Of a stretch of 64,000 bases of DNA, positions 1 to 64,000 are shown piece after piece. The translations under genes were made by a program, and so were the position numbers. Each line of letters starts with the position of its first letter. The stretch's first letter is position 1. The notes beneath the pieces were generated by a model, which saw nothing but the letters and a program-made list of their open reading frames with translations, was not told the origin of the DNA and ran no database searches. The DNA comes from Levilinea saccharolytica (GTDB taxonomy: Bacteria; Chloroflexota; Anaerolineae; Anaerolineales; Anaerolineaceae): contig NZ_LGCM01000060.1 in assembly GCF_001306035.1 (NCBI RefSeq), forward strand, positions 1 through 64,000. Reading direction: 5' to 3'.

Positions 1-142
1 TTGGCCAGGAATGGCCAGCGGATTGATGGCTGCGGGGGTCAGGATCCATTAGGTCCCTTTGCCGAATATTCCCAAAAACCGCCTGCTGTTTGCGTGCTAA
101 ATCACCAACCGACTTTGGGACAGACACGTAATCCCGCGCGGG

Positions 143-170
143 TTGACGAATCCCCCCCCGCCGGTATACT
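143..170 (+). promoter_or_regulatory. sigma70-type promoter for the CHAP/cadherin-repeat gene
   Basis: A -35 box TTGACG (143-148) and a -10 box TATACT (165-170) are separated by 16 bases. An AGGAGG ribosome binding site follows at 177-182, ten bases before the GTG at 193. The predicted transcript would start around 177, which rules out the longer open frame that runs upstream to base 1 and supports the start at 193. Confidence 0.65.
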
Positions 171-192
171 GAAAGTAGGAGGATATCGGCAC

Positions 193-3100
193 GTGCACCT
201 TTCCCCCCTGATCACAAAAACTCTACGTATCCTGACCGCCTGCGCCGTCTTGAGCGCCGGCTGGATCACCCCCGCCCAGGCCGCCCCCACCCAGACCGCT
301 CGCGCCAGTTTCACTCTGGACGGCGTGGAGCTGAACCTCGAAGCCCCTTTTCTTCCCGGCCCCTTCACGGCGGCAGACCCCGATGATTCCATTCAGATGG
401 CCACTGCGGTGCGCCTGGGCGATTATCAGGAAGTGTCGCTGACCGTCATCCCCTATGGGATGCGCGCCCCCACCGAGGCCCTGCCCCCCGCCGCCGCCGG
501 ACAGGAACGCGATTTTCGCACCGCCCTCCAGGATCAGCACACCCAGGCGGGCAGTTCCGCCCGCCGCGGCCCCGCCGCGCGCCTGTTCGGGCGCTGGGTT
601 CCGGGCTATTTCAGCGTGTACGACGCCCCCGTGGCCGGGTTAGATCCCGTCCAGATTCTGATGACTGAATGGGTGGCGGAAGAAGGCGGCCGCATCTGGA
701 TTTTACGCGTGGGTCAGCGCCTGGACCGCACAGAAGACCTCGCCGCCCTTCTGCGCCCCCTGGGGCAGTTCCAGCTCACCAGCCCCGACCCCAGCCAGCC
801 TTCCACCAGCGCCGCCGCTGCCCAAACCCCGCCCGCACCTGTTTCTCCCCTGCCGCGGGTGCTCACCCCCGAATCTCTCTTCGCCGCGGGAGATTTGCCC
901 ACCCCTGCCTGGTGGCACGGCGAATGCGACCTGGATTATTACAAAGCCCGCGGCTCCAAAGTGGCCTCCTACCCCCTGGGGGCTTCTTACCGCAACGTGA
1001 AAGCCTGCGGTCCGCGGCCCTATTACGACGGCGTGCAGGATGTGGTTGTATATTTCTTCAGCGGCGCCCACGGCGAATTGGAATGGCAGTGCGTGGAACT
1101 TTCCATGCGCTATCTCTATCTGGCGCATAACGTGCCCCCGTACCCCGGCAACGGCCTCGCCGTGGTGAACAACTACGCCGTTTACAACCCCAACGGCAGC
1201 CTGGTCAAAATTGCCAACGACACCACCGGCGTGGCCCCCGTCCCTGGGGATGTGCTCAGCTACGGCACCACCGGCGTGGGCCACACCTCGGTGGTCAGCG
1301 CCTCCAGTGTGGATGCCAGCGGCAACGGAACCATCACCATCATCGAGCAGAACAGCTCCGCCACCGGCTCCAAAACCCTTACCGTCGGCGGCTGGCATGT
1401 GTACGCCTCCACCGTGGTCACCGGCTGGCTGCACGACCCCTATCAAATCACCGGGCTCAGCCTGACCCCCAAGACCGTCGCCGAGAATCTGCCCGCCGGA
1501 ACCGTGGTGGGCACTTTCACCGCCACCGACCAGAACCCCAACGCCGTCCACACCTACACCCTGGTCTCCGGCGAGGGCAGCGAGGAAAATATTTTCTTCG
1601 CCACCCAGGGCAGCCAACTCAAGACAGCCACCGCGCTGAATTTTGAAGTCCTGTCCACTTACCGCATCCGCGTGCGCGTCACCAACAATTCCGGCGACAC
1701 CTACGACAAGAAATTCACCATCACCGTCACCGACGCCAACGACCCCCCCAGCGGCATCACCCTCACGCCCGCCTCCGTGCTGGAAAATCGCCCGGCGGGC
1801 ACGCTGGTGGGGACGCTTTCCAGCACGGACGAAGACGCCGCCGACACCTACACCTACGCCCTGGTCTCCGGCACCGGCAGCGCTGACAACAGCAGCTTCA
1901 CCCTCAGCGGGAATCAGCTCAAGACCGCGGTCATTTTTGACGCCGAGGCGCGCAGCCAATATTCCATCCGCGTGCGCACCACCGACGCCGCCGGAGCCAG
2001 TTTTGAGCGCGCCCTCACTGTGCAAATTGACAACGTTAGTGAAACCCCGCCCCAGGATGTCACCCTCAGCGCCAGCACCTTCCCAGAAAATAAGGTGAAA
2101 GGCAGCCTGGTAGGCACTTTCAGCACGCAGGATGCCGACCTGGGCGAAACCTTCACCTATTCCCTGGTGTCTGGCGAAGGCTCCGCCGATAACGCCAGCT
2201 TCACCATCAGCGGCGACCAGCTCAAATCCGCGGCCGTGTTCGATTATGAAACCAAAGCCGCCTACAGCCTGCGCGTGCGCGTCACCGATTCGGGCGGGCA
2301 GTCCTTAGAAAAAGCCTTCACCCTCGCCATCACCGACACCAACGATATCCCCTCGCCTCCGTCCCTTTCAAACCTGACCCTGGAGGAAAACCGCCCGGCG
2401 GGCAGCCTGGTGGGCCTGTTCAGCGCGGTTGACCAGGACGCGGGCGAAACTTTCACGTTCTCGCTGGTGCCCGGCACCGGCAGCGACGACAACGCCAACT
2501 TCAGCGTGTCGGGGAATCAACTGCTCAGCGCCCAAAGCTTTGATTTTGAAACCAAGAGCAGCTACAAGATCCGCGCACGCGTCACCGATTCCGGTGCGGC
2601 CTGGTTTGAAAAGGCCTTCACCGTCACCATCCTCAACCGCAACGACGCCCCCACAGACCTGACCCTCAGCAAAGCCAGCGTGGCCGAAAACAAACCCATC
2701 GGCACACTGGTGGGCACCTTGGCAGGCGTGGACCCCGACTCCGGCGACACCTTCACCTATGCCCTGGTGCCCGGCGCGGGCAGCACCCACAACGCCAGCT
2801 TCAGCCTTTCGGGGGCTAACCTGCTCACCGCGGCGGTCTTTGACTACGAGACTCAAACGCAGTACAGCATCCGCGTGCGCGCCACCGATTCCGGCGGCCT
2901 CAGCGTGGAAAAGGCCCTCACCATCGCCGTCACCAACAAAAACGAATATGCCCCCACCGGCGTAGTACTTGCGCCCAGCAGCGTGGCCGAAAACCAGCCC
3001 GCCGTCACCCCGGTGGGAACCCTCAGCGCGTTGGATCAAGACCAGGGCGACAGCCACACCTTTAAACTGGTTTCCGGCACAGGCTCCGAGGACAACGCCG

Positions 3101-3894
3101 CCTTCACCATCAACGGCCTCAGCCTGCGCACCGCCCGCGTGCTGGACTTTGAAACCAAGAGCCAGTACAAGATCCGCGTGCGCGCCACCGATTCCGGCGG
3201 CCTCAGCGTGGATCAGGCCCTCATCGTCACCGTGACGGACGCTAACGACGCCCCCACCACCGTGCTGCTGACCAACGGCAGCCTGCCGGAAAACACCCCC
3301 GCCGGTGCGCCCATCGGCACGCTCAGCGCCGCAGATCAGGACGCTGACGACAGCTTCACCTTCTCGCTGGCGGCCGGCGAAGGCGGGCAAGATAACGCCG
3401 CCTTCACCCTCACCGGCGGCCAGCTGCGCTCCGCCGCGGTCTTCGATTACGAAAGCAAGACAGAATACTTCGTGCGCATTCGTGCCGTAGACTCCGGCGG
3501 GGCTGCGGTGGAAACCCCGCTGCGTGTGCAGGTGCTGCCCGTCAGCGAATATCCCCCCACGGCCGTGCTGCTTTCCAATGCCTCCCTGTGGGAAAATCAG
3601 CCCGGCGACGGCAGCACCGTGGTGGGTCTGCTCAGCGCCGAAGATGCCGACCTGGGCGAGACCTTCACCTTCGCCCTCGTCCCCGGTCCCGGAGACACCT
3701 GCAACGCGCGCTTCGCCGTGCAGGGCGGCCAGCTGGTCAGCACCGACCTGTTTGATTTCGAAAGCGAGCCGAGCTGCGAAATCCGCCTGGCCGTGCAGGA
3801 CAGCGGCGGGTACAGCTTTGAGCAAAGCTTCGTCATCACCATCCTTAACCGGCGTGAGATCTATTTCCCCTTTCTCAGCGTCACCCCACCTTAA
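193..3894 (+). CDS. Secreted CHAP-domain amidase/peptidase with eight cadherin-like repeats
   Basis: The protein has 1233 residues from a GTG start at 193, chosen because AGGAGG lies ten bases upstream and a promoter sits just before it; the frame is open further upstream but lacks these signals. Residues 1-30 form a signal peptide ending PAQA before APTQ. Residues about 35-200 are an unrecognised domain. A CHAP domain (about 285-410) shows the expected catalytic set: Cys300 in WQCVEL, His364 in VGHTS, and Glu385/Asn387 in IEQN. CHAP enzymes cleave peptidoglycan amide or peptide bonds. Residues about 422-1220 are eight repeats of roughly 100 residues, each with an xENxPAGTxVG-like opening, resembling cadherin-like adhesion or calcium-binding folds. 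The tail ends IYFPFLSVTPP, similar to the short aromatic/Pro tails of secreted Chloroflexota proteins. Likely role: cell-surface wall hydrolase or adhesin. Substrate is unknown. Confidence 0.8.
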   Translation: MHLSPLITKTLRILTACAVLSAGWITPAQAAPTQTARASFTLDGVELNLEAPFLPGPFTAADPDDSIQMATAVRLGDYQEVSLTVIPYGMRAPTEALPPAAAGQERDFRTALQDQHTQAGSSARRGPAARLFGRWVPGYFSVYDAPVAGLDPVQILMTEWVAEEGGRIWILRVGQRLDRTEDLAALLRPLGQFQLTSPDPSQPSTSAAAAQTPPAPVSPLPRVLTPESLFAAGDLPTPAWWHGECDLDYYKARGSKVASYPLGASYRNVKACGPRPYYDGVQDVVVYFFSGAHGELEWQCVELSMRYLYLAHNVPPYPGNGLAVVNNYAVYNPNGSLVKIANDTTGVAPVPGDVLSYGTTGVGHTSVVSASSVDASGNGTITIIEQNSSATGSKTLTVGGWHVYASTVVTGWLHDPYQITGLSLTPKTVAENLPAGTVVGTFTATDQNPNAVHTYTLVSGEGSEENIFFATQGSQLKTATALNFEVLSTYRIRVRVTNNSGDTYDKKFTITVTDANDPPSGITLTPASVLENRPAGTLVGTLSSTDEDAADTYTYALVSGTGSADNSSFTLSGNQLKTAVIFDAEARSQYSIRVRTTDAAGASFERALTVQIDNVSETPPQDVTLSASTFPENKVKGSLVGTFSTQDADLGETFTYSLVSGEGSADNASFTISGDQLKSAAVFDYETKAAYSLRVRVTDSGGQSLEKAFTLAITDTNDIPSPPSLSNLTLEENRPAGSLVGLFSAVDQDAGETFTFSLVPGTGSDDNANFSVSGNQLLSAQSFDFETKSSYKIRARVTDSGAAWFEKAFTVTILNRNDAPTDLTLSKASVAENKPIGTLVGTLAGVDPDSGDTFTYALVPGAGSTHNASFSLSGANLLTAAVFDYETQTQYSIRVRATDSGGLSVEKALTIAVTNKNEYAPTGVVLAPSSVAENQPAVTPVGTLSALDQDQGDSHTFKLVSGTGSEDNAAFTINGLSLRTARVLDFETKSQYKIRVRATDSGGLSVDQALIVTVTDANDAPTTVLLTNGSLPENTPAGAPIGTLSAADQDADDSFTFSLAAGEGGQDNAAFTLTGGQLRSAAVFDYESKTEYFVRIRAVDSGGAAVETPLRVQVLPVSEYPPTAVLLSNASLWENQPGDGSTVVGLLSAEDADLGETFTFALVPGPGDTCNARFAVQGGQLVSTDLFDFESEPSCEIRLAVQDSGGYSFEQSFVITILNRREIYFPFLSVTPP
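1456..3849 (+). repeat. Eight in-frame tandem repeats encoding cadherin-like domains
   Basis: Units begin near 1456, 1756, 2059, 2365, 2659, 2962, 3262 and 3565, a regular period of 294-306 bases (98-102 codons). Each encodes a pattern beginning L-x-L-x(5-6)-ENxPAGxxVG, then a Asp/Gly-rich stretch, LVxGxGSxDNAxF, L-x(3)-FDxE, YxIRVRxTDSGG and a closing TVTxxND. The units are diverged in sequence, so this is an old duplication rather than a recent microsatellite-like expansion. Confidence 0.85.
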
Positions 3895-3927
3895 ACTGGC
3901 CGGGGCGGCGCCCATTGGAGGATTTTC

Positions 3928-3957
3928 AACCCGCCGCTGCTGCAAAAGCGGCGGGTT
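3928..3957 (+). terminator. Hairpin terminator after the CHAP/cadherin gene
   Basis: A perfect 10-bp inverted repeat, AACCCGCCGC (3928-3937) and GCGGCGGGTT (3948-3957), has a 10-base loop. It lies 34 bases after the stop codon. The following TGTGTTAG is only modestly T-rich, so termination may be incomplete. An extended -10 element starts right at its foot. Confidence 0.6.
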
Positions 3958-3958
3958 G

Positions 3959-3967
3959 TGTTAGAAT
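3959..3967 (+). promoter_or_regulatory. Possible extended -10 promoter for the tandem MFS genes
   Basis: TGT followed by TAGAAT (3962-3967) matches the extended -10 pattern TGnTATAAT with one mismatch. It lies 32 bases before the MFS start at 3999. No good -35 box is seen because the preceding bases are the terminator hairpin. Weak support. Confidence 0.35.
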
Positions 3968-3998
3968 ATGCTCTAATTCTCCCTGGAAGGCAGGCACT

Positions 3999-5219
3999 AT
4001 GCTCAACCAAATCAAAGCCGCCTGGCAAAATTTCCCCCGCCAGTACTGGCTGCTCGTCGGCGGATCTCTGCTGTCTGCCACCGGCGGCGCCATGATCTGG
4101 CCCTTTCTCACCATTTACCTGCGCCAGCGCTTAGATTTACCCATGACCACTGTGGCCAGCCTCTTGACCATTAACGCGGCCACCAGCCTGATTTCCTCCT
4201 TCATCGCCGGGATGGCTGCCGACCGCTTTGGGCGCAAGCACGTCATGAGCCTGTCCCTGCTGTGCGGCGCGCTGTATTACGGGCTGTTGGGCAGCGCATC
4301 CACCTTTTTGGAATTTGCCCTGCTGATGGGCTTTTGGGGCGCGGCTTCAGCCCTCTACCCTGTGGGCGCCAACGCCATGGTCGCCGATCTGGTGGCGGAT
4401 CAAGACCGGGTGGACGCTTACTCCTTCCTGCGCATGGTGCACAACGTGGGCGTGGCCGTCGGCCCCATCGCGGGTGGGATTCTCATCGCCGCCTCGTACA
4501 ACGTGGCCTTTGCCGCGGCTGGCGCTTTTTTTGGATTGTATGCCCTTATCAATATTTTTTTCATCCGTGAAACCCTCACCCGGGTAGAAAAATCCGCCTC
4601 TGCTCCCAAAGACTCACTGGGCGGGTACGGGCGCATCCTCCAGGACCGCATCTTCGTCTGGTTCGTGCTGGCCTTCACCTTCACCATGGTCACCGCCACC
4701 CTCATGTTCGTCATGCTGCCGGTGTACGCCAACGAAAACTTCAACGTCCCAGAAAGCCAGTACGGCTACATCGTGACTGTCAACGCCCTCATGTGCATTT
4801 TCGTGCAGTACTTTGTCACCCAGCTCATCAAAAAGCGCCCGCCGCTGCCGGTTTTGGCCGTCGGCGCCCTCTTTTACGCCCTGGGGGCGGGCAGCGTGGC
4901 TTTTGGCACGAACTTTTGGGCCTTTGTGGTCAGCATGGTCATCCTCACCATTGGCGAGCTGATCATGACCCCCACGGCCACCTCGCTCACCGCCCAACTG
5001 GCCCCCGAAGACATGCGCGGCCGCTACATGAGCGTCTATTCCCTCACCTGGCCGCTGGCCGCCGGCTTTGGGCCCATTTTTGCCGGCCTGCTCAACGACA
5101 ACATCGCCCCTGTGGCCATGTGGTACGGCGGTTTGGCCGTCGGCCTGCTGGGGGTGGGCGTTTTCCTGATCCTCTCCCGCCGCTTCAAGATCACCCTCAC
5201 CCACAATCCGCTGCCCTAG
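3999..5219 (+). CDS. MFS transporter (first of a tandem pair)
   Basis: A 406-residue, 12-segment major facilitator protein of the inner membrane. The start at 3999 is preceded by GGAAGG (3985-3990) at 8 bases; an in-frame ATG at 3915 lies before the terminator hairpin and is rejected. The MFS motif A between helices 2 and 3 is visible as GMAADRFGRK. Its opening (QYWLLVGGSLLSATGGAMIW) is close to that of the next gene (QFWLMVAGMLISTIGASMIW), so the two are paralogues from a local duplication. Only 13 bases separate them, so they are probably co-transcribed. Motifs fit drug/proton antiporters of the DHA1 type, but the substrate cannot be read from sequence. Confidence 0.85.
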   Translation: MLNQIKAAWQNFPRQYWLLVGGSLLSATGGAMIWPFLTIYLRQRLDLPMTTVASLLTINAATSLISSFIAGMAADRFGRKHVMSLSLLCGALYYGLLGSASTFLEFALLMGFWGAASALYPVGANAMVADLVADQDRVDAYSFLRMVHNVGVAVGPIAGGILIAASYNVAFAAAGAFFGLYALINIFFIRETLTRVEKSASAPKDSLGGYGRILQDRIFVWFVLAFTFTMVTATLMFVMLPVYANENFNVPESQYGYIVTVNALMCIFVQYFVTQLIKKRPPLPVLAVGALFYALGAGSVAFGTNFWAFVVSMVILTIGELIMTPTATSLTAQLAPEDMRGRYMSVYSLTWPLAAGFGPIFAGLLNDNIAPVAMWYGGLAVGLLGVGVFLILSRRFKITLTHNPLP

Positions 5220-5232
5220 GACGAGCGTCCCC

Positions 5233-6468
5233 ATGCAATCACTCCTGACAAGTTTTCAAAACAAGCGCTACCCCGGCCAATTCTGGCTGATGGTGGCCGG
5301 TATGCTCATCAGCACCATCGGCGCCAGCATGATTTGGCCCTTCCTGATGGTGTATGTCAGCGGGCAGCTCAACCTGCCCCTTATGGTCGTTTCCAGCCTG
5401 ATGACTATCAACTCCGCCGCGGGTCTGGTCAGCTCGCTGATTGTGGGGCCGATCATTGACCGCCTGGGCCGCAAATGGGCGATGGTCATCAGCCTCGGCC
5501 TGCTGGGGGGCATGTACTTGCTCTACACCCAGGCCCACACCTACGCCGCTTTTGCTGCCCTGATGGTCCTCTCCGGCGCCATCAACCCCCTCTACCGCGT
5601 AGGGGCCGACGCCATGGTGGCCGACCTGATCCCCGAAGACAAGCGTCTGGACGCCTACGCCATCATGCGCATGAGCAACAACCTGGGCGTGGCCGTTGGG
5701 CCAGCCCTGGGCGGCTTCATCGCCAGCTCGTCCTACACGGTGGCCTTCCTCAGCGCCGCCACCGGCATGGTCACCTACAGCCTGCTGCTGACCTTCTTTG
5801 CCCGCGAAACCCTGCCCGCCCGCCTGCCCGAAACAAACCAGGCAGCCCCCACGCGCGAGCGCTTCGGCGGCTACAACATTATTTTCAAAGACCGGCCCTT
5901 CATGGGCTTCATCTTCGCCCTCATCCTCGGCCAAATGTGCGCCACTATGGTGTGGGTGCTCATGGCCGTCTATCTCAAAGCCAATTTCGGCATCCTCGAA
6001 CGCGAGTTCGGCTGGATCGCCTCCACCAACGCCATTATGGTGGTGACCCTGCAAGTGTACGTCACCAACATCACCAAACGCTACCCCTCTCTGCCGGTGC
6101 TGGCCGTGGGGGTGCTGCTGTACGCCGTCTCCATGTTTATGATCAGCCTGAGCACCGGCTTTTGGGGGTTCTGGGTCAGCATGGTGGTGCTGACTTTTGG
6201 CGAGCTGACCCTGGTTCCCACCGCCAACGCATACACTGCCAGGCGCGCCCCCGCCCACATGCGCGGCCGTTACATGAGTATCTTCGGCCTCACCTGGGGC
6301 ATCTCGCACGGTGTGGGCGCGGTCTTAGGCGGGCTGCTCAACGACACCCTCGGCCCCATCTTCATTTGGATCGGCGCGGGAATCATTGCCCTGGTTGGTT
6401 TTGCCTTCCTGCTGTACCTGATACGTGTGGAACGCCGCGAAGCCCAAACAGCCGTCCCGCTCACTTAA
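5233..6468 (+). CDS. MFS transporter (second of a tandem pair)
   Basis: A 411-residue, 12-segment major facilitator transporter. Motif A reads GPIIDRLGRKW, and the second half carries a related MRGRYMSIFGLTW motif that is nearly the same as MRGRYMSVYSLTW in the upstream paralogue. It starts 13 bases after that gene's stop, consistent with a two-gene operon. The ribosome binding site is weak (AGGACGAG spanning the previous stop), suggesting translational coupling. Substrate unknown; a pair of diverged, co-expressed MFS proteins could have different substrates or work together. Confidence 0.85.
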   Translation: MQSLLTSFQNKRYPGQFWLMVAGMLISTIGASMIWPFLMVYVSGQLNLPLMVVSSLMTINSAAGLVSSLIVGPIIDRLGRKWAMVISLGLLGGMYLLYTQAHTYAAFAALMVLSGAINPLYRVGADAMVADLIPEDKRLDAYAIMRMSNNLGVAVGPALGGFIASSSYTVAFLSAATGMVTYSLLLTFFARETLPARLPETNQAAPTRERFGGYNIIFKDRPFMGFIFALILGQMCATMVWVLMAVYLKANFGILEREFGWIASTNAIMVVTLQVYVTNITKRYPSLPVLAVGVLLYAVSMFMISLSTGFWGFWVSMVVLTFGELTLVPTANAYTARRAPAHMRGRYMSIFGLTWGISHGVGAVLGGLLNDTLGPIFIWIGAGIIALVGFAFLLYLIRVERREAQTAVPLT

Positions 6469-6490
6469 TTTCCTTCACCCCGCTTAAAAA

Positions 6491-6532
6491 CCAGTCTCAC
6501 GAGGCTCATGGTCGTGGCCCTCGTAAGACTGG
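6491..6532. terminator. 14-bp hairpin between MFS and NB-ARC genes
   Basis: Arms 6491-6504 and 6519-6532 pair over 14 positions with a single mismatch and a 14-base loop. On the plus strand it follows the MFS stop by 22 bases but has no T run after it. On the minus strand it is followed by TTTTT (the AAAAA at 6486-6490), so it is a better terminator for leftward transcription. It may act in both directions. Confidence 0.5.
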
Positions 6533-6616
6533 GATTGAATTCCGCTCCCCTGGGCGCGGAAGGATATTGCGCATGGTGCGGATACACATTGCTTATACAT
6601 TGATGACTTACAACAA

Positions 6617-6645
6617 TTGCAGCCGCACTGCAAGTTCGCTATAAT
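6617..6645 (+). promoter_or_regulatory. sigma70-type promoter for the NB-ARC/TPR operon
   Basis: TTGCAG (6617-6622) and TATAAT (6640-6645) are spaced by 17 bases, close to consensus. A second -10-like TATAGT lies at 6655-6660. The NB-ARC start codon is at 6721, giving a leader of about 70 bases. The rest of the 6469-6720 gap holds only the hairpin at 6491-6532. Confidence 0.65.
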
Positions 6646-6720
6646 TGCATTCATTATAGTAATTTTCCTGCGGTAAACAGGCTGGTTTCAGACAATTTTC
6701 GGACAAAAAAGAGACAGGTC

Positions 6721-8205
6721 ATGTCCCAATCCCAGCTTTCCCCCGACGATCTGGAACGTGCTCTTCGCGCTCTCCGCCGTGCTGAACCGCTCAGCGGGGC
6801 ATTCCTCCATTTACAGCTTTTAAAAACTGCGGCCCCAGCTCGCAGCCCCGCCGTGGTACTTGAAGAGACCATTTTGCGCCTGACGTTAGAACACCTCCAG
6901 CAAGCCCGCGCCGCCGCGGGTGTTCCCACCCTTACCCCTACCAACCCCTCCCGCGAACAAAATCTGGATCAGTTAGCTGCCGATTTCAGCGCCTCCAGCG
7001 CGCAGTTGGAAGCCTGGAGCGCCGTTTACCACCGCTATCTTAGCCCGATGGACGTTTCGGCGCGCGACCTGGCCGCCGCGGCGCATGTGGCCCCGCGCCA
7101 GTTTCGCCGCCGCCTGGCCGCGGGTCTTGAACATCTGCTGGCAGCTTTGCAGCGCGCGGATGAAGATGTTCAAAGCGCCAACCGGCTTTCCGGCCTCCGC
7201 CGCCATATCCCACCGCCCGAATATCTGCATTTCGTCGGTCACAGCCCGCTGCGCGCGCGTCTGCTGGAACTGCTCCAAAAGCCTTGCGGCCCCGGTTTCA
7301 TCAGCCTGGAAGGTCTGGGCGGCATCGGTAAAACCGCCCTGGCGCGCACCGCCGCCTGGGATCTGGCGGCTCAGGCCGAATTATCCGGTGTCGCCTGGGT
7401 TTCTGCTCGCCCGGCCGCCCCCGATTCATCCGCGCCGCACCCCATCCAGCGCCTGGATGACATCGTCACGCGCATTTCCTATCAACTGGGCCAGGATCCC
7501 TTGGCAGGGCTGACCACCACCGCCCGTCTGGAAAATCTGCGCCCCCTGCTGCACGAGCACCCTTACCTGATCGTCATTGACAATCTGGAAACGCTGGACG
7601 ATGTGAAAGACGTTCTGCCCCATCTCTTTCCACTTTCGGGCCAAACCCGCTTCCTGCTCACCAGCCGCACCAACCTGTCCACCTATCCCTTTGTGCAGGT
7701 TGTGCCTGTTCCGGAACTGTCCATCGAAGAGGCTCACCAACTGGTGACCAGCGAACTGGTGCGCCGCGGCCACACCGCTGGGCTAAGCCGTGAAGTTATG
7801 GCCGCACTGTTCGCCCACACCGGCGGCCTGCCCCTGGCCCTCAAGCTGGCCGCCGCCCAACTCACCCTGCTGCCCTTCGACGCCATCCTCGCCGATCTGC
7901 AGCACGCCGCCAATCAGGACAGCGCCCAGCTCTACACCCATATCTACCGCCAATCCTGGGGCCTGCTGGAAGACCCCGCCCGCCAACTGCTGCTCTCCAT
8001 GCTGATGAGCTCCCCCGACGGCGAAACCCTCCCCTGGCTGCAGGCCATGAGCGGCCTGGCGCCGGATGAATTCACTCCCGCGCTGCGCAGCTTACAGCAT
8101 TTCTCGCTCATCGAGGTGGGCGGCGGACTGGGCGACCCCACCTACCGCCTGCACCGCCTGACCGCCACCTTTTTACAGACCAATATCCTCCAGCGCTGGG
8201 TATGA
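6721..8205 (+). CDS. NB-ARC (STAND/AP-ATPase) protein
   Basis: The protein has 494 residues. Residues 1-190 are an unrecognised, mostly helical region with a possible helix-turn-helix (SARDLAAAAHVAPRQFRRRL, about residues 109-128). An NB-ARC domain follows: P-loop GLGGIGKT (about 198-205), Walker B LIVIDNLETL (about 283-292), sensor LTSRTN, and GGLPLAL (about 368-374). A winged-helix region follows with an RLHRLTATF sequence where NLR proteins carry the MHD motif. The protein stops just after this module, and its ATGA stop overlaps the start of a TPR gene. In typical STAND proteins the sensor repeats are on the same chain. Inferred role: ATP-switched signalling or defence/regulatory hub needing the TPR partner. 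The output mechanism is unknown; no nuclease or TIR domain is seen. Confidence 0.82.
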   Translation: MSQSQLSPDDLERALRALRRAEPLSGAFLHLQLLKTAAPARSPAVVLEETILRLTLEHLQQARAAAGVPTLTPTNPSREQNLDQLAADFSASSAQLEAWSAVYHRYLSPMDVSARDLAAAAHVAPRQFRRRLAAGLEHLLAALQRADEDVQSANRLSGLRRHIPPPEYLHFVGHSPLRARLLELLQKPCGPGFISLEGLGGIGKTALARTAAWDLAAQAELSGVAWVSARPAAPDSSAPHPIQRLDDIVTRISYQLGQDPLAGLTTTARLENLRPLLHEHPYLIVIDNLETLDDVKDVLPHLFPLSGQTRFLLTSRTNLSTYPFVQVVPVPELSIEEAHQLVTSELVRRGHTAGLSREVMAALFAHTGGLPLALKLAAAQLTLLPFDAILADLQHAANQDSAQLYTHIYRQSWGLLEDPARQLLLSMLMSSPDGETLPWLQAMSGLAPDEFTPALRSLQHFSLIEVGGGLGDPTYRLHRLTATFLQTNILQRWV

Positions 8206-9779
8206 ACACACCCCCCTCACCGACCCCTCCCCCCGCCGCCGATTGGGCCAGCCGTTACCGCACCTTGCTGGAAAACCGGCTGCGGTGGGCGGTGGAAAGT
8301 CTGCCCCCTGCTGGTCAGCCGCCTGCGGATCTTCAGCCCCATCTCTCCAGCCTGCTCACCCTGCTGTCCGAAGCCGGCCAGCAGCTTGGCCCCCACCCCC
8401 TCAGTGTGCAGTTGACCCTGGGGCTGCACCCCTGGCCGCTGCGCTGGGGCATGTGGCCCGCCTGGGATGCGGCTTTGCGCACTGCCGCTCAGGCCGCTGC
8501 CGCCCTGGGCCTGGCGGATCAGCAAGCCTATTTGTTCACCGCCCTGGCCGAGCTGCAAATTGCCCGCGGCGTGCTGCCCCAGGCCGTGGAATTCGCATTT
8601 CAGGCCCTCAAAATCGCTCGATCCCAACACGCCCTGCCGCCCTTCGCCGCCGCAGCCAGCGCCCTGCTGTTGACCCTACGCACCCAGGGGGAAAATATTG
8701 ACGCCGTCCACCACCTGAATGAATTTCAAAGTGAGGTGGAACATTGGTCACCGCCGCCAGACCCCCAGGATCTCCTGGAAGCCCGCGCGCGTTTGAATCT
8801 GCACCGCGCCGCCTTGCTGCGCATTGAAAGCCGTCTAACCGAGGCCCTGCATGCCGCCCATGCCGCGCTCATCGCCCTTTCCTCCCGCCCCAAGCAAGAC
8901 CCGCTCTTCACCGAAGCGCTCCAGATGCGCGGTACCCTGTATTGGGCGCGCGGAGAGCACCACCTGGCTGCCCTGGATTTTCGGCGCGCTGCTGATATTT
9001 TGGATCAATTGGGGGATCCGTTCGAGGCGGTCAATGTGCGCGGCGATCTCGGCCTCATTCATTGGAGCATGGCCGAATACGACACCGCCGAAGCGCTCAT
9101 CCGCCAGAGCGTCATCGTCTGCGAACAAAGCGATGCGCAGTGGCGCCTGGTTCGTTCGGTGGGCAACCTGGTGGCCGTGCAGCTTTCCCGCGGCCGCCTG
9201 TTGGACGCACTGGAATACGACCGCCGCCATATCGAGACCGCCCAGCGCATTGGCGACGCTGGCGAACTGGCCCGCGCCGTTGGCAACCGCGGCAGCATCC
9301 TGCTGTATTTGGGGCGCTGCTCCGAGGCCCTCCCCGACTTGCTGAAGACTCTGGCGCAATTCCGCACAATGGGCCGTCAGGAGCTGGTGGCGTTGAGCTG
9401 TATTGAACTAGGATTGTGTTACGCCGGATTAAATAACACCACCTTGGGTCTGTACTACACTCAAAAAGCCCAAAGTATTTCTGGAACGCTGAAAGAACAG
9501 CTCGCATTGCAGATCCACTGGCGCCGCGGAATGGCCTTCCTGCATCCCCCGCATCAAGCCGTTCCCTGGCTGGAAGAAGCCCTGGCCGTGGCGCGGGAGA
9601 CCCGCCGCCCCTTTGATGAGGCCGCCTGTTTGCTGGACCTGGGGGGCAAGCAAAACACACCCGAACAAGCCTCGCCCTACTGGCTGGAAGCGGAAAAGAT
9701 CCTCACCCGCATTGGCGCTCAAAACTGGCTCAGCGGTCAAACCCCCATCCGTCCGCCCTTTCTCATGTTGGCCCTCTAA
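8202..9779 (+). CDS. TPR-repeat protein, partner of the NB-ARC ATPase
   Basis: The protein has 525 residues, almost entirely helical, with several tetratricopeptide-like units. Examples are ALQMRGTLYWARGEHHLAAL, VRGDLGLIHWSMAEYDTAEA and AVGNRGSILLYLGRCSEALP in the second half. The N-terminus is Pro-rich without signal peptide or membrane segment, so it is cytoplasmic. The ATG overlaps the NB-ARC stop (ATGA at 8202-8205), which couples translation. This is the layout expected for the sensor half of an NLR-like protein. Its 3' end faces the end of the minus-strand glycan locus with only nine bases between stop codons. Confidence 0.8.
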   Translation: MNTPPSPTPPPAADWASRYRTLLENRLRWAVESLPPAGQPPADLQPHLSSLLTLLSEAGQQLGPHPLSVQLTLGLHPWPLRWGMWPAWDAALRTAAQAAAALGLADQQAYLFTALAELQIARGVLPQAVEFAFQALKIARSQHALPPFAAAASALLLTLRTQGENIDAVHHLNEFQSEVEHWSPPPDPQDLLEARARLNLHRAALLRIESRLTEALHAAHAALIALSSRPKQDPLFTEALQMRGTLYWARGEHHLAALDFRRAADILDQLGDPFEAVNVRGDLGLIHWSMAEYDTAEALIRQSVIVCEQSDAQWRLVRSVGNLVAVQLSRGRLLDALEYDRRHIETAQRIGDAGELARAVGNRGSILLYLGRCSEALPDLLKTLAQFRTMGRQELVALSCIELGLCYAGLNNTTLGLYYTQKAQSISGTLKEQLALQIHWRRGMAFLHPPHQAVPWLEEALAVARETRRPFDEAACLLDLGGKQNTPEQASPYWLEAEKILTRIGAQNWLSGQTPIRPPFLMLAL

Positions 9780-9788
9780 CGCACCTGT

Positions 9789-10559
9789 TTACTCTGTGCG
9801 CAGCCGCTGCCGTCTGCGCCAGCGGATCAGCGGGCCCACCAGCTTGCGCACCCAGTATTTGGCGTAAATCACCGAAAACACCGAGCCGCCCTCGCGCCGG
9901 TGCACGCGCAGCATCTCTGGCCAGCAGCGGTCGTCCGCCGCGATGGTTTTGGCCTCGCCGTGCAGCCGGAAATTGGCCCACACCTTGCCCGGCAGATACG
10001 CCACCGCTGCCAGCCGCGCCAGCCGCACCCACAAATCGTAATCCATCGCGAAGTAAAAGCTGGGGTCCAGCGGCCCCACCTGGCGCCATAGATCCGCCCG
10101 GAAGAAAGCCGCCTGCTGGGGCACATGCACATACCCCTGCCGCAGCCGCCGGTAATCGGTCTGCGCCGCCGGAAAACGGCCAATCGCCGCCCCCTGTGCG
10201 TTGATAAAGTTGGCATCCCCATACACCAGCCCCACCTCGGGGTGGGCCTGCAGATATTCCACGGCCTGCCGCACGGCCCCCGGCTCATAGGTGTCGTCCG
10301 AATTCAGCCAGGCCAAAATCTCCCCCTGCGCCCGCGCGAAGCCTTTGTTAATCGCGTCCGTCTGCCCGCGGTCCTTCTCCGAAACCCAGCCCGCCAGCCG
10401 CGGCGCGTAGCGCTGGATGATCTCCCGGCTGCCGTCGGTGGAGCCGCCGTCCATCACCCAATATTCCAGATCCGGGTAATCCTGCTCCAGCACCGAACGG
10501 AGGGTCGCCTCTAAAAACGGCGCCTGCTGATAGGAGGGGGTCACAATACTGACGCGCAT
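9789..10559 (-). CDS. Family 2 glycosyltransferase
   Basis: A 256-residue GT-A fold inverting glycosyltransferase. Nucleotide-sugar binding motifs are visible: VTPSYQQ at residues 6-12, DGGSTDGS near 37-44, EKDRGQTDAINKG, and the metal-binding NSDD near 85-88. It has no membrane segment and should act at the cytoplasmic face. It is the last gene of the long minus-strand glycan locus, and its start overlaps the stop of the preceding GT-C gene by one base. It resembles the GT2 at 14411-15370 in layout and motifs. Donor and acceptor are unknown. Confidence 0.85.
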   Translation of the reverse strand: MRVSIVTPSYQQAPFLEATLRSVLEQDYPDLEYWVMDGGSTDGSREIIQRYAPRLAGWVSEKDRGQTDAINKGFARAQGEILAWLNSDDTYEPGAVRQAVEYLQAHPEVGLVYGDANFINAQGAAIGRFPAAQTDYRRLRQGYVHVPQQAAFFRADLWRQVGPLDPSFYFAMDYDLWVRLARLAAVAYLPGKVWANFRLHGEAKTIAADDRCWPEMLRVHRREGGSVFSVIYAKYWVRKLVGPLIRWRRRQRLRTE

Positions 10560-12094
10560 CAGGGAGCCTGCTTCAGATCGTAGATGAGCACATCACCGCT
10601 CGATTCGATCAGCCGGTAATTTTCATCCAGAATCTTCTTTAGTTCCGGTTGGTGATCCAATTCGCCCAGCAGGGTCACCACAAACAGATCTTTACCCGCG
10701 GTGACTTCGTCAAACAAAGCACGCATGTCAAATTCCTGCCCGGCCAGTTCGCGGTAGCTGAAATCGCCGGAGGTCATCCAGTTGGTCGTGTCCACCCAGC
10801 CCCAATAGCTCAGGCGAAAGCCGTAGTCCTGGGTCAGCCCCACCACCGCCCGGTCGCGCCCCAGCCGTTCGCCTAACTTTTCCCAAAAAACCGCCTCCTG
10901 GCGGTAATCCTGCCGCTTCAGGCTCACGCGCGCATCCCAGGCCTTAATCGTCAGACCGTACAGCAGCACCCCCACCACCGCCAGGGATACTAGCACCCGC
11001 GGCCCGCGCAGCGCCCGAAACAGTGCCGCCGCCCCGGCCGCCAGCCCCAGCGCCGCCAGCGGGATCAACGGCAGCTGGTAATAGTCATGGGTAGAAATGT
11101 GGTGCGGCAGGGTCAACCCGTACAGAAAATAGCCCACCCAGGCCCCCAGCAGCATGGCCCGTGCGCGCGAATCTTTGATGGTAAACGTTCCCAACAGCGC
11201 CAGTAAAAACCACTCAAACCCCACCGTGCTGGCAATTTGTCCGTTCCAGCGCAGGTAAAAGACCGGATCCAACCACATCTGCGGGAAAAAGCGCAGGCTG
11301 AACTGGCTTTGCAGCTCGCCAGAAATATACACACCATAAATGTGAAACAGGGCGTAGGGGAGCACGGTCAGCACCGCCGCCAGCCACACCTGCCCATCCC
11401 GTAGGGCGCGCCGCAGCCCCCAGCCTGCCAGCACCAACCCCACCAGCCCGCCGCCCACGAAGAACACCGCTGTGCTCTTGATGAAAATAGCCAGGCCGCA
11501 CAGAATCCCCGCCAAAGCAGCCCGCCCCCAACTGGGACGCATCTGCCAGCGCAACGCCGCCCACAGCGCCCAGATGATGGCCGCCGTCAGCAGCGGGTCC
11601 GGCTGGAAAGCCCGGCTGGCCAGCACCGCATAGGGCAGCACCAGGAAATAAGCCGCCCCCACCAGCCCCCCGTCTGGCCCGGTCAGGGTCTTGGCCAGCA
11701 GAAAAATGCCCGCCCCGCCCAGCATCCAGAAGAAGATGGAAAACAGGCGCGGCAGCCGCAGATCCACCTGCCCCGCGGCCAGATAGGCCTGCGCCGTCAG
11801 CCATTCCATCACCGGCGGTTCAATCAGGCCCTCTTTTTTCCACTGCTGATAAGACATTTCCCGCTGCCAATCGGGCACGTCCGGCAGGGATTGGTAGGCC
11901 ATCCCGCGCGCCATCAGCATGGAATGCAACTGCCGGGTGGGGTGAAAATCCAACGGGGCGTCCCCCAGATCGTACAGCCGCACCGCCAGTCCCAGCCCGA
12001 AGATCAGCGCCAGACCCACGAACAGCATCCACCGTCGCGGGGCCAGCCGCGGGGTCTCCGTCTGCGAAGAAACGTCCATAACCTGCTCAGCCAT
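10559..12094 (-). CDS. GT39/PMT-like membrane glycosyltransferase (tandem copy 2)
   Basis: A 511-residue polytopic membrane protein. The start at 12094 follows the upstream stop by 11 bases and has an AGAGGGAG ribosome binding site. Just after the first helix comes RLYDLGDAPLDFHPTRQL, an acidic first outer loop as in GT-C enzymes of the ArnT/PMT type, which move sugars from polyprenyl phosphate carriers. The adjacent upstream gene has PPLDFHPTRQL in the same place and a matching C-terminal segment (DHQPELKKIL versus DAQPELKQIL), so the two are tandem paralogues. The substrate is unknown. Confidence 0.75.
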   Translation of the reverse strand: MAEQVMDVSSQTETPRLAPRRWMLFVGLALIFGLGLAVRLYDLGDAPLDFHPTRQLHSMLMARGMAYQSLPDVPDWQREMSYQQWKKEGLIEPPVMEWLTAQAYLAAGQVDLRLPRLFSIFFWMLGGAGIFLLAKTLTGPDGGLVGAAYFLVLPYAVLASRAFQPDPLLTAAIIWALWAALRWQMRPSWGRAALAGILCGLAIFIKSTAVFFVGGGLVGLVLAGWGLRRALRDGQVWLAAVLTVLPYALFHIYGVYISGELQSQFSLRFFPQMWLDPVFYLRWNGQIASTVGFEWFLLALLGTFTIKDSRARAMLLGAWVGYFLYGLTLPHHISTHDYYQLPLIPLAALGLAAGAAALFRALRGPRVLVSLAVVGVLLYGLTIKAWDARVSLKRQDYRQEAVFWEKLGERLGRDRAVVGLTQDYGFRLSYWGWVDTTNWMTSGDFSYRELAGQEFDMRALFDEVTAGKDLFVVTLLGELDHQPELKKILDENYRLIESSGDVLIYDLKQAP

Positions 12095-12105
12095 GCTCCC
12101 TCTGC

Positions 12106-13617
12106 TCACTTCGCCTCCGGCAGCGGGTTTTGCAGATCGTACAGCACAAAACCGTTGCCTTCCGCAAATATGGGGTAATGTTCGGTCAAAATTTGTTTTA
12201 ATTCCGGCTGCGCATCCAGCTCGCTGAAAGCGGTCACCAGGAAATACTGGCGGCCCTCCGTCAGGCTGGCAAACGCCTCCAGCGGATCGCCGGCCTCGCT
12301 GCCCGCCATCGAGAACAGCTTGAGATCCGCGCCAGCCGGCCACGACGCCGCGATGCTGCGCCAACCGTAATAGCGCAGACGCATGCCGTAATCGGCGGTC
12401 AGCGCCACCACCGAGCTGCCCGCCGGGATGGCCTCGCCCACCCGCCGCCAGCTTTCCGGCTCGTAGGGGTAATTTTTGGCCACCAGGGTCGAGCGCGCCA
12501 CGAACAAAGCATAGCCCGCCGCCGCCAACACCACCCCCAAAGCCGCCAGCCGCCAGACCCAGGCTTCCTGTTTCAGCCGTTCCACCACCGGCGCAGCCAA
12601 GAAAGGCAGACTCAGCCCAATCAGCGCCACCAGCGGTAAATGATAATATTCGTGGGTGGTGTACTGGTAAGGGAACAGCAGCCCGTACAGCGCGTAACCC
12701 GCCCACCACCCGATGAGCAGCGGTTTATGCTCGCGCCCCGCCAACAGCGTCCCCAGCAGCGCCGCCGGTAGGTAGGCCAGGCCGGTCAGCCCCTTCACCA
12801 TCGCCAGCCAATCCGCGTAGAAATTGGTGGTCAGCACCAGCCCCGAAAGGGCTACGGTCCAAAACGACAGGAAGTCGCCGCTGCGCTGTGCGTTGAAACC
12901 CAGGTACAGAATCAGCACCGGCGCCGCGCTCAGGGCGGCCAACGCCCAGGTCTGCGGACGTTTCAGCATCTTGCCCAACCCGCCCGCCAGCATCACCGCC
13001 GCCAGCACCGGCAGCAGGAAAAAGCCCGCCACCACCTTCACCAACAGCGCCATTCCCGTCAGCCCGCCGGTGATCAGCGCCCAGCGCCATTGATCAGGCG
13101 CGGCCTGCCAGCGCCGCAGCCCCCAGGTGGCCAGCAGCATCCACATCACCATCCACGGCTCCGGCTGGAAGGAACGGCTGGCAATTACCCCAAAGGGCAG
13201 GCACAGATAAAACAACAGTCCCAGCCAGCTGGCCCAAAACGGCACCGCCCCGCGCAAAATTTGCAGCAGAGCCGCCCCACCGATCAGCCAGAAGAGGGCG
13301 TTCATCACCCGCGCCGCCCACAGCGCTTCTTTTCCCAACAGGGCATACACCCCACCCACCAACGTCTCCAAAATAGGCGGTTCGTAGGTCTCCAATTGCG
13401 CCAAAGCCTGTGCAGCCTCGCGCTGCTGCGGGTCTGCGTCCGGCGAAAGCTGATAATACACACTGCGCGCCAGGATGGCCGAGCGCAGCTGCCGCGTGGG
13501 GTGAAAATCCAGCGGCGGGTCGTACAGATCCACCAGGCGCACGCCGAAGCCCGCCAGGCACACCAATACCACCAGCACCGTCTGCCAACCCCTGGCCCAC
13601 AGCCGTGAAAGACTCAC
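12106..13617 (-). CDS. GT39/PMT-like membrane glycosyltransferase (tandem copy 1)
   Basis: A 503-residue polytopic membrane protein. The GTG start at 13617 is chosen because AGGAGG sits six bases upstream and it overlaps the FkbM gene stop. The first outer loop carries LYDPPLDFHPTRQL, shared with the downstream paralogue. Roughly ten hydrophobic helices are followed by a soluble C-terminal region ending LYDLQNPLPEAK. GT-C enzymes of this type act on the outer face of the membrane with lipid-linked sugar donors. Role in modifying the glycan made by this locus is inferred from position. Confidence 0.75.
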   Translation of the reverse strand: MSLSRLWARGWQTVLVVLVCLAGFGVRLVDLYDPPLDFHPTRQLRSAILARSVYYQLSPDADPQQREAAQALAQLETYEPPILETLVGGVYALLGKEALWAARVMNALFWLIGGAALLQILRGAVPFWASWLGLLFYLCLPFGVIASRSFQPEPWMVMWMLLATWGLRRWQAAPDQWRWALITGGLTGMALLVKVVAGFFLLPVLAAVMLAGGLGKMLKRPQTWALAALSAAPVLILYLGFNAQRSGDFLSFWTVALSGLVLTTNFYADWLAMVKGLTGLAYLPAALLGTLLAGREHKPLLIGWWAGYALYGLLFPYQYTTHEYYHLPLVALIGLSLPFLAAPVVERLKQEAWVWRLAALGVVLAAAGYALFVARSTLVAKNYPYEPESWRRVGEAIPAGSSVVALTADYGMRLRYYGWRSIAASWPAGADLKLFSMAGSEAGDPLEAFASLTEGRQYFLVTAFSELDAQPELKQILTEHYPIFAEGNGFVLYDLQNPLPEAK

Positions 13618-13618
13618 C

Positions 13619-14410
13619 CTAAGCCTCCTCGCCGCGCACAAACAAGGCGTCCGCCTGCAAAACCGAACCGTCCACCGGCGAAAGCAGGCTGTCAAAACCG
13701 CCCGCGTAGCGGAAGCCCTGGGTCTTGAGCAGCGTGTTCAACCGCGAAAAGCTCACCTGCCCCTGATACAGCGGCTGAAAAGACACTTCGCTCAGGATCA
13801 CATCCACCTGGCGCAGGGTCTCCGCCGCGCCGCTGAGGGCCTGTTCCTCATAGCCCTGCACATCCAGCTTCAGCAGCACCGGCCCGCGCAATTCCATGCG
13901 CGGCAGGAAGTCATCCAACCGTCCCACGGCTACGCGCACTTCCTGCACCCCCGCGGTGTGGGGGAAAGTGCGCTTGTGCAGTTCGTCCATGGGCAGCGCC
14001 GACGAAGAGGGTGAAAAGCTGCTGCGGTAAAAGCTGATCTCGCCGCTTTCGGCCCCCAGGGCCGTATGAAAGGCGGTGAAGCGCGGCAGATGCGCCAGGT
14101 TGCGCGTCAATTGCTCATAATGATCCGGCAGCGGCTCAAAGGCGTAAATCTGCGCCTCCGGCAGCAGGGCGTGAACGGCCAGCGAAAACGCCCCAATGTA
14201 CCCGCCCACATCCAGCACCGTTTGAAAGCCCTGGTGTTCAAACCAGCGCCGGTGGCGGCGCAGGTGGGCCAATTCGCGCACCAGCGGGCGGCGCGTCAGC
14301 GTCCACTTCGCCAGGCGGCCAAAATCCTGCGGGAAGGCCAGAGGGGTCACCAGATATTCCAGCGCCTTTTCAACTTTTTCCGGAAGCGAATCCAGCATAC
14401 GTTCTCCCAT
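13619..14410 (-). CDS. FkbM-family methyltransferase
   Basis: A 263-residue SAM-dependent methyltransferase. It shows the glycine-rich motif VLDVGGYIGAFS, the acidic residue in YAFEPLPDHYEQL, and the FkbM hallmark LKLDVQGYEEQAL. FkbM enzymes O-methylate sugars or polyketides. In glycan loci they typically methylate sugar hydroxyls. The start lies immediately after the upstream GT2 stop codon, and its stop overlaps the GTG of the downstream GT-C gene, so it is tightly coupled within the operon. Confidence 0.85.
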   Translation of the reverse strand: MGERMLDSLPEKVEKALEYLVTPLAFPQDFGRLAKWTLTRRPLVRELAHLRRHRRWFEHQGFQTVLDVGGYIGAFSLAVHALLPEAQIYAFEPLPDHYEQLTRNLAHLPRFTAFHTALGAESGEISFYRSSFSPSSSALPMDELHKRTFPHTAGVQEVRVAVGRLDDFLPRMELRGPVLLKLDVQGYEEQALSGAAETLRQVDVILSEVSFQPLYQGQVSFSRLNTLLKTQGFRYAGGFDSLLSPVDGSVLQADALFVRGEEA

Positions 14411-15370
14411 TCAGTCCAAATTGGGCGGCAGCCGCCGCGTTGTGCGCGCGCTGCGCTGGCGGTCGAACCACGTGCGCAGCCGCGCCCCGCCCATCCCCGC
14501 TGCGCAAGTGTAGGCGATCCGTTTCCAATCGGCCATCGCCGTGGGGATGTGCAGCCGCGCACAGGCCGCATACGCCCGCAGCGCGCCCCCATAGTCGCCC
14601 CCCTCCGACAGGTAACGACCATTCAGCCGCTGCGCCCCCGCCAGAATGCGCTTGCGATCTTTGCGGAAATGCGCCCGCAGCCCATCCTGCCACTGCATCC
14701 AGGCGGCGATGTCCAGCGCCTCGCGCCCAAAAGCCGCCGCCTGGGCCACGTTCTTAGCCTCGGCGTGAAAACGAGCCGCCGCCCACAGCTCCGGCACATA
14801 CTGTGCCCCGGCGGCAGCCGCCATGCGGATCCATAATTGGTGATCCAGCAGGTAATGGTAGCGCACGTCCAGATACCCCACCCGCCGCAGCGTCTCACGC
14901 CGCATAAACACCGCTGGTTGGCCGATGATCTGGAAACGCAGCAGCCCCTCCAGGCCCCAGTTACCGTAGCTCAGGCGGTTGGTAGGCTGACCGGCCCCGT
15001 CCACCGCCAGCACATCCCCATACACCAGACCCACTCGCGGCTGGTGCAGAAGGGTTTCCACCGCGGCCTTAAAGGCCCCCGGCAGATAATAATCATCCGA
15101 ATTGATCCATGCTACAAAATCACCCGTGGCCCGCCGCAAACCCTTGTTAATCGCCTCGGCCTGCCCGCGGTCCGGCTCCGAAACCCACCACGCCAGACGT
15201 TTGGCGTACTTGCGGATGATCTCTGGGCTTTCATCGCTGGACCCGCCGTCCACCACAAAATATTCCAGGTTAGGGTAGCCCTGATCCAGAACAGAACGGA
15301 TGGTCTGTTCCAGATAAGCTCCCTGGTTAAAGGAGGGGGTCACAATCGTCAGGCGCGGCCAGGCAGGCAT
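14411..15370 (-). CDS. Family 2 glycosyltransferase
   Basis: A 319-residue GT-A glycosyltransferase. Motifs are IVTPSFNQGAYLEQTIRSVL at the N-terminus, VVDGGSSDES, EPDRGQAEAINKGLRRATGD and the metal-binding INSDDYY. It is about 60 residues longer than the GT2 at 9789-10559, the extra part being a basic C-terminal tail that may bind membrane lipid. The stop abuts the FkbM gene start. Donor and acceptor are unknown. Confidence 0.85.
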   Translation of the reverse strand: MPAWPRLTIVTPSFNQGAYLEQTIRSVLDQGYPNLEYFVVDGGSSDESPEIIRKYAKRLAWWVSEPDRGQAEAINKGLRRATGDFVAWINSDDYYLPGAFKAAVETLLHQPRVGLVYGDVLAVDGAGQPTNRLSYGNWGLEGLLRFQIIGQPAVFMRRETLRRVGYLDVRYHYLLDHQLWIRMAAAAGAQYVPELWAAARFHAEAKNVAQAAAFGREALDIAAWMQWQDGLRAHFRKDRKRILAGAQRLNGRYLSEGGDYGGALRAYAACARLHIPTAMADWKRIAYTCAAGMGGARLRTWFDRQRSARTTRRLPPNLD

Positions 15371-15376
15371 ATCGGT

Positions 15377-16195
15377 TTATCCGTGGAACAGGCTGTTGTA
15401 ATCCACCCGCGGAAAGACGCGCAGCTTGCCGCCCACCGTGGCGTCAATGATCTCCCGCCCGGCGGCCTGATAGGCCTGTTTCGCCATACCGTAGGCCAGT
15501 TCGGAGGTCTCCAAATCCGGCAGCTGCCAGCGGAAGCCCTTGCCAAAATAGCTGGGGGAGAAATGGTTGGGGTCGTCCCCTTCGGATACCACCGTGGTGT
15601 TGGGCTTACCCTGGGTCACAAAATTGTGATCCACGCCAATCAGCACCACCTGCTGAAAGCCCAGGAAAAAGGCCAGCTGCATGGCCACATAGGTGACGGT
15701 CGCGCCCTCCCACAGCCGCCGCGCAGCGTTCTTTTGAAAGCCCGCGCCGGTGTAGGTGGTGTACAGGAAATACAGGTCGTCTTCGGGCCGCAGCCAGCGC
15801 CGCGCCCGCCAGGAAACAAACCGCGGCAGCTTCAACGCCTGAATGTCTGTGGCACACTGTTCCACCACCAGATCGTTGACCGACAGGTAATAGCTGGTGG
15901 AAAAGCCCAGTTCCGGGTACATCAGGTAAATACGGTTCATGCCGATGCTGAACTCGCCTTTGAGCTTGCTCAAATCCGTCTCGCGCAGACTGGGGCCGTT
16001 GCCGATGATAAAGCAGCGTTCGCCCTTGCGGCTGTCCTTCAGAGCCGCCATGCGCCGCATGGTATCGCGCCGCCAGGGGTGAAAAGTGGCTTCCGGCCAG
16101 CCTTTGGAGCGCTGCAGCGCGTCCAGGCTCTGCCCGCCCGCCCGGATGAGGGTCGGCGGCAGGATTTTTTTAAGGGTTTCTTTAATCGTGCTCAT
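15377..16195 (-). CDS. DUF115 / MptE-like protein
   Basis: A 272-residue soluble protein. The motif CFIIGNGPSL (about residues 60-69) is the signature of the DUF115/MptE-like fold, which includes the Maf motility accessory proteins that transfer nonulosonic acids to flagellins and archaeal pterin pyrophosphokinases. A second conserved stretch is QQVVLIGVDHNF, typical of the same family. The ATG overlaps the preceding SDR stop (ATGA). In a locus with two nonulosonic acid synthases, a role in transferring or processing such sugars is possible but unproven. Confidence 0.65.
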   Translation of the reverse strand: MSTIKETLKKILPPTLIRAGGQSLDALQRSKGWPEATFHPWRRDTMRRMAALKDSRKGERCFIIGNGPSLRETDLSKLKGEFSIGMNRIYLMYPELGFSTSYYLSVNDLVVEQCATDIQALKLPRFVSWRARRWLRPEDDLYFLYTTYTGAGFQKNAARRLWEGATVTYVAMQLAFFLGFQQVVLIGVDHNFVTQGKPNTTVVSEGDDPNHFSPSYFGKGFRWQLPDLETSELAYGMAKQAYQAAGREIIDATVGGKLRVFPRVDYNSLFHG

Positions 16196-16956
16196 TCTGT
16201 GCTCAGCCGCGCCGTGGCGCCCCCATCCACAATTAACGCCTGACCGGTCATAAACGACGACTGCCGCCCGTCCGCCAGGAAATAAATAGCGCTGGCAATC
16301 TCCTGCGGCTGGCCGACGCGGCCGTTCACCGTCTTGCGCGCCAAATTTTCCAAACGGTCGCTCATCGATTCCCCGCCCACATGCCCGCGGTTCAGCCCTG
16401 CCCGCAGCATGGGGGTGTCCACTGCGCCGGGGAGAATGGCGTTCACGCGGATGTTCTGCGGCGCAAATTCAATCGCCATGGCGCGTGTCAGCGCCAACAG
16501 GCCGCCTTTGCTGGCCGCATATGCGGCGATATTGGCCGAGGTGGCCACCGCGTGCACCGAAGACACGTTCACAATCGCCCCGCCGCCCGCCGCCACCAGC
16601 AGCGGATAGGCCAGTTTGGCCCCCAAAAACACCGAACGCAGGTTGGAAGCCATCACCAGATCCCATTCTTCCACGCTGGTTTCCACCAGCGGTCGGGTGA
16701 TCTGCATGGCGGCGTTATTCACCACCACATCCAGCACCCCCGCGAAGGCCGATGCCTGCTGGTAAATGGTCTCAATATCCTGAGGGTTGGAAATATCCGC
16801 GCGAATAAACAAACCGTTTTCCGGAAAACCCGCGCCAAAATCCGCGCGGTCCACCCCCACCACGCGCCAGCCGGCCTGAGCAAAATAGGCCACGGTCGCC
16901 CGCCCCACACCGCCAGCCGCCCCTGTGATCAGCATCACTCGTTGTCGTTCTTCCAT
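16192..16956 (-). CDS. Short-chain dehydrogenase/reductase
   Basis: A 254-residue classical SDR. The start at 16956 has AAGGGAG upstream; earlier in-frame starts would overlap the upstream gene. Features are the NAD(P)-binding LITGAAGGVGRA, NNAAM, catalytic Ser in VNVSSVHAV, YAASKGG with Tyr and Lys, and the C-terminal FMTGQALIVDGG. It probably oxidises or reduces a sugar or sugar-acid intermediate. It sits between a GT-C gene and the DUF115 gene, with an ATGA overlap to the latter. Substrate cannot be told. Confidence 0.8.
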   Translation of the reverse strand: MEERQRVMLITGAAGGVGRATVAYFAQAGWRVVGVDRADFGAGFPENGLFIRADISNPQDIETIYQQASAFAGVLDVVVNNAAMQITRPLVETSVEEWDLVMASNLRSVFLGAKLAYPLLVAAGGGAIVNVSSVHAVATSANIAAYAASKGGLLALTRAMAIEFAPQNIRVNAILPGAVDTPMLRAGLNRGHVGGESMSDRLENLARKTVNGRVGQPQEIASAIYFLADGRQSSFMTGQALIVDGGATARLSTE

Positions 16957-16975
16957 TCGTATCGCTCCCTTTCGG

Positions 16976-18997
16976 TTAATTGGCAGCTTCCACGTTTCCG
17001 CACAAATTGTGAACCAGGTAACTCTCCGCCGCCTGCGCACCCAACTGGGCGCGCTGCGCGGTGCAGTAGGTGTTCAAAAAGGCCGCGTCCGTGCGCAGCA
17101 GCCCGCCCAAATGGTCGGCCTGCTCCTGGCGGCCCAGCGTTGCGTAGGCCTCGTAAAACGGCATCCATTCGCTGAGGTCTGCCGGGGCCAATCCGCGTTC
17201 CAAAGCCTCATCCCCCAGGGCTGCGGCGGCCTGCCAATCCTGCCGCTGACGCGCCAGGCTGGCCTGCTGGTAATAATAACACCATCCATGTTCCGGCTCG
17301 CGTCCAAACACCGCCGACGGAGGAATATGCGCCGCCGCGTCCACCGCGATGCGGCTCGCATCCGAAAGCGGCGCCACCAGCCGCACCAACGCTTCCTCAC
17401 GGCTGGAGACCTCGCCGCGCGCGCCCTCGATCACGTGCAGACAGGCCCCGCCGGGCGGCAGGCTCACCACCAGGCTGCTGCGCGTTTCCACCGTGTATTC
17501 CACCCGCCGAAACCATTCGCCAAAGGTCTCGCGCCGCAGGGCCTGCAGCAGGGTCTGGTCATCCAGGGTCATGCCCACCACGCGCAGATCCGTCCCGCCG
17601 GGGTTGTAGATCAAGTTGGCCGGCGACCAGACTTCGTAGCCCTCGCGCAGGCGGTAGCCCGCCGGAAGCACCGGAACAATCACCGTGCCGTCTTTCAGGT
17701 CGGGCGCGCGCCAGCTCAGCTGCCACCACAATTGGCGCTGATATTCCCAGGCGCGGCTGTACACCGCCGCGTTGGCGTTCTGAGTCACCAGCCCCGCGGC
17801 GATCAGCACCGCCCCGGCCAAAATGCGCCCCTTTGGCCGGAACCAGGCACAGGCCGCCGCCGCCAAAAACAGGCCCACCATCGGCCCGGCTTGCAGCGAA
17901 TAATGGTCGTATGCGTCCGCGAAATACACATCCCGTCCAGCCAGCAGCACCGGCAGCAGTGCCGCCAGCGTCCCCGCCGCCCCCATCCACAAGGCCCCCC
18001 GCGTCCAGGCGGGTTCTTCGTCGCGCGAATCCAGCCCGCGCACGCGCAGCGCCACAGCATAACCGAAGAGCGCCAGCCCGCCCAAAAGCCCCACCCCCAG
18101 AGCTTGCAGCACCACACCGGTCTCTGCCCGCTGGGTCAGGTTGTACAGTGGCACACCCCAGGCCAGAAACAGGCTTTCCAGCATGTCCTTGAACGATTCC
18201 ACCACCAGGCGCAGCCCCATCCCCAGCGGGTCGGCCAGATATTGCCCCTTCAGGCCGCCCAGGTCGGTGGCCGCGCGCGCACTGGTGAAGAAGAACACGC
18301 GCCAGATCAAGAAAACCAGCGCGCCGCCCAGGTAGGGCAGCGCCGGGCGCAGCGCACGCTGCGCTCGCTGAATGGGTTTTTGGGCTGCGCCGCCCCAGAA
18401 GAGAGCCGCCAGCACCAACAGGCGCACCCCTTCCAGGCCGATCATGTATTCAAACATGGCGTAGCACAGCAAAGCCGCCCCCACCGCCGCCAGCGTCATC
18501 CCTACCTGCACCCATTTGCGCTGGGCGCGCACCGCCGTCACCATCATCGCCAAAGAAAGCAGGCCCAAATCCAGGGCCAGAATATTCAGTTGATACGTCA
18601 CCGCCTTGGGCTGTGAGAGAAATCCCGGATACACCACAAACAAGCCCGCCGCCAGGGTGGTGGCCAGGCGTTCCTCCGGCCACAACTGGCGCAGCAGCCA
18701 CAAGGCCGCCAGCCCGCCCAAAAAGCGCAGCAGGGCCGCGTACACGTGCCAGGCCAGCGGCGAATTCCCCAACAAGGCAAAGGTGGCCGCAAAGGGCAGA
18801 CCCATAAACGGCCGGTCCACCAGATAAAAATCCACAATCTGCCCCAGGCCGCGCTGGGTTCCGCCCCAAATCACATACCAGTCATCCGTGTAAAAGCCCA
18901 ACGCACCCGCCCGGCTGAGGTAGGCCAAAGCAGAAAGCGCCGCCAGGAATCCGGCGGCTAACCAAGTTTCTGTGGGAATGCGTTTGGCTTGCATCAC
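16976..18997 (-). CDS. Large GT-C-like membrane protein
   Basis: A 673-residue polytopic protein with about ten to twelve hydrophobic helices followed by a soluble C-terminal part of roughly 270 residues. The first outer loop carries GFYTDDWYVIWGG, an acidic pair placed like the catalytic Asp of GT-C glycosyltransferases. The start is GTG at 18997 or the adjacent ATG at 18994, right after the upstream stop; no clear ribosome binding site, so coupling is likely. The C-terminal region has helical TPR-like stretches (about 590-650). Function is unknown beyond probable glycan work at the outer face. Confidence 0.6.
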   Translation of the reverse strand: MMQAKRIPTETWLAAGFLAALSALAYLSRAGALGFYTDDWYVIWGGTQRGLGQIVDFYLVDRPFMGLPFAATFALLGNSPLAWHVYAALLRFLGGLAALWLLRQLWPEERLATTLAAGLFVVYPGFLSQPKAVTYQLNILALDLGLLSLAMMVTAVRAQRKWVQVGMTLAAVGAALLCYAMFEYMIGLEGVRLLVLAALFWGGAAQKPIQRAQRALRPALPYLGGALVFLIWRVFFFTSARAATDLGGLKGQYLADPLGMGLRLVVESFKDMLESLFLAWGVPLYNLTQRAETGVVLQALGVGLLGGLALFGYAVALRVRGLDSRDEEPAWTRGALWMGAAGTLAALLPVLLAGRDVYFADAYDHYSLQAGPMVGLFLAAAACAWFRPKGRILAGAVLIAAGLVTQNANAAVYSRAWEYQRQLWWQLSWRAPDLKDGTVIVPVLPAGYRLREGYEVWSPANLIYNPGGTDLRVVGMTLDDQTLLQALRRETFGEWFRRVEYTVETRSSLVVSLPPGGACLHVIEGARGEVSSREEALVRLVAPLSDASRIAVDAAAHIPPSAVFGREPEHGWCYYYQQASLARQRQDWQAAAALGDEALERGLAPADLSEWMPFYEAYATLGRQEQADHLGGLLRTDAAFLNTYCTAQRAQLGAQAAESYLVHNLCGNVEAAN

Positions 18998-18999
18998 GG

Positions 19000-19968
19000 T
19001 TATGCGTTTTGGAAGCGGGCCAGATCCGCCGGGTTCATCCCCAGGCCGTCCAGCAAATTACGCAGCGTGTTCCAATGCACCCGTTCCCAGGCGGCCGGGC
19101 TGGAATTGCTGTTATGCGGGGCCAAGAGGACCTGATCCATGTGCAGCAAGGGGGAATCTTTGGGCAGCGGCTCAAATTCAAACACATCCAGTCCCGCCCC
19201 GGCAATTTGCCCCGCGGCCAGGGCCGCCTCCAGGCTGCTCTGTTCCACAATCGGTCCGCGCGCGGTGTTAATCAGCACCGCCGTGGGCTTCATCATCTGC
19301 AAGGTGCGCGCGTTGATCAGGTGGCGGCTGGTGGGGTTCAAATCGCAGTTGATACTGACGAAATCCGCGCGGGCCAGCAGTTCATCCAGAGACACCATCT
19401 CCACCCCGTTTTCCAAGAGGAAATCCGGGGCGATGGGCACGATATCGCAGCCCAGCAGATGCATGCCAAAGGCACGCGCCCGCCGCAGAACCGCCTTGCC
19501 GATGTTGCCCACCCCCACCACGCCCAGGGTGCATTCGCTCAGCGAACGCCCCATCAGTTTTTCCCACCGGCCGGCCTTCATCTCGCGATCCATCCACGGC
19601 TGCCTCCGGGCAAAAGCCAGCATGTAGCCCATCACCGTATCTGAGACCGGCAAAGTGAAGGCGTTGGGCGTGTTGCGCACCTGAATCCCCATCCCAACCG
19701 CCGCTTCGCGGTCAATTGAATCGATGCCCGTCCCCCATTTCGAGATCACCTTCAGCCGCGGCGCGCAGGCTGCCAGCACCTCAGGGGTGTAGCGGTCGTC
19801 GCCGCAGATGGTAGCGTCAAACTGCCCGGCATACGCCAGCAGTTCCGCGGCTTCCATGCGTTCTTCCACTGCCGGAACGATCACATCAAGACCAAAATGC
19901 TCAAAAACCGGCTGAAAACGTTCCCGCGCCGGGATCATGTAGGGGGCCGTCAACAAAATGGTAGGCAT
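19000..19968 (-). CDS. D-isomer-specific 2-hydroxyacid dehydrogenase
   Basis: A 322-residue NAD-dependent enzyme of the phosphoglycerate dehydrogenase family. The Rossmann motif is GVVGVGNIGKA, and the catalytic residues are Arg in INTARGP, Glu in FEFEPLP and His in LLAPHNSNSS, all present. It lacks a C-terminal ACT domain. It is distinct from the SerA at 49467-50390, so a second serine-pathway enzyme is unlikely. In a glycan locus it may act on a sugar acid or hydroxyacid substituent. A GAGGAAG ribosome binding site precedes the ATG by six bases. Confidence 0.8.
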   Translation of the reverse strand: MPTILLTAPYMIPARERFQPVFEHFGLDVIVPAVEERMEAAELLAYAGQFDATICGDDRYTPEVLAACAPRLKVISKWGTGIDSIDREAAVGMGIQVRNTPNAFTLPVSDTVMGYMLAFARRQPWMDREMKAGRWEKLMGRSLSECTLGVVGVGNIGKAVLRRARAFGMHLLGCDIVPIAPDFLLENGVEMVSLDELLARADFVSINCDLNPTSRHLINARTLQMMKPTAVLINTARGPIVEQSSLEAALAAGQIAGAGLDVFEFEPLPKDSPLLHMDQVLLAPHNSNSSPAAWERVHWNTLRNLLDGLGMNPADLARFQNA

Positions 19969-20008
19969 GTGTGCTTCCTCGCCTGGAAAAAGTATGGTTG
20001 GCCTCGCG

Positions 20009-20023
20009 GCGCCCTCAGGGCGC
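20009..20023 (-). other. Intercistronic hairpin
   Basis: GCGCCC and GGGCGC flank a three-base loop in the 69-base gap between the cytidylyltransferase gene and the hydroxyacid dehydrogenase gene. There is no T run, so it is more likely an RNA-stability or processing element than a full terminator. Confidence 0.35.
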
Positions 20024-20037
20024 GCCAGGCTGTGAAA

Positions 20038-20730
20038 TTATACCCCGGTTTGCGACAGGCGCTTGCTCAGCAGCAGGTCGGCGATGGTGAAGTCCAGTTC
20101 TTCATCAATATCCCAGGCTTCGTCCGGCTCCATCGCAAACAGATAGGGCCGCTCACCCAGGCGGTTGCGGCGCAGCTCCAGCGTCTTGCGCGTGAACAGG
20201 TAAATGCACGAATTTTCCTCATACACCGGCGGCAGGTCCTGCGTGCGCAGCAGGATGTTGGGGTTGTGATTAATCGCCCGCCCCAGCCCGTCCCACAGGC
20301 GGGTTTGCAGCCGCGTGCCGGAAAAAAGCGAATCATAGGCCGGGTAGCGCTCCACCAGGGTTTGAACGGCCGCGCGGATGGTTTCAGCCCGCAGCAGCGG
20401 GTTGGTGGAATGCGTCTGCAAATACAAATCCGCCGGAACCAGGGCGGTATCGTGCAGCAGAATTTCGTTCATGGGGATATCGTCCGCCCTCAGATGCTCC
20501 GGCCGTTCCAGCGCGGTCACAGTGGGGTAATGTTTGGCCAGCCCCTCCAAAACGTCTGGGCTGTCCGTATCCACCACAATCGTTTGGATTTCCGGAACTT
20601 CCAACAGGGTGTCCAGAATATGATGAAACAAGGGTTTTCCCGCCAACGGGCGGTAATTCTTCCCCGGCACGCGCACCGAATGATGGCGCATGGGCACCAA
20701 CGCCGCAATGGTTTCAATCCTTAATCCCAT
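20038..20730 (-). CDS. Acylneuraminate cytidylyltransferase-family protein
   Basis: A 230-residue NeuA/KdsB-type nucleotidyltransferase. The N-terminus reads ALVPMRHHSVRVPGKNYRPL, close to the PARxGSxxxxxKN triphosphate-binding motif, followed by VVDTDSPDV and the family's QTHSTNPLL. It should activate a nonulosonic acid or related sugar acid with CTP. The first motif is divergent (MRHHS instead of ARGGS), so the nucleotide or sugar specificity may differ from the fused CMP-transferase at 24227-25453. GGAGG precedes the ATG. Confidence 0.75.
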   Translation of the reverse strand: MGLRIETIAALVPMRHHSVRVPGKNYRPLAGKPLFHHILDTLLEVPEIQTIVVDTDSPDVLEGLAKHYPTVTALERPEHLRADDIPMNEILLHDTALVPADLYLQTHSTNPLLRAETIRAAVQTLVERYPAYDSLFSGTRLQTRLWDGLGRAINHNPNILLRTQDLPPVYEENSCIYLFTRKTLELRRNRLGERPYLFAMEPDEAWDIDEELDFTIADLLLSKRLSQTGV

Positions 20731-20751
20731 TTTCCCTCCGCAAAAAATTGG

Positions 20752-21729
20752 CTAAAGCCCACCGTCTTTGCCCGCCCCCGCATCCAGCGTTTCCCCATAG
20801 GGGATCGGCCGCACCGAACGGCGCGCGGTCTGGGGGGAGGTTTGGCTGCTGTGCGGATAATAAAAGGTCTGGCGCAGATTCCAGGTGAGCGGCCCCGACT
20901 GGCGGTAGCCCTGATAGGTTCCCCAAAACTGCATCCACCGGAAGCGCAGCACGCTGCTCCATTGGGCGCGCAGCGCCTTTTGGCGGGCGGCCGCTTGCCA
21001 ATCGGTGGCCACGTTGCTCACCCACAGGCGCATCAGATCCGCCAGGGTGAAATGCTCCTGCGGGTAAATGCGTTTAAAGGCCATGCCCTCGCGCCGGTAG
21101 CGGTTATAGACCCCGCGCCAGGTCTCTTGATGCACGTGGATGATCTCAGCCTCAGCCGCGTACGACACCCACCAGCCCTGCTCCTGCGCCCAGCGCGCCC
21201 AGGCCAAATCCTCCAGGGCCGGCAGGGTCTCGTCATAGGGATGCCGCTCCCACAGGGCGCGCCGGATGGCCGCGTTGGCGTTGTTGCAGAAAGGGTGCGC
21301 CTGGTGATGCACCGGCACATCCGAAAACCAGCGGGCAAACACCTGATGCTCGCTGAAATGCGAAGTCTCGGCCCCGCGCTGCTTGCCGTAGGCCAAACCC
21401 ACCTGCTCATCCGCAAACGGCGCCAGCAGGCGTTCCAGCCAGTCCGGGTAAACGGGGTACACATGCGCGCTGGCCATCACCACAAAATCGGCGCGCGCCG
21501 CCTGGATCCCCAGGTTCAAGGAACGCCCAAAGGTGAAATCCTCCGGCCGGATCTGCACCAAATCCACCGGATAGCGCGAAGCGATGGCCACCGTGGCGTC
21601 CATGGAGCCGGAATCCACCAGAATGATCTGCACCGGCTGTACGTTCTGCTGGGTGATGCCCGTCAGCAAACGGCCGATGTGCTTCTCTTCGTTATACGCG
21701 CGAATGACAATCGAACAGATCGGTTTCAT
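20752..21729 (-). CDS. Family 2 glycosyltransferase
   Basis: A 325-residue GT-A glycosyltransferase. Motifs include CSIVIRAYNEEKHIGRLL, LVDSGSMDAT and NNANAAIRRALW, plus ALEDLAWARWA, the ED motif expected before the base. In place of a DxD it has MASAHVYP, as seen in a rhamnosyl-type subset. Its ATG overlaps the upstream capsule-type gene stop (ATGA at 21726-21729). The acceptor is unknown. Confidence 0.82.
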   Translation of the reverse strand: MKPICSIVIRAYNEEKHIGRLLTGITQQNVQPVQIILVDSGSMDATVAIASRYPVDLVQIRPEDFTFGRSLNLGIQAARADFVVMASAHVYPVYPDWLERLLAPFADEQVGLAYGKQRGAETSHFSEHQVFARWFSDVPVHHQAHPFCNNANAAIRRALWERHPYDETLPALEDLAWARWAQEQGWWVSYAAEAEIIHVHQETWRGVYNRYRREGMAFKRIYPQEHFTLADLMRLWVSNVATDWQAAARQKALRAQWSSVLRFRWMQFWGTYQGYRQSGPLTWNLRQTFYYPHSSQTSPQTARRSVRPIPYGETLDAGAGKDGGL

Positions 21730-23330
21730 TCTTTCTTCAAGAAAGGTTCACCTTTCAGGATGCCGTCCACCACCGTGCGCAGCACCGGGGAGTACTGTGC
21801 CAACAGATCCTGCCAGGTCACCTTGGGTTTAAAAGCCGTATACCCGCGCCACACCCCATCCTCCTGCAGCCAGCGCTCAAAGGGCAGCGAGGTGCGGAAA
21901 AGCTGGTAATACAAAAAGCGGCGGGCGTTGCGCTGATGTTCGGCGGGCGGGATGATCTTTTCACTCGCCAAAAATTCTTCCACCATCTGCCGGTAGGCCT
22001 CGGCGTTGGGCGGCAGAAACACGGTTTGCAGTTGGGTGAAGCGCGCCTTGCCCGCACACAGCACCGCCGCGCCCATCAGCGAGGCTTCCAGCCCAATGGT
22101 CGAATTGTAGATCATCACAAATTTGCTGCGCTGGATCAGCTCATACGAGCTGAAGTACTCGGTGGCGTCCACAAACAGCACATTGGGCAGGGCGCGCACA
22201 TTGCGTGCTTCTGCCCACATGGCCACGCTCTCGCGGCTTTCCTTGCCGGGGCGCAGCTCATCCGGGTGCGCCCGGATCACAAACAGCGTCTCGGGGTGGG
22301 CGCGAATCACGTCCAGAGTCTGATCCAGCCAGGCGAACATGTGCGGGAAAAGCACGTTGGCGTGGCCCTGACTGGTGTCGAAGATCACATTGGTAAAGAT
22401 CGGCACGATCTGGCGAAAGGCGCTGGCCCGCTGCCAAAAAGCCTCACCCAACGGCTGCATCTCCGGCCAAAACTGCATGCCCGCCATGCTGAAATTGCCC
22501 TGAAAGCGCTTTTCCAGGTATTCATCCAACTGACGGTTCTGCGCTTCGTCTAAATCAAACGTTTCTGGGATGTCAATCGGATAAGCAGTGGCCTCGCCAG
22601 GGGTGAAATAGGCCGTGGTGGGCAGCAGCCCCACTTCGTGGGTGATCACCCGCAAACCGCGCTGCTGGGCCGCCCAGCGGGCCGTAGCTTCGGGGTAAAA
22701 CTGGCCGTTAAACACCACCACCGCCTGCGGTTTCACCTCGTCCAACAGTTTTCCAAACTGCTGCGCCAGGCTGTAGGCCGAAAGCAGGTATTGGCACAGC
22801 AGCGTGCGCGTGGTCGCGTCCTCTTCCAGGGTGTGCCGCCGCAGAATCCAGCGCAGCGCCGGGGTCACCAGCGCGCCCAAAGGTATCCCGCGGTATTCCA
22901 AGGCCGTCAAATCTGCCGTGCTGCGCCCTTCCAGGGCCTGCCGCAGGGCCGCGTCTTCATGGTACACGAAGGGGCGTTTTTTGGCCCCGTGGTACACCGC
23001 CCGCGACTGCGCCTGACAGGCGCGGCAGGGGGGCTTGGCCAGGGGGTCATCGCGCTGCGTACCCAAAACACAGGGCCGCAGCCCCTGGGCGCACACAAAA
23101 TGCACCACCGGCGTCCCCTGCATGCGCAGCGCCCAGCTAGCCACCAGCGAGAAGGATGCGTTCAGGCTCATGCCTTCCAGCCGGGTGGACGCGTTGAAAA
23201 ACACCACCGGGCGTTCATCACGCCGCGGGGCCAGCCCCGCCACCTGGCGGGCCAGCCCCACCATCCTGCGGTTATTCTTCCAATGCACCCACCGGCGGCG
23301 CGCGCCGTTTAGCACCTGTTGGAAATTCAA
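21726..23330 (-). CDS. Capsule polysaccharide biosynthesis-type GT-B protein
   Basis: The protein has 534 residues with no clear membrane segments. A TTG start at 23330 is used because AGGAGG is six bases upstream. The C-terminal half resembles capsule-synthesis (KpsC/KpsS-like) GT-B domains: VIRAHPDELRPGK, VDATEYFSSYELI and YNSTIGLEASLMG, the last being the nucleotide-binding loop. It is a paralogue of the gene at 42140-43747, which has VIRVHPGE and TTTVGLEMAMSG in the same places. The N-terminal half has a CRACQ cysteine pair. It probably adds a sugar or sugar acid to the growing chain. Confidence 0.65.
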   Translation of the reverse strand: MNFQQVLNGARRRWVHWKNNRRMVGLARQVAGLAPRRDERPVVFFNASTRLEGMSLNASFSLVASWALRMQGTPVVHFVCAQGLRPCVLGTQRDDPLAKPPCRACQAQSRAVYHGAKKRPFVYHEDAALRQALEGRSTADLTALEYRGIPLGALVTPALRWILRRHTLEEDATTRTLLCQYLLSAYSLAQQFGKLLDEVKPQAVVVFNGQFYPEATARWAAQQRGLRVITHEVGLLPTTAYFTPGEATAYPIDIPETFDLDEAQNRQLDEYLEKRFQGNFSMAGMQFWPEMQPLGEAFWQRASAFRQIVPIFTNVIFDTSQGHANVLFPHMFAWLDQTLDVIRAHPETLFVIRAHPDELRPGKESRESVAMWAEARNVRALPNVLFVDATEYFSSYELIQRSKFVMIYNSTIGLEASLMGAAVLCAGKARFTQLQTVFLPPNAEAYRQMVEEFLASEKIIPPAEHQRNARRFLYYQLFRTSLPFERWLQEDGVWRGYTAFKPKVTWQDLLAQYSPVLRTVVDGILKGEPFLKKE

Positions 23331-23343
23331 AACGCCTCCTGCC

Positions 23344-24213
23344 TTAGTTGCGGCGCAGTTTCTTACGCGAGCTCATTTCGCTCTCGTACACACGCTTCAC
23401 ACCGTCGCCCAGGCTCTGTTCGGCCACGCGGATATACTTCACCATGCGCTCAAACCCGCCCGGTTCCACCGAGGCCGCCTGATCACTGCCCCACATGGCC
23501 CGATCCAGGGTGATATGCCGCTCCACCATGCAGGCGCCCAAAGAAGCCGCCACCACCGAGGGGATCAGTCCGACTTCATGACCCGAATAGCCCACCGGAA
23601 CCGGGAATTCCTTCTTCAGCGTGCGGATCATCAGCAGGTTCAGTTCGGTCGGGTCGCAGGGATAGGTGCTGGTGGCGTGCGTGATCACCAGTTTATCCGT
23701 GCCCACCACCTCCACCGCCTCACGGATCTCTTCCATCGTGGACATGCCCGTGGAAAGGATCAGCGGCCGCCCCGTGGCGCGCAGATGGCGCAGCAGGGAA
23801 TGGTCGGTCAGCATGGCCGAAGGGATCTTGTAGCACACCGGCTCAAAGGCTTCCATGAAATCCACCGAACGCTCATCCCACACCGAGGTGAACCAGGTGA
23901 TGCCGATTTCTTTGCAGAAGCGCTCAATTTCACGGTATTCAGCCTCGCCAAATTCCACTTTGTAACGGTAATCCAGGTAGGTGATGTAGCCCCAGGGCGT
24001 CTCGCGCATTTGCCCCTTCTGCTCTTCGGGCACGCACAGTTCCGGCGTGCGCTTCTGGAATTTCACCGCGTCCACGCCCGAGTCCTTGGCCGCCTGAATC
24101 ATGCGCTTGGCCAGCTCCAAATCGCCGTTATGATTAATCCCAATTTCAGCCACCACATAGGTGGGGTAGCCTTCTCCCACCCAACGATCTGCAATTTTCA
24201 CCGCTTTTGCCAT
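23344..24213 (-). CDS. Nonulosonic acid (NeuB-type) synthase lacking the SAF domain
   Basis: The protein has 289 residues from an ATG preceded by AAGGAG at seven bases. NeuB enzymes condense phosphoenolpyruvate with a hexosamine-type aldose to make sialic-like acids. Motifs seen are EIGINHNGDL, KFQKRTPE, LSTGMSTM, GYSGHE and ERHITLDRAMWGSDQ, so the TIM barrel is complete. The chain ends right after the barrel, whereas typical NeuB and PseI have about 60 more residues forming an antifreeze-like (SAF) domain that completes the active site. The next gene encodes the CMP-transferase/phosphatase, 13 bases upstream. The acceptor may be a 6-phosphate sugar as in the NANS/KDN-9-phosphate route, since a phosphatase is fused next door. 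This is inference. Confidence 0.82.
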   Translation of the reverse strand: MAKAVKIADRWVGEGYPTYVVAEIGINHNGDLELAKRMIQAAKDSGVDAVKFQKRTPELCVPEEQKGQMRETPWGYITYLDYRYKVEFGEAEYREIERFCKEIGITWFTSVWDERSVDFMEAFEPVCYKIPSAMLTDHSLLRHLRATGRPLILSTGMSTMEEIREAVEVVGTDKLVITHATSTYPCDPTELNLLMIRTLKKEFPVPVGYSGHEVGLIPSVVAASLGACMVERHITLDRAMWGSDQAASVEPGGFERMVKYIRVAEQSLGDGVKRVYESEMSSRKKLRRN

Positions 24214-24226
24214 TGTTAACTCCTTA

Positions 24227-25453
24227 TCAAGATCGGATTCGTTGATACAACAAATCACACAGTTCCCGCACCGCGCCGTGCCCGCCGGGCCGTTCCAGCA
24301 CCAGATCAGCCTCGCGCAGAGCTTCCGGCTGGGCGTCTGCCACCGCGACAGCGCAGCCCACCAGCGGGAAACAAGGGGTGTCGTTAAAATCATTGCCCAA
24401 AAAGACCACCGTCTGCGGGTCAATCTGCTTTTCCGCCAGATATTGGCGCAGCCGCTCGGCCTTGTCATCTACCCCGTGCAGCACCGGCACGCCCATCTTC
24501 TGGGCACGCGCCGCCACCACGCGGTTCACCTCGGTGGAAAGGATCAGCGTTTCCACACCGTGAGCCATCAGGCGCTTCAGACCCATACTGTCGCTGCGGT
24601 AGGCCATGACTGCCTCGCGCCCGTCCTGATCCACCCACACGCGGTTGTCGGTCAGCACGCCGTCGAAATCCATCACCAACAGGCGCACCGTCTCCGGCAA
24701 AGGCCGCCGCGCCCGCCCCGGAGTCACCATCTCCAAACCGGCGTGATACACCAGCCACTCATAACGCAGCCAGTCAAAAGGCGTGTCAATGTCCACCGTG
24801 TAGCGCGGCTCGATGTGCAGCGGCAAAATCACCCGCCCGCTCATCGAATGCTGCTCCAAAATTGCCCGCGGACGGATGGCGTCAATGTGGCCGGTCTGCC
24901 AATACACCGGCGGAAGCGCCTGGCGGGGAGCGTTATACGGCTCGGCCAGCCCTTCCACCGTCAGCAAGCCCTGCATGCGCCCGCTGGCCGGGTCAATGCG
25001 CCACATCTTGTGCGGGTTTTGCCCCGCCGGAACCACCCCGCGCACCGAATCAGCTTCCGGGTTGGCCAACAGCATGCGCACGGCCGCGTCCACCATCCCC
25101 GACGGGCGGATGGGCGAAGTCGGCCGCAGCTGCACGACCACATCCGGGCGGTAGCCTTCATGTTCCGCCAGCCAGCTCAGGGCGTGTTCAAATACGGGCA
25201 AATCCAGAGTCTGATCCTGGGCGAATTCCGCCGGGCGCAGGAAAGGCGTCTCCGCGCCAAATTCCCGCCCCACCGCGGCGATCTCCTCATCATCGGTGGA
25301 CAGGATCACGCGCGTCACCGTCTCGGCCTGCGTGCCCGCCGCGATGGAATAAGCAATCAGCGGGTATCCCGCGAAGCTCTTGATATTTTTGCGCGGAATG
25401 CCCTTTGAACCTCCCCGCGCCGGAATCACAGCCAGGACTTCCGCTTTTACCAT
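24227..25453 (-). CDS. CMP-nonulosonate cytidylyltransferase fused to HAD phosphatase
   Basis: A 408-residue fusion. Residues 1-240 are a NeuA-type CMP-transferase, with VIPARGGSKGIPRKN at 9-23 and LRPTSPIR. Residues about 255-408 are a KdsC/KDN-9-phosphatase-like HAD domain, with nucleophile and acid Asp262/Asp264 in MDFDGVLTDN and the late motif FLGNDFNDTPC. The order matches vertebrate CMP-sialate synthetase, in which a HAD domain follows the transferase. The ATG at 25453 overlaps the upstream SDR stop; an in-frame TTG lies nine bases earlier. Likely reactions: dephosphorylation of a nonulosonate 9-phosphate and its activation with CTP, next to its synthase. Confidence 0.85.
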   Translation of the reverse strand: MVKAEVLAVIPARGGSKGIPRKNIKSFAGYPLIAYSIAAGTQAETVTRVILSTDDEEIAAVGREFGAETPFLRPAEFAQDQTLDLPVFEHALSWLAEHEGYRPDVVVQLRPTSPIRPSGMVDAAVRMLLANPEADSVRGVVPAGQNPHKMWRIDPASGRMQGLLTVEGLAEPYNAPRQALPPVYWQTGHIDAIRPRAILEQHSMSGRVILPLHIEPRYTVDIDTPFDWLRYEWLVYHAGLEMVTPGRARRPLPETVRLLVMDFDGVLTDNRVWVDQDGREAVMAYRSDSMGLKRLMAHGVETLILSTEVNRVVAARAQKMGVPVLHGVDDKAERLRQYLAEKQIDPQTVVFLGNDFNDTPCFPLVGCAVAVADAQPEALREADLVLERPGGHGAVRELCDLLYQRIRS

Positions 25454-26271
25454 ACCGTCCAACCCCCATCCACCACCACGTTGCCGCCGGTCATGTAAGA
25501 AGAAGCGTCCGAGGCCAGGAACAGCAGCGCGCCGTTCATCTCGTCGCGGTGGGCCATGCGTCCCATGATCGTGCGGTAGGCGTAGTTCTTGGTGAAGGTT
25601 TCATCATGCTGGTTGTAGACACCGCCGGGCGTCAGGCAGTTGGCGCGGATTTCCGTGCCCGCGTAGTACGAGGCGATGTATTTGGTCAGCCCCAAAACGC
25701 CGGCCTTGGTGGTGGTGTAAAACGCGGGCTTATACTGCTTGGGCTGGCCGGGCTTTTCGTAAATGCGCTGATCCGGCGGCACCAATCCGTAGGTCGAGCA
25801 GATGTTGATGATCGAGCCTTTTTTGCCCTGCTTCACCATCTGGCGCGCGGCCGCCTGGCAGCACAGGAACACGCCCGTCAGGTTCACGCCCAGGGCCTGT
25901 TCCCACAGGGCCAGGGGGTAAGTCTCAAAATCGCTGCCGTGCTTGCCCGCCTGCGAGGCGTCAAACTTAGGATCCATGGCCGCGCTGCACACGATCGCAT
26001 CCAGCGAGCCAAAGGTGCTCACGCAGGCGTCCACCATCGCCTGCACCGACTCGGGGTCGGTCACGTTCACCGCCTGTCCCACGGCCTTCAGACCCTGGTC
26101 GCGCAGCGATTGGGCCGTTTTCTCGGCCGTCTCAGCGTTGATGTCCGCCACCACCACCCCCGCCCCAGCTTCGGCCAGGGTGCGGCAGAACTCCACGCCC
26201 AATAATCCCGCGCCGCCGGTGACCACCGCGCCGCGGCCTGCCAATGAGAATTTATCTTGGATCGGGCTCAT
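25447..26271 (-). CDS. PtmA-like short-chain dehydrogenase
   Basis: A 274-residue SDR with cofactor motif VVTGGAGLLGVEF, active-site NICSTYG (Ser), YTTTKAG (Tyr, Lys) and closing SSYMTGGNVVVDGG. The GGAGLLG opening, the unusual insertion before the catalytic Tyr, and the position directly before a CMP-nonulosonate transferase and synthase resemble PtmA of legionaminic acid clusters. That resemblance is recalled, not searched. The ATG begins one base after the stop of the lipoprotein gene, and its stop overlaps the next gene by seven bases. Confidence 0.75.
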   Translation of the reverse strand: MSPIQDKFSLAGRGAVVTGGAGLLGVEFCRTLAEAGAGVVVADINAETAEKTAQSLRDQGLKAVGQAVNVTDPESVQAMVDACVSTFGSLDAIVCSAAMDPKFDASQAGKHGSDFETYPLALWEQALGVNLTGVFLCCQAAARQMVKQGKKGSIINICSTYGLVPPDQRIYEKPGQPKQYKPAFYTTTKAGVLGLTKYIASYYAGTEIRANCLTPGGVYNQHDETFTKNYAYRTIMGRMAHRDEMNGALLFLASDASSYMTGGNVVVDGGWTVW

Positions 26272-26272
26272 C

Positions 26273-26995
26273 TTAATTCACCGGTGTCTCGTACACATGC
26301 CAGTCGCCGTCAATGGACGGGCAGGCCAGGGTGATCGGGTCGGGCAGTTGGAAATTCCAGCACAAAGGCGGCTTGCCCTTATACACGCGCAAGGGAGAAG
26401 CCCATTTCTGGGTTCCATCCGCACCGCGAATCTCGGCCACGTAGGAAATCTCCCAATAGGGCGGGTTCAAAACAAAGGTGTGATTGATCACCGACAGGCC
26501 CACATTGGGCGCGTCCGCCGGGCTTTCCAGAGTAGTGGTCAGCCAGGGTTTGCTTTGGCCGGGGTCAAAGAACATCAGCTGCGTGCCCGCGGGCAGCGGC
26601 TGGCTGGAGGTGTATACAAAGGTGCAGGCCACCGCCGGAACCATCAGGTTGAGCTGCCCATTTTCAAAAGTGGCCGGGCGCGCGCCGCTGGGCATGACGG
26701 TAGTCTTGGCGCTGTCCAGCGAAACCCCCGCAAATTCCAAAGGCAAACACCAGGCTTCCACCTTCTCCGGAATGGGCGTGGCGGTCGGTTCCGGCGTGGC
26801 CGTGGGCGGCTCTGCCGTGGGGGTCGCCGTGGGCGGCTCGGGGGTGGGGCTGGGCATTTCGGTGGGCGTCGGGGGCACGTCCGTGGGTGCCGGGGTAGCG
26901 GTCGGCTCGGCCGCCCCCAACAGGCCGCAGCCCGTCAACGCCGCCGCCAGAATCACCAGCAGGCAAGTCACCGAAGCGTATCGTTTCCAATTCAT
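26273..26995 (-). CDS. Lipoprotein with Pro/Thr-rich linker (paralogue B)
   Basis: A 240-residue protein. The ATG at 26995 has AGGAG seven bases upstream. Residues 1-23 form a lipoprotein signal ending ALTGC, so Cys23 is the lipid attachment site. Residues about 30-75 are a Pro/Thr linker of the PTATPTAEPPTATPEP kind. The folded part (about 78-240) shares spaced sequences with the neighbouring gene: AWC, VPAVxCT, NPPxWEI, LCWN and a final Cys. Four conserved Cys suggest two disulfides. No known domain was recognised. Position inside the glycan locus suggests an outer-surface role in polysaccharide assembly or anchoring. Confidence 0.75.
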   Translation of the reverse strand: MNWKRYASVTCLLVILAAALTGCGLLGAAEPTATPAPTDVPPTPTEMPSPTPEPPTATPTAEPPTATPEPTATPIPEKVEAWCLPLEFAGVSLDSAKTTVMPSGARPATFENGQLNLMVPAVACTFVYTSSQPLPAGTQLMFFDPGQSKPWLTTTLESPADAPNVGLSVINHTFVLNPPYWEISYVAEIRGADGTQKWASPLRVYKGKPPLCWNFQLPDPITLACPSIDGDWHVYETPVN

Positions 26996-26997
26996 GT

Positions 26998-27783
26998 TTA
27001 TTCTCCTACATAACATTCAAAGATCCCGCCGCAGTACCCGGGATCGCCGGGTTCCAATTCTTTGGGGTCGTTCTTCACACATTGCAGCGTCACCGGATCA
27101 GGAATATCGCCGTTCCAACACAATTTTGGAGCAGGTCTGGCCAGGCGCAGTTTACCTTCGGCCAGCACCGTGCCGTCTGGGCCTTTCACCCGATAGGGGT
27201 AGGTAATTTCCCAAAACGGGGGGTTGATCACATACGCGTGGATCAAGGTCACGAATCCCTGACGATCGCTGCCGGCCGCCGGGGTCAATTCCGCGCTCAG
27301 CCAGGCCGTGGCCGAATTCATCTCCGCCAGTTCCAGGCGCGTGCCCGCCGCCAACGGCTGGCTCATCTGGAATGCCAGGGTGCAGGACACCGCCGGGACA
27401 GAAAGGTTCACCACATCCCCATTCAGCACGGCAGGTTTGCCGCCCGCGGGCATCTCGTACACGCCGCCGGCATAGTTAGCCGCGCCGTTGAACTCCAGAC
27501 CCATACACCAGGCCGTCAGGCCCTGAGGCACCTCGGTCGGCACAGGTTGTGCTTCAGTCGGTGCCGCCGTAGGTTGGGGTTCTGGGGTCGGTTCCGCTGT
27601 GGGCACAGCGGTAGGCTCCGCCGTAGCGGTGGGCTCCGCAGGAACAGCCGTGGGGGCCTGACTGGGGGCGGCTTCCGCCGCGGGGGTCACCGGGGCCGCG
27701 GGGGAGCAGGCCGCCAACACCATCAGGCAGGCTGCCATCACCCACCCCACCAGCGCGCGATTGTGCAAAATGAACTTATGCAT
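26998..27783 (-). CDS. Lipoprotein with Pro/Thr-rich linker (paralogue A)
   Basis: A 261-residue protein. GGGAG lies seven bases before the ATG at 27783. The lipobox is VLAAC with Cys26 as lipid site. A Pro/Ala/Thr linker spans residues about 30-85. The folded part shares AWC, VPAVSCT, NPPFWEI, LCWN and a later Cys with the downstream gene, and adds an extra Cys-containing tail (YCGGIFECYVGE). Two bases separate the two genes, so they are a tandem duplication and probably a co-expressed pair. A strong hairpin precedes this gene. No function can be named. Confidence 0.75.
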   Translation of the reverse strand: MHKFILHNRALVGWVMAACLMVLAACSPAAPVTPAAEAAPSQAPTAVPAEPTATAEPTAVPTAEPTPEPQPTAAPTEAQPVPTEVPQGLTAWCMGLEFNGAANYAGGVYEMPAGGKPAVLNGDVVNLSVPAVSCTLAFQMSQPLAAGTRLELAEMNSATAWLSAELTPAAGSDRQGFVTLIHAYVINPPFWEITYPYRVKGPDGTVLAEGKLRLARPAPKLCWNGDIPDPVTLQCVKNDPKELEPGDPGYCGGIFECYVGE

Positions 27784-27808
27784 ACTGCACTCCCAATTCA
27801 CAAGGTTG

Positions 27809-27844
27809 CTCAACCCCGCTGCCGTTCCGCAGCTCAGGGTTGAG
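27809..27844 (-). terminator. Strong intercistronic hairpin before the lipoprotein pair
   Basis: Outer arms CTCAACCC (27809-27816) and GGGTTGAG (27837-27844) enclose inner arms GCTGC (27818-27822) and GCAGC (27829-27833). The structure overlaps the stop codon of the upstream GT-C gene. No T run follows on the minus strand, so it may attenuate, terminate with Rho, or protect mRNA ends rather than stop transcription fully. Confidence 0.45.
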
Positions 27845-29486
27845 GGGGTTCCGAATAATAAAAAATGCCGCCGTCCTCCACGCGCAGGGCGCGGTACAGG
27901 CCGGTCACCAGCGTGCGGATGCGTTCTTCCGTCCGCTCGCCGTACAGTTCGGCCAACTGGTCGTCAATTTGATCAAACAGCACCAGTGCCGCCCCATCCT
28001 CGCGGAACAGGCGCTGCGCCGGATCCTGGCTCAGGTCGCCGTCACCGTAACGGCTGAACTCACTCAGCCCCTGGTTCAGGTACACCTCTTTCAGCGGGTA
28101 CGAGGCACGCCCCGTCATGGCCAGCAAAGCCGTCTCTTGATTGGTGATGATCAGGGTATCTTCCGGCAGTGCCCGAACCGCCTGAATCAGCTCCGATCCG
28201 CGCCATTCCGCCGAATTGTACCCCAAACCCAGCCGGGCGTACTGTTTTGCCACCGGCAGCGACAAGCGCGCATACCACAGGCCCGCCAGAATCAGCGCCG
28301 CCGCCAGCCCCACCCGCACCCAGGCCGTCCGCGCCGCGAAGCGCCCGCTCACCCAGGCCAGCCCCACCGCCGCCACCAGCACCGCCAGATGCAGCGGCGA
28401 TAGCATGCGCGCATTGATGGTGATCGGCGGATAGGTGGTGAGCTTAACCCCCAGCGTCACCGCCAAAAACAACCCGCAGAAGATCCCCAGCAAAGCCAGC
28501 AGCCGCCGGGCATCCTCCCATTCCGCGCCGCGCCGCGTGCGCAGGCGCAGCCCCACCCACAGCGCCCAGCCGATCAAGGCCGCCGCGGCAGCCCAGGGCA
28601 AAATCTGGTTAAGTATGCCCGGGTAAGGGGATTGATACACCCACGCATCCGGCACCAGCCAAAAGAGCAGCGCCGCCGAAAAATCGGGCCAAAATTCCAT
28701 AAAACGCTGACCCAAACCGCCCGCGCCCAACAGGCTGCGCGAGGCCACGGTGGCCGTCTGGCTCAGGTCATAGGCAATCCATATCATCATCGGCAGCAGG
28801 GCCAACCCACCGTACACCGCCGCGTCCCGCAGCCGCGCTTTCCAGCTCGGACGCCCAAAGATCAGCAGGCCCAGCCCGCCGGCCGCTGCAAAAGCCACCG
28901 CGTTATAGCGCGTGAGGAAAGCCAGTCCCGCCAAAACGCCCGCGGCGGTCAGGGTTTTCCAGCTCGCTCCCGCCGACCACAGGCGCAGCAGCAGCCCCAG
29001 GCTGGCAAACCCCAAAAAGAGCGCCAACGGCTCTGACATGGCCCACACCGCCGCCGGCATCAGCACCGGCGAGGCCAGGGTCAGCCCCGCCGCCAGCCAG
29101 GCGTACAGGGTGGAACGTGTGGCGCGTGCCGTCATCAGCCCCGCCAACACCACCAGCCCGCCCATCAGCACGGCGTTTAACCAGCGCGCCGCCGCTTCCA
29201 GATTAGCGGTGAACAGCCCCAAGAAGCTCAGCACCAGCGAGAAAAAGGGAGGGAAGTACGGTAGCAGGCGAAATTCGCCCTGCGGCCCCACCAGCCCCAG
29301 CCCCACCCCCGCCAGCAAATTGCGCGCGGAGGTGATGTAGATGGTGGCGTCCCCGCCAATCCCCGGCCCCCAGGTGGTGGCATACAGCACCAGCCCGGCC
29401 CCCGCCGCCCCCAAAGCAGCCAGCCCGCCCCAACGCACCGCGGGGCGCTGCATCCAGGTTTCCACTTTCGCCCAGGCCGCTTTCAT
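27834..29486 (-). CDS. GT-C membrane glycosyltransferase-like protein
   Basis: A 550-residue polytopic protein with about eleven hydrophobic helices. An acidic first outer loop reads GPGIGGDATIYITSARNLL, placing Asp as in GT39-type enzymes, followed by a PYFPPFFS stretch typical of the family. A soluble C-terminal part of about 130 residues ends IFYYSEPPQP. The ATG overlaps the upstream membrane-protein stop (ATGA at 29483-29486), so the two are coupled and may work as a pair. Its stop codon lies inside a strong hairpin. Substrate unknown. Confidence 0.7.
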   Translation of the reverse strand: MKAAWAKVETWMQRPAVRWGGLAALGAAGAGLVLYATTWGPGIGGDATIYITSARNLLAGVGLGLVGPQGEFRLLPYFPPFFSLVLSFLGLFTANLEAAARWLNAVLMGGLVVLAGLMTARATRSTLYAWLAAGLTLASPVLMPAAVWAMSEPLALFLGFASLGLLLRLWSAGASWKTLTAAGVLAGLAFLTRYNAVAFAAAGGLGLLIFGRPSWKARLRDAAVYGGLALLPMMIWIAYDLSQTATVASRSLLGAGGLGQRFMEFWPDFSAALLFWLVPDAWVYQSPYPGILNQILPWAAAAALIGWALWVGLRLRTRRGAEWEDARRLLALLGIFCGLFLAVTLGVKLTTYPPITINARMLSPLHLAVLVAAVGLAWVSGRFAARTAWVRVGLAAALILAGLWYARLSLPVAKQYARLGLGYNSAEWRGSELIQAVRALPEDTLIITNQETALLAMTGRASYPLKEVYLNQGLSEFSRYGDGDLSQDPAQRLFREDGAALVLFDQIDDQLAELYGERTEERIRTLVTGLYRALRVEDGGIFYYSEPPQP

Positions 29487-31273
29487 GGGGTCACCTTTTG
29501 CGCCTTTTCAAACAGAGCCTGATCGCCGAACAGCCCCAGGTACACATACCCGGCCGCCTCCAACGGTTGGCGCACTTGCGCCAGATCAGGGTAGGCCCCG
29601 GCTGCCGCGATGACAAATTCTACCCCCAGTTCGGGCAGCATGGCGATGCTCTCTGCGGAGGGGAACTGCTCCATCACCGGCCGGATGCGCGCATACTGCG
29701 GTGGGGGGAAAGCGTTAAAAAACCCGCCCACAAACGGTTTGCCGTGTTCCAGGGTGTAATAGGTCTGCTCCTGATCTTCGCTCAGGATAAAGGGGAACTG
29801 GATCACCGCCCCTTGCCCGGGACGCTGCGCCAGGGCCGCATCCACCGGACGGGCCTGCACCGGCGCGAATTCCTGCACCGGCCCCGGATAGAAATCCAGC
29901 AGCACCAGGGCCAGCATGCCCAAGAGCACGGCCCCTTTCCAGCGCTGCGCCGTGCGGCCCAGCACCTGCGCCGCGCCCAGCCCCGCGCCCACGCTGACGA
30001 ACAGCAGCGCAAACAGCCCAAAGCGCATCAGGGCGCGCAGTTTGGCATAAAACGGAAAATGATCAAAAAGATAATAGCCCGGCAGGTGCACCAGCGGGAT
30101 CTCCGTGCGCCCCAGCACCCCTTGCAGGAATCCAGGAACGCTCACCCGCACCGGTTCGCTCAGCCAATGCAGATCGGTGCCCATCGCCAGCACTACCGCC
30201 GCCGCCCCCGCCCAAAACAGGCTCACCACCAGCCGCCGGTGCCCGCCCCGCCTGCGCAGGATCAGGGCCAACAGGGCCAAAGCCCCCGCCGCCGCGCCCA
30301 CGTACAGAGTGGCTTCCACCCACAGCTCACGGTTAAAATGCTCGCCCACCCAGCGCCCCCACAGAAAATGGTCGGTGGAGGGCAGCAAAAAATCGGTCGG
30401 GCTGGCCGAATAGCGCCGCGTCACGGCGATATCCCGATCCGGCAGACCGCCCTGCTGGTTCAAGGCCACGTACGGCCCCACGCCCAGCGCCGTCAACGGC
30501 AGGGCCGCCAGCCCCAGAATCACAATCTGCGCCCAAAAATTGCGCTGCGCCAGCCGCCAGGCGGAACGCGCTTTGCGCTGCGTCCAGGCGTCGTCCAGCA
30601 GATAGGCTGCTGCAAAGACCGCCCCCACCAGCAGGGCCATGTACAGGTAATACTGCGAGGTCAGTGCGGTGAGGCCCAGCCCCACCCCGCCCAGCACGGC
30701 GGCCTTACGCCCCTCGCGGCCGGTATCTTCCAGCGTGCCATGCAGCCCCCAAAAGAAGAGCGGCAGCCACATGGTTCCCGATAGGTTTAAATGGCCGATC
30801 AGGAAATGCGCCGTGCGGTAAGGCAGACAGGCAAAAGCCGTTCCCGCCACCAGCCCCGCCCCCCAACTGCCGGTCAGCTTGCGCACCCACAAGAACATGA
30901 ACAGGCCCGAAAGCGCATAGCTCAACAGCATGGCCGCGTTGTAACCGAAGGTCGCCCCGCCCACCAGGCTAAAGGGCAGCGCCAGCCCCAGCATGGCCGG
31001 GGTGATCTCGGTGTAGGCCATGTTCCAGCCTTCCGGGTAATTCAAGAACCACACGTCAAAGGGGTTGGCCCCCAGATCAAACAGGGCCTTCTTCACCCAG
31101 CCGATCATCCACACAAAGTAAATGTTATCGCCGATGCGCCCGGCCAGAGCCGACCCCATGTGCAGCACCAGCGGCCAGGTCATCACCACCCCCAGAATCG
31201 CAAAAAACAGCGCCGCCCCCACCCATCTGCGCCCGCCGAACCATCGTTCGCCTGCCTGTCGCGCTCGTTCCAC
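29483..31273 (-). CDS. Polytopic membrane protein, GT-C/YfhO-like
   Basis: A 596-residue protein with about eleven hydrophobic helices. The first outer loop contains RIGDNIYFVWMIGWV, with the Asp-Asn placed like GT-C catalytic acids, and NYPEGWNMAYTEI. The C-terminal 110 residues are soluble. The GTG start at 31273 has GAGGGACAGG upstream. This layout is typical of uncharacterised membrane proteins often annotated as glycosyltransferases. It is followed by an overlapping GT-C gene and preceded by a Gfo/Idh/MocA gene. Role in outer-face glycan modification is inferred. Confidence 0.65.
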   Translation of the reverse strand: MERARQAGERWFGGRRWVGAALFFAILGVVMTWPLVLHMGSALAGRIGDNIYFVWMIGWVKKALFDLGANPFDVWFLNYPEGWNMAYTEITPAMLGLALPFSLVGGATFGYNAAMLLSYALSGLFMFLWVRKLTGSWGAGLVAGTAFACLPYRTAHFLIGHLNLSGTMWLPLFFWGLHGTLEDTGREGRKAAVLGGVGLGLTALTSQYYLYMALLVGAVFAAAYLLDDAWTQRKARSAWRLAQRNFWAQIVILGLAALPLTALGVGPYVALNQQGGLPDRDIAVTRRYSASPTDFLLPSTDHFLWGRWVGEHFNRELWVEATLYVGAAAGALALLALILRRRGGHRRLVVSLFWAGAAAVVLAMGTDLHWLSEPVRVSVPGFLQGVLGRTEIPLVHLPGYYLFDHFPFYAKLRALMRFGLFALLFVSVGAGLGAAQVLGRTAQRWKGAVLLGMLALVLLDFYPGPVQEFAPVQARPVDAALAQRPGQGAVIQFPFILSEDQEQTYYTLEHGKPFVGGFFNAFPPPQYARIRPVMEQFPSAESIAMLPELGVEFVIAAAGAYPDLAQVRQPLEAAGYVYLGLFGDQALFEKAQKVTP

Positions 31274-31290
31274 GCTGCCTGTCCCTCACC

Positions 31291-32277
31291 TCACCAGGTG
31301 ATCCGGCGTCCTTCCGCCGCGGATTGATGCACCGCCAGGGCCAGTTCCAACGCCCGTTGGCCGCCTTCCAGCCCGCAGACCGGCTCGGCCTTGCCCTGCA
31401 TCACGTCCATAAAATGCTGCATCTCCGCCAGGAACAGGTGGTTGCGCTCAAAATCCGCCGGGGGCAGATAGACTTCTTCCGCTCCGTCCTCGGCCTTCAC
31501 CCAGCGGGCCGCGCCGTCGGCATTATCCCACCGCAGCAGCCCCTCGGTGCAGGTGATCTCCAGGCGGTGTACCGGCGGCCGCCGGTAGTAATCCAGGTGC
31601 AGGCTGGCTACCGCGCCGCTTTCAAAGCGCAGGCCGATCTCACCGATATCTTCCACCTCAATTTCCAAATCGCTGATCTGGCCCGTGAAGGCCCACAGCC
31701 CGTTCACCTCGCCCAGCAGCCAGCGCAGGTAGTCCAGGGGGTGCGAGAGCGTCACCACCACCCCGCCGCCCAGGTCGGCCCGCGCGCTGTAGCTCTGGCG
31801 GTAATCTTCCCACGGGTGCCAGGCAGGCAAATATTCGCCCCATTCCACCCGCGCCGAAAGCGGTCGCCCCGCGGTCTGCTGGCGAATCAGCTCGGCCAGT
31901 TTTTGCAGGCCGGGGTGAAAGCGGAATTGAAAGCCCACCAGCAGCTTCCCGCCGCCCTGCCGCAGCGCCTCGTCCAGGGCTGCAACCCCCGCCAGGCTGT
32001 GCGAGATGGGTTTTTCCATCAAGATGTGACAACCCGCCTCGGCCGCGGGCAAGGCCACGTCCAGATGGTTGGCGGTCGGGTTGGCGATGATCACCGCGTC
32101 GGGTTGGTGGGCCAGCGCCGCCCCCAGGTCATATTCCACCGTCAGCCCCGCCAGTTCGTCCTCCGGCAGGGTGCTTTTGCCCGTGCGGTACAGCACAATG
32201 TCGTCCTGTCCCAGGGCGCGCAGATTGCGCAAGTGCCGCCGCCCGATGGAACCGTAGCCCGCGATCATGAATCTCAT
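31291..32277 (-). CDS. Gfo/Idh/MocA-family oxidoreductase
   Basis: A 328-residue NAD(P)-dependent enzyme. The Rossmann motif is IAGYGSIGRRH at residues 5-15, and the family's EKPIS motif, with the catalytic Lys at about 89, is intact. The C-terminal half has the expected beta-sheet region (GGGVVVTLSHPLDYLRWLLG). Members oxidise, reduce or epimerise sugars and nucleotide sugars. Similar genes occur next to PtmA-type reductases in legionaminic acid clusters, so it may feed nonulosonic acid synthesis, but the substrate is not shown. GAGGAGAG precedes the ATG. Confidence 0.8.
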   Translation of the reverse strand: MRFMIAGYGSIGRRHLRNLRALGQDDIVLYRTGKSTLPEDELAGLTVEYDLGAALAHQPDAVIIANPTANHLDVALPAAEAGCHILMEKPISHSLAGVAALDEALRQGGGKLLVGFQFRFHPGLQKLAELIRQQTAGRPLSARVEWGEYLPAWHPWEDYRQSYSARADLGGGVVVTLSHPLDYLRWLLGEVNGLWAFTGQISDLEIEVEDIGEIGLRFESGAVASLHLDYYRRPPVHRLEITCTEGLLRWDNADGAARWVKAEDGAEEVYLPPADFERNHLFLAEMQHFMDVMQGKAEPVCGLEGGQRALELALAVHQSAAEGRRITW

Positions 32278-32290
32278 GCTGCTCTCCTCG

Positions 32291-33727
32291 TCAAGCCTCC
32301 AGCGCCAGCTTCGCCAGGGCTGCCCCTGTGCGCTTGCCCGCGCTGCCGTCGGTATAGGTCACTTCATCCTGCACAAACTTGCGCCGCTCCGCCCCGTCCA
32401 ATTGGGGGTCGCGCAAATAGGCGTCCAGCGCGGCGCGCAGCTGCCCTTCATCAAAAGCCACCCGTCCGGCCTGGGCCTCGCGGAAGCGCTGGTGGGTGGG
32501 CCATTCGGCAATTTCGGTCAGCGCCAGCGAGAATTTCCCCGGCGTGTTCCAGCCGCCCGGCGTATCCAGACACACGCTCACAATCGGGCGGTCGTGAATG
32601 GCCGTCTCCACCACCATGGTGGAATACACCGTGGTGAACACGTCCGAATGCGCCATCATCGAGGCCTTCTCCGGCATATCCTCGCCGGAGTAATACCCCA
32701 GCTCCCCGCCCAGCGCCACCGGCTCCACCAGATGGACATGCGGCATAGACTGAATCATCTGCCGCACGCGCTGGGCTTCCTGCTCATACAGCGACCCCGG
32801 CATAAAATGGTTGGGGTGCAGGCGAATCAGCAGCTGGCTGGGTTGGGCCAGTGCGTCCGCTGAAACCAAACGCGCCAGGGTTTCCATGTTGCGGAAGTTG
32901 GGTGAAAAGGTCACAAACGAACAGGCGTACGAAATCAGCTTGCGCTGCGGATCCAGCCCGTGCATGCGGAAGTACTCCTCGCGCGGAATGACCCATTCCT
33001 TGCGGAAATAGCCGTCGTAGGTGGGGATGCCGCCCACATGCACGCGCTCCGGCGCCCAATCGGACCCCAGCACCAGTTCGCGCTTTTGAATCTCAGACCA
33101 GCAGGTGGCGTAATCCACCCGCGCCCCCGGCAGGCGGTAGCTGGAGGGGTTATCCCAGCCGATGATAGCCGCCGCCGTGCGCACCCCGCGCTGCCCGGCC
33201 TGGCGCAGCAGGTAGCGGTCCAGCCGCCATCCGGGCGTGCTGGCCACCACCAGACTGGGCTGGTATTGATCCAGTAAATCGCCGTACAGGTCGGGGGTAA
33301 AACGCATCTGCGCCCGCACCAGGCCCTGGCGCATCCAGCGCGAACGGCGCAGCCCCCAGGTCAGCCCGCGAATCAGCGGCATGAGGCGTTTGGCTTTGGC
33401 ACTGGATTCATAATCCATCTGGCGCAAGTGCCCATCCATGGCGTTGGTGTTGATGCGCTGCGAGCCGCCCATCCAGCGCAGGAAGTGGAGCCAGTACTGC
33501 AGGGTGTGGTCATTACGCTCAAAATACTGCCGCGCCTGCGGAAAGCGCAGTCCCTCCACTGTCAGTCCCGGCCGCCCAAAGCGCTGCGAAATCTGCTCGC
33601 GCAGGCCGTCGTCGGTCAACAGCACCACCTCCAGCCCCGCATCCAGCAGGGTGGGCAAAACATCGCTCTGCAAAAAGTACACAATCGCCAGGCCGTGATC
33701 GGCGCTGATGAACACTCGTTTGGTCAT
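32291..33727 (-). CDS. GT-B-type glycosyl- or glycerophosphotransferase-like protein
   Basis: A 478-residue soluble protein. The N-terminus (MTKRVFISADHGLAIVYFL) is an alternating strand pattern, and the C-terminal half shows LLIRLHPNHFMPG and VFTTVYSTMVVETAIHDRP, resembling the nucleotide-binding half of GT-B and CDP-glycerol glycerophosphotransferase-like enzymes (HP motif and ST-x-xxExA loop). It likely adds a sugar or polyol phosphate to the glycan. The gene upstream is a GT2 30 bases away. Family membership is by motif only. Confidence 0.6.
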   Translation of the reverse strand: MTKRVFISADHGLAIVYFLQSDVLPTLLDAGLEVVLLTDDGLREQISQRFGRPGLTVEGLRFPQARQYFERNDHTLQYWLHFLRWMGGSQRINTNAMDGHLRQMDYESSAKAKRLMPLIRGLTWGLRRSRWMRQGLVRAQMRFTPDLYGDLLDQYQPSLVVASTPGWRLDRYLLRQAGQRGVRTAAAIIGWDNPSSYRLPGARVDYATCWSEIQKRELVLGSDWAPERVHVGGIPTYDGYFRKEWVIPREEYFRMHGLDPQRKLISYACSFVTFSPNFRNMETLARLVSADALAQPSQLLIRLHPNHFMPGSLYEQEAQRVRQMIQSMPHVHLVEPVALGGELGYYSGEDMPEKASMMAHSDVFTTVYSTMVVETAIHDRPIVSVCLDTPGGWNTPGKFSLALTEIAEWPTHQRFREAQAGRVAFDEGQLRAALDAYLRDPQLDGAERRKFVQDEVTYTDGSAGKRTGAALAKLALEA

Positions 33728-33757
33728 ACGCTGCTCGCTTCGGCTCCTGTCAACCGC

Positions 33758-34711
33758 TCACTCGCGGTCATAATACCAACGAAAAATGGCGTCATACATG
33801 CCCAGCATCACCTTGCGCACCGGCGGAAAATCCAAAATGCCCGCCCGGCGGCTGCGCACGGCCCGGGCAGCCGTGGCCGAAACCATCCCCGGCATGTTGC
33901 GCAGCGTGTTGCTCATATTCATCGCCAGCGGTTCCAGCGGCATCAGCCGCAAATACCCCGCCGCGTTCATGCGCTCATCCAACTGCTTCACCTGCCCCAT
34001 CGGGCGGCTCATGCTGAAGGGCAAAAACTCCGCCAGCACGTCTTTGCGCGCCAGGAACTGCCAGTGCGAAGCCCCGGCGATGGCCTGCACGCCCGCATAG
34101 GTCAGGCGCACATCCTGGCTGCTGTCGTAATGCGCGCGGATCTCCTCTTCGCTCTGCCCCAGGCTCAAATCGAACTCGCGGAAGACCTCAAACGGGATCA
34201 GCTGCCCGCGCTCCACCTGGGCTTCCCGCTCCCCCCAGGCCTCGGTGGCGGTGTAGTACTCCGGCTTGGTGCGAAACGGCCGCGCCGTAACCATGCCCAC
34301 CTTGGGGAAGGTCTCCAGCAGTTTCATGCTGGTCCCCAGCCAGCCTTTGTGGAAGTAGCAGTCGTTGTCGGTATAGGCGATGACTTCCCCCGGCGCACCC
34401 GCCAGGATCATGTTCCAGGCCCCGCCCTTGCCCAAATTCTTCTCGCTCAGCATCAGGTGCTGAATCTTACCGGCCTCGTGCTGATCCAGCAGATACTGGC
34501 GCACTTCCGGGCAGCTGGCATTGTCAAATACCAAAAGGTCAAAGGGCAGGTCCGTGTTTTCCCACAGGCTGCCCAAACAGGCCTTCAAAACGTCCAGCAT
34601 CTCGGCGTAAAATCCGCTCAGAAACGGGATGTAGTTCAGCACCGCCACGGTAATTTTTTCCGGCTGGCTGACGTCTTTCACAAACTTAGCGGGGTTCTGT
34701 CCAACGCGCAT
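33758..34711 (-). CDS. Family 2 glycosyltransferase
   Basis: A 317-residue GT-A protein. The ATG at 34711 is preferred because GGGAG is six bases before it; an in-frame TTG at 34735 directly follows the upstream stop and lacks such a site. Motifs are VAVLNYIP, LLVFDNASCPEV, SEKNLGKGGAWN and the metal-binding AYTDNDCYF. The DND is the DxD equivalent. No membrane segments. It sits between another transferase gene and a GT-B gene. The sugar is unknown. Confidence 0.78.
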   Translation of the reverse strand: MRVGQNPAKFVKDVSQPEKITVAVLNYIPFLSGFYAEMLDVLKACLGSLWENTDLPFDLLVFDNASCPEVRQYLLDQHEAGKIQHLMLSEKNLGKGGAWNMILAGAPGEVIAYTDNDCYFHKGWLGTSMKLLETFPKVGMVTARPFRTKPEYYTATEAWGEREAQVERGQLIPFEVFREFDLSLGQSEEEIRAHYDSSQDVRLTYAGVQAIAGASHWQFLARKDVLAEFLPFSMSRPMGQVKQLDERMNAAGYLRLMPLEPLAMNMSNTLRNMPGMVSATAARAVRSRRAGILDFPPVRKVMLGMYDAIFRWYYDRE

Positions 34712-34735
34712 CACGCTCTCCCAAACAAGATCCAA

Positions 34736-35656
34736 CTAGCTTTTTCGCGCCCGCAGCCAGGCGCGGGCTTCGCGGTAGGCTTTCAGCGGGTGAAACACAG
34801 CGTAAAACGCCTGCCCCAAGGTCATGCTGCGTAGCTTCACCAGAGGGAAGATCTCCACCTCGCGCCAGAAGCGCTTCCAGCTCAGCCGCGGCCTACGCAG
34901 CTCCCCCTGCACCAGCTCGCGCTCGCAGTCCCACAGCCCAAAGATAGTGCGCCGCCCGCCCGCCAAACGCACGTTGTCGTTGGTCTCCGGCAGACGGTAA
35001 TGCGGCTGTCCGTTGGGCAAATGGCTGTAATCATGATCCTGATGCACAATGCGCATGCTGGGGGTGGCGTTCACCACCGTCCAGCCGCTGCGCCGCGCTT
35101 CATAGATCATCCAGTTATCCCAACCCGCCCGGCCGATGGCAAAAGCGGGCATGTGGCCAAAGCAGGCACGTGGAAAGAAGAAATAATCGCTGCCTCCCGG
35201 CGGGTGCAGCCGTCCGCGGGCCTGAATATCCGCGCTCAGGCGGTCGTCCCACCCCGGCGAAAAATCCAGCCGCTCGCGCACGTCCAGATCCCAGCGCTGC
35301 CCCACCATCAAAAACCGCTCGCGCAGCGCGCGAACCTGCTCCACCGCCGGAATCAATTCCGGCAGCAGCAGAATATCCGCGTTCACATAGCCCAAAATCG
35401 GGCTGTCCGAATGTTCCCGCGCCAATTCAAAAATCGAACTGACCAGCGGCGTGCCCAAAGCGTTGCGGGCCACCTGCGGCAAATGGCGCAGGCCCATTTC
35501 CGCTGCCGTCTCCGCCAGGCCGTCCTCTTCGCCCACCAGCACAATCTCCACCGCCGGCCCCAGCGCCTTCCAGGATTCCAGGGCGTTGCGCTGAATGGTG
35601 CTGATGTGCGCATCGCGAAACGGCTTGGGGGCGGTGAACAGGGTGATCAGGCTCAT
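34736..35656 (-). CDS. GT-A-like glycosyltransferase
   Basis: A 306-residue protein with a GT-A-like fold pattern. It starts SLITLFTAPKPFRD, has IVLVGEEDGLAE and a metal-binding-like GYVNADILLLPEL, then GSDYFFFPRACFG. This arrangement is common in uncharacterised transferases of exopolysaccharide loci. The ATG overlaps the SpsF-type gene stop (ATGA at 35653-35656). Its stop is followed 24 bases later by the next GT2. The sugar donor cannot be inferred. Confidence 0.6.
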   Translation of the reverse strand: MSLITLFTAPKPFRDAHISTIQRNALESWKALGPAVEIVLVGEEDGLAETAAEMGLRHLPQVARNALGTPLVSSIFELAREHSDSPILGYVNADILLLPELIPAVEQVRALRERFLMVGQRWDLDVRERLDFSPGWDDRLSADIQARGRLHPPGGSDYFFFPRACFGHMPAFAIGRAGWDNWMIYEARRSGWTVVNATPSMRIVHQDHDYSHLPNGQPHYRLPETNDNVRLAGGRRTIFGLWDCERELVQGELRRPRLSWKRFWREVEIFPLVKLRSMTLGQAFYAVFHPLKAYREARAWLRARKS

Positions 35657-36423
35657 GGCTGCCCTCCCAGCGCGCGCGGATCCACTTCCTGGGTCTGTTT
35701 GGCGGCCACATCGGCGTTAATGCGCGTCAATTCCGGCTCGCGCTGCACCAGTTCCAGCACTTCCAGCCAGGAAAAATCCTCGCGCCCCGCAAAACGCCCC
35801 ACAATCTGGCGCAGCAATTCCAAATCTGCCGGGGTGTCCACCGTCCAGCGCAGCGCGCCGTAATCCGGGTCGTGATCCACCACCCGCACGCGGAAGCGGC
35901 CTTCCTGATCGTAGAAATAGGGCATCACGTGCTCGCGCTCATAGGGTTCCGCCGCCTCGCGCCAGGCGCGTTCCAACCCGGCGTAGCTGCACACCTCGGT
36001 GTCCAGCCCAATGGGATAGGTGCGCTTCCAGGGCGGCGGCAGCCGGTTGGCGGCAAAATCCGCCCCGGACTCAAAAAAGGCCGCGATGGTCTCGTCCATC
36101 ACCCCTGGGTCAATCAGGGGGCAGTCGCCCGTCACGCGCACCACCACATCCGCCTGAAAGGCCTGCGCTGCGCGGTAAAAACGGTCCAGCACGTCAAACA
36201 CACTCCCGCGGAACACGGGAATATCGTGCGCCGTGCACAGCGCCGCGATGGGGTCATCTGCCGGGTCGTCCGTGGTGGCCACGCCCACCGCATCCACGCG
36301 CGCGGCCCGCCGGGCACGTTCCACCGCCCACAGGAGCATGGGCTTACCGCCGATGTCTTTCAGCACTTTGCCGGGAAGCCGGCTGGAACCCATGCGGGCC
36401 TGAATGATCGCTACCGTTCGCAC
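35653..36423 (-). CDS. spsF: SpsF-type cytidylyltransferase
   Basis: A 256-residue nucleotidyltransferase. The N-terminus AIIQARMGSSRLPGKVL is the SpsF signature, followed by TGDCPLIDP, which binds the nucleotide and metal. In Bacillus, SpsF and SpsE belong to spore-coat sugar synthesis and act as CMP-transferase and nonulosonate synthase. Here an SpsE/PseI-type synthase with SAF domain lies two genes upstream, so the two probably make a CMP-activated nonulosonic acid. The start is GTG at 36423, and the stop overlaps the next gene. Confidence 0.82.
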   Translation of the reverse strand: MRTVAIIQARMGSSRLPGKVLKDIGGKPMLLWAVERARRAARVDAVGVATTDDPADDPIAALCTAHDIPVFRGSVFDVLDRFYRAAQAFQADVVVRVTGDCPLIDPGVMDETIAAFFESGADFAANRLPPPWKRTYPIGLDTEVCSYAGLERAWREAAEPYEREHVMPYFYDQEGRFRVRVVDHDPDYGALRWTVDTPADLELLRQIVGRFAGREDFSWLEVLELVQREPELTRINADVAAKQTQEVDPRALGGQP

Positions 36424-36430
36424 ATCGTCC

Positions 36431-37561
36431 TCAACGTTCTGCGCGCCGTTTGGCCTGGGTTTGCACCGCCAGGTCGTAGGCCGCCAACAGTTTTTGAAAA
36501 TTTTTCTTCCAATCAGCGCGTTCTTCGGCCAGTCTGCGCGTCGCGCTCCTCATGCGCGCCAGCGCGGCCCGGTCTTGCGCCGCTCTCACCATCACCGCCG
36601 CCAGGGCTTCGGCGTCCCCCGCCGGAAAGCGCCAGCCGTGTTCCCCGGTCTGCACCCATTCGGCGTTGCTGGGAATATCCGTCACCACGGACGGACGGCC
36701 GCAGGCCAGGGCTTCCATCAGCGACACCGAAGAGCCGTCGCTGTAGGCCGCGCTCACGTACACATCCGCCAGGCGGTAAAATTCCGCCAGGTGGGCGTTG
36801 CTCACCTGCCCGCCGAACCACACCCGTTCCGTCATGCCCGCCTGCTCCAGCAGACGGCGCAGTTCCGCGGCCTGCGACCCGCCCCCCAGCAGCACCAGCC
36901 GCAGTTCAGGCACTTCCCGCGCAGCGCGGCAAAAAGCCCGCACGACCACATCCACGCCGTACAGCGGCTCCCAGGCGCGCAGCGAAAGGAGCACAAACGC
37001 GTCCTCCCAGCCCATACGCGCCCGCTGGGCCGGCGCCTCCCCCGGCGAAAACCGGGTCAGGTCCACGCCCCAGGGAAAAAGCACCATGCGTTCGCGCGGA
37101 AAGCCAAATTCCGCCGCCCGATCCGCCACCGCCTGGCAGTCGCCCACCAGAACATCCGTGCGGCGCAGGGTGAACTGCGTGGCCCAGCGCCATGCGCGGC
37201 TGCGGTCGGCATCTTTGAGCAGGTCCGAGCCCCACGACATGCTCACCAGCGGGTGAAAGCCCGCCGCCGCGGTCAAAAAGGCCGCCGTCTGCACGCTGCC
37301 TGCGTGCACCACATCCGGCTGCACCCGCCGCAGCACCTGGCGCAGACTGCTCACCAGCCGCAGCCCCTCCTGCCAGCGCGCGGGGCGGTCCCCGCCGTAC
37401 CAGTGAATCTGCTGCACCGCCGCCGGAATCGGCCGGTCTTCCCGCTGCATCCCGCGCCGCTCCAACCGCAAAAAGCTCACCGTGTGTTCGCTGTCGGCCA
37501 GCGCCGTCAAGAAGCGGTGATCGTGAGGGGTGTAGTCGCGGGTGAAATACAAAACGCGCAA
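36431..37561 (-). CDS. Family 4 glycosyltransferase
   Basis: A 376-residue GT-B retaining glycosyltransferase. The donor half has FPWGVDLTRFSPGE, LLSLRAWEPLYGVDVVVRAF, LLGGGSQAAELRRLL and VSAAYSDGSSVSLMEALACG, which contains the E-x7-E-like nucleotide-sugar-binding element (SVSLMEALACGRPSV). No membrane segments; acts at the cytoplasmic face. It starts one base after the synthase stop and precedes spsF, so it may be the transferase that uses or accompanies the module B sugar. Specificity is not readable. Confidence 0.85.
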   Translation of the reverse strand: MRVLYFTRDYTPHDHRFLTALADSEHTVSFLRLERRGMQREDRPIPAAVQQIHWYGGDRPARWQEGLRLVSSLRQVLRRVQPDVVHAGSVQTAAFLTAAAGFHPLVSMSWGSDLLKDADRSRAWRWATQFTLRRTDVLVGDCQAVADRAAEFGFPRERMVLFPWGVDLTRFSPGEAPAQRARMGWEDAFVLLSLRAWEPLYGVDVVVRAFCRAAREVPELRLVLLGGGSQAAELRRLLEQAGMTERVWFGGQVSNAHLAEFYRLADVYVSAAYSDGSSVSLMEALACGRPSVVTDIPSNAEWVQTGEHGWRFPAGDAEALAAVMVRAAQDRAALARMRSATRRLAEERADWKKNFQKLLAAYDLAVQTQAKRRAER

Positions 37562-38629
37562 TCAGGCTCCCAACTGGGTCCAGCGCAGTTCTTTACCGAA
37601 GGGGATGTCCTCGATGGTCGTCGTGCCCACCACCGCCTCAATTTCATGCGGGCGGATGGCTCCAGGGGCGGCCGGGCGCAGCACGTCAATCATCTCGCGG
37701 GTCATCTTTTCGCCCGCGCGAATGTCGCGCGCCGCCCGCAGGCAGCGCCGCTGCACCACGGAGGTGTCCACTTCATTCTCAGCGATGGTCTTATCCGCCG
37801 AACCCAAAGCCCGCTCCAGATAGCGCGTGTTTTCCACCATCTCGTTCCAAGAATCCGGGTTCATGGCAAATTTATGATCCGGCCCCTCGCGCGAATTGTC
37901 GTCCGTGAAGTGCTTTTCCACCACGCGCGCCCCCAGCGTCACCGCACCCAACACGGTCACATGCCCCGGGGTGTGGTCCGAAAGGCCCAGCACCACCTGG
38001 GGGAACATCAGCCGGTAGGTTTCCAGCACGCGCAGGTTGATATATTTAAAATTCTCCAGGCTGGCGGTGTAATTGGTGTTGCACTGCATCAGCACCAGCT
38101 GGGGGTTAATCTTCAAAATGGCATGCACCGCCCGCTGCACCTCGCCGATCTCAGCTGCACCGGTGGCCAGCAGCACAGGCTTGTTCTTGCGCGCCATTCG
38201 CTCCAGAGCTTCGATCCAATCAATTTCGCCCGAGCCAATCTTATAAGCGGGCATGTAGGCGTCCAGCAGGTCAATCGCATCAAAATCATAGGGCGAGGAG
38301 AAATACTCAATCCCCACCTCTTCGCACACCGCTTTCAGCTCCTCGCTCCAATCGAAGGGGATGGAAGCGTCCTGGTACACCTCAAACACCGACTTTTTCC
38401 AACTCGCCTGGTGTGAAAGCTGCCCCCCCATGTGGCGAAAACCGTAATCCGAAACGATTTTGGGCGCGCGGAAGTTTTGGAATTTGGCCGCGTCTGCCCC
38501 GGCCTGTTTGGCCAGGCGGATCAAATACTTGGCGCGTTCCAAACTGCCGTCGTGGTTCGCGGCGATGTCGGCGATGAAATAGGTGGGGTTATCGCCGCCA
38601 ATGGTCCGGTTTCCAATTCTCATTTCCAT
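37562..38629 (-). CDS. Nonulosonic acid synthase with SAF domain (PseI/SpsE type)
   Basis: The protein has 355 residues. It has the NeuB-family TIM barrel (IADIAANHDGSLERAKYL, KFQNFRAPKIVSDYGF, LATGAAEI, GLSDHTPGH, EKHFTDDN) and a C-terminal SAF/antifreeze-like domain (about 290-355: RCLRAARDIRAGEKMT onward). It should condense phosphoenolpyruvate with an aldose. AGGAG lies seven bases before the ATG at 38629. It differs from the shorter synthase at 23344-24213, so the locus probably makes two nonulosonic acids. The PseB-like gene nearby suggests a pseudaminic-type product, but PseC, PseG and PseH are not in the window. Confidence 0.85.
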   Translation of the reverse strand: MEMRIGNRTIGGDNPTYFIADIAANHDGSLERAKYLIRLAKQAGADAAKFQNFRAPKIVSDYGFRHMGGQLSHQASWKKSVFEVYQDASIPFDWSEELKAVCEEVGIEYFSSPYDFDAIDLLDAYMPAYKIGSGEIDWIEALERMARKNKPVLLATGAAEIGEVQRAVHAILKINPQLVLMQCNTNYTASLENFKYINLRVLETYRLMFPQVVLGLSDHTPGHVTVLGAVTLGARVVEKHFTDDNSREGPDHKFAMNPDSWNEMVENTRYLERALGSADKTIAENEVDTSVVQRRCLRAARDIRAGEKMTREMIDVLRPAAPGAIRPHEIEAVVGTTTIEDIPFGKELRWTQLGA

Positions 38630-38658
38630 CTTTCTCTCCTCAGGGTGGAAATCCCTCC

Positions 38659-38678
38659 CCTGCCTGTTCTCAGGCAGG
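38659..38678 (-). other. Intercistronic hairpin
   Basis: CCTGCCT (38659-38665) and AGGCAGG (38672-38678) form a perfect 7-bp stem with a 6-base loop in the gap before the nonulosonate synthase gene. No T run follows. It may protect the upstream message or reduce read-through. Confidence 0.4.
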
Positions 38679-38684
38679 CGCAGG

Positions 38685-39608
38685 TTAAGCGGCCGCGCCC
38701 AGGGTGCGCAGCATATCTGGGTATCCCTGGCGGAACTGGTGATAGAACAAATCCAAGCCCGCGCTCACATCCGGCAAATCCTGGCCCAACGCCGCACGCA
38801 GCTTTTCGGTGTTCAGGGTTAAATTGGGCGAACGCGCCGCCGCCAAACCGCCGTCATACACCGAGGCCGGCTCGATCAGCTTGGCCGAAAAGCGGAATCG
38901 CCGCGCAATCCGCAGCCCAAATTCATATTTGCTCAAAGCCTCCGGGCCCACCACGTGGTACAGGCCCGTCAGCCCCTGCGCCGCCATCTCGGCCAGCAGG
39001 TCGCTCAAGTGGATCACGTTCATCGGGCAGAAGAGCACATCCGTAAAGCCCTTCATGTTTCTGCCCGCCCGCAGGTTATTAAAGAACCACTCCGCCAGGC
39101 TGCGCTTGCCCGCCAGGCTCCAGCCAAAGAAGTTCACCCGCGCCACCAGCGCCTGCGGAAAAGCCGCCAGAACGGCCTGCTCCCCAGCCAGTTTGGTGCG
39201 TGCGTACACGCTCAGCGGGTTGGGGGTGTCCTCCTCGCGGTAATAGCCCACCTTGCCGTCAAAGACCGCATCGGTGGAAATATGCACCATCTGAATTCCC
39301 AGCCGCGCCGCCGCACGGGCCAGTTCGGCCGGCAGCTCGGCGTTCACGCGCAAGGCCGCCTGGGGGTCGCTTTCGCAGGCGTCCACGTTGGCCATCGCCG
39401 CCGCGTGCAGAATCACGTCGGGGCGCGCCGCCTCCAGCACTGCGTCCACGGCGCCGGGCTGGCTCAAATCGGCCTGAAGCGTTTCAAACGGAACCCCCAC
39501 CAGACCCTGGCGGTGCACTACCCCCACCACCGTCTGCTGGCGGGCGTGCCGCAGGGCGAAATTCAGCCCCAGCAGGCCGCCAGCGCCGGTCACCAGCCAG
39601 CGCGTCAT
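38685..39608 (-). CDS. RmlD-like NAD(P)-dependent sugar reductase
   Basis: A 307-residue extended SDR. Features are VTGAGGLLGLNFA, HAAAMANVDACESDP (RmlD signature), ISTDAVFDGK and YARTKLAGEQ with catalytic Tyr and Lys. RmlD reduces dTDP-4-keto-rhamnose, but rmlA, rmlB and rmlC are not in the window. Its stop-start overlap with the PseB-like dehydratase (4 bases) suggests it reduces that enzyme's 4-keto product, as in UDP-L-6-deoxyhexosamine pathways. The end product is inference. Confidence 0.75.
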   Translation of the reverse strand: MTRWLVTGAGGLLGLNFALRHARQQTVVGVVHRQGLVGVPFETLQADLSQPGAVDAVLEAARPDVILHAAAMANVDACESDPQAALRVNAELPAELARAAARLGIQMVHISTDAVFDGKVGYYREEDTPNPLSVYARTKLAGEQAVLAAFPQALVARVNFFGWSLAGKRSLAEWFFNNLRAGRNMKGFTDVLFCPMNVIHLSDLLAEMAAQGLTGLYHVVGPEALSKYEFGLRIARRFRFSAKLIEPASVYDGGLAAARSPNLTLNTEKLRAALGQDLPDVSAGLDLFYHQFRQGYPDMLRTLGAAA

Positions 39609-40624
39609 TCCAGCTTGCCCTCATACAGCGCGGTTTCAATGGGCGCGATCATGTCCTGAATCTGCTCAATCGTCATCCATTCCGGGTTGTTGTTGCTGGC
39701 GTACAAAAAGCCGTCCGGCAGTGACTTGCCCTTCTGGGCCCATTCCTGCCCGCGCCACTGGGTTTCCCAGGGCGTATCCACCGGCTGCACCACAAACATA
39801 TCCTCCAGTTCCACCGTGGAACGAGCCTCATCTTCCGAAATCAACAGCTCGTGCAGCTTTTCGCCCGGGCGAATGCCGATAACATTGATCTCGGCCTCCG
39901 GCGAAATGGCCCGCGCCAGATCCACCAGGCTCATGCTGGGAATTTTGGGCACGAACACTTCGCCGCCGTGCATCTGTTCCAAACAGCGGATCACGAAGCG
40001 CACGCCCTGTTCCAGCGAGATCCAAAAGCGGGTCATGCGTTCATCGGTCACGCTCAGCGGGCCGTTGTTGCGCTGCTTCAGGAACATGGGCACCACACTG
40101 CCGCGGCTGCCTACCACGTTGCCGTAGCGCACGCAGCTAAAGCGCGTGGACGTGCCGCCCGCGTAGGCGTTGCTCTGTACAAACAGCTTTTCCGCCGCCA
40201 GCTTGGTGGCCCCATACAGATTCACGGGGTTGACCGCCTTATCCGTGCTCAGGGCGATCACCCGCCCCACGCCCGCGTCCAGGGCGGCGTCAATCACGTT
40301 GCTGCTGCCCAGGATATTGGTCTTGATGGCTTCCATGGGGTTATATTCACAGGCCGGAACCTGCTTGAGGGCTGCCGCATGCACCACAATATCCACACCG
40401 TTAAACGCCCGCCGCAGACGCTGCACATCGCGAATGTCGCCAATGAAATAGCGCAGCGAAGGGTGATCAAAGCCCGCCACACGCATCTCGTGCTGTTTCA
40501 GTTCATCACGGCTGTAAATGATGATCTTGGCCGGGTGATATTCTTTCAGCATGACATCCACAAATTTCTTGCCAAACGACCCAGTCCCGCCGGTCACCAA
40601 CACCACTTTCTTGGTCCAATCCAT
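39605..40624 (-). CDS. pseB: UDP-GlcNAc 4,6-dehydratase (inverting), PseB/CapE type
   Basis: A 339-residue extended SDR. Motifs are VLVTGGTGSFGKKF, HAAALKQVPACEYNP, and the active-site ALSTDKAVNPVNLYGATK, with the Thr-Asp-Lys and Tyr-x3-Lys typical of PseB and CapE/WbjB. PseB converts UDP-GlcNAc to the 4-keto-6-deoxy-L-altro sugar, the first step to pseudaminic acid; relatives lead to UDP-L-FucNAc or L-QuiNAc. AAGGAG lies seven bases before the ATG. It overlaps the RmlD-like gene. Which branch follows cannot be decided without a PseC or epimerase. Confidence 0.88.
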   Translation of the reverse strand: MDWTKKVVLVTGGTGSFGKKFVDVMLKEYHPAKIIIYSRDELKQHEMRVAGFDHPSLRYFIGDIRDVQRLRRAFNGVDIVVHAAALKQVPACEYNPMEAIKTNILGSSNVIDAALDAGVGRVIALSTDKAVNPVNLYGATKLAAEKLFVQSNAYAGGTSTRFSCVRYGNVVGSRGSVVPMFLKQRNNGPLSVTDERMTRFWISLEQGVRFVIRCLEQMHGGEVFVPKIPSMSLVDLARAISPEAEINVIGIRPGEKLHELLISEDEARSTVELEDMFVVQPVDTPWETQWRGQEWAQKGKSLPDGFLYASNNNPEWMTIEQIQDMIAPIETALYEGKLE

Positions 40625-40625
40625 A

Positions 40626-41270
40626 TCAATCTCCTTGCTCAGGTTTAACCGCAGCGGGGGATGTCCCCCCGGATTTGATCACTTTACGTAGAATCGGCCG
40701 CGTGGGGCTGTGGCGGGCCGCCTCTTCAAAGCCCAGTGCGCGGTAGGTCTTGGCCAGGCCGGTGTAGGCATACACATCCGGGTAGGCCCCGCCGGCCGGT
40801 TCCACCGGATAGGCTTCCACCACCTGCGCCCCCTGCTGCGCGGCATACTCCACCGCCCCAGCGATCAACGCCCGCATCACCCCCTGGCGGCGTTTGTGGC
40901 GCGCCACATAAAAACACACAATCGCCCAAACCGGCTGGTCATCCACGCGCTTCAGCACCCGCGAACGCTCCAGGGTCGGGAACTCGTCACGCGGCCCCAG
41001 GCTGACCCAGCCCACGGCCTTCCCATCAGCATACGCCAGCAGACCCGGCACATGCCCCTCATCCACCAGCGCACGCAGGCTTTGGCGGTGAGGTTCGCCT
41101 TTTCCAGCGTCAAAGGCTTTGCGCGGCAGCCGCCAATACATGCACCAGCAGCCGCCGTACGCCCCTTTGGCCCCAAACAGGCCCTCCAGGTCGCCCCAGC
41201 GCTCCGGCGTCACCGGAAGCACGGTCATCCCGCCCAACTGCGCGCTGTGTTTGTCCATCTCAGCCCTCAT
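40626..41270 (-). CDS. GNAT-family acetyltransferase
   Basis: A 214-residue N-acetyltransferase. The N-terminal GCWCMYWR motif marks a GNAT subgroup, and the acetyl-CoA loop region reads FYVARHKRRQGVMRALI. The ATG overlaps the upstream methyltransferase stop (ATGA at 41267-41270); a second ATG at 41258 has GAGG before it and is an alternative. It may acetylate an amino sugar in the locus, but PseH-like features are not seen, and housekeeping targets are also possible. It precedes pseB by one base. Confidence 0.7.
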   Translation of the reverse strand: MRAEMDKHSAQLGGMTVLPVTPERWGDLEGLFGAKGAYGGCWCMYWRLPRKAFDAGKGEPHRQSLRALVDEGHVPGLLAYADGKAVGWVSLGPRDEFPTLERSRVLKRVDDQPVWAIVCFYVARHKRRQGVMRALIAGAVEYAAQQGAQVVEAYPVEPAGGAYPDVYAYTGLAKTYRALGFEEAARHSPTRPILRKVIKSGGTSPAAVKPEQGD

Positions 41271-42130
41271 GCCTTACGCACGATCACCAGGGGATACTGT
41301 CCGTTTTCGCCAAAATACTTTGGCCAGCGCTCTTCCATCCAAAACAGCAGCCGCAGGCAGTATTTGCCGCCCAACGCGGTGTGCATGAGCGCCCGCAGCC
41401 AGCGCACGCTGACGCTGCGCCACACGCGAATTTCCAGCGGCATACGGCTGCCCACTTCCTGGCGCAGCCAATCGGCGTCCAGTTTGCGCACAAACGTGCC
41501 GGTGGGGTCCGCGGGTTTAGCCGCCGCGCGCGCAGCAGGGCTGGCCTCAGCCGTCACCTTACCCCGGCGCTTCGCCACCCAGGTGCCCAGCCGTTCCATC
41601 AGACGCACCCAGGGCTGGCAGCGCCGCATCAGGCGCGACTCGGTCCAGCCGTTCACGATCACCGCGCTGCCGTCCGCGGCCAACACGCGCTGAATCTCGT
41701 CGTAGGCCCGCGGCTGATCCTGCAAGGGCAGGTGGTGCAGCGTGTGCAGCGAAACCACCCCGTCAAACGCATCCGCACGAAAGGGCAGCCGCGACACATC
41801 CGCCACAACATACACCCCGTGCGCGCCCAGACGTTTACGCGCCTCCTGAAGAGCCACAATCGAAAGGTCCAGGCATACCCGCCGCTGATAACCGTGCGAG
41901 TAAGTCAGATATTCCACATACTGCACCGGCCCCGATCCGGCGTCCAACAAGAAACGGCCTTCCGCTTTCAGATGGCGGTTGACCCGCAGATGACAGCGGT
42001 GGATATATTCCCGCGCCACAGGCCGCAGGTCTTCGTAGCGCGCGTTTTGATACACGCCGCCTTCCACCTGCTGCCAGCCCACCTGGTTATAAAACTGCCG
42101 TACCTGATCCTTGACTTCGCCTTCAGACAT
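41267..42130 (-). CDS. SAM-dependent methyltransferase
   Basis: A 287-residue class I methyltransferase. Motif I is FLLDAGSGPVQYVEY, motif II DLSIVALQEARKRL and the post-motif DAFDGVVSLHTLHHLPLQ. The C-terminal third contains two hydrophobic patches. GAGG precedes the ATG by six bases. It lies two genes downstream of a Wzt-type ABC ATPase with a C-terminal glycan-binding-like domain. In ABC-exported glycans a terminal methyl group can mark chain ends for export, so this enzyme or the FkbM enzyme may do that; this is inference. Confidence 0.82.
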   Translation of the reverse strand: MSEGEVKDQVRQFYNQVGWQQVEGGVYQNARYEDLRPVAREYIHRCHLRVNRHLKAEGRFLLDAGSGPVQYVEYLTYSHGYQRRVCLDLSIVALQEARKRLGAHGVYVVADVSRLPFRADAFDGVVSLHTLHHLPLQDQPRAYDEIQRVLAADGSAVIVNGWTESRLMRRCQPWVRLMERLGTWVAKRRGKVTAEASPAARAAAKPADPTGTFVRKLDADWLRQEVGSRMPLEIRVWRSVSVRWLRALMHTALGGKYCLRLLFWMEERWPKYFGENGQYPLVIVRKA

Positions 42131-42139
42131 GCCGCGCCT

Positions 42140-43747
42140 CTAGTCCACCACGTTAGCCCAGTCAATCGGTTCGCCGGTCAGGTAGCGGAAAGTCTGGCCG
42201 TACTGCTCTTTGCCGCTCTCGCTGAACACGTCGCGAATCGACCGCTGTTTGTAATCGTCCCAAACCCGCACCAAATGCCACGGGAAAGGCCGCGGGAAGT
42301 CAAAGAAGAAGCGGTACGCGTACGCCCAGGCTTGCTGCACCTGCTCGCGCGTCAGTTTAAACACCTCTGGCTTCTCTAAGACCTGCCCCAGGAGCTTAAA
42401 GTACGTCACCCAGGACTCGGGGTCGTGGGTAAAGCCGCGCCCGCGGTAATGGGTCTGACCAGCGGTGATCACCGGCACGCCGCTCATGGCCATTTCCAGG
42501 CCCACGGTGGTGGTGTACACCAGACCGGCGTTAGCCACCTCGATGATATCGTAGGTGTTCACCTTGTCTTTGGGCTTAATCAGGTGAATGTGCTCCGGCA
42601 AATGCGGCAGCACCGATTTCACCACGTCCACCATAGATTGCCCGTGGGTCAAGACCTCGCCGGGGTGCACGCGGATCACCAGCTGCACATCGCTGCGTCC
42701 GGCGAAATACTGCACCGTGCGGCTGATCCACTCGGCCATGCTCTTGCTGAACACCTGGCGGCCCAAAGTGAGACTATCGCCCAACACATTGGTAGCCAAC
42801 AGTACCACCGGGCGTTCATCCAGCCCCAGGGCCTGGCGGGCCTGTTCGCCGCCCTGCGCAGGGGTATCCTGCCACAGGCGGGCAAAATTTTCTACCAGCG
42901 AAGCCCGCGAGCGCGCCACAAACAGCGAGCGCAGGCGTTCCATCTGTTCTTCGGTCAAAGGCAGGTCGCGCCGCGCCTTCCACAGGCCGTCGGTCTCCTG
43001 CCGCATCACTTCCGCGTTCTGCCCCAGCCAAATGCGCTGGCGCTGATCGCCAAATTCATACGTCACCGCCGGGATCTTCATGGCGCGCGCCACGCGGTAC
43101 ACTACGCCCAATTCCTGAATGGTGCCGTTGGGCACAATCACCACATCCGGGCGGTTGGCGCTCAGCCAGGCCTGTGCCGCGCGGGCTGCATCCGCGTTGC
43201 GCTCCCAGCGCAGCTTGTAAACTTCGCTTTCGGGGTCCACATCTTCCACCTGCAGAGTGTACTGCGTGTCAAAAACGGTCACGCGTTCCACCAGATCGCG
43301 CATGCCCTCGCCCATCGGCTTGTAATTGGTACGCATATTCAAGAGCGACACCGACTCCATCACCGGCGCGGCCGCCTCCAGCACCTTGCGGGCATAGTAG
43401 TTCTGGCGGCGCAGGTCAAAGCGGTTGATCGGCGACTGCCATTCAGCATAAGGCAGAAAGCCCAAAGTCACCTTGTGGCCCTGCGAGGCCAGCGCCAGTC
43501 CCAGCAGCGCGGCATGCTCAATCCAATAATGCAGGGTGGCGAAAATGAACACATTCTTTCCCGCGGGTGCATTCTGCCGCAGCGCCGCCGCCTGCGCCAC
43601 CAGATCGGGCATGGCGTTTTGCAGATGGCGCAGCGAGAACCGGCTTTGGATTGGCTTTCCGCGCTGACGCACCAGCCAATACAACTCCGCAGTGAACGGA
43701 ATTTGCCCCAAAAGGTTCTTAATGCCTTCTTTACTGGAAAGAGCCAT
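42140..43747 (-). CDS. Capsule polysaccharide biosynthesis-type GT-B protein
   Basis: The protein has 535 residues without membrane segments. It has VVIVPNGTIQELG, VTYEFGDQRQRI, LVIRVHPGEVLTHG, KVNTYDIIEVANAGLVYTTT and VGLEMAMSGVPVI, resembling KpsC/KpsS-like capsule transferases. A paralogue lies at 21726-23330, with matching HP and Ser/Thr-rich motifs. It is next to the export ABC genes and may set the reducing-end or chain sugar. The ATG lies two bases after the Wzt stop. Confidence 0.65.
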   Translation of the reverse strand: MALSSKEGIKNLLGQIPFTAELYWLVRQRGKPIQSRFSLRHLQNAMPDLVAQAAALRQNAPAGKNVFIFATLHYWIEHAALLGLALASQGHKVTLGFLPYAEWQSPINRFDLRRQNYYARKVLEAAAPVMESVSLLNMRTNYKPMGEGMRDLVERVTVFDTQYTLQVEDVDPESEVYKLRWERNADAARAAQAWLSANRPDVVIVPNGTIQELGVVYRVARAMKIPAVTYEFGDQRQRIWLGQNAEVMRQETDGLWKARRDLPLTEEQMERLRSLFVARSRASLVENFARLWQDTPAQGGEQARQALGLDERPVVLLATNVLGDSLTLGRQVFSKSMAEWISRTVQYFAGRSDVQLVIRVHPGEVLTHGQSMVDVVKSVLPHLPEHIHLIKPKDKVNTYDIIEVANAGLVYTTTVGLEMAMSGVPVITAGQTHYRGRGFTHDPESWVTYFKLLGQVLEKPEVFKLTREQVQQAWAYAYRFFFDFPRPFPWHLVRVWDDYKQRSIRDVFSESGKEQYGQTFRYLTGEPIDWANVVD

Positions 43748-43749
43748 AC

Positions 43750-45006
43750 CTACACCACCTTAATGTGCCAATCTAATCGCGGGCGGACGGGGCCTAAGCG
43801 CAGTTCCGGCCACTGTGTGCCCGGCGCCCCAGCCGCGTCAACGTTGAACGTCAGAGCCTGTTCATCCTGAAAATAGCGACGCACCCGAAAAGAGCTGGCG
43901 TTCACCCCAATCACATAACGCCCCTCGTTCAAAAAGTCGGCGGGCAGCACGCACCGGCTGACATATTCCCCCGGCGCGCGCGTGGCGTAGCGTTCAAATT
44001 TTTCAGGATCATCCGTATCAAACGAGGTCAGAATATACTCGCCCCGTGTGCTCATCAAATAAATGCCCACCCGCAGCCCCTGCACCGGCGCGTTCAGCCG
44101 GTAGGCAATTTCCAGGGTGATGGGTTCGCGCGAGCGCACCGTGTCTGCAATGGCCCCCGCCGGGTTGCACACACGCACCGCCAGCGGACGGAACGGCTCC
44201 GCACTGGCTGGGATCTCATCCTCGCGCCATTCGCGCACGCCTTCCTGCGAAAAGCCCTGCGACAGGTAAAAATCCACGGCTTCTGTAGTCGGCGCGCGCA
44301 TCACCAGCCGCCCCTTATCAATCACCAGTGTCTCTTGGGTCAGGCGCAGCACCGCCGACATGTTGTGGCTGACAAACAGCACCGTGCGCCCCTGCTGGGC
44401 CACGTCGCTCATCTTGCCCAGGCACTTGCGCTGAAATTCGGCGTCGCCCACGGCCAGCACTTCGTCCACCACCAAAATCTCCGGCTCCAAATGCGCCGCC
44501 ACAGCAAAGGCCAGGCGCAGGTACATGCCCGAAGAATAGCGCTTCACGGGGGTGTCAATAAATTGCTCCACCTCCGCAAACTGCACAATCTCATCAAATT
44601 TGCTGGCAATTTCGGCCCGTTTCATGCCCAAAATCGCCCCGTTCAAAAAGATGTTCTCGCGCCCGCTCAATTCGGGGTGAAAGCCCGTGCCCACTTCCAG
44701 CAAGGACCCCACCCGCCCGCGGATTTCAGCGGCCCCTTCGCTGGGGTCGGTGACGCGCGAGAGCAGCTTCAGCAGGGTGCTTTTGCCTGCCCCGTTGCGC
44801 CCGATCACGCCCAGCACCTGCCCCTGCTGCACCTCGAAGCTCACATTGCGCAGCGCCCAGAATTTCTTGCCGCTTTCGGCCGAGGGTTCGCGCCGCCCCG
44901 AAAACATCTCGCCCAGGGCGTCGCGCAGGGTCTGATAATTCGTCCCGCTCGTCCCCAGCCGGTACTGTTTGCCCAGATTTTCCACTCGAATGGCCAGATC
45001 GCTCAT
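43750..45006 (-). CDS. wzt: Polysaccharide ABC exporter ATPase (Wzt-type) with C-terminal glycan-binding-like domain
   Basis: A 418-residue ABC ATPase. Walker A is GRNGAGKST at 69-77, the signature region YSSGMYLRL at 158-166, Walker B ILVVDE at 177-182, and the switch His at 214 in VSHN. Residues about 265-418 form an extra beta-rich domain, placed like the Wzt-C domain that recognises the capped end of the exported glycan. It works with the permease just upstream. AAGGAGG precedes the ATG. Together they mark an ABC-dependent export route instead of a Wzx/Wzy route. Confidence 0.9.
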   Translation of the reverse strand: MSDLAIRVENLGKQYRLGTSGTNYQTLRDALGEMFSGRREPSAESGKKFWALRNVSFEVQQGQVLGVIGRNGAGKSTLLKLLSRVTDPSEGAAEIRGRVGSLLEVGTGFHPELSGRENIFLNGAILGMKRAEIASKFDEIVQFAEVEQFIDTPVKRYSSGMYLRLAFAVAAHLEPEILVVDEVLAVGDAEFQRKCLGKMSDVAQQGRTVLFVSHNMSAVLRLTQETLVIDKGRLVMRAPTTEAVDFYLSQGFSQEGVREWREDEIPASAEPFRPLAVRVCNPAGAIADTVRSREPITLEIAYRLNAPVQGLRVGIYLMSTRGEYILTSFDTDDPEKFERYATRAPGEYVSRCVLPADFLNEGRYVIGVNASSFRVRRYFQDEQALTFNVDAAGAPGTQWPELRLGPVRPRLDWHIKVV

Positions 45007-45018
45007 GCCGCCGCCTCC

Positions 45019-45870
45019 TTACACCATATCCGCAAACTGGCGTTCCATGCGGCGGAAGAAGATCAGCCCGCTCACCAGCAGCAGCAGCGACACCAGCACC
45101 GAAACCCACATCATCGGCCCCGGCGCGCCGCTTTCCATGCCCAGCAGCGCCCAGCGGAAGCCGTTCACCACCCCCACCATGGGGTTCAGCGCGTACAGAA
45201 TCCGCCAGCTTTCCGGAACCAGACTGCTGCCGTAAGCGATGGGCGTGATCAGCAGCCAGAATTGCGACAAAAACGGCGTGATGTAATTGATGTCGCGGTA
45301 CATCACGTTCAGCGCCGCCAGCCACAGGCCCACCCCCAAAGCGGTGATGAGAGTCAGCAGCAGGAAGAAAATCACCGGCCAAACCGGCCCCGCCAGCGGC
45401 GTGCCAAAATACAGCATAATCCCCGCCAGCACCACGCTGGCGATCAAAAAGTCCACCACCCCCGCCAGGATGGAAGCCATCGGCAGAATCACCCGCGGGA
45501 AATAGATCTTGGTGATCATGTGGCGGTTGTTCACCAGCGAATGGCTGGCCACGGTCAGCGCCGTGGCAAACAGCTCCCAGGGCAGCAAACCGGTGTATGC
45601 AAACACCGGGTAGGGCAAATTCTCAGAAGGCACCTTGCCCAGCTCGCCGAAGAAAATGCTGAACACCACCATGGTCATGAACGGCCGCAGTACCGCCCAC
45701 AACGCCCCCAACAAGGTTTGCTTGTAGCGAACCTTGAGGTCGCGCCAGGTCAGGAAATAGATCAATTCCCGATACTGCCACAAATCGCGCAAATTTAAGG
45801 AAAACCAGCCGCGCGGCGGGCGTAAATGGACTACGGGAACATCGTTTGCAGAGGGTGTTATGGCTTTCAT
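45019..45870 (-). CDS. wzm: Polysaccharide ABC exporter permease (Wzm-type)
   Basis: A 283-residue ABC-2 permease with six predicted helices. The ATG at 45870 is preceded by AGGA and lies 20 bases after the fcl stop; earlier starts would overlap that gene. Family features are LTWRDLKVRYKQTLLGALW near the first helix, LPWELFATAL and MYRDINYITPFL. It is paired with the ATPase gene 12 bases downstream. Together they export an undecaprenyl-linked polysaccharide across the inner membrane. Confidence 0.9.
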   Translation of the reverse strand: MKAITPSANDVPVVHLRPPRGWFSLNLRDLWQYRELIYFLTWRDLKVRYKQTLLGALWAVLRPFMTMVVFSIFFGELGKVPSENLPYPVFAYTGLLPWELFATALTVASHSLVNNRHMITKIYFPRVILPMASILAGVVDFLIASVVLAGIMLYFGTPLAGPVWPVIFFLLLTLITALGVGLWLAALNVMYRDINYITPFLSQFWLLITPIAYGSSLVPESWRILYALNPMVGVVNGFRWALLGMESGAPGPMMWVSVLVSLLLLVSGLIFFRRMERQFADMV

Positions 45871-45890
45871 GCCGATCCTATCGCAATGTC

Positions 45891-47337
<1,447 letters not shown>

Positions 47338-47350
47338 AGTCCCTTTCAAT

Positions 47351-47365
47351 ATTCAACGGCTGAAT
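47351..47365. promoter_or_regulatory. Candidate operator palindrome
   Basis: ATTCA (47351-47355) and TGAAT (47361-47365) are inverted repeats with a 5-base spacer. They overlap the -10 box and the predicted transcription start of the minus-strand EPS promoter. A winged-helix dimer encoded by the first gene could bind there. Seen in sequence; binding is inference. Confidence 0.4.
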
Positions 47366-47392
47366 TATAAAACCGCCCGCCGAATTGGTCAA
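47364..47392 (-). promoter_or_regulatory. Near-consensus sigma70 promoter of the polysaccharide locus
   Basis: On the minus strand TTGACC (47387-47392) and TATAAT (47364-47369) are separated by exactly 17 bases, one mismatch from consensus in the -35 box. The predicted start is near 47357, about 20 bases before the regulator's ATG. No comparable promoter was recognised inside the following 37.5 kb. Confidence 0.8.
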
Positions 47393-47432
47393 GGGACGCC
47401 CCCGCCTGTGAGGTTAAAAATGGGTTAACGTT

Positions 47433-49346
47433 TTACTGCCCGCCCCCGTCCGGCGCCAGCACCTCCCAGCGCCGCACCGTGTAAAAATTGCGCCAGCCCA
47501 GCCCAGGGGTGTTGATTTTGGCCGCGCACACCGCCGCCAGCCCGCGCGGCGGCAGGTCTTCGCCCGTCACCACCAGCCAAACCATGCCCCCGCGGTTCAG
47601 GTCGTTGGCCTGCACCAGGCTGAAAGGAACCGGCAGCTCGGCCAAATCGCCGTAAAAATCCGTCGCCAGGGTGCGGCTTCCGCGCTCAAACAAGCTCTCG
47701 TGCACCCGCGGCAGCCAAGCGGCGCCCGCGGCCTCGTCTGCTATCACCTGCACCGTGGAGCCAGCCGCATGATGGAACACAAAGCCTTTTTCCCCCTGCG
47801 CGCACTGCGGAGCCGCCGCCGTGCTGGGCTGCGCCAGGGCAAAGACCGCCAGCGCCCCCACACAGCTCCACGCGCTCACCACCCCCGCCCAACCCCACAG
47901 CAGCCCGCGCGGCGTATCTGCCTCAGCCGCCAACCAGCCGTCCAGCACTTTCAGGCGTAAGCGCGTGCCCACTTCCCACACCCCCAGGGCGGGCAAAGTC
48001 ACCAGCAGGGGCAGGCTGGCCGCGTAAGCGCGCATGCGCCCAGCATCTACCGGCGGCACAAAGGGCACCGAAAGCAGCAGGCCTGCCAGCCCAAACGCCA
48101 GCAGCCCCACCCAGGCCTCTCGCCGCCGCCGGATCATCCCCCACAGACCCGCTGCGCTGAGCGCGTACAGACCCCAAATCATCACGCGAACGCTCAAGCG
48201 TGTTTCCAGGTTCAATTGGCTGTCCACAAAGCCGAACACACCTTCGCGGTCTGGCCGGAAGAAGTCGCCCCAGGCTCGGAGCGCCCCCGTCAGGGTATCC
48301 TGCGGGCGGGTGCGCATACGCTCCAGCGCCAGGGCATAGATCTCCTGCGAACGCTGCGGCTCATCCAGTTTGGCCACCTGCGGGGCGTCCGCCTCAATCT
48401 GCTGCCAGCCTTTGCCCCCCGCCGCCAGCCCGTAGAGGGTGTCGGCAAAATTGGCAAAGGCCACCCCGCCTGGGGCGCTGAGGGTTTTCACCAGCAGCAG
48501 GTTGGCCCCAAAGGCCAGCCCCACCGCCGCCAACCCCAAAGCCGCCCGTCCCAAAATGCGCGGCCAGCCCTTTACCCCCCACACCCCCAGCCACACCACC
48601 CACAGCGCCAGGGTAAAGAAGGCCCCCGCGCGCGCATTGAGCGCCAGCGCCGAAAGGGCCAGCCCCGCCGCGATCGTCCACAAGCGGCCTTCCGCCGCCC
48701 CGCGCCACAGCAGCCCCCATCCCAAAGCCCCCAGCGCCAGCCCCAGGCTCTCGGTCATGGTGGTTCCAGTAAAGCGGCGGCTGAACAGGAACAGCCCTAC
48801 CAGCACTACCGCCCCGGCCAGACTGCCGTGGGTGCGCGCCATCTCCCGCGCCGCCAGCCAGCAGCTGACGGCCGTCACCAGGGCGGTCAGCGCCAGGGCC
48901 GCCTGCAAGTTGCGCCCGCTCAAGGCCAGCGCCCCCGCCAAAAATGCTGGAAACAGCGGCCGGCGCGCCGAAAAAGACGAAAGCAGATCCCCCTCGGTCA
49001 CGCGCAGCGCGTCGCGGTAATACACCTGTGCATCGCTGTAGGGCAGCAGCCCCCCCACCGTGTACGATTCGCTTGCCCCGCTGGCCCACAGCCCCGCCAG
49101 CGGCAGACAAAACAGCACCAGGGTCAGCCCCAGAGCCGCGCTTTGCCCCCACCCGCCCCGCAGCCGGAAAGCCAGCGTCAGCAAAATCAGCGCGGCTGGC
49201 ACGACCAGGGTCAAGTCATAGCGCGCGCTCAGCCCCACCACCCGCGGCAGCGGGGTGGTTAACACCCAAACCGCCGCGGCCAGCGCCGCGCTCATCCCCG
49301 CCAGCCAGCTCAGCCAACTCATTTTGCCTGCGTCTGCCTTGTGCAA
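47433..49346 (-). CDS. GT-C-like polytopic membrane protein
   Basis: A 637-residue protein with about twelve hydrophobic helices. A TTG start at 49346 is preferred for its AGGGAG site eight bases upstream; an ATG lies at 49322. The first large outer loop holds LLPYSDAQVYYRDALRV, an acidic motif of GT-C type, then RRPLFPAFLAG. A soluble tail of about 120 residues follows the last helix. It reads toward the EPS promoter region, and no terminator separates it from that operon, so it may add to its transcription. Role: probable lipid-sugar-dependent glycosyltransferase. Confidence 0.65.
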   Translation of the reverse strand: MHKADAGKMSWLSWLAGMSAALAAAVWVLTTPLPRVVGLSARYDLTLVVPAALILLTLAFRLRGGWGQSAALGLTLVLFCLPLAGLWASGASESYTVGGLLPYSDAQVYYRDALRVTEGDLLSSFSARRPLFPAFLAGALALSGRNLQAALALTALVTAVSCWLAAREMARTHGSLAGAVVLVGLFLFSRRFTGTTMTESLGLALGALGWGLLWRGAAEGRLWTIAAGLALSALALNARAGAFFTLALWVVWLGVWGVKGWPRILGRAALGLAAVGLAFGANLLLVKTLSAPGGVAFANFADTLYGLAAGGKGWQQIEADAPQVAKLDEPQRSQEIYALALERMRTRPQDTLTGALRAWGDFFRPDREGVFGFVDSQLNLETRLSVRVMIWGLYALSAAGLWGMIRRRREAWVGLLAFGLAGLLLSVPFVPPVDAGRMRAYAASLPLLVTLPALGVWEVGTRLRLKVLDGWLAAEADTPRGLLWGWAGVVSAWSCVGALAVFALAQPSTAAAPQCAQGEKGFVFHHAAGSTVQVIADEAAGAAWLPRVHESLFERGSRTLATDFYGDLAELPVPFSLVQANDLNRGGMVWLVVTGEDLPPRGLAAVCAAKINTPGLGWRNFYTVRRWEVLAPDGGGQ

Positions 49347-49380
49347 ATTTCAGCTCCCTCTGCCCGCGTAGATGCAGACC

Positions 49381-49386
49381 ATTATA
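49381..49386 (-). promoter_or_regulatory. Possible -10 box for the GT-C gene at 47433-49346
   Basis: TATAAT on the minus strand lies 35 bases before the TTG start. The best -35 candidate, TTGCCG (49402-49407), is only 15 bases away, so the promoter is uncertain. It lies directly beyond the serA terminator. Confidence 0.4.
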
Positions 49387-49405
49387 CCCTCTCCCCTGGA
49401 TCGGC

Positions 49406-49440
49406 AAAAAGGATCCCCTCCCGCAGGTGGGGAGGGGATC
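49406..49440 (-). terminator. Rho-independent terminator after serA
   Basis: A perfect 11-bp stem (49412-49422 with 49430-49440) has a 7-base loop and is followed on the minus strand by CTTTTT (from 49411 to 49406). It lies 27 bases after the serA stop codon. This separates serC-serA from the GT-C gene and glycan locus. Confidence 0.9.
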
Positions 49441-49466
49441 AACAATCCGTTGACAGCCGTTAACGC

Positions 49467-50390
49467 TTACTTGTTCACCTGGAAGCGCTTGTCGCCCTTC
49501 ACAATGAAGTCGCGAATCTGCTCCGCAGCGGCGATGCCGGCGTTGGTGTTGGCTTCTTCCGTCTGCGCGCCCATCTTCTTGGCCGTGAACAGGAAGCGCC
49601 CGGGGTACTTGGCTTCAATGTCCGCTTTGCAGATCGGGGCCACGTCCGACAGGTACACAAAGTCGGGGCGCTCTTCGAACACGCGCAGCAAATCTTCTTC
49701 GTGGATCACTTCCGCGCGCGCGGTGTTCACCAGCGTGGCGCCCTTAGGCATGCGCGAAAGCAGCGCGTGGTTAATGCTCAGTTTGGTCTTGGCGTTGGCC
49801 GGCATGTGCAGCGACACATACTGGCACTTCTCATACAGTTCTTCTGCCGAAGCCACCGGCGTGACGCCCTCTTTGGCGATGTCTTCCGCCGAGAGGAAGG
49901 GATCATAGGCAAACAGCTGCATGCCAAAGCCCTTGGCAATCGCCGCCATGCATTTGCCCACGTAGCCAAAGGCATGCAGGCCCAGGGTCTTGCCGCGCAG
50001 CTCAAAACCGCTCTTGCCCGCGAAACCGCCGCGCGCCTGATACAGCATCATCTCAAACGCCAGCTCAGCCACCGCGTTGGAATTCTGCCCGGGGGTGTTC
50101 ATCACCACCACACCGTGCTTCGTGGCCGCTTCCAGGTCAATGTTGTCAAAGCCTGCCCCGGCCCGCACCACGATCTTCAGCTGCTTGGCCGCGTCCAACA
50201 CCTCAGCCGTCACCAGGTCGCTGCGCACGATCAGCGCATCCGCGTCAGCCACCGCCGCCAGGAACTGCGACACTTCCGTGTATTTCTCCAGCAGCGCCAG
50301 CTCAAACCCGGCCGCTTCCACCACTTTGCGAATGCCTGCCACCGCCACTTTGGCGAACGGCTTATCGGTTGCAACCAAAACTTTGGTCAT
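49467..50390 (-). CDS. serA: D-3-phosphoglycerate dehydrogenase, short form
   Basis: A 307-residue enzyme, NAD-dependent, first step of serine synthesis from 3-phosphoglycerate. It lacks the C-terminal ACT regulatory domain. The cofactor loop reads GLHAFGYVG (137-145), and Arg225 in NTARAEV is present. In the place of the usual catalytic His motif (xxPHIGxxT) it has KKMGAQTEEA with Lys271/Lys272. This variant is recalled from Bacteroidetes-type and some protist phosphoglycerate dehydrogenases. It pairs with serC 36 bases upstream, which supports the assignment over other hydroxyacid dehydrogenases. Confidence 0.88.
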   Translation of the reverse strand: MTKVLVATDKPFAKVAVAGIRKVVEAAGFELALLEKYTEVSQFLAAVADADALIVRSDLVTAEVLDAAKQLKIVVRAGAGFDNIDLEAATKHGVVVMNTPGQNSNAVAELAFEMMLYQARGGFAGKSGFELRGKTLGLHAFGYVGKCMAAIAKGFGMQLFAYDPFLSAEDIAKEGVTPVASAEELYEKCQYVSLHMPANAKTKLSINHALLSRMPKGATLVNTARAEVIHEEDLLRVFEERPDFVYLSDVAPICKADIEAKYPGRFLFTAKKMGAQTEEANTNAGIAAAEQIRDFIVKGDKRFQVNK

Positions 50391-50426
50391 CTCTGCACCT
50401 TTCCTGAAAAGCCCGGTTTCCCAGGG

Positions 50427-51494
50427 TTAGTGAGACGCCTCAAATTCGCGCATGGCATCCACCAGCGCCTGGACGCTTTCCAACGGCAGGGCGTTATACA
50501 GCGACGCGCGGAAGCCGCCCACCGAGCGGTGGCCCTTGATCCCAACCAGGCCCTTGCTGGAGGCAAACGAGATGAATTCCGCTTCCAATTCTTTGTAGCC
50601 TTCCGCCATCACAAAGCACACATTCATGCGCGAGCGGTCTTCCTTCGCCGCAGTGCCCACGAAGCACTTGTTGCGGTCAATTTCAGCATAGAGCAGTTCG
50701 GACTTGGCCGCGTTGACCTTGTCCATGGCCACCAAACCGCCGTTGTTCTTCAGCCACTGCAGGGTGAGCATGCAGGCATACACATTCACCACCGGCGGGG
50801 TGTTGAACATCGAGTTGCTCTTGATGTGCGTGCGGTAATCCACCATCTTCGGCATCTTGCGGGTCATTTTGCCCAAGAGGTCTTCGCGCACGATCACCAG
50901 CGTCACGCCCGCCGGGCCCAGGTTCTTCTGCGCGCCGGCGTAGATCAAACCGTATTTGGCCACGTCCACCGGCCGGCTGAAGATGTCCGAAGACATATCC
51001 GCCACCAGTGTCACCGGCGAATCCAGGTCGGTCATGATTTCGGTGCCGTAGATGGTGTTGTTGGTGGTGATATGGAAATAATCCACATCGGTGGGGATCA
51101 CGTATCCCTTGGGAACATAGCTGAAGTTCTTATCTTCCGAAGAAGCCACAATCACGACCTCGCCAAACAGTTCAGCTTCCTTGGCGGCTTTCGTGGCCCA
51201 TTCGCCGGTCTTTAAATAGGCGGCTTTCTTCTCCAACAGATTGTAGGGTACATGGAAGAACTGTGTGCTGGCCCCGCCGCCCACAAAGAGCACGGCGTAA
51301 CCTTCCGGCACACCCAGAACTTCCTTGACCAATGCCACGGCGTCGTTCATCACCGCATCGAACTCTTTGCCGCGGTGAGAAACTTCCAGAATTGAGAGGC
51401 CAGTGCCCATGAAATCTTTGATCGCTGCAGCCGTGCCGTCAATCGTGTATTGAGGAAGAATGGATGGTCCCGGGTTAAAATTGTGTTTTTTCAT
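50427..51494 (-). CDS. serC: Phosphoserine aminotransferase
   Basis: A 355-residue PLP enzyme converting 3-phosphohydroxypyruvate and glutamate to phosphoserine. [10 protein letters not shown] at the N-terminus is the SerC hallmark, with [17 protein letters not shown] and the PLP Lys190 in [18 protein letters not shown] lies seven bases before the ATG at 51494. It is followed by serA in the same operon. A serB phosphatase is not in the window. Confidence 0.93.
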
Positions 51495-51573
51495 CGTCAC
51501 TCCTTGTCCTTTTTGATGGAAGATGGTTGAGCAGCCAAAACTCACCCAATGTTGGATTTGGGGGTATAGGATG

Positions 51574-51579
51574 ATTATA
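51574..51579 (-). promoter_or_regulatory. Possible -10 box for serC-serA
   Basis: TATAAT on the minus strand lies 79 bases before the serC ATG. No matching -35 box is clear at 16-18 bases. The 51495-51634 gap otherwise shows nothing recognisable, including no clear terminator for the gene at 51635-54412. Confidence 0.35.
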
Positions 51580-51634
51580 TGTCAGACCAATAGCGTCCTC
51601 ATAGTGAAAGATAGCACATGATTAATAACTTTCG

Positions 51635-54412
51635 TCAGATGTCGCCCATCTCCGCGCGCTTTGCCTGCGTCTCTTTGCGCCGTTTCCAGGCCAGCCGCAC
51701 CAGCCACCAGGCTGCCGGTAAGGTCAGCCCGCTGCAGGCCAGCGCCGGAACCAGTACCTGCCCCAGGCTTTCGATGCTCAGGCGGTAATTGACACCTTTG
51801 CCCGCCAGGTTGGGGTGAATGGGCTGGATCTTGAGGTAATACAGCCCGTCCGCAGGCGCGCTCCATTCCAGGCTGGCATCTTGTTTAAAATCGGCTGCCC
51901 GCGCCTCCCCCAGCACTTTTTGATGATCTGTATCGAGCAGCTGAATCTGCACCGCCGCCCCACCGGTCATCGAAGCCGCGCTGAAGCGGTAACGCCGCCC
52001 CGCCTGCGCCGGGAACACCACCCAATCCACATCCCCCCGCGGGCAAAGGCTCTCCTCCCAGCTCTCGCCAACCGCCGCCGGCACGGCATTCTGCCAGCCG
52101 TCGTTGTCGTCCGCCCCGGCGCACATTGTCTCCAGAGTCATCTCCACCACGCTGCTGCCAAAATCCTCCACGTTGCCCGCACGGTCCACCCCGCGCACCT
52201 GAAATTCATACAAGCCGTCGGTTTTGGCCAAAAACCACATCTGCCGCGCGCCGCCGTCCGGCTTTTCCGGCCACAGCGTCCATTCGCCGCCGTCGCGCCG
52301 GTAGCGCATCTCAAAGTAGTCCAGATCCTCCTCGCCTTCCAGCACCTCCCAGCGCAGAACGGCCGCCGTACTGGCCACCGCCGCCCCCTCCACCGAAACC
52401 AGGTTGCTAGCGGGCGGCTGATCCACAGCCAAAATGCGAAATTCGATCTTCGCCTGGCTTTCGCCTGCGCGGTTGCGCGCCCACACCGTCCATTGATAGG
52501 CCCCCGCCGCCAGCTTACCCACCTTCCAGACGGTCTCTTGGCCCCAATCTCGGCTTTTCTCCCAGCCGTCCGGGCCGCTCAACGCACTGCGGTAGGCTTC
52601 CACCCCTGCCGCTGCCGGCCATTCCAGCCGCACTGCCTCATCCTCCCGCAGCGGCTGGCCGTCTTTTCCCTGCGGAGCGCTCAGCGCAGCCGGCGCAGGC
52701 GGGTCGGGCCGCCGCACCACTTTCAGCGATGAAATCGCATCCGGCCCCAGGAGGCTGTCCTGCAGGCTGGGCCAATCCTTTAAGAAGACCTCTTCCTGCC
52801 CGCCGAACTGCGTTTCCGCGTACGCCAGGGCCATGACCCCCGCCCCCACGCGCAGCGACTCAGCCGTGTTGTTGCCAATCCCCAACTGTTTGGCTTTGGC
52901 GTATTCGCCCAGCCCCAGCACCTGGCAGTCCCCGCGGTAATTTTCCTCCGTCCACAGCCCCACCTGCTCGGCCCCAGGCTGGCACACTTTGGGAGTGGCC
53001 GTGGGGGTCGGGGTCGGCCCGGCACAGTTAAACTGCTTTTCCAGCATCACCTGCCCCGTGGGGCCGGAATTTTTGCCCGACCGGTCGCGCACATCCACCG
53101 CCAGCAGGAAAGGCCCGTCGGGCACACCCAGCTTACACAAATCCAGCGTCACCTGAACCTGCCCTCCGCTCTGGGGCTTGCCCACCGGCGTCCATTCGCC
53201 GGTGTAGGTCATCAAGAACTGGGTGTTTTCCAATTCGCGGTCGTCTTTGGCCCAGCCCTTGACGGTCAGCTTGCGCGTGGTCACCAGGGTCTTCTCCTTG
53301 GGGCTTTCAATCCCGCCGGTGGGCCGTTGGGCGTCCCCATTGGCGCTCTCATACCAGTTCCCCGCCTGACATTGGCTGCCCATCGAGGGGAAGGTGTTGG
53401 CCTCCACGCAGGTGCGCGGCCGGCCGCCGTTGGTCTGCACTTCATCAAATACAATGTCCACCGAGCTGCCCCAATACAAATGCTGGTTGGTGTGCACATG
53501 AAAATGCAGATGTGAGGCCGTGCTGGCACCGGTGTCGTCCGCAGCTCCAATCAGCTGCCCCTGCAAGACCTCGGCCCCCACCCTGCGCAGCGCGGGCGGG
53601 ATGCTGTCTTGGGCCAGGTGATAATAAACCTGATAGGTCACCGGCGAGGTGCTGGTGTCTTCCAGCACCAGGTAATTGGCGTGTTTGGTGTTGCCGTTGG
53701 GGTACTGCCACACAGCGTATTTCACCCGCCCGCCGCGCGCCGCCACCACCGGAAAATTGGTGCCGTCAGCGAAATCAAAAGCGTATAAGCACGTAGTCGG
53801 GCAGGTTTTGTAGACGTATACATGCCCCACCGAGCCGCTCACGCGCACCTTGCGCCCCGCCGGCCAGGGCAGTTTGTACCCCCGGAAAACCTGTCCCCCT
53901 TTCACCACCTTCTGCTCCTTGGGCAGGTAAAAGGCGCGCTCCTCCGCGCTGAGCAGATCTTCGGGAACGCCCGCCAGCACCTGTGCCCAGTCCGCGTCGG
54001 CTTGCAAAGTTATCTTCCATTCCTCCGGCGCATCCCCCAGCCGCGCCAGGGCCAGTCCCACTTCCCCGGCCACCACCTCGCCCGTCTCACGCTCGCGCAT
54101 GGCCAGCCACACCAGCGCGGTGCGCCCGTCGTCGCTGAAGGTCACGTGATCAATGCTCACATCGTAAATCAGGAACGCCAGCAGCTCTTCTCGCCCTTCT
54201 CCGGCGGCTTTCAGCGCCTTCGCAATCGCACCCACCCGCGGGTCGTCGGGCTGGGCGGTCATGCGGTGAGGCAGCGCCGGGCCTCCCGAGCCCTGCCAGA
54301 TCAGCAGCCCGCCCACCGCCAGCAAAAGCACCACTAAAAAGCCCAGTGCGGCCCACACCCACACTTTTTTTCCGGTTTGTTGAAAAAGGGAATTCAAAAG
54401 AGGTTGTTTCAT
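51635..54412 (-). CDS. M23-type metallopeptidase with crystallin-like, Fn3-like and PPC domains
   Basis: The protein has 925 residues. A membrane anchor spans about 17-40. An M23/LytM-type domain (about 195-325) shows YAFDFADGTNFPVVAARGG, GQLIGAADDTG and the metal-binding HLHFH near 300; a Cys pair (TCPTTC) precedes the first part. A PTPTPTATP linker follows at about 465. Residues about 475-565 look like a beta/gamma-crystallin or I36-inhibitor fold (LWTEENYRGDCQVL). Two Fn3-like domains (about 570-765) and a pre-peptidase C-terminal-like domain (about 770-890, ending GVNYRLSIES) follow. A second membrane helix at about 893-912 is followed by a basic tail. Likely a cell-envelope peptidoglycan or protein endopeptidase held at both ends. 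AGAGGAG lies 12 bases before the ATG. Confidence 0.75.
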   Translation of the reverse strand: MKQPLLNSLFQQTGKKVWVWAALGFLVVLLLAVGGLLIWQGSGGPALPHRMTAQPDDPRVGAIAKALKAAGEGREELLAFLIYDVSIDHVTFSDDGRTALVWLAMRERETGEVVAGEVGLALARLGDAPEEWKITLQADADWAQVLAGVPEDLLSAEERAFYLPKEQKVVKGGQVFRGYKLPWPAGRKVRVSGSVGHVYVYKTCPTTCLYAFDFADGTNFPVVAARGGRVKYAVWQYPNGNTKHANYLVLEDTSTSPVTYQVYYHLAQDSIPPALRRVGAEVLQGQLIGAADDTGASTASHLHFHVHTNQHLYWGSSVDIVFDEVQTNGGRPRTCVEANTFPSMGSQCQAGNWYESANGDAQRPTGGIESPKEKTLVTTRKLTVKGWAKDDRELENTQFLMTYTGEWTPVGKPQSGGQVQVTLDLCKLGVPDGPFLLAVDVRDRSGKNSGPTGQVMLEKQFNCAGPTPTPTATPKVCQPGAEQVGLWTEENYRGDCQVLGLGEYAKAKQLGIGNNTAESLRVGAGVMALAYAETQFGGQEEVFLKDWPSLQDSLLGPDAISSLKVVRRPDPPAPAALSAPQGKDGQPLREDEAVRLEWPAAAGVEAYRSALSGPDGWEKSRDWGQETVWKVGKLAAGAYQWTVWARNRAGESQAKIEFRILAVDQPPASNLVSVEGAAVASTAAVLRWEVLEGEEDLDYFEMRYRRDGGEWTLWPEKPDGGARQMWFLAKTDGLYEFQVRGVDRAGNVEDFGSSVVEMTLETMCAGADDNDGWQNAVPAAVGESWEESLCPRGDVDWVVFPAQAGRRYRFSAASMTGGAAVQIQLLDTDHQKVLGEARAADFKQDASLEWSAPADGLYYLKIQPIHPNLAGKGVNYRLSIESLGQVLVPALACSGLTLPAAWWLVRLAWKRRKETQAKRAEMGDI

Positions 54413-54520
54413 GCTTCGCTGTGCTCCTCTCAGCAGATACAGGGTTCGCGGGTTAAGATGCAGGTTTCATACCAGACCGAAAAACCACCTTTGCTTCCGC
54501 CGGTTTTGCCCCAATGCATC

Positions 54521-54526
54521 TATAAT
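54521..54526 (+). promoter_or_regulatory. Possible -10 box for the arabinoside operon
   Basis: TATAAT lies 50 bases before the transporter ATG in the 164-base divergent gap between it and the M23 gene. No good -35 box is seen at 16-18 bases. Control by an activator is possible but not shown. Confidence 0.4.
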
Positions 54527-54576
54527 TACCCTATGGCTGCAAGCTCGCCCACTCTATCTCTCACGGAACGGTTCGC

Positions 54577-55887
54577 ATGACCTCAACCCCCTCTTCTTCT
54601 CCCTGGCTCACCCGCCGCGTATGGGCGGCCTTGCTGCTGTTGGGTTTTGCCGGTCAGCTCGCCTGGGCGGTGGAAAACCAGTTCTTTAACACCTTCCTGT
54701 ACAACCACATCACCCCCGATCCGCGCCCCATCTCCTGGATGGTGTCGGCCACCGCCCTGGTGGCTACGCTGACTTCTATCTTTATGGGCACGCTCAGCGA
54801 CCGCACCCGCAGCCGCTGGGGCCGCCGTCGTCCCTACCTTCTGGCGGGCTACCTGATGTGGGGAGTTTTCACCGCGCTCTACCCCACCTCCGCCCAATTT
54901 CACCCCATCGGTCTGGCCATCGCCATGGCCATCCTCTTCGACTGCATCATGACCTTTTGGGGCTCCACCGCCAACGACGCCGCCTTTAACGCCTACGTCA
55001 CCGATGTGACCACCCAGCAAAACCGCGGCCGCGTCACCGGCGCGCTGGAGATTATGAAATGGCTGTCGGTGCTGCTGGTATACGGCGGCGCGCCCCTTTT
55101 GATTGAAGCCGTGGGCTACCCGGCCTTCTTTTACGGCGTGGGTGCGCTCGTCTTCCTGGTGGGGCTGATCAGCGGCCGTCTGATTCACGAACCCCCCGCC
55201 GGGCCCAAGCCGGAAGGGACCTACGCCCAGCAGATGGTGGCCGTCTTCCGCCCGGCCAATTTGCGCCGCAACCGCCGCATCTTGCTGGTGCTCTCGGCCG
55301 TCACTCTCTTCACCGCTGCGCAAAACGTGTTCTTCCCGTATCTGCTCATCTACTTACAGCACTACATCAAGCTGGAAACCCTCCAGTATTCCATCCTGGT
55401 GGCCGTCGCCATTCTGGTCGGCGGCATGCTCCTGGCCTACCCCATCGGCCTGCTGGTAGACCGCTGGGGCCGCTGGCCCATGGCCATGCTGGCCGTGATT
55501 GCCGAAATGATCGGGCTGCTGCTCTTCTCCTTCTCGCGCTCCTTCCTGGCCCTCACCCTCACCGGCATCCTCTGGCTGGCCCCCACCGCCGCCTGGACTA
55601 TCGCCACCATGGCCTGGACCAAAGACCTCTTCCCGCAGGATCAGCGCGGCCAGTTTGCCGGCATTTACGTGCTCTTTTATGTGCTCATCCCGCAAATTTT
55701 GGGCGCGCTCACCGGCGGCTGGCTGGGCAGCACCTTCGGCATCCCCACCCTGATCGACGGCAAAGCCGGCTTCATCCCCACCCCGCTGCTCTTCCAGGTG
55801 GCCGCCTTTGCCACCCTGCTGGCGGCTGTGCCCCTGTTCTTCTTGCCCCGCAAAAACACCCCCATTGGCTCCCTTTCGGAGGATTAA
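54577..55887 (+). CDS. GPH/MFS-type sugar transporter
   Basis: A 436-residue, 12-helix transporter. The loop between helices 2 and 3 reads GTLSDRTRSRWGRRRPYLLAG, the pattern of glycoside-pentoside-hexuronide cation symporters and sucrose-type carriers rather than of drug exporters. A second motif, LVDRWGRWP, lies in the other half. The stop overlaps the start of a GH51 arabinofuranosidase by one base (TAATG), so it probably imports arabinosides or arabino-oligosaccharides for that enzyme. The specific sugar is inference. Confidence 0.82.
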   Translation: MTSTPSSSPWLTRRVWAALLLLGFAGQLAWAVENQFFNTFLYNHITPDPRPISWMVSATALVATLTSIFMGTLSDRTRSRWGRRRPYLLAGYLMWGVFTALYPTSAQFHPIGLAIAMAILFDCIMTFWGSTANDAAFNAYVTDVTTQQNRGRVTGALEIMKWLSVLLVYGGAPLLIEAVGYPAFFYGVGALVFLVGLISGRLIHEPPAGPKPEGTYAQQMVAVFRPANLRRNRRILLVLSAVTLFTAAQNVFFPYLLIYLQHYIKLETLQYSILVAVAILVGGMLLAYPIGLLVDRWGRWPMAMLAVIAEMIGLLLFSFSRSFLALTLTGILWLAPTAAWTIATMAWTKDLFPQDQRGQFAGIYVLFYVLIPQILGALTGGWLGSTFGIPTLIDGKAGFIPTPLLFQVAAFATLLAAVPLFFLPRKNTPIGSLSED

Positions 55888-57824
55888 TGCCCGCCATTCC
55901 TGAATTTTTACTGCGCAAGCTGTACCTGCCCGGCTCCCTGCAGTCCACGCCGGAAGGCTTCTCTTTCGTCATCAAAAATACCTTCGCCCCGGCCAGCATC
56001 GAGGGCTTTCAGCTGGCCGTAGACGATCAGGATATCCCCCTGGAGGCCGTCACCCTGCGGCTGGAAGGTCAGCCCGACCCCACCCCCGCGCATTGGGTTT
56101 CGGCCAGCACGCCCTTTTCGCTGCCGGTCAACGTGGCCCTCACAGTCAGCGTAGCCAGTCACCCGGCGGGCAACGGCCGCCTGCGCATCCGCGTGCACAC
56201 CCATGAAGCCGGCCTGCTCGATTTCACCCTGCAGGCCTCCGGTTCTGCCCCCGCCGCTGCGGCAGCTGCCGCTCCGCGGCGTTTTGCCCTGCGCCTGCCG
56301 CGCTTTTTGCAGCGCCCCATGCAGGTGGAGGCCAGCGTGGACGCCGATCAGGTCATCGGCCCCATCCATCCGCATGTCTACGGCCACTTCATTGAGCATT
56401 TGGAAAACTGCATCTACGGCGGTATCTGGAACGAAGACGGCTCGGCCCTGCGCCCCGACACCCTGCGCCTGATCCGCGATCTGCGCCCCTCGGTCATTCG
56501 CTACCCCGGCGGCAATTTTGCCTCCGGCTACCATTGGGAAGACGGCATCGGCCCGCGCAGCCAGCGCCCCGCCCGCTTTGACCCCGCCTGGCAGTCGCAT
56601 GAGAGCAATCAGGTGGGCACGGACGAATTCATGGAATTCTGCGCCCAGGTGGGGGCTGAACCCTTCCTGGTGGTCAACGACGGCTCCGGCACCCCCGAAG
56701 AAGCCGCCCGCTGGGTGGCCTACTGCAACGAACCGCCCACGGGTGAACAGGGCCGCCGCCGGGCCGCCAACGGCCATCCCCAGCCCTACAACGTGCGCCT
56801 GTGGGGTGTCGGCAACGAAGTCTGGGGGCAGTGGCAGGTGGGCCACACCAGCGCCGAGGAGTACGCCGAGCGGCTGAACGCCTTTGCCGCCGCCATGCGC
56901 GCCGCGGACCCCAATATTCAAATTGTGGCCGTCGGCGATAAAGTTCTCAGTGATCAGGCCAACGACCCCGGCCGCTTGTGGAATGAAACTGTCCTAAGCC
57001 GCTGCGCCGACCAGATCGACTACCTCTCCTTCCACCTTTACCAGCCCGACCAAAGCGGCTGGCAGGAATCCTATGACCCCGACGCCCTGCACCACATCGT
57101 ATGCGCCGCACCGCTGGACGCCGAAGTGATCATCCAGCGTATCGCCTCGCAAATTCAGCGCGCTGCCCCCCGCCGCAAGATCCAGATCGCGTTTGACGAA
57201 TGGAATCTGTGGCTCACCCCGCCCCCCGGCGCTTCTTCCATGCACAAGCTCAACTACAACCTGCGCGACGCCCTCTATGTGGCCGGGATGTTAAACGTCT
57301 TCCAGCGCCAGTGCAAAACCCTCACCCTGGCCAACCTGGCCCAGATGGTCAATGTGCTGCCGCTGATCGTCACCAACGAGCGCAAATCCTATGCCACCCC
57401 GCTGTATTACCCCTTCTGGATGGCTCAAAATATGGAAAAGCTGGCCCTGCGGGTGGAGATGAAAAAAGTGCCCACCTACAGCACCCAGGCCCTCGGCAAC
57501 ATCGCCGCGCTCAGCAATGTGCCCTATCTGGATATCGCCGCCACCCGCGACGAGGCCCGCTCGCGCCTGGTGCTCAGCTTCATCAACCGTCACCCGGCCA
57601 AGCGCGCCCACATCAACGTCAACTTCGAACATTTCAGCTCCCTCAAAGCCTCCAAAGCCTGGGTGCTCAACGCCCCCAACCCCAGCCTGGTGAACAGCTT
57701 TGACGAGCCCCACGCCGTGCGCAGCCGTGAAATTGAGCTGACCAAAACGCGCGCCCGCGGGCATATCCGCCTGGATCTGCCCCCCGCCAGCCTGTCGGTG
57801 ATGCTGCTGACCGCGGACGAATAA
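55887..57824 (+). CDS. abfA: GH51 alpha-L-arabinofuranosidase with N-terminal extra domain
   Basis: The protein has 645 residues. GH51 enzymes release terminal arabinofuranose from arabinan and arabinoxylan with retention. The catalytic barrel starts about residue 150 (VYGHFIEHLENCIYGGIW); the acid/base is Glu311 in GNEVWG and the nucleophile Glu438 in FDEWN, both present. A C-terminal beta-sandwich follows. The first ~130 residues are a separate domain (LLRKLYLPGSL, then GFSFVIKNTFAPASI) unlike typical GH51, joined by an Ala/Pro-rich linker. No signal peptide, so it is cytoplasmic and acts on imported sugars. GGAGG precedes the ATG. Confidence 0.9.
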   Translation: MPAIPEFLLRKLYLPGSLQSTPEGFSFVIKNTFAPASIEGFQLAVDDQDIPLEAVTLRLEGQPDPTPAHWVSASTPFSLPVNVALTVSVASHPAGNGRLRIRVHTHEAGLLDFTLQASGSAPAAAAAAAPRRFALRLPRFLQRPMQVEASVDADQVIGPIHPHVYGHFIEHLENCIYGGIWNEDGSALRPDTLRLIRDLRPSVIRYPGGNFASGYHWEDGIGPRSQRPARFDPAWQSHESNQVGTDEFMEFCAQVGAEPFLVVNDGSGTPEEAARWVAYCNEPPTGEQGRRRAANGHPQPYNVRLWGVGNEVWGQWQVGHTSAEEYAERLNAFAAAMRAADPNIQIVAVGDKVLSDQANDPGRLWNETVLSRCADQIDYLSFHLYQPDQSGWQESYDPDALHHIVCAAPLDAEVIIQRIASQIQRAAPRRKIQIAFDEWNLWLTPPPGASSMHKLNYNLRDALYVAGMLNVFQRQCKTLTLANLAQMVNVLPLIVTNERKSYATPLYYPFWMAQNMEKLALRVEMKKVPTYSTQALGNIAALSNVPYLDIAATRDEARSRLVLSFINRHPAKRAHINVNFEHFSSLKASKAWVLNAPNPSLVNSFDEPHAVRSREIELTKTRARGHIRLDLPPASLSVMLLTADE

Positions 57825-57849
57825 CCGCATCTGCACTGCCGGTCTTCAA

Positions 57850-57883
57850 CGCCCTGGGCATAATAAGCCCAGGGCGTTTTTTT
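57850..57883 (+). terminator. Rho-independent terminator after the arabinofuranosidase gene
   Basis: CGCCCTGGGC (57850-57859) and GCCCAGGGCG (57867-57876) form a perfect 10-bp stem with a 7-base loop, followed by seven Ts. It lies 26 bases after the stop codon. Strong and typical. Confidence 0.95.
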
Positions 57884-57926
57884 ACGCCAGTGTACGGTGT
57901 AAGTTTTTCCGTTTCGGAATAGTTAT

Positions 57927-57955
57927 TTGCATTTTCGGGAATTTCGTCGTATGAT
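57927..57955 (+). promoter_or_regulatory. sigma70-type promoter for the putrescine operon
   Basis: TTGCAT (57927-57932) and TATGAT (57950-57955) are spaced by 17 bases. The predicted start near 57962 leaves an unusually long leader of about 280 bases before the aminotransferase ATG at 58246. Confidence 0.6.
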
Positions 57956-57961
57956 ATCTGG

Positions 57962-58245
57962 TAGGTTTACAGTTATTCCCATGATCTTTATGATCAAGAA
58001 TTGATTGTATCTGGAACCCCGGCCCAGCAGCACAGCCCAGGGTTCTCCCCTTGAGACTGGTAACCCTTATTGGAATTGAATAGCGGGCATTTCCAGGCCA
58101 GCCCCCATCGTGCCGCCGCGCCAGCGCACCCCGCCGCCAGACAGCAGAGCCTGGGGAACACCTCACATCCTCGCCGAGGGGGCTTTTTGATTCAGAATCA
58201 TTCGTCACCTTCACTCATTTTGTAACTGTCAGGAGGAAACCGCAT
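57962..58245 (+). promoter_or_regulatory. Long structured 5' leader, candidate attenuator or riboswitch
   Basis: This 284-base stretch has no gene. Visible structures are GAACCC/GGGTTC (58014-58019 with 58040-58045) and CCAGGC/GCCTGG (58093-58098 with 58149-58154). A third pairing, AGCCCCC (58100-58106) with GGGGGCT (58178-58184), would be followed by TTTT and act as a terminator; it cannot form together with the second helix without a pseudoknot. A small CCTC-GCC-GAGG hairpin overlaps the same GGGGG. AGGAGG for the aminotransferase is at 58231-58236, beyond these elements. No known riboswitch class was recognised. Confidence 0.45.
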
Positions 58246-59613
58246 ATGCCCCAGTCGCTTCAAGAAGCCCTCGCCTACTCCGACCGCTGGCTGCAAATCA
58301 TCCACGGCGGCGATGTGGGGGAGGCCCAGGCCAAGCAGATCATCGAAGAATCCAAAAACAACTTTGCCGAACATTTCAACCGCGGTTGGCTCGAATACCG
58401 CAAATCCGTCACCGAGGCCGGGGATTGGGCCTGTGTCGAATGGAAAGGCTCCGGCGCCGTCTTCCGCGACATCCTCGGCCGCGAATACATTGACTGCCTG
58501 GGCGGCTACGGCATGATGGATCTGGGCTGGAGCCACCCGGATGTCGTCTCTGCCGTCCGCGCCCAGCTCCAGCGCACGCCCATGCCCAGTCAGGAGCTGA
58601 TTGACCCCCTGCGCGGGGTTTTGGCGCGCCTCATGGCCGAAATCACCCCCGGCGACATCCAATATAGCTTCTTCGCCGCCAGCGGCACCGAAGCCATCGA
58701 AGGCGCCATCAAGCTGGCCAAAATGTACACGCACAAAAACGGCTTCATCGTGGCCGTCAAAGCCTTCCACGGCAAAACCATGGGCTCCCTGTCCATGATG
58801 GGCAAATCCGATTACCGCACCCCGCCGGGGACGCTCTACGGCGGGCCGGTGTACCATGTGCCCTACGGCGACGCGGACGCGGTGGAACGCCAGCTGGATA
58901 TCTGCGCTAAGGTCGGCATTGAAATTGCCGCCGTGCTGATGGAGCCCATCCAGGGCGAAGCCGGGGCCATCGTCCCGCCGGACGACTTCTGGCCGCGCCT
59001 GCGCGAGATCACCCGCCGCTACGGGGTGCTGCTCATCGCCGACGAAGTGCAGACCGGCATGGGCCGCACCGGCAAACTATGGGGCGTGGAACATTGGGAA
59101 GTCGTACCCGATATCCTGGCCGTGGCCAAATCTCTGGGCGGCGGGGTCATGCCCATCAGCGCCTTCTGCGCCAACGCAGAGATCTGGCAAGTGATGATGG
59201 ATCCCAACCCCTTCATCCACACCACCACCACCGGCGGGGGCGCATTGGCATGCAGCGCCGCCATCGCCGCCATTAACGTCACCCTGCGCGACCGCCTATG
59301 GGAACAGGCCGCCCAAAAAGGCAATTACCTCCTCCCCCGGCTGCACGCCCTGGCGGAAAAATATCCGCACATCTTCAATTCGGTCACCGGCAAGGGCCTG
59401 CTCATCGGCCTGCACTTCAAAGATTCCGCCATCGGCTACAAAGCCGCCGCCGGGTTGTTCCAGCGCGGCGTGTTGGTGGCCGGAACCCTGACCAGCGCCC
59501 ATACCATCCGTATCGAGCCGCCTCTGGTCATCACTCAGGAACAATTGGATCAGGTGTTGGATCGCCTCACGGATGTCATCGAAGAGATCGCCCGCACCCA
59601 TTCTTTTGACTGA
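58246..59613 (+). CDS. patA: Putrescine aminotransferase (class III)
   Basis: A 455-residue PLP enzyme that transfers an amino group from putrescine to 2-oxoglutarate, forming 4-aminobutanal. The sequence closely follows the E. coli YgjG/PatA pattern: GWLEYRKSVT, CVEW, DCLGGYGM, SQELIDPLR, EPIQGEAG, DEVQTGMGRTGK, PLP Lys295 in VAKSLGGGVMPI, and VLVAGTLTSAHTIRIEPPL. Other class III aminotransferases such as GabT lack this set. It is the first gene of an operon with a sodium:solute symporter 52 bases downstream, and follows a long leader. AGGAGG precedes the ATG. Confidence 0.88.
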   Translation: MPQSLQEALAYSDRWLQIIHGGDVGEAQAKQIIEESKNNFAEHFNRGWLEYRKSVTEAGDWACVEWKGSGAVFRDILGREYIDCLGGYGMMDLGWSHPDVVSAVRAQLQRTPMPSQELIDPLRGVLARLMAEITPGDIQYSFFAASGTEAIEGAIKLAKMYTHKNGFIVAVKAFHGKTMGSLSMMGKSDYRTPPGTLYGGPVYHVPYGDADAVERQLDICAKVGIEIAAVLMEPIQGEAGAIVPPDDFWPRLREITRRYGVLLIADEVQTGMGRTGKLWGVEHWEVVPDILAVAKSLGGGVMPISAFCANAEIWQVMMDPNPFIHTTTTGGGALACSAAIAAINVTLRDRLWEQAAQKGNYLLPRLHALAEKYPHIFNSVTGKGLLIGLHFKDSAIGYKAAAGLFQRGVLVAGTLTSAHTIRIEPPLVITQEQLDQVLDRLTDVIEEIARTHSFD

Positions 59614-59665
59614 TCTGTGGTAAAACTACATGCTTTCTTTGTGAAATCTTGTCAGGAGGGATCGT

Positions 59666-61282
59666 ATGGACATTTCTGGATATGAGTACCAATGGCTGGT
59701 ACTGCTCGGCATCGCCGTCTTCTTCGCCATCCGCCTGGGAGTTGGCTATTACGCCTCGCGCAAAGTCAGCAGCGCCACCGATTTCATTGTCGCCGGACGC
59801 CGCCTGCCCATCTACCTGGCGGGTGCATCCATCATGGCCACCTGGTTCGCCGCCGAAGTTCTCATGGGGGCCAGCTCCAACGCCTACCAGTACGGCTTTC
59901 AGGGGGTAGTATTTGACCCCTTTGGCGCGGGCCTGTGCCTGCTGATTTCCGGCTTCTTCTTCATCCGCCTCATGCGCCGCGCGCGCTATCTGACCCTCAT
60001 TGACTTTTTTGAACGCCGCTACGGCCGCACCATGGGCTTTCTCATCTCCCTGGTGCAGTTGGCCACCTACTTTGGCTGGACTGCCGCCCAAATTGTGGCG
60101 GGCGGCAACATCGTCCACGCCCTCTTTGGTTGGCCGGTGGCCGCGGGCATGATCCTGGTGGCCACCATCGTCACCGTCTACACCCTCATGGGCGGCATGT
60201 GGGCCGACACCCTTCTGGACTTCATGCAAATGTTCCTCACCGCGGGCGGCATCACCCTGGTCTTCTCGGCGGTGGTGCGCGCCATCGGCGGCTGGGATGT
60301 GCTGGTGGCCAACGCCGGCTCCATGTTCACCTCCAAGCCCTTCACCCTGCTGCCCATCCCTGGCGAGGGCTACCTGGGGTACGACGGCCTGTTGGGCTGG
60401 ACCTACTGGCTGGCGGCCTGGATGGCGGTCGGTCTGGGCTCCATCGCCGCCCAGGACTTAATGCAGCGCTCCATGTCGGCCCGCAACGAGGCCACCTCGG
60501 TGTGGGGCACCTACATGGCCTCGGCCCTCTACATCGGCTTCGGCGTGCTCTCCCCCCTGATCGGCATCGGCATGTTCGTGCTCAACCCCAATCTCACCGT
60601 GGATCAGACTGAGTTTGTGCTGGTCTCTGCGGCCATGAAATACCTCACGCCCATCCTGACCTCGGTCTTCATCGCCGCCCTGGCCTCCGCCCTGATGAGC
60701 ACCTCTGACACCTCCATCCTGGCAGGCGCTTCCATCGTCTCCGAAAACATCCTGCCCTTCCTCAGAAACAAAAAAATGGACGGCAAAGCTCAACTGCTGT
60801 GGACGCGCATCGGTGTGGTCGGCATGGGAGTCATCAGCCTGCTGCTGGCCCTCTACGCCGAAACCATCTACAAGCTGGCCACCTTCTCCTGGACGGTGCT
60901 GTTGGTAGGCGTATTCACTTCCTTTGCTTTCGGCATGTACTGGAAGCGCGCCAACCTGGTGGGGGCCGTCACCGCCTTTGTGACCGGTTTCACCACCTGG
61001 CTGATCCTCACCCTGGTGGTGCTGCTGCCTATCACCCTGGTAGTCTGCGAAGGCGATTATGAAGTGGCTGTTTGGGACGCGGCCTACATTGGCTCGGTGC
61101 CCGCGCTGATCGTGTCCATCATCGGCATGGTCGTCGGCTCGCTCGTCACCCAAAAATCCAACCCGCCCCTGCCCCTGCGCGATGTGGACGGCAACATCAT
61201 CGAATTTTCCAACCGTCTGGGCATCAACCCATTGTGGGATGCCCTGCGCAAGCTCAAGCCGGGCGAGGAAGACCGCACCTAA
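59666..61282 (+). CDS. Sodium:solute symporter family transporter
   Basis: A 538-residue protein with about 13 helices. SSS-family features are SSATDFIVAGRRLPIYLAGA after helix 1, IMATWFAAEVLMGASSNAY in helix 2 and IAALASALMSTSDTSILAGA in helix 8, the last carrying the Na+-site Ser/Thr residues. AGGAGG lies eight bases before the ATG. Placed directly after putrescine aminotransferase, it is a likely importer of putrescine or a related amine; the SSS family also includes proline, pantothenate and sugar carriers, so the substrate is inference. A terminator follows. Confidence 0.87.
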   Translation: MDISGYEYQWLVLLGIAVFFAIRLGVGYYASRKVSSATDFIVAGRRLPIYLAGASIMATWFAAEVLMGASSNAYQYGFQGVVFDPFGAGLCLLISGFFFIRLMRRARYLTLIDFFERRYGRTMGFLISLVQLATYFGWTAAQIVAGGNIVHALFGWPVAAGMILVATIVTVYTLMGGMWADTLLDFMQMFLTAGGITLVFSAVVRAIGGWDVLVANAGSMFTSKPFTLLPIPGEGYLGYDGLLGWTYWLAAWMAVGLGSIAAQDLMQRSMSARNEATSVWGTYMASALYIGFGVLSPLIGIGMFVLNPNLTVDQTEFVLVSAAMKYLTPILTSVFIAALASALMSTSDTSILAGASIVSENILPFLRNKKMDGKAQLLWTRIGVVGMGVISLLLALYAETIYKLATFSWTVLLVGVFTSFAFGMYWKRANLVGAVTAFVTGFTTWLILTLVVLLPITLVVCEGDYEVAVWDAAYIGSVPALIVSIIGMVVGSLVTQKSNPPLPLRDVDGNIIEFSNRLGINPLWDALRKLKPGEEDRT

Positions 61283-61312
61283 ACCCGCCCATATCTCCAC
61301 ACCTGTTTTCAC

Positions 61313-61348
61313 CCGTCGGGAGCCAAAACCAGCCCCCGGCGGTTTTTT
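61313..61348 (+). terminator. Rho-independent terminator after the symporter gene
   Basis: Arms 61313-61323 and 61332-61342 form an 11-position stem with one G-T pair and one mismatch, an 8-base loop, and six Ts (61343-61348). It lies 30 bases after the stop codon. Confidence 0.88.
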
Positions 61349-61445
61349 ATGCGCTGCGTCCAGGGCGTAAATCCTCTGAGGGGAATTGCTGAAAATATAG
61401 TATCATTGGGTTTCAGCAGTCTAATCAAAATAGGATTCGATTCGT

Positions 61446-62732
61446 ATGACATTAAACCCCGACAACGCCACCCCACCTTCCACTCCGGAATCCCCTTCCG
61501 CGGACCCCGTCCGCCGCTGGGCCTTCCTGAGCTGGATCGCCGCCGTCTTAACCCTGGCGCTGCTCCTCTGGCTGAATTTCCCCACCCTCGACCAACTGGC
61601 CCGCGGCATTTACACCCCCACCCCGGCTCCCCCCACCCTGACCCCCACGCCGCGGCCTTCGCGCACCCCCACCATCACCTCTACCCCCACCATCGAACCC
61701 ACCGCCACGCTGACCCCCTACCCGCCGTCGGCCTATCAAATCCCCGACGCCTCCCTGCTCGATCCCGTTTTCCCGGGTCTGCGAGGTACGGCCGTGGTGA
61801 TCAATGAGGATCAGGCCCAGGTCAACCCGCCTTTTGACAATCCCCAGTGGATTTCTTCGGACACCATCGCCCAGCAGTTGGGCAAGGAACTCACCGAGCG
61901 CTATTACGCCACCTTCGGCGCGGCCTCCATCCAATGGCAAACGGATAAGCCCCTCAGCCCCGGCCTGTATGAAGTTTATGTGCTCGACACCGTTTTCAGC
62001 TCCGGCGGCAGCCTGGACTTCACCGTGTCTCTCGGCGGGCAGCCCATCAGCCCCATCTTTGGTTCCGCCTCGCTGCAATACCAATCCTCGCGCGGCAACC
62101 CGCCCCAAATTCAGGATCTGTGGCGCAGTATCGGCCTCTACAACCTCGACCGTCCCGACCTGCTGACGATCGCCACCAGCTGGCAGAACCGCGATGAAAA
62201 TTCCATCGTGGCGGTGGACCGCGTGCTGATTGTGCCCTACCCGGCCACGGCCCAGGCCATGTTGGAACGCCTGCCGCGCCGCGCCCAGCAAACCGTCCTG
62301 ATTGACGACCTGGCTGCCCGGATTGAATCCAATCAGGTCATCTATTCGGAATCGGACGCCCTGTCGTGGAAAGATCAATATCAGTACGTCATCAACCCCG
62401 AAACCGAAATCACCGCCACCTGGGAAACCTATGAACCGGTCGCCGCGGCCAAATATGAGGTCTTCGTCTGGCTGCCCGCCTCACACGCCACCGGTCAGGT
62501 CTCGTACCGCGTCCAAATTAACAATGAGGATGTCACCCCCGACGGGCTGGAAAGCGCCAACATCGCCGTCAACCAATCTGAGTTCCGCGGCGGTCAATGG
62601 GTCTCTTTGGGCCAGTTCACCACCCCGCGCATCTACGAAAAACCCGTGCCCATCAACATCCAAATCGCCATCCCCGCCAACGCCACCGGTGATATCGCCC
62701 TGGATGCGGTGGCCATCGTCCGCGCCGAGTAA
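61446..62732 (+). CDS. Membrane-anchored protein with two golvesin-like domains
   Basis: The protein has 428 residues. Residues about 25-45 are a single membrane helix (type II anchor), followed by a Pro/Thr linker at 57-93. Two beta-rich segments, about 125-275 and 295-428, share the pattern of golvesin-like carbohydrate-associated modules: GLYEVYVLDT and KYEVFVWLPASH, GGQWVSLGQF and a closing AVDRVLIV or ALDAVAIV. No catalytic domain is visible. Function is unknown; surface binding is plausible. No convincing promoter was found before the ATG. Confidence 0.6.
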   Translation: MTLNPDNATPPSTPESPSADPVRRWAFLSWIAAVLTLALLLWLNFPTLDQLARGIYTPTPAPPTLTPTPRPSRTPTITSTPTIEPTATLTPYPPSAYQIPDASLLDPVFPGLRGTAVVINEDQAQVNPPFDNPQWISSDTIAQQLGKELTERYYATFGAASIQWQTDKPLSPGLYEVYVLDTVFSSGGSLDFTVSLGGQPISPIFGSASLQYQSSRGNPPQIQDLWRSIGLYNLDRPDLLTIATSWQNRDENSIVAVDRVLIVPYPATAQAMLERLPRRAQQTVLIDDLAARIESNQVIYSESDALSWKDQYQYVINPETEITATWETYEPVAAAKYEVFVWLPASHATGQVSYRVQINNEDVTPDGLESANIAVNQSEFRGGQWVSLGQFTTPRIYEKPVPINIQIAIPANATGDIALDAVAIVRAE

Positions 62733-62755
62733 CTTGCCCCCCGGCAGAGGTGCCT

Positions 62756-64000
62756 ATGAGCAGCGAAAACCCCATCATCCGCCAGCTTCCGCCCAAATCG
62801 CGCGAGGTATTTAACGCCGTCTGGGACTCATTAGCCCCTGCCGATCAACGCAGCCTGAAAACCCTCATCACCGGCTTCCCCTCCGATTCCGCCATGCTGC
62901 GCGTGCTGGTCAAGCTCTCGGCGGATCAAATCAAGATGACGTTTGGTTCCAAACACCGCGTGGCCATCGTAGGCCCGGCCAACGTGGGCAAATCTACGCT
63001 CTACAACCTGCTCATCCAAAACAAGCACGACCGCGCCGAGGTCAGCCCGCTGCCCGGCACCACCCGCACCAACCAGAGCGCAGACGCCGGCCTGTTCAAC
63101 ATCGTGGATACCCCCGGCGCGGATGCGGTTGGCTATGTGGGCGCATTGGAACAAGAGCAGGCCCTGCAGGCCGCCCGTGAGGCTGATTTTCTGGTCATCG
63201 TCTTCGACGCGATCCAGGGCATCAAGCAGACTGAGCTGGAGCTGTACCAGACTCTGCTCAGCTACGGCAAACCCTACATTGTCGTCCTCAACAAAATTGA
63301 TCTGGTGCGCAAAGAATCGCAGCGCGTCCTGCAGCTGGCCGCCCAGCATTTGGAGCTGACCCCCGAACAGATCATCCCCGTGGTGGCCCGTACCGGCGAG
63401 AATCTGGACAAAGTGCTTCTGGCCATCGCCGCCACCGAGCCGGGGATCGTAGCCGCCCTGGGGGCTGCCCTGCCGCAGTACCGCTGGCGGCTGGCCTGGC
63501 GTTCCATCGTGTCCGCCGCCTCCATCGCCGCCGCCATCGCCCTCATCCCCCTGCCCATTCTGGATTTCGGCCCCCTGCTGGTCACCCAGTCCATGATGGT
63601 GCTGGGCATCGCCCGCATCTACAATTACAAGATCACCGCCGCTCGCGCGCGCGAACTGGCGGTCACCTTCGGTCTGGGCTTTTTGGGCCGCAGCCTGTTT
63701 GCCCAGTTGAGCAAATTGGGCGGGCTGCCCGGCTGGCTGCTGGCCGCCGCCATAGCCTCTTCCACCACGGTGGTCATGGGCTACGCCGCCGCCATCTGGT
63801 TTGAAAAAGGCGAGCGCCTCTCCAACGAGAGCCTCAAGAAACTCACCGCCGTCATGACCCAATCGCTGCTCAGCCGTCTGAAGAGCCTGGGCAAGAAGGG
63901 CCGCCCCGATCAGCAAACCCTCAAACAGCAGGTGGAACAGGCCCTCGAAGAAGCCGCCATCGGCACAGACCGCAGCATCCTGGATCAGCAAGCCCAGGCT
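62756..64000 (+). CDS. Era/TrmE-like GTPase with DUF697-type membrane domain (3' end outside window)
   Basis: The reading frame is open from the ATG at 62756 to the window end, giving at least 415 codons. G motifs are complete: G1 GPANVGKST at 73-81, G2 PGTTRT, G3 DTPGAD and G4 NKID. After the GTPase (about 1-240), two to three hydrophobic segments (IAAAIALIPLPILDFGPLLV and LPGWLLAAAIASSTTVVMGY) match the DUF697 type, which tethers such GTPases to the membrane. A helical tail follows. It begins 23 bases after the golvesin-like gene. Cellular role unknown; members are implicated in membrane or stress functions. Confidence 0.85.
   Translation, partial: MSSENPIIRQLPPKSREVFNAVWDSLAPADQRSLKTLITGFPSDSAMLRVLVKLSADQIKMTFGSKHRVAIVGPANVGKSTLYNLLIQNKHDRAEVSPLPGTTRTNQSADAGLFNIVDTPGADAVGYVGALEQEQALQAAREADFLVIVFDAIQGIKQTELELYQTLLSYGKPYIVVLNKIDLVRKESQRVLQLAAQHLELTPEQIIPVVARTGENLDKVLLAIAATEPGIVAALGAALPQYRWRLAWRSIVSAASIAAAIALIPLPILDFGPLLVTQSMMVLGIARIYNYKITAARARELAVTFGLGFLGRSLFAQLSKLGGLPGWLLAAAIASSTTVVMGYAAAIWFEKGERLSNESLKKLTAVMTQSLLSRLKSLGKKGRPDQQTLKQQVEQALEEAAIGTDRSILDQQAQA

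What the first reader, a model, noticed from the sequence alone, without database searches (positions are those of the whole stretch)
6721..9779. Split NLR-like (STAND) system: NB-ARC ATPase and TPR sensor on separate, coupled genes
STAND proteins normally hold effector, NB-ARC and repeat sensor in one chain. Here the first protein ends just after the winged-helix/MHD-like segment, and a TPR-only protein begins in an ATGA overlap, with its own strong promoter before both. The N-terminal 190 residues of the ATPase are unrecognised and could be a new effector or DNA-binding module. This is a candidate for an undescribed two-component switch in defence, signalling or regulation.
Basis: partly seen in the sequence, partly recalled or inferred. 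Interest (0 to 1): 0.65.

Follow-up and report, generated by a model that had tools for sequence, protein, structure and literature searches.

The report
Split two-gene STAND switch, probable regulator
Two overlapping genes in an Anaerolineae (Chloroflexota) genome encode the two halves of a protein switch of the Apaf-1/MalT kind, a DNA-binding ATPase half and a repeat-sensor half; relatives show that the split form recurs in many Anaerolineae and that it is most probably a signal-controlled gene regulator rather than a new toxin or defence effector.

Summary
Window 6721-8205 encodes a 494-aa NB-ARC ATPase that stops at the end of its winged-helix domain. Window 8202-9779, starting in an ATGA overlap, encodes a 525-aa TPR-only protein. 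The split is not an accident of this genome: the orthologous pair is adjacent in about 15 other genomes, and a wider family of NB-ARC ORFs of about 450-550 aa, each followed by a TPR ORF of about 400 aa, is common in Anaerolineae. Single-chain homologues exist, and split and fused forms interchange at least five times on the NB-ARC tree (four without one doubtful fusion). The 'unrecognised' N-terminus is a helix-turn-helix module: it is homologous to N-termini that score as Sigma70_r4, and other members carry an XRE-type HTH there. In the close family the first upstream gene is usually divergent and often encodes a secreted protein, typical of a local regulator; the window itself lacks this. 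Best reading: a two-subunit STAND transcription regulator whose arm and TPR sensor act in trans on an HTH-NB-ARC subunit, like MalT, AfsR or PH0952 but split. Interaction, ligand and targets are inferred, not shown. New variant of a known kind. A defence role has no positive support here.

The parts
6721..8205 (+). HTH-NB-ARC-winged-helix ATPase subunit (494 aa), ends at the end of the winged-helix domain
   Evidence: Pfam NB-ARC E 9e-13; AF2 pLDDT 86, pTM 0.75; VIA Z 25.3 to Apaf-1, 21.4 to MalT (8bob_C), 20.3 to PH0952; start conserved about 197 aa before Walker A in the close family
6721..7200 (+). N-terminal helical module (residues 1-160) with helix-turn-helix at about residues 94-150 (7000-7170), basic second helix RQFRRRL
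   Evidence: Profile-profile match of close-family to wider-family N-termini, 95%, E 3.8e-8; wider family hits Sigma70_r4 in 8 of 30, best 6.2e-7; helices 94-107, 114-120, 125-160 in the model
7312..7335 (+). Walker A GLGGIGKT (residues 198-205)
   Evidence: G198, G200, G201, G203, K204 invariant in 30 sequences
7567..7581 (+). Walker B LIVID (residues 283-287)
   Evidence: D287 nearly invariant
7660..7668 (+). Sensor-1 TSR (residues 314-316)
   Evidence: T314 and R316 invariant
8143..8163 (+). MHD-like motif YRLHRLT at the end of the winged helix (residues 475-481)
   Evidence: Y475, H478, L480, T481 invariant
8202..8205 (+). ATGA stop/start overlap coupling the two genes
   Evidence: short overlaps (1-19 nt) at most junctions of the family
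8202..9779 (+). TPR sensor subunit (525 aa): N-terminal helical arm-like part, then TPRs
   Evidence: TPR_12 E 8e-11; orthologues about 30% identical beside NB-ARC genes; in fused homologue L049 the homologous segment follows the winged helix directly
6639..6659 (+). Perfect 7-bp inverted repeat CTATAAT-N7-ATTATAG over the TATAAT, candidate promoter/operator
   Evidence: Only match in the window, expected 0.02; conserved in L003; no other exact copy in the genome. Function untested
6484..6539 (+). Conserved hairpin between the MFS gene and the pair (imperfect 21-nt arms, 14-nt loop)
   Evidence: no Rfam match; role unknown

Best explanation
The pair is a two-subunit STAND switch that most probably regulates transcription. 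The first protein is the DNA-binding (HTH) output plus the nucleotide switch (NBD, helical domain, winged helix). The second is the arm plus TPR sensor that in ordinary STANDs is on the same chain. At rest the TPR subunit would dock on the ADP-bound closed NB-ARC subunit, as the arm and sensor do in MalT and PH0952. A ligand (peptide, protein or small molecule, unknown) bound by the TPR subunit would release it, allow ADP-ATP exchange and oligomerisation, and so give cooperative HTH binding at target promoters. Shown here: the domain anatomy, the conserved split and coupling, fused homologues, and HTH homology. Inferred: physical interaction, sign of regulation, ligand and target genes.
For: NB-ARC fold ending at the winged helix, best matched by closed ADP-type structures. 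Conserved nucleotide motifs. Adjacency in about 15 close and about 14 wider loci, mostly with short overlaps. Fused NB-ARC-TPR homologues, e.g. L049: NB-ARC E 8e-125 and TPR E 2e-86 in one 919-aa chain, whose predicted structure has PH0952, a STAND with a TPR sensor, as best PDB match over 737 columns. Split and fused forms change at least 5 times on the tree. HTH. TPR homologue fused to BTAD in L091. Divergent first upstream gene in 26 of 33 against 37% background, P 1e-6; secreted product in 9 of 15 close-family loci against 15% background, P 6e-5. Precedents: MalT (PMC4381067), PH0952/MalT (PMC6468293), AfsR (PMC10936776).
Against: No interface was predicted or measured. In the window itself the upstream genes are co-directional MFS transporters and the downstream gene is convergent, so no adjacent divergent target exists here. 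The HTH assignment for this protein is indirect: no HTH Pfam match on its own, and no fold search of the N-terminus alone. Distant relatives carry PNP_UDP_1 (L095) or DUF4062 (L048) in the N-terminal slot, so the chassis is not restricted to regulation. Neighbour statistics rest on a simple ORF caller and on loci that are not fully independent. L062, the only fusion in the close family, may be a frameshift artefact.
Confidence: 0.62

Rival explanations
1. A defence (NLR-like) system: the TPR protein senses a phage product and the ATPase oligomerises to trigger a defensive response, with the HTH region acting as adaptor or inducing a defence programme.
For: STAND fold shared with NLRs; patchy distribution: no match at the thresholds used in the 10 sampled same-family genomes but 46-47% identity in another class of the phylum; PNP_UDP_1, a domain listed among conflict-system effectors (PMC8195603), in the N-terminal slot of distant L095.
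Against: No defence model matches convincingly; neighbours are transporters, glycan genes, secreted proteins, LLM oxidoreductase-like genes; N-terminal slot is HTH in the close and XRE members; no plasmid copies.
Confidence: 0.15
2. Two co-expressed but independent proteins: the HTH-NB-ARC protein is a complete short regulator (like medium SARPs, which have no TPR) and the TPR protein acts elsewhere.
For: NB-ARC-only members without a TPR neighbour exist (L043, L046); medium SARPs lack TPR (PMC10972967).
Against: Strong adjacency and overlap, fused homologues, repeated split/fused change on the tree, correlated distances (Mantel r 0.95 in the close family, although adjacent genes share history anyway).
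Confidence: 0.12
3. One protein made by programmed frameshifting or stop readthrough across the ATGA junction.
For: The TPR frame is open upstream of the junction in the window.
Against: The open stretch upstream is only about 10-16 nt in several relatives, the overlap varies, some pairs are separated by 3-83 nt or more, and no slippery motif is evident by eye.
Confidence: 0.04
4. A broken single gene (pseudogene or sequencing error).
For: Single-chain homologues exist.
Against: Same split in L003 at 92% identity and in dozens of loci, intact frames.
Confidence: 0.01

Closest known systems
PH0952 of Pyrococcus horikoshii (PDB 6MFV), STAND with TPR sensor (PMC6468293)
   Same: NBD-HD-WHD followed by arm and TPR; best PDB match of the fused homologue L049; Z 20.3 to the ATPase subunit
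   Different: Single chain; here arm and TPR are on a second gene and an HTH module is at the N-terminus
MalT of E. coli, STAND transcription activator (PMC4381067)
   Same: ATPase switch controlling DNA binding, arm plus superhelical-repeat sensor; Z 21.4 to 8bob_C, MalT domain III Z 23.7 to L049 TPR
   Different: MalT is one chain with a C-terminal DNA-binding domain; here the HTH is N-terminal and of another type, and the sensor is separate
AfsR and large SARPs of Streptomyces (PMC10936776, PMC10972967)
   Same: N-terminal DNA-binding part, NB-ARC, TPR order; NCBIfam AfsR model hits the TPR protein (E 4e-9)
   Different: SARP has a winged helix plus BTAD and is one chain; no BTAD here; hits far below the AfsR cut-off
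Apaf-1 and plant NLRs (e.g. NRC2)
   Same: NB-ARC fold, closed-like arrangement, MHD-like motif
   Different: No CARD, CC or TIR; no LRR or WD40; HTH in the effector slot

Membership tests
STAND NTPases, NB-ARC/AP-ATPase clade | Walker A, Walker B, sensor-1 Arg, GLPL, winged helix with MHD-like His | tested here: met
   Pfam NB-ARC 9e-13; invariant columns incl. K204, R316, P371, H478; Z 25.3 to Apaf-1
STAND NTPases, NB-ARC/AP-ATPase clade | Sensor repeats C-terminal on the same chain | tested here: not met
   TPRs are on a separate overlapping gene; fused homologues exist
STAND NTPases, NB-ARC/AP-ATPase clade | Inducer-triggered ADP/ATP exchange and multimerisation | not testable with these tools
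   Needs biochemistry
MalT/LAL regulators | C-terminal LuxR-type HTH on the same chain | tested here: not met
   HTH module is N-terminal; only TPR families in the second protein
AfsR/SARP regulators | N-terminal winged-helix DNA-binding domain plus BTAD | tested here: not met
   No BTAD or Trans_reg_C in the first protein; AfsR model hit only on TPRs and far below cut-off
HTH transcription regulators | Recognisable helix-turn-helix domain | tested here: met
   Via relatives: profile-profile E 3.8e-8, Sigma70_r4 above the curated cut-off in L071; not by direct Pfam hit on this protein
HTH transcription regulators | Sequence-specific DNA binding | not testable with these tools
   Candidate operator 6639-6659 only
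Bacterial NLR-type defence systems | Match to known defence models or an enzymatic/membrane effector domain | tested here: not met
   PADLOC best 5e-4 to Cas3e on the ATPase and a generic TPR model on the TPR protein, not credible; no effector domain in Pfam

The most novel reading that the evidence does not exclude
A clade-wide two-component STAND architecture in which the sensor works in trans as a separable, possibly exchangeable inhibitory subunit. Sensor and switch could then have their own stoichiometry, and one TPR sensor could serve several HTH-NB-ARC outputs (one genome holds an extra TPR copy near its pair, L064).
Probability: 0.3. Interest if true: 0.65.

Novelty: new variant of a known kind. 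Interest (0 to 1): 0.45.

Why it matters
How the arm and sensor hold a STAND ATPase shut has been hard to dissect because both sit on one chain. Here evolution has cut the chain at the winged-helix/arm boundary and kept both halves, so the inhibitory interaction could be titrated in trans with two purified proteins. It would also explain a large, apparently undescribed set of Anaerolineae NB-ARC genes as regulators rather than immune receptors. My full-text searches found no description, but they are not exhaustive.

Tried and rejected
A new effector domain at the N-terminus: rejected, it is an HTH module. A broken gene: rejected by conservation of the split. Programmed frameshifting: unlikely from variable junctions and, by eye, no slippery motif. 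L062 as proof of fusion: set aside, because its frame pattern fits two compensating indels in an ordinary pair; L049, L096, L097, L098 and L100 are used instead. Rfam search of the intergenic region: no match. Search of plasmids: no match. Search for other copies of the palindrome: one 3-mismatch site only. The single genome-contig scan returned only one near-identical MAG. Literature searches for split STANDs or NB-ARC in Anaerolineae/Chloroflexota found nothing on point. Mantel congruence is weak evidence because adjacent genes share a history.

Full report
Observation. The two ORFs, their order and the ATGA overlap are as described. The first (494 aa) carries NB-ARC and the second (525 aa) only TPRs. 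They occur once in the genome, which appears to be an Anaerolineae MAG; a 92%-identical locus with the same neighbours is in a record titled Levilinea sp. (L003). The claimed promoter is a perfect TATAAT at 6640-6645 that lies inside a perfect inverted repeat (6639-6659, expected 0.02 in the window), but no -35 element passes the scan.

The split is real and conserved. In a sample of 396 genomes of the class, 122 have a match to the ATPase at E <= 1e-10, and most listed matches lie in open frames of about 450-550 aa, too short to include a sensor. Fetched neighbourhoods show a close family with the orthologous TPR gene directly downstream in about 15 loci, and a wider family with a TPR ORF of about 400 aa downstream, usually overlapping by 1-19 nt. 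TPR orthologues were found in 17 of 396 genomes, the window's own included, nearly all beside or fused to the NB-ARC gene. The exceptions are an extra copy in L064 and L091, where the TPR region is fused to a BTAD activator domain instead. L043 and L046 are NB-ARC genes without a TPR neighbour. Two pairs in another class of the phylum (46-47% identity) have 3 nt between the genes.

Fused homologues. L049, L096, L097, L098 and L100 carry both parts in one chain: L049 NB-ARC E 8e-125, TPR E 2e-86. On an NB-ARC tree split and fused states need at least 5 changes on supported branches, and the fused L049/L096 sit inside a clade of split XRE-type members. L062 also appears fused but has a second frame break that would restore the usual frame, so it may be an artefact; without it the count would be one lower. 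The predicted fused protein (pLDDT 77) has PH0952, a STAND with a TPR sensor, as best PDB match over 737 columns, and its TPR part resembles MalT domain III (Z 23.7).

Anatomy of the ATPase. The AF2 model (pLDDT 86, pTM 0.75) aligns to Apaf-1, resting NRC2, MalT and PH0952 with Z 20-25 through its last residue, so the gene ends at the winged-helix/arm boundary. Walker A, Walker B, sensor-1 Arg and an MHD-like His are conserved.

The N-terminus. Scanned alone it matches nothing. Profile comparison links it to N-termini of the wider family (95%, E 3.8e-8); in the 30-member family alignment 8 members hit Sigma70_r4 (best 6.2e-7; L071 above the curated cut-off). In L035, L042, L043, L066 and fused L049 the slot holds an XRE-type HTH (HTH_31 down to 5e-10; HTH_3 2e-9 in L049; weak in L066). 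Replacement of one HTH by another argues that the slot is DNA-binding output. Distant L095 has PNP_UDP_1 and L048 DUF4062 there, so the chassis can carry other outputs.

Context. The first upstream gene is divergent in 26 of 33 family loci against 37% background (binomial P 1e-6). In the close family it is divergent and secreted in 9 of 15 against 15% secreted background (P 6e-5), including peptidase, trypsin, clostripain and Golvesin/fn3/cohesin proteins. Caveats: simple ORF calling, a hydrophobicity rule for secretion, and non-independent loci. The window has two co-directional MFS genes upstream and a convergent glycosyltransferase downstream, so its own target is not evident.

Mechanism. 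By analogy with MalT and PH0952 (PMC4381067, PMC6468293), where arm and sensor hold the NOD closed and the ligand releases it, I propose that the TPR subunit does this in trans and that activation lets the HTH-NB-ARC subunit multimerise on DNA. Interaction, ligand, sign and targets are inferred.

Known or new. By fold it is a STAND; it is not a member of MalT/LAL (HTH at the other end) or SARP (no BTAD). Full-text searches found no description of a split STAND with TPR in trans in this group. Novelty: new variant of a known kind.

Noticed in passing
window 6484-6539: Conserved hairpin (imperfect 21-nt arms, 14-nt loop) after the MFS gene, unique in the genome, no Rfam match.
   Followed up: partly
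window 9789-24468 (-): Convergent glycan-type cluster: GT2 glycosyltransferases, PMT_2 protein, FkbM methyltransferase, MptE-like, NeuB synthase.
   Followed up: partly
window 3915-6468 (+): Two tandem, similar MFS transporters directly upstream of the pair.
   Followed up: no
L095:7721-9766: NB-ARC protein with a PNP_UDP_1 phosphorylase domain in the N-terminal slot, followed by several TPR ORFs: possible effector version of the same chassis.
   Followed up: no
L091:7921-9936: BTAD activator domain fused to a homologue of the TPR partner, without NB-ARC.
   Followed up: partly
L111:8685-9551 and L112:6755-7402: Divergent LLM-oxidoreductase-like gene conserved beside the pair in two genomes of another class; in L111 a 1242-aa protein with a TIR-like N-terminus lies nearby (both named by eye only).
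   Followed up: no
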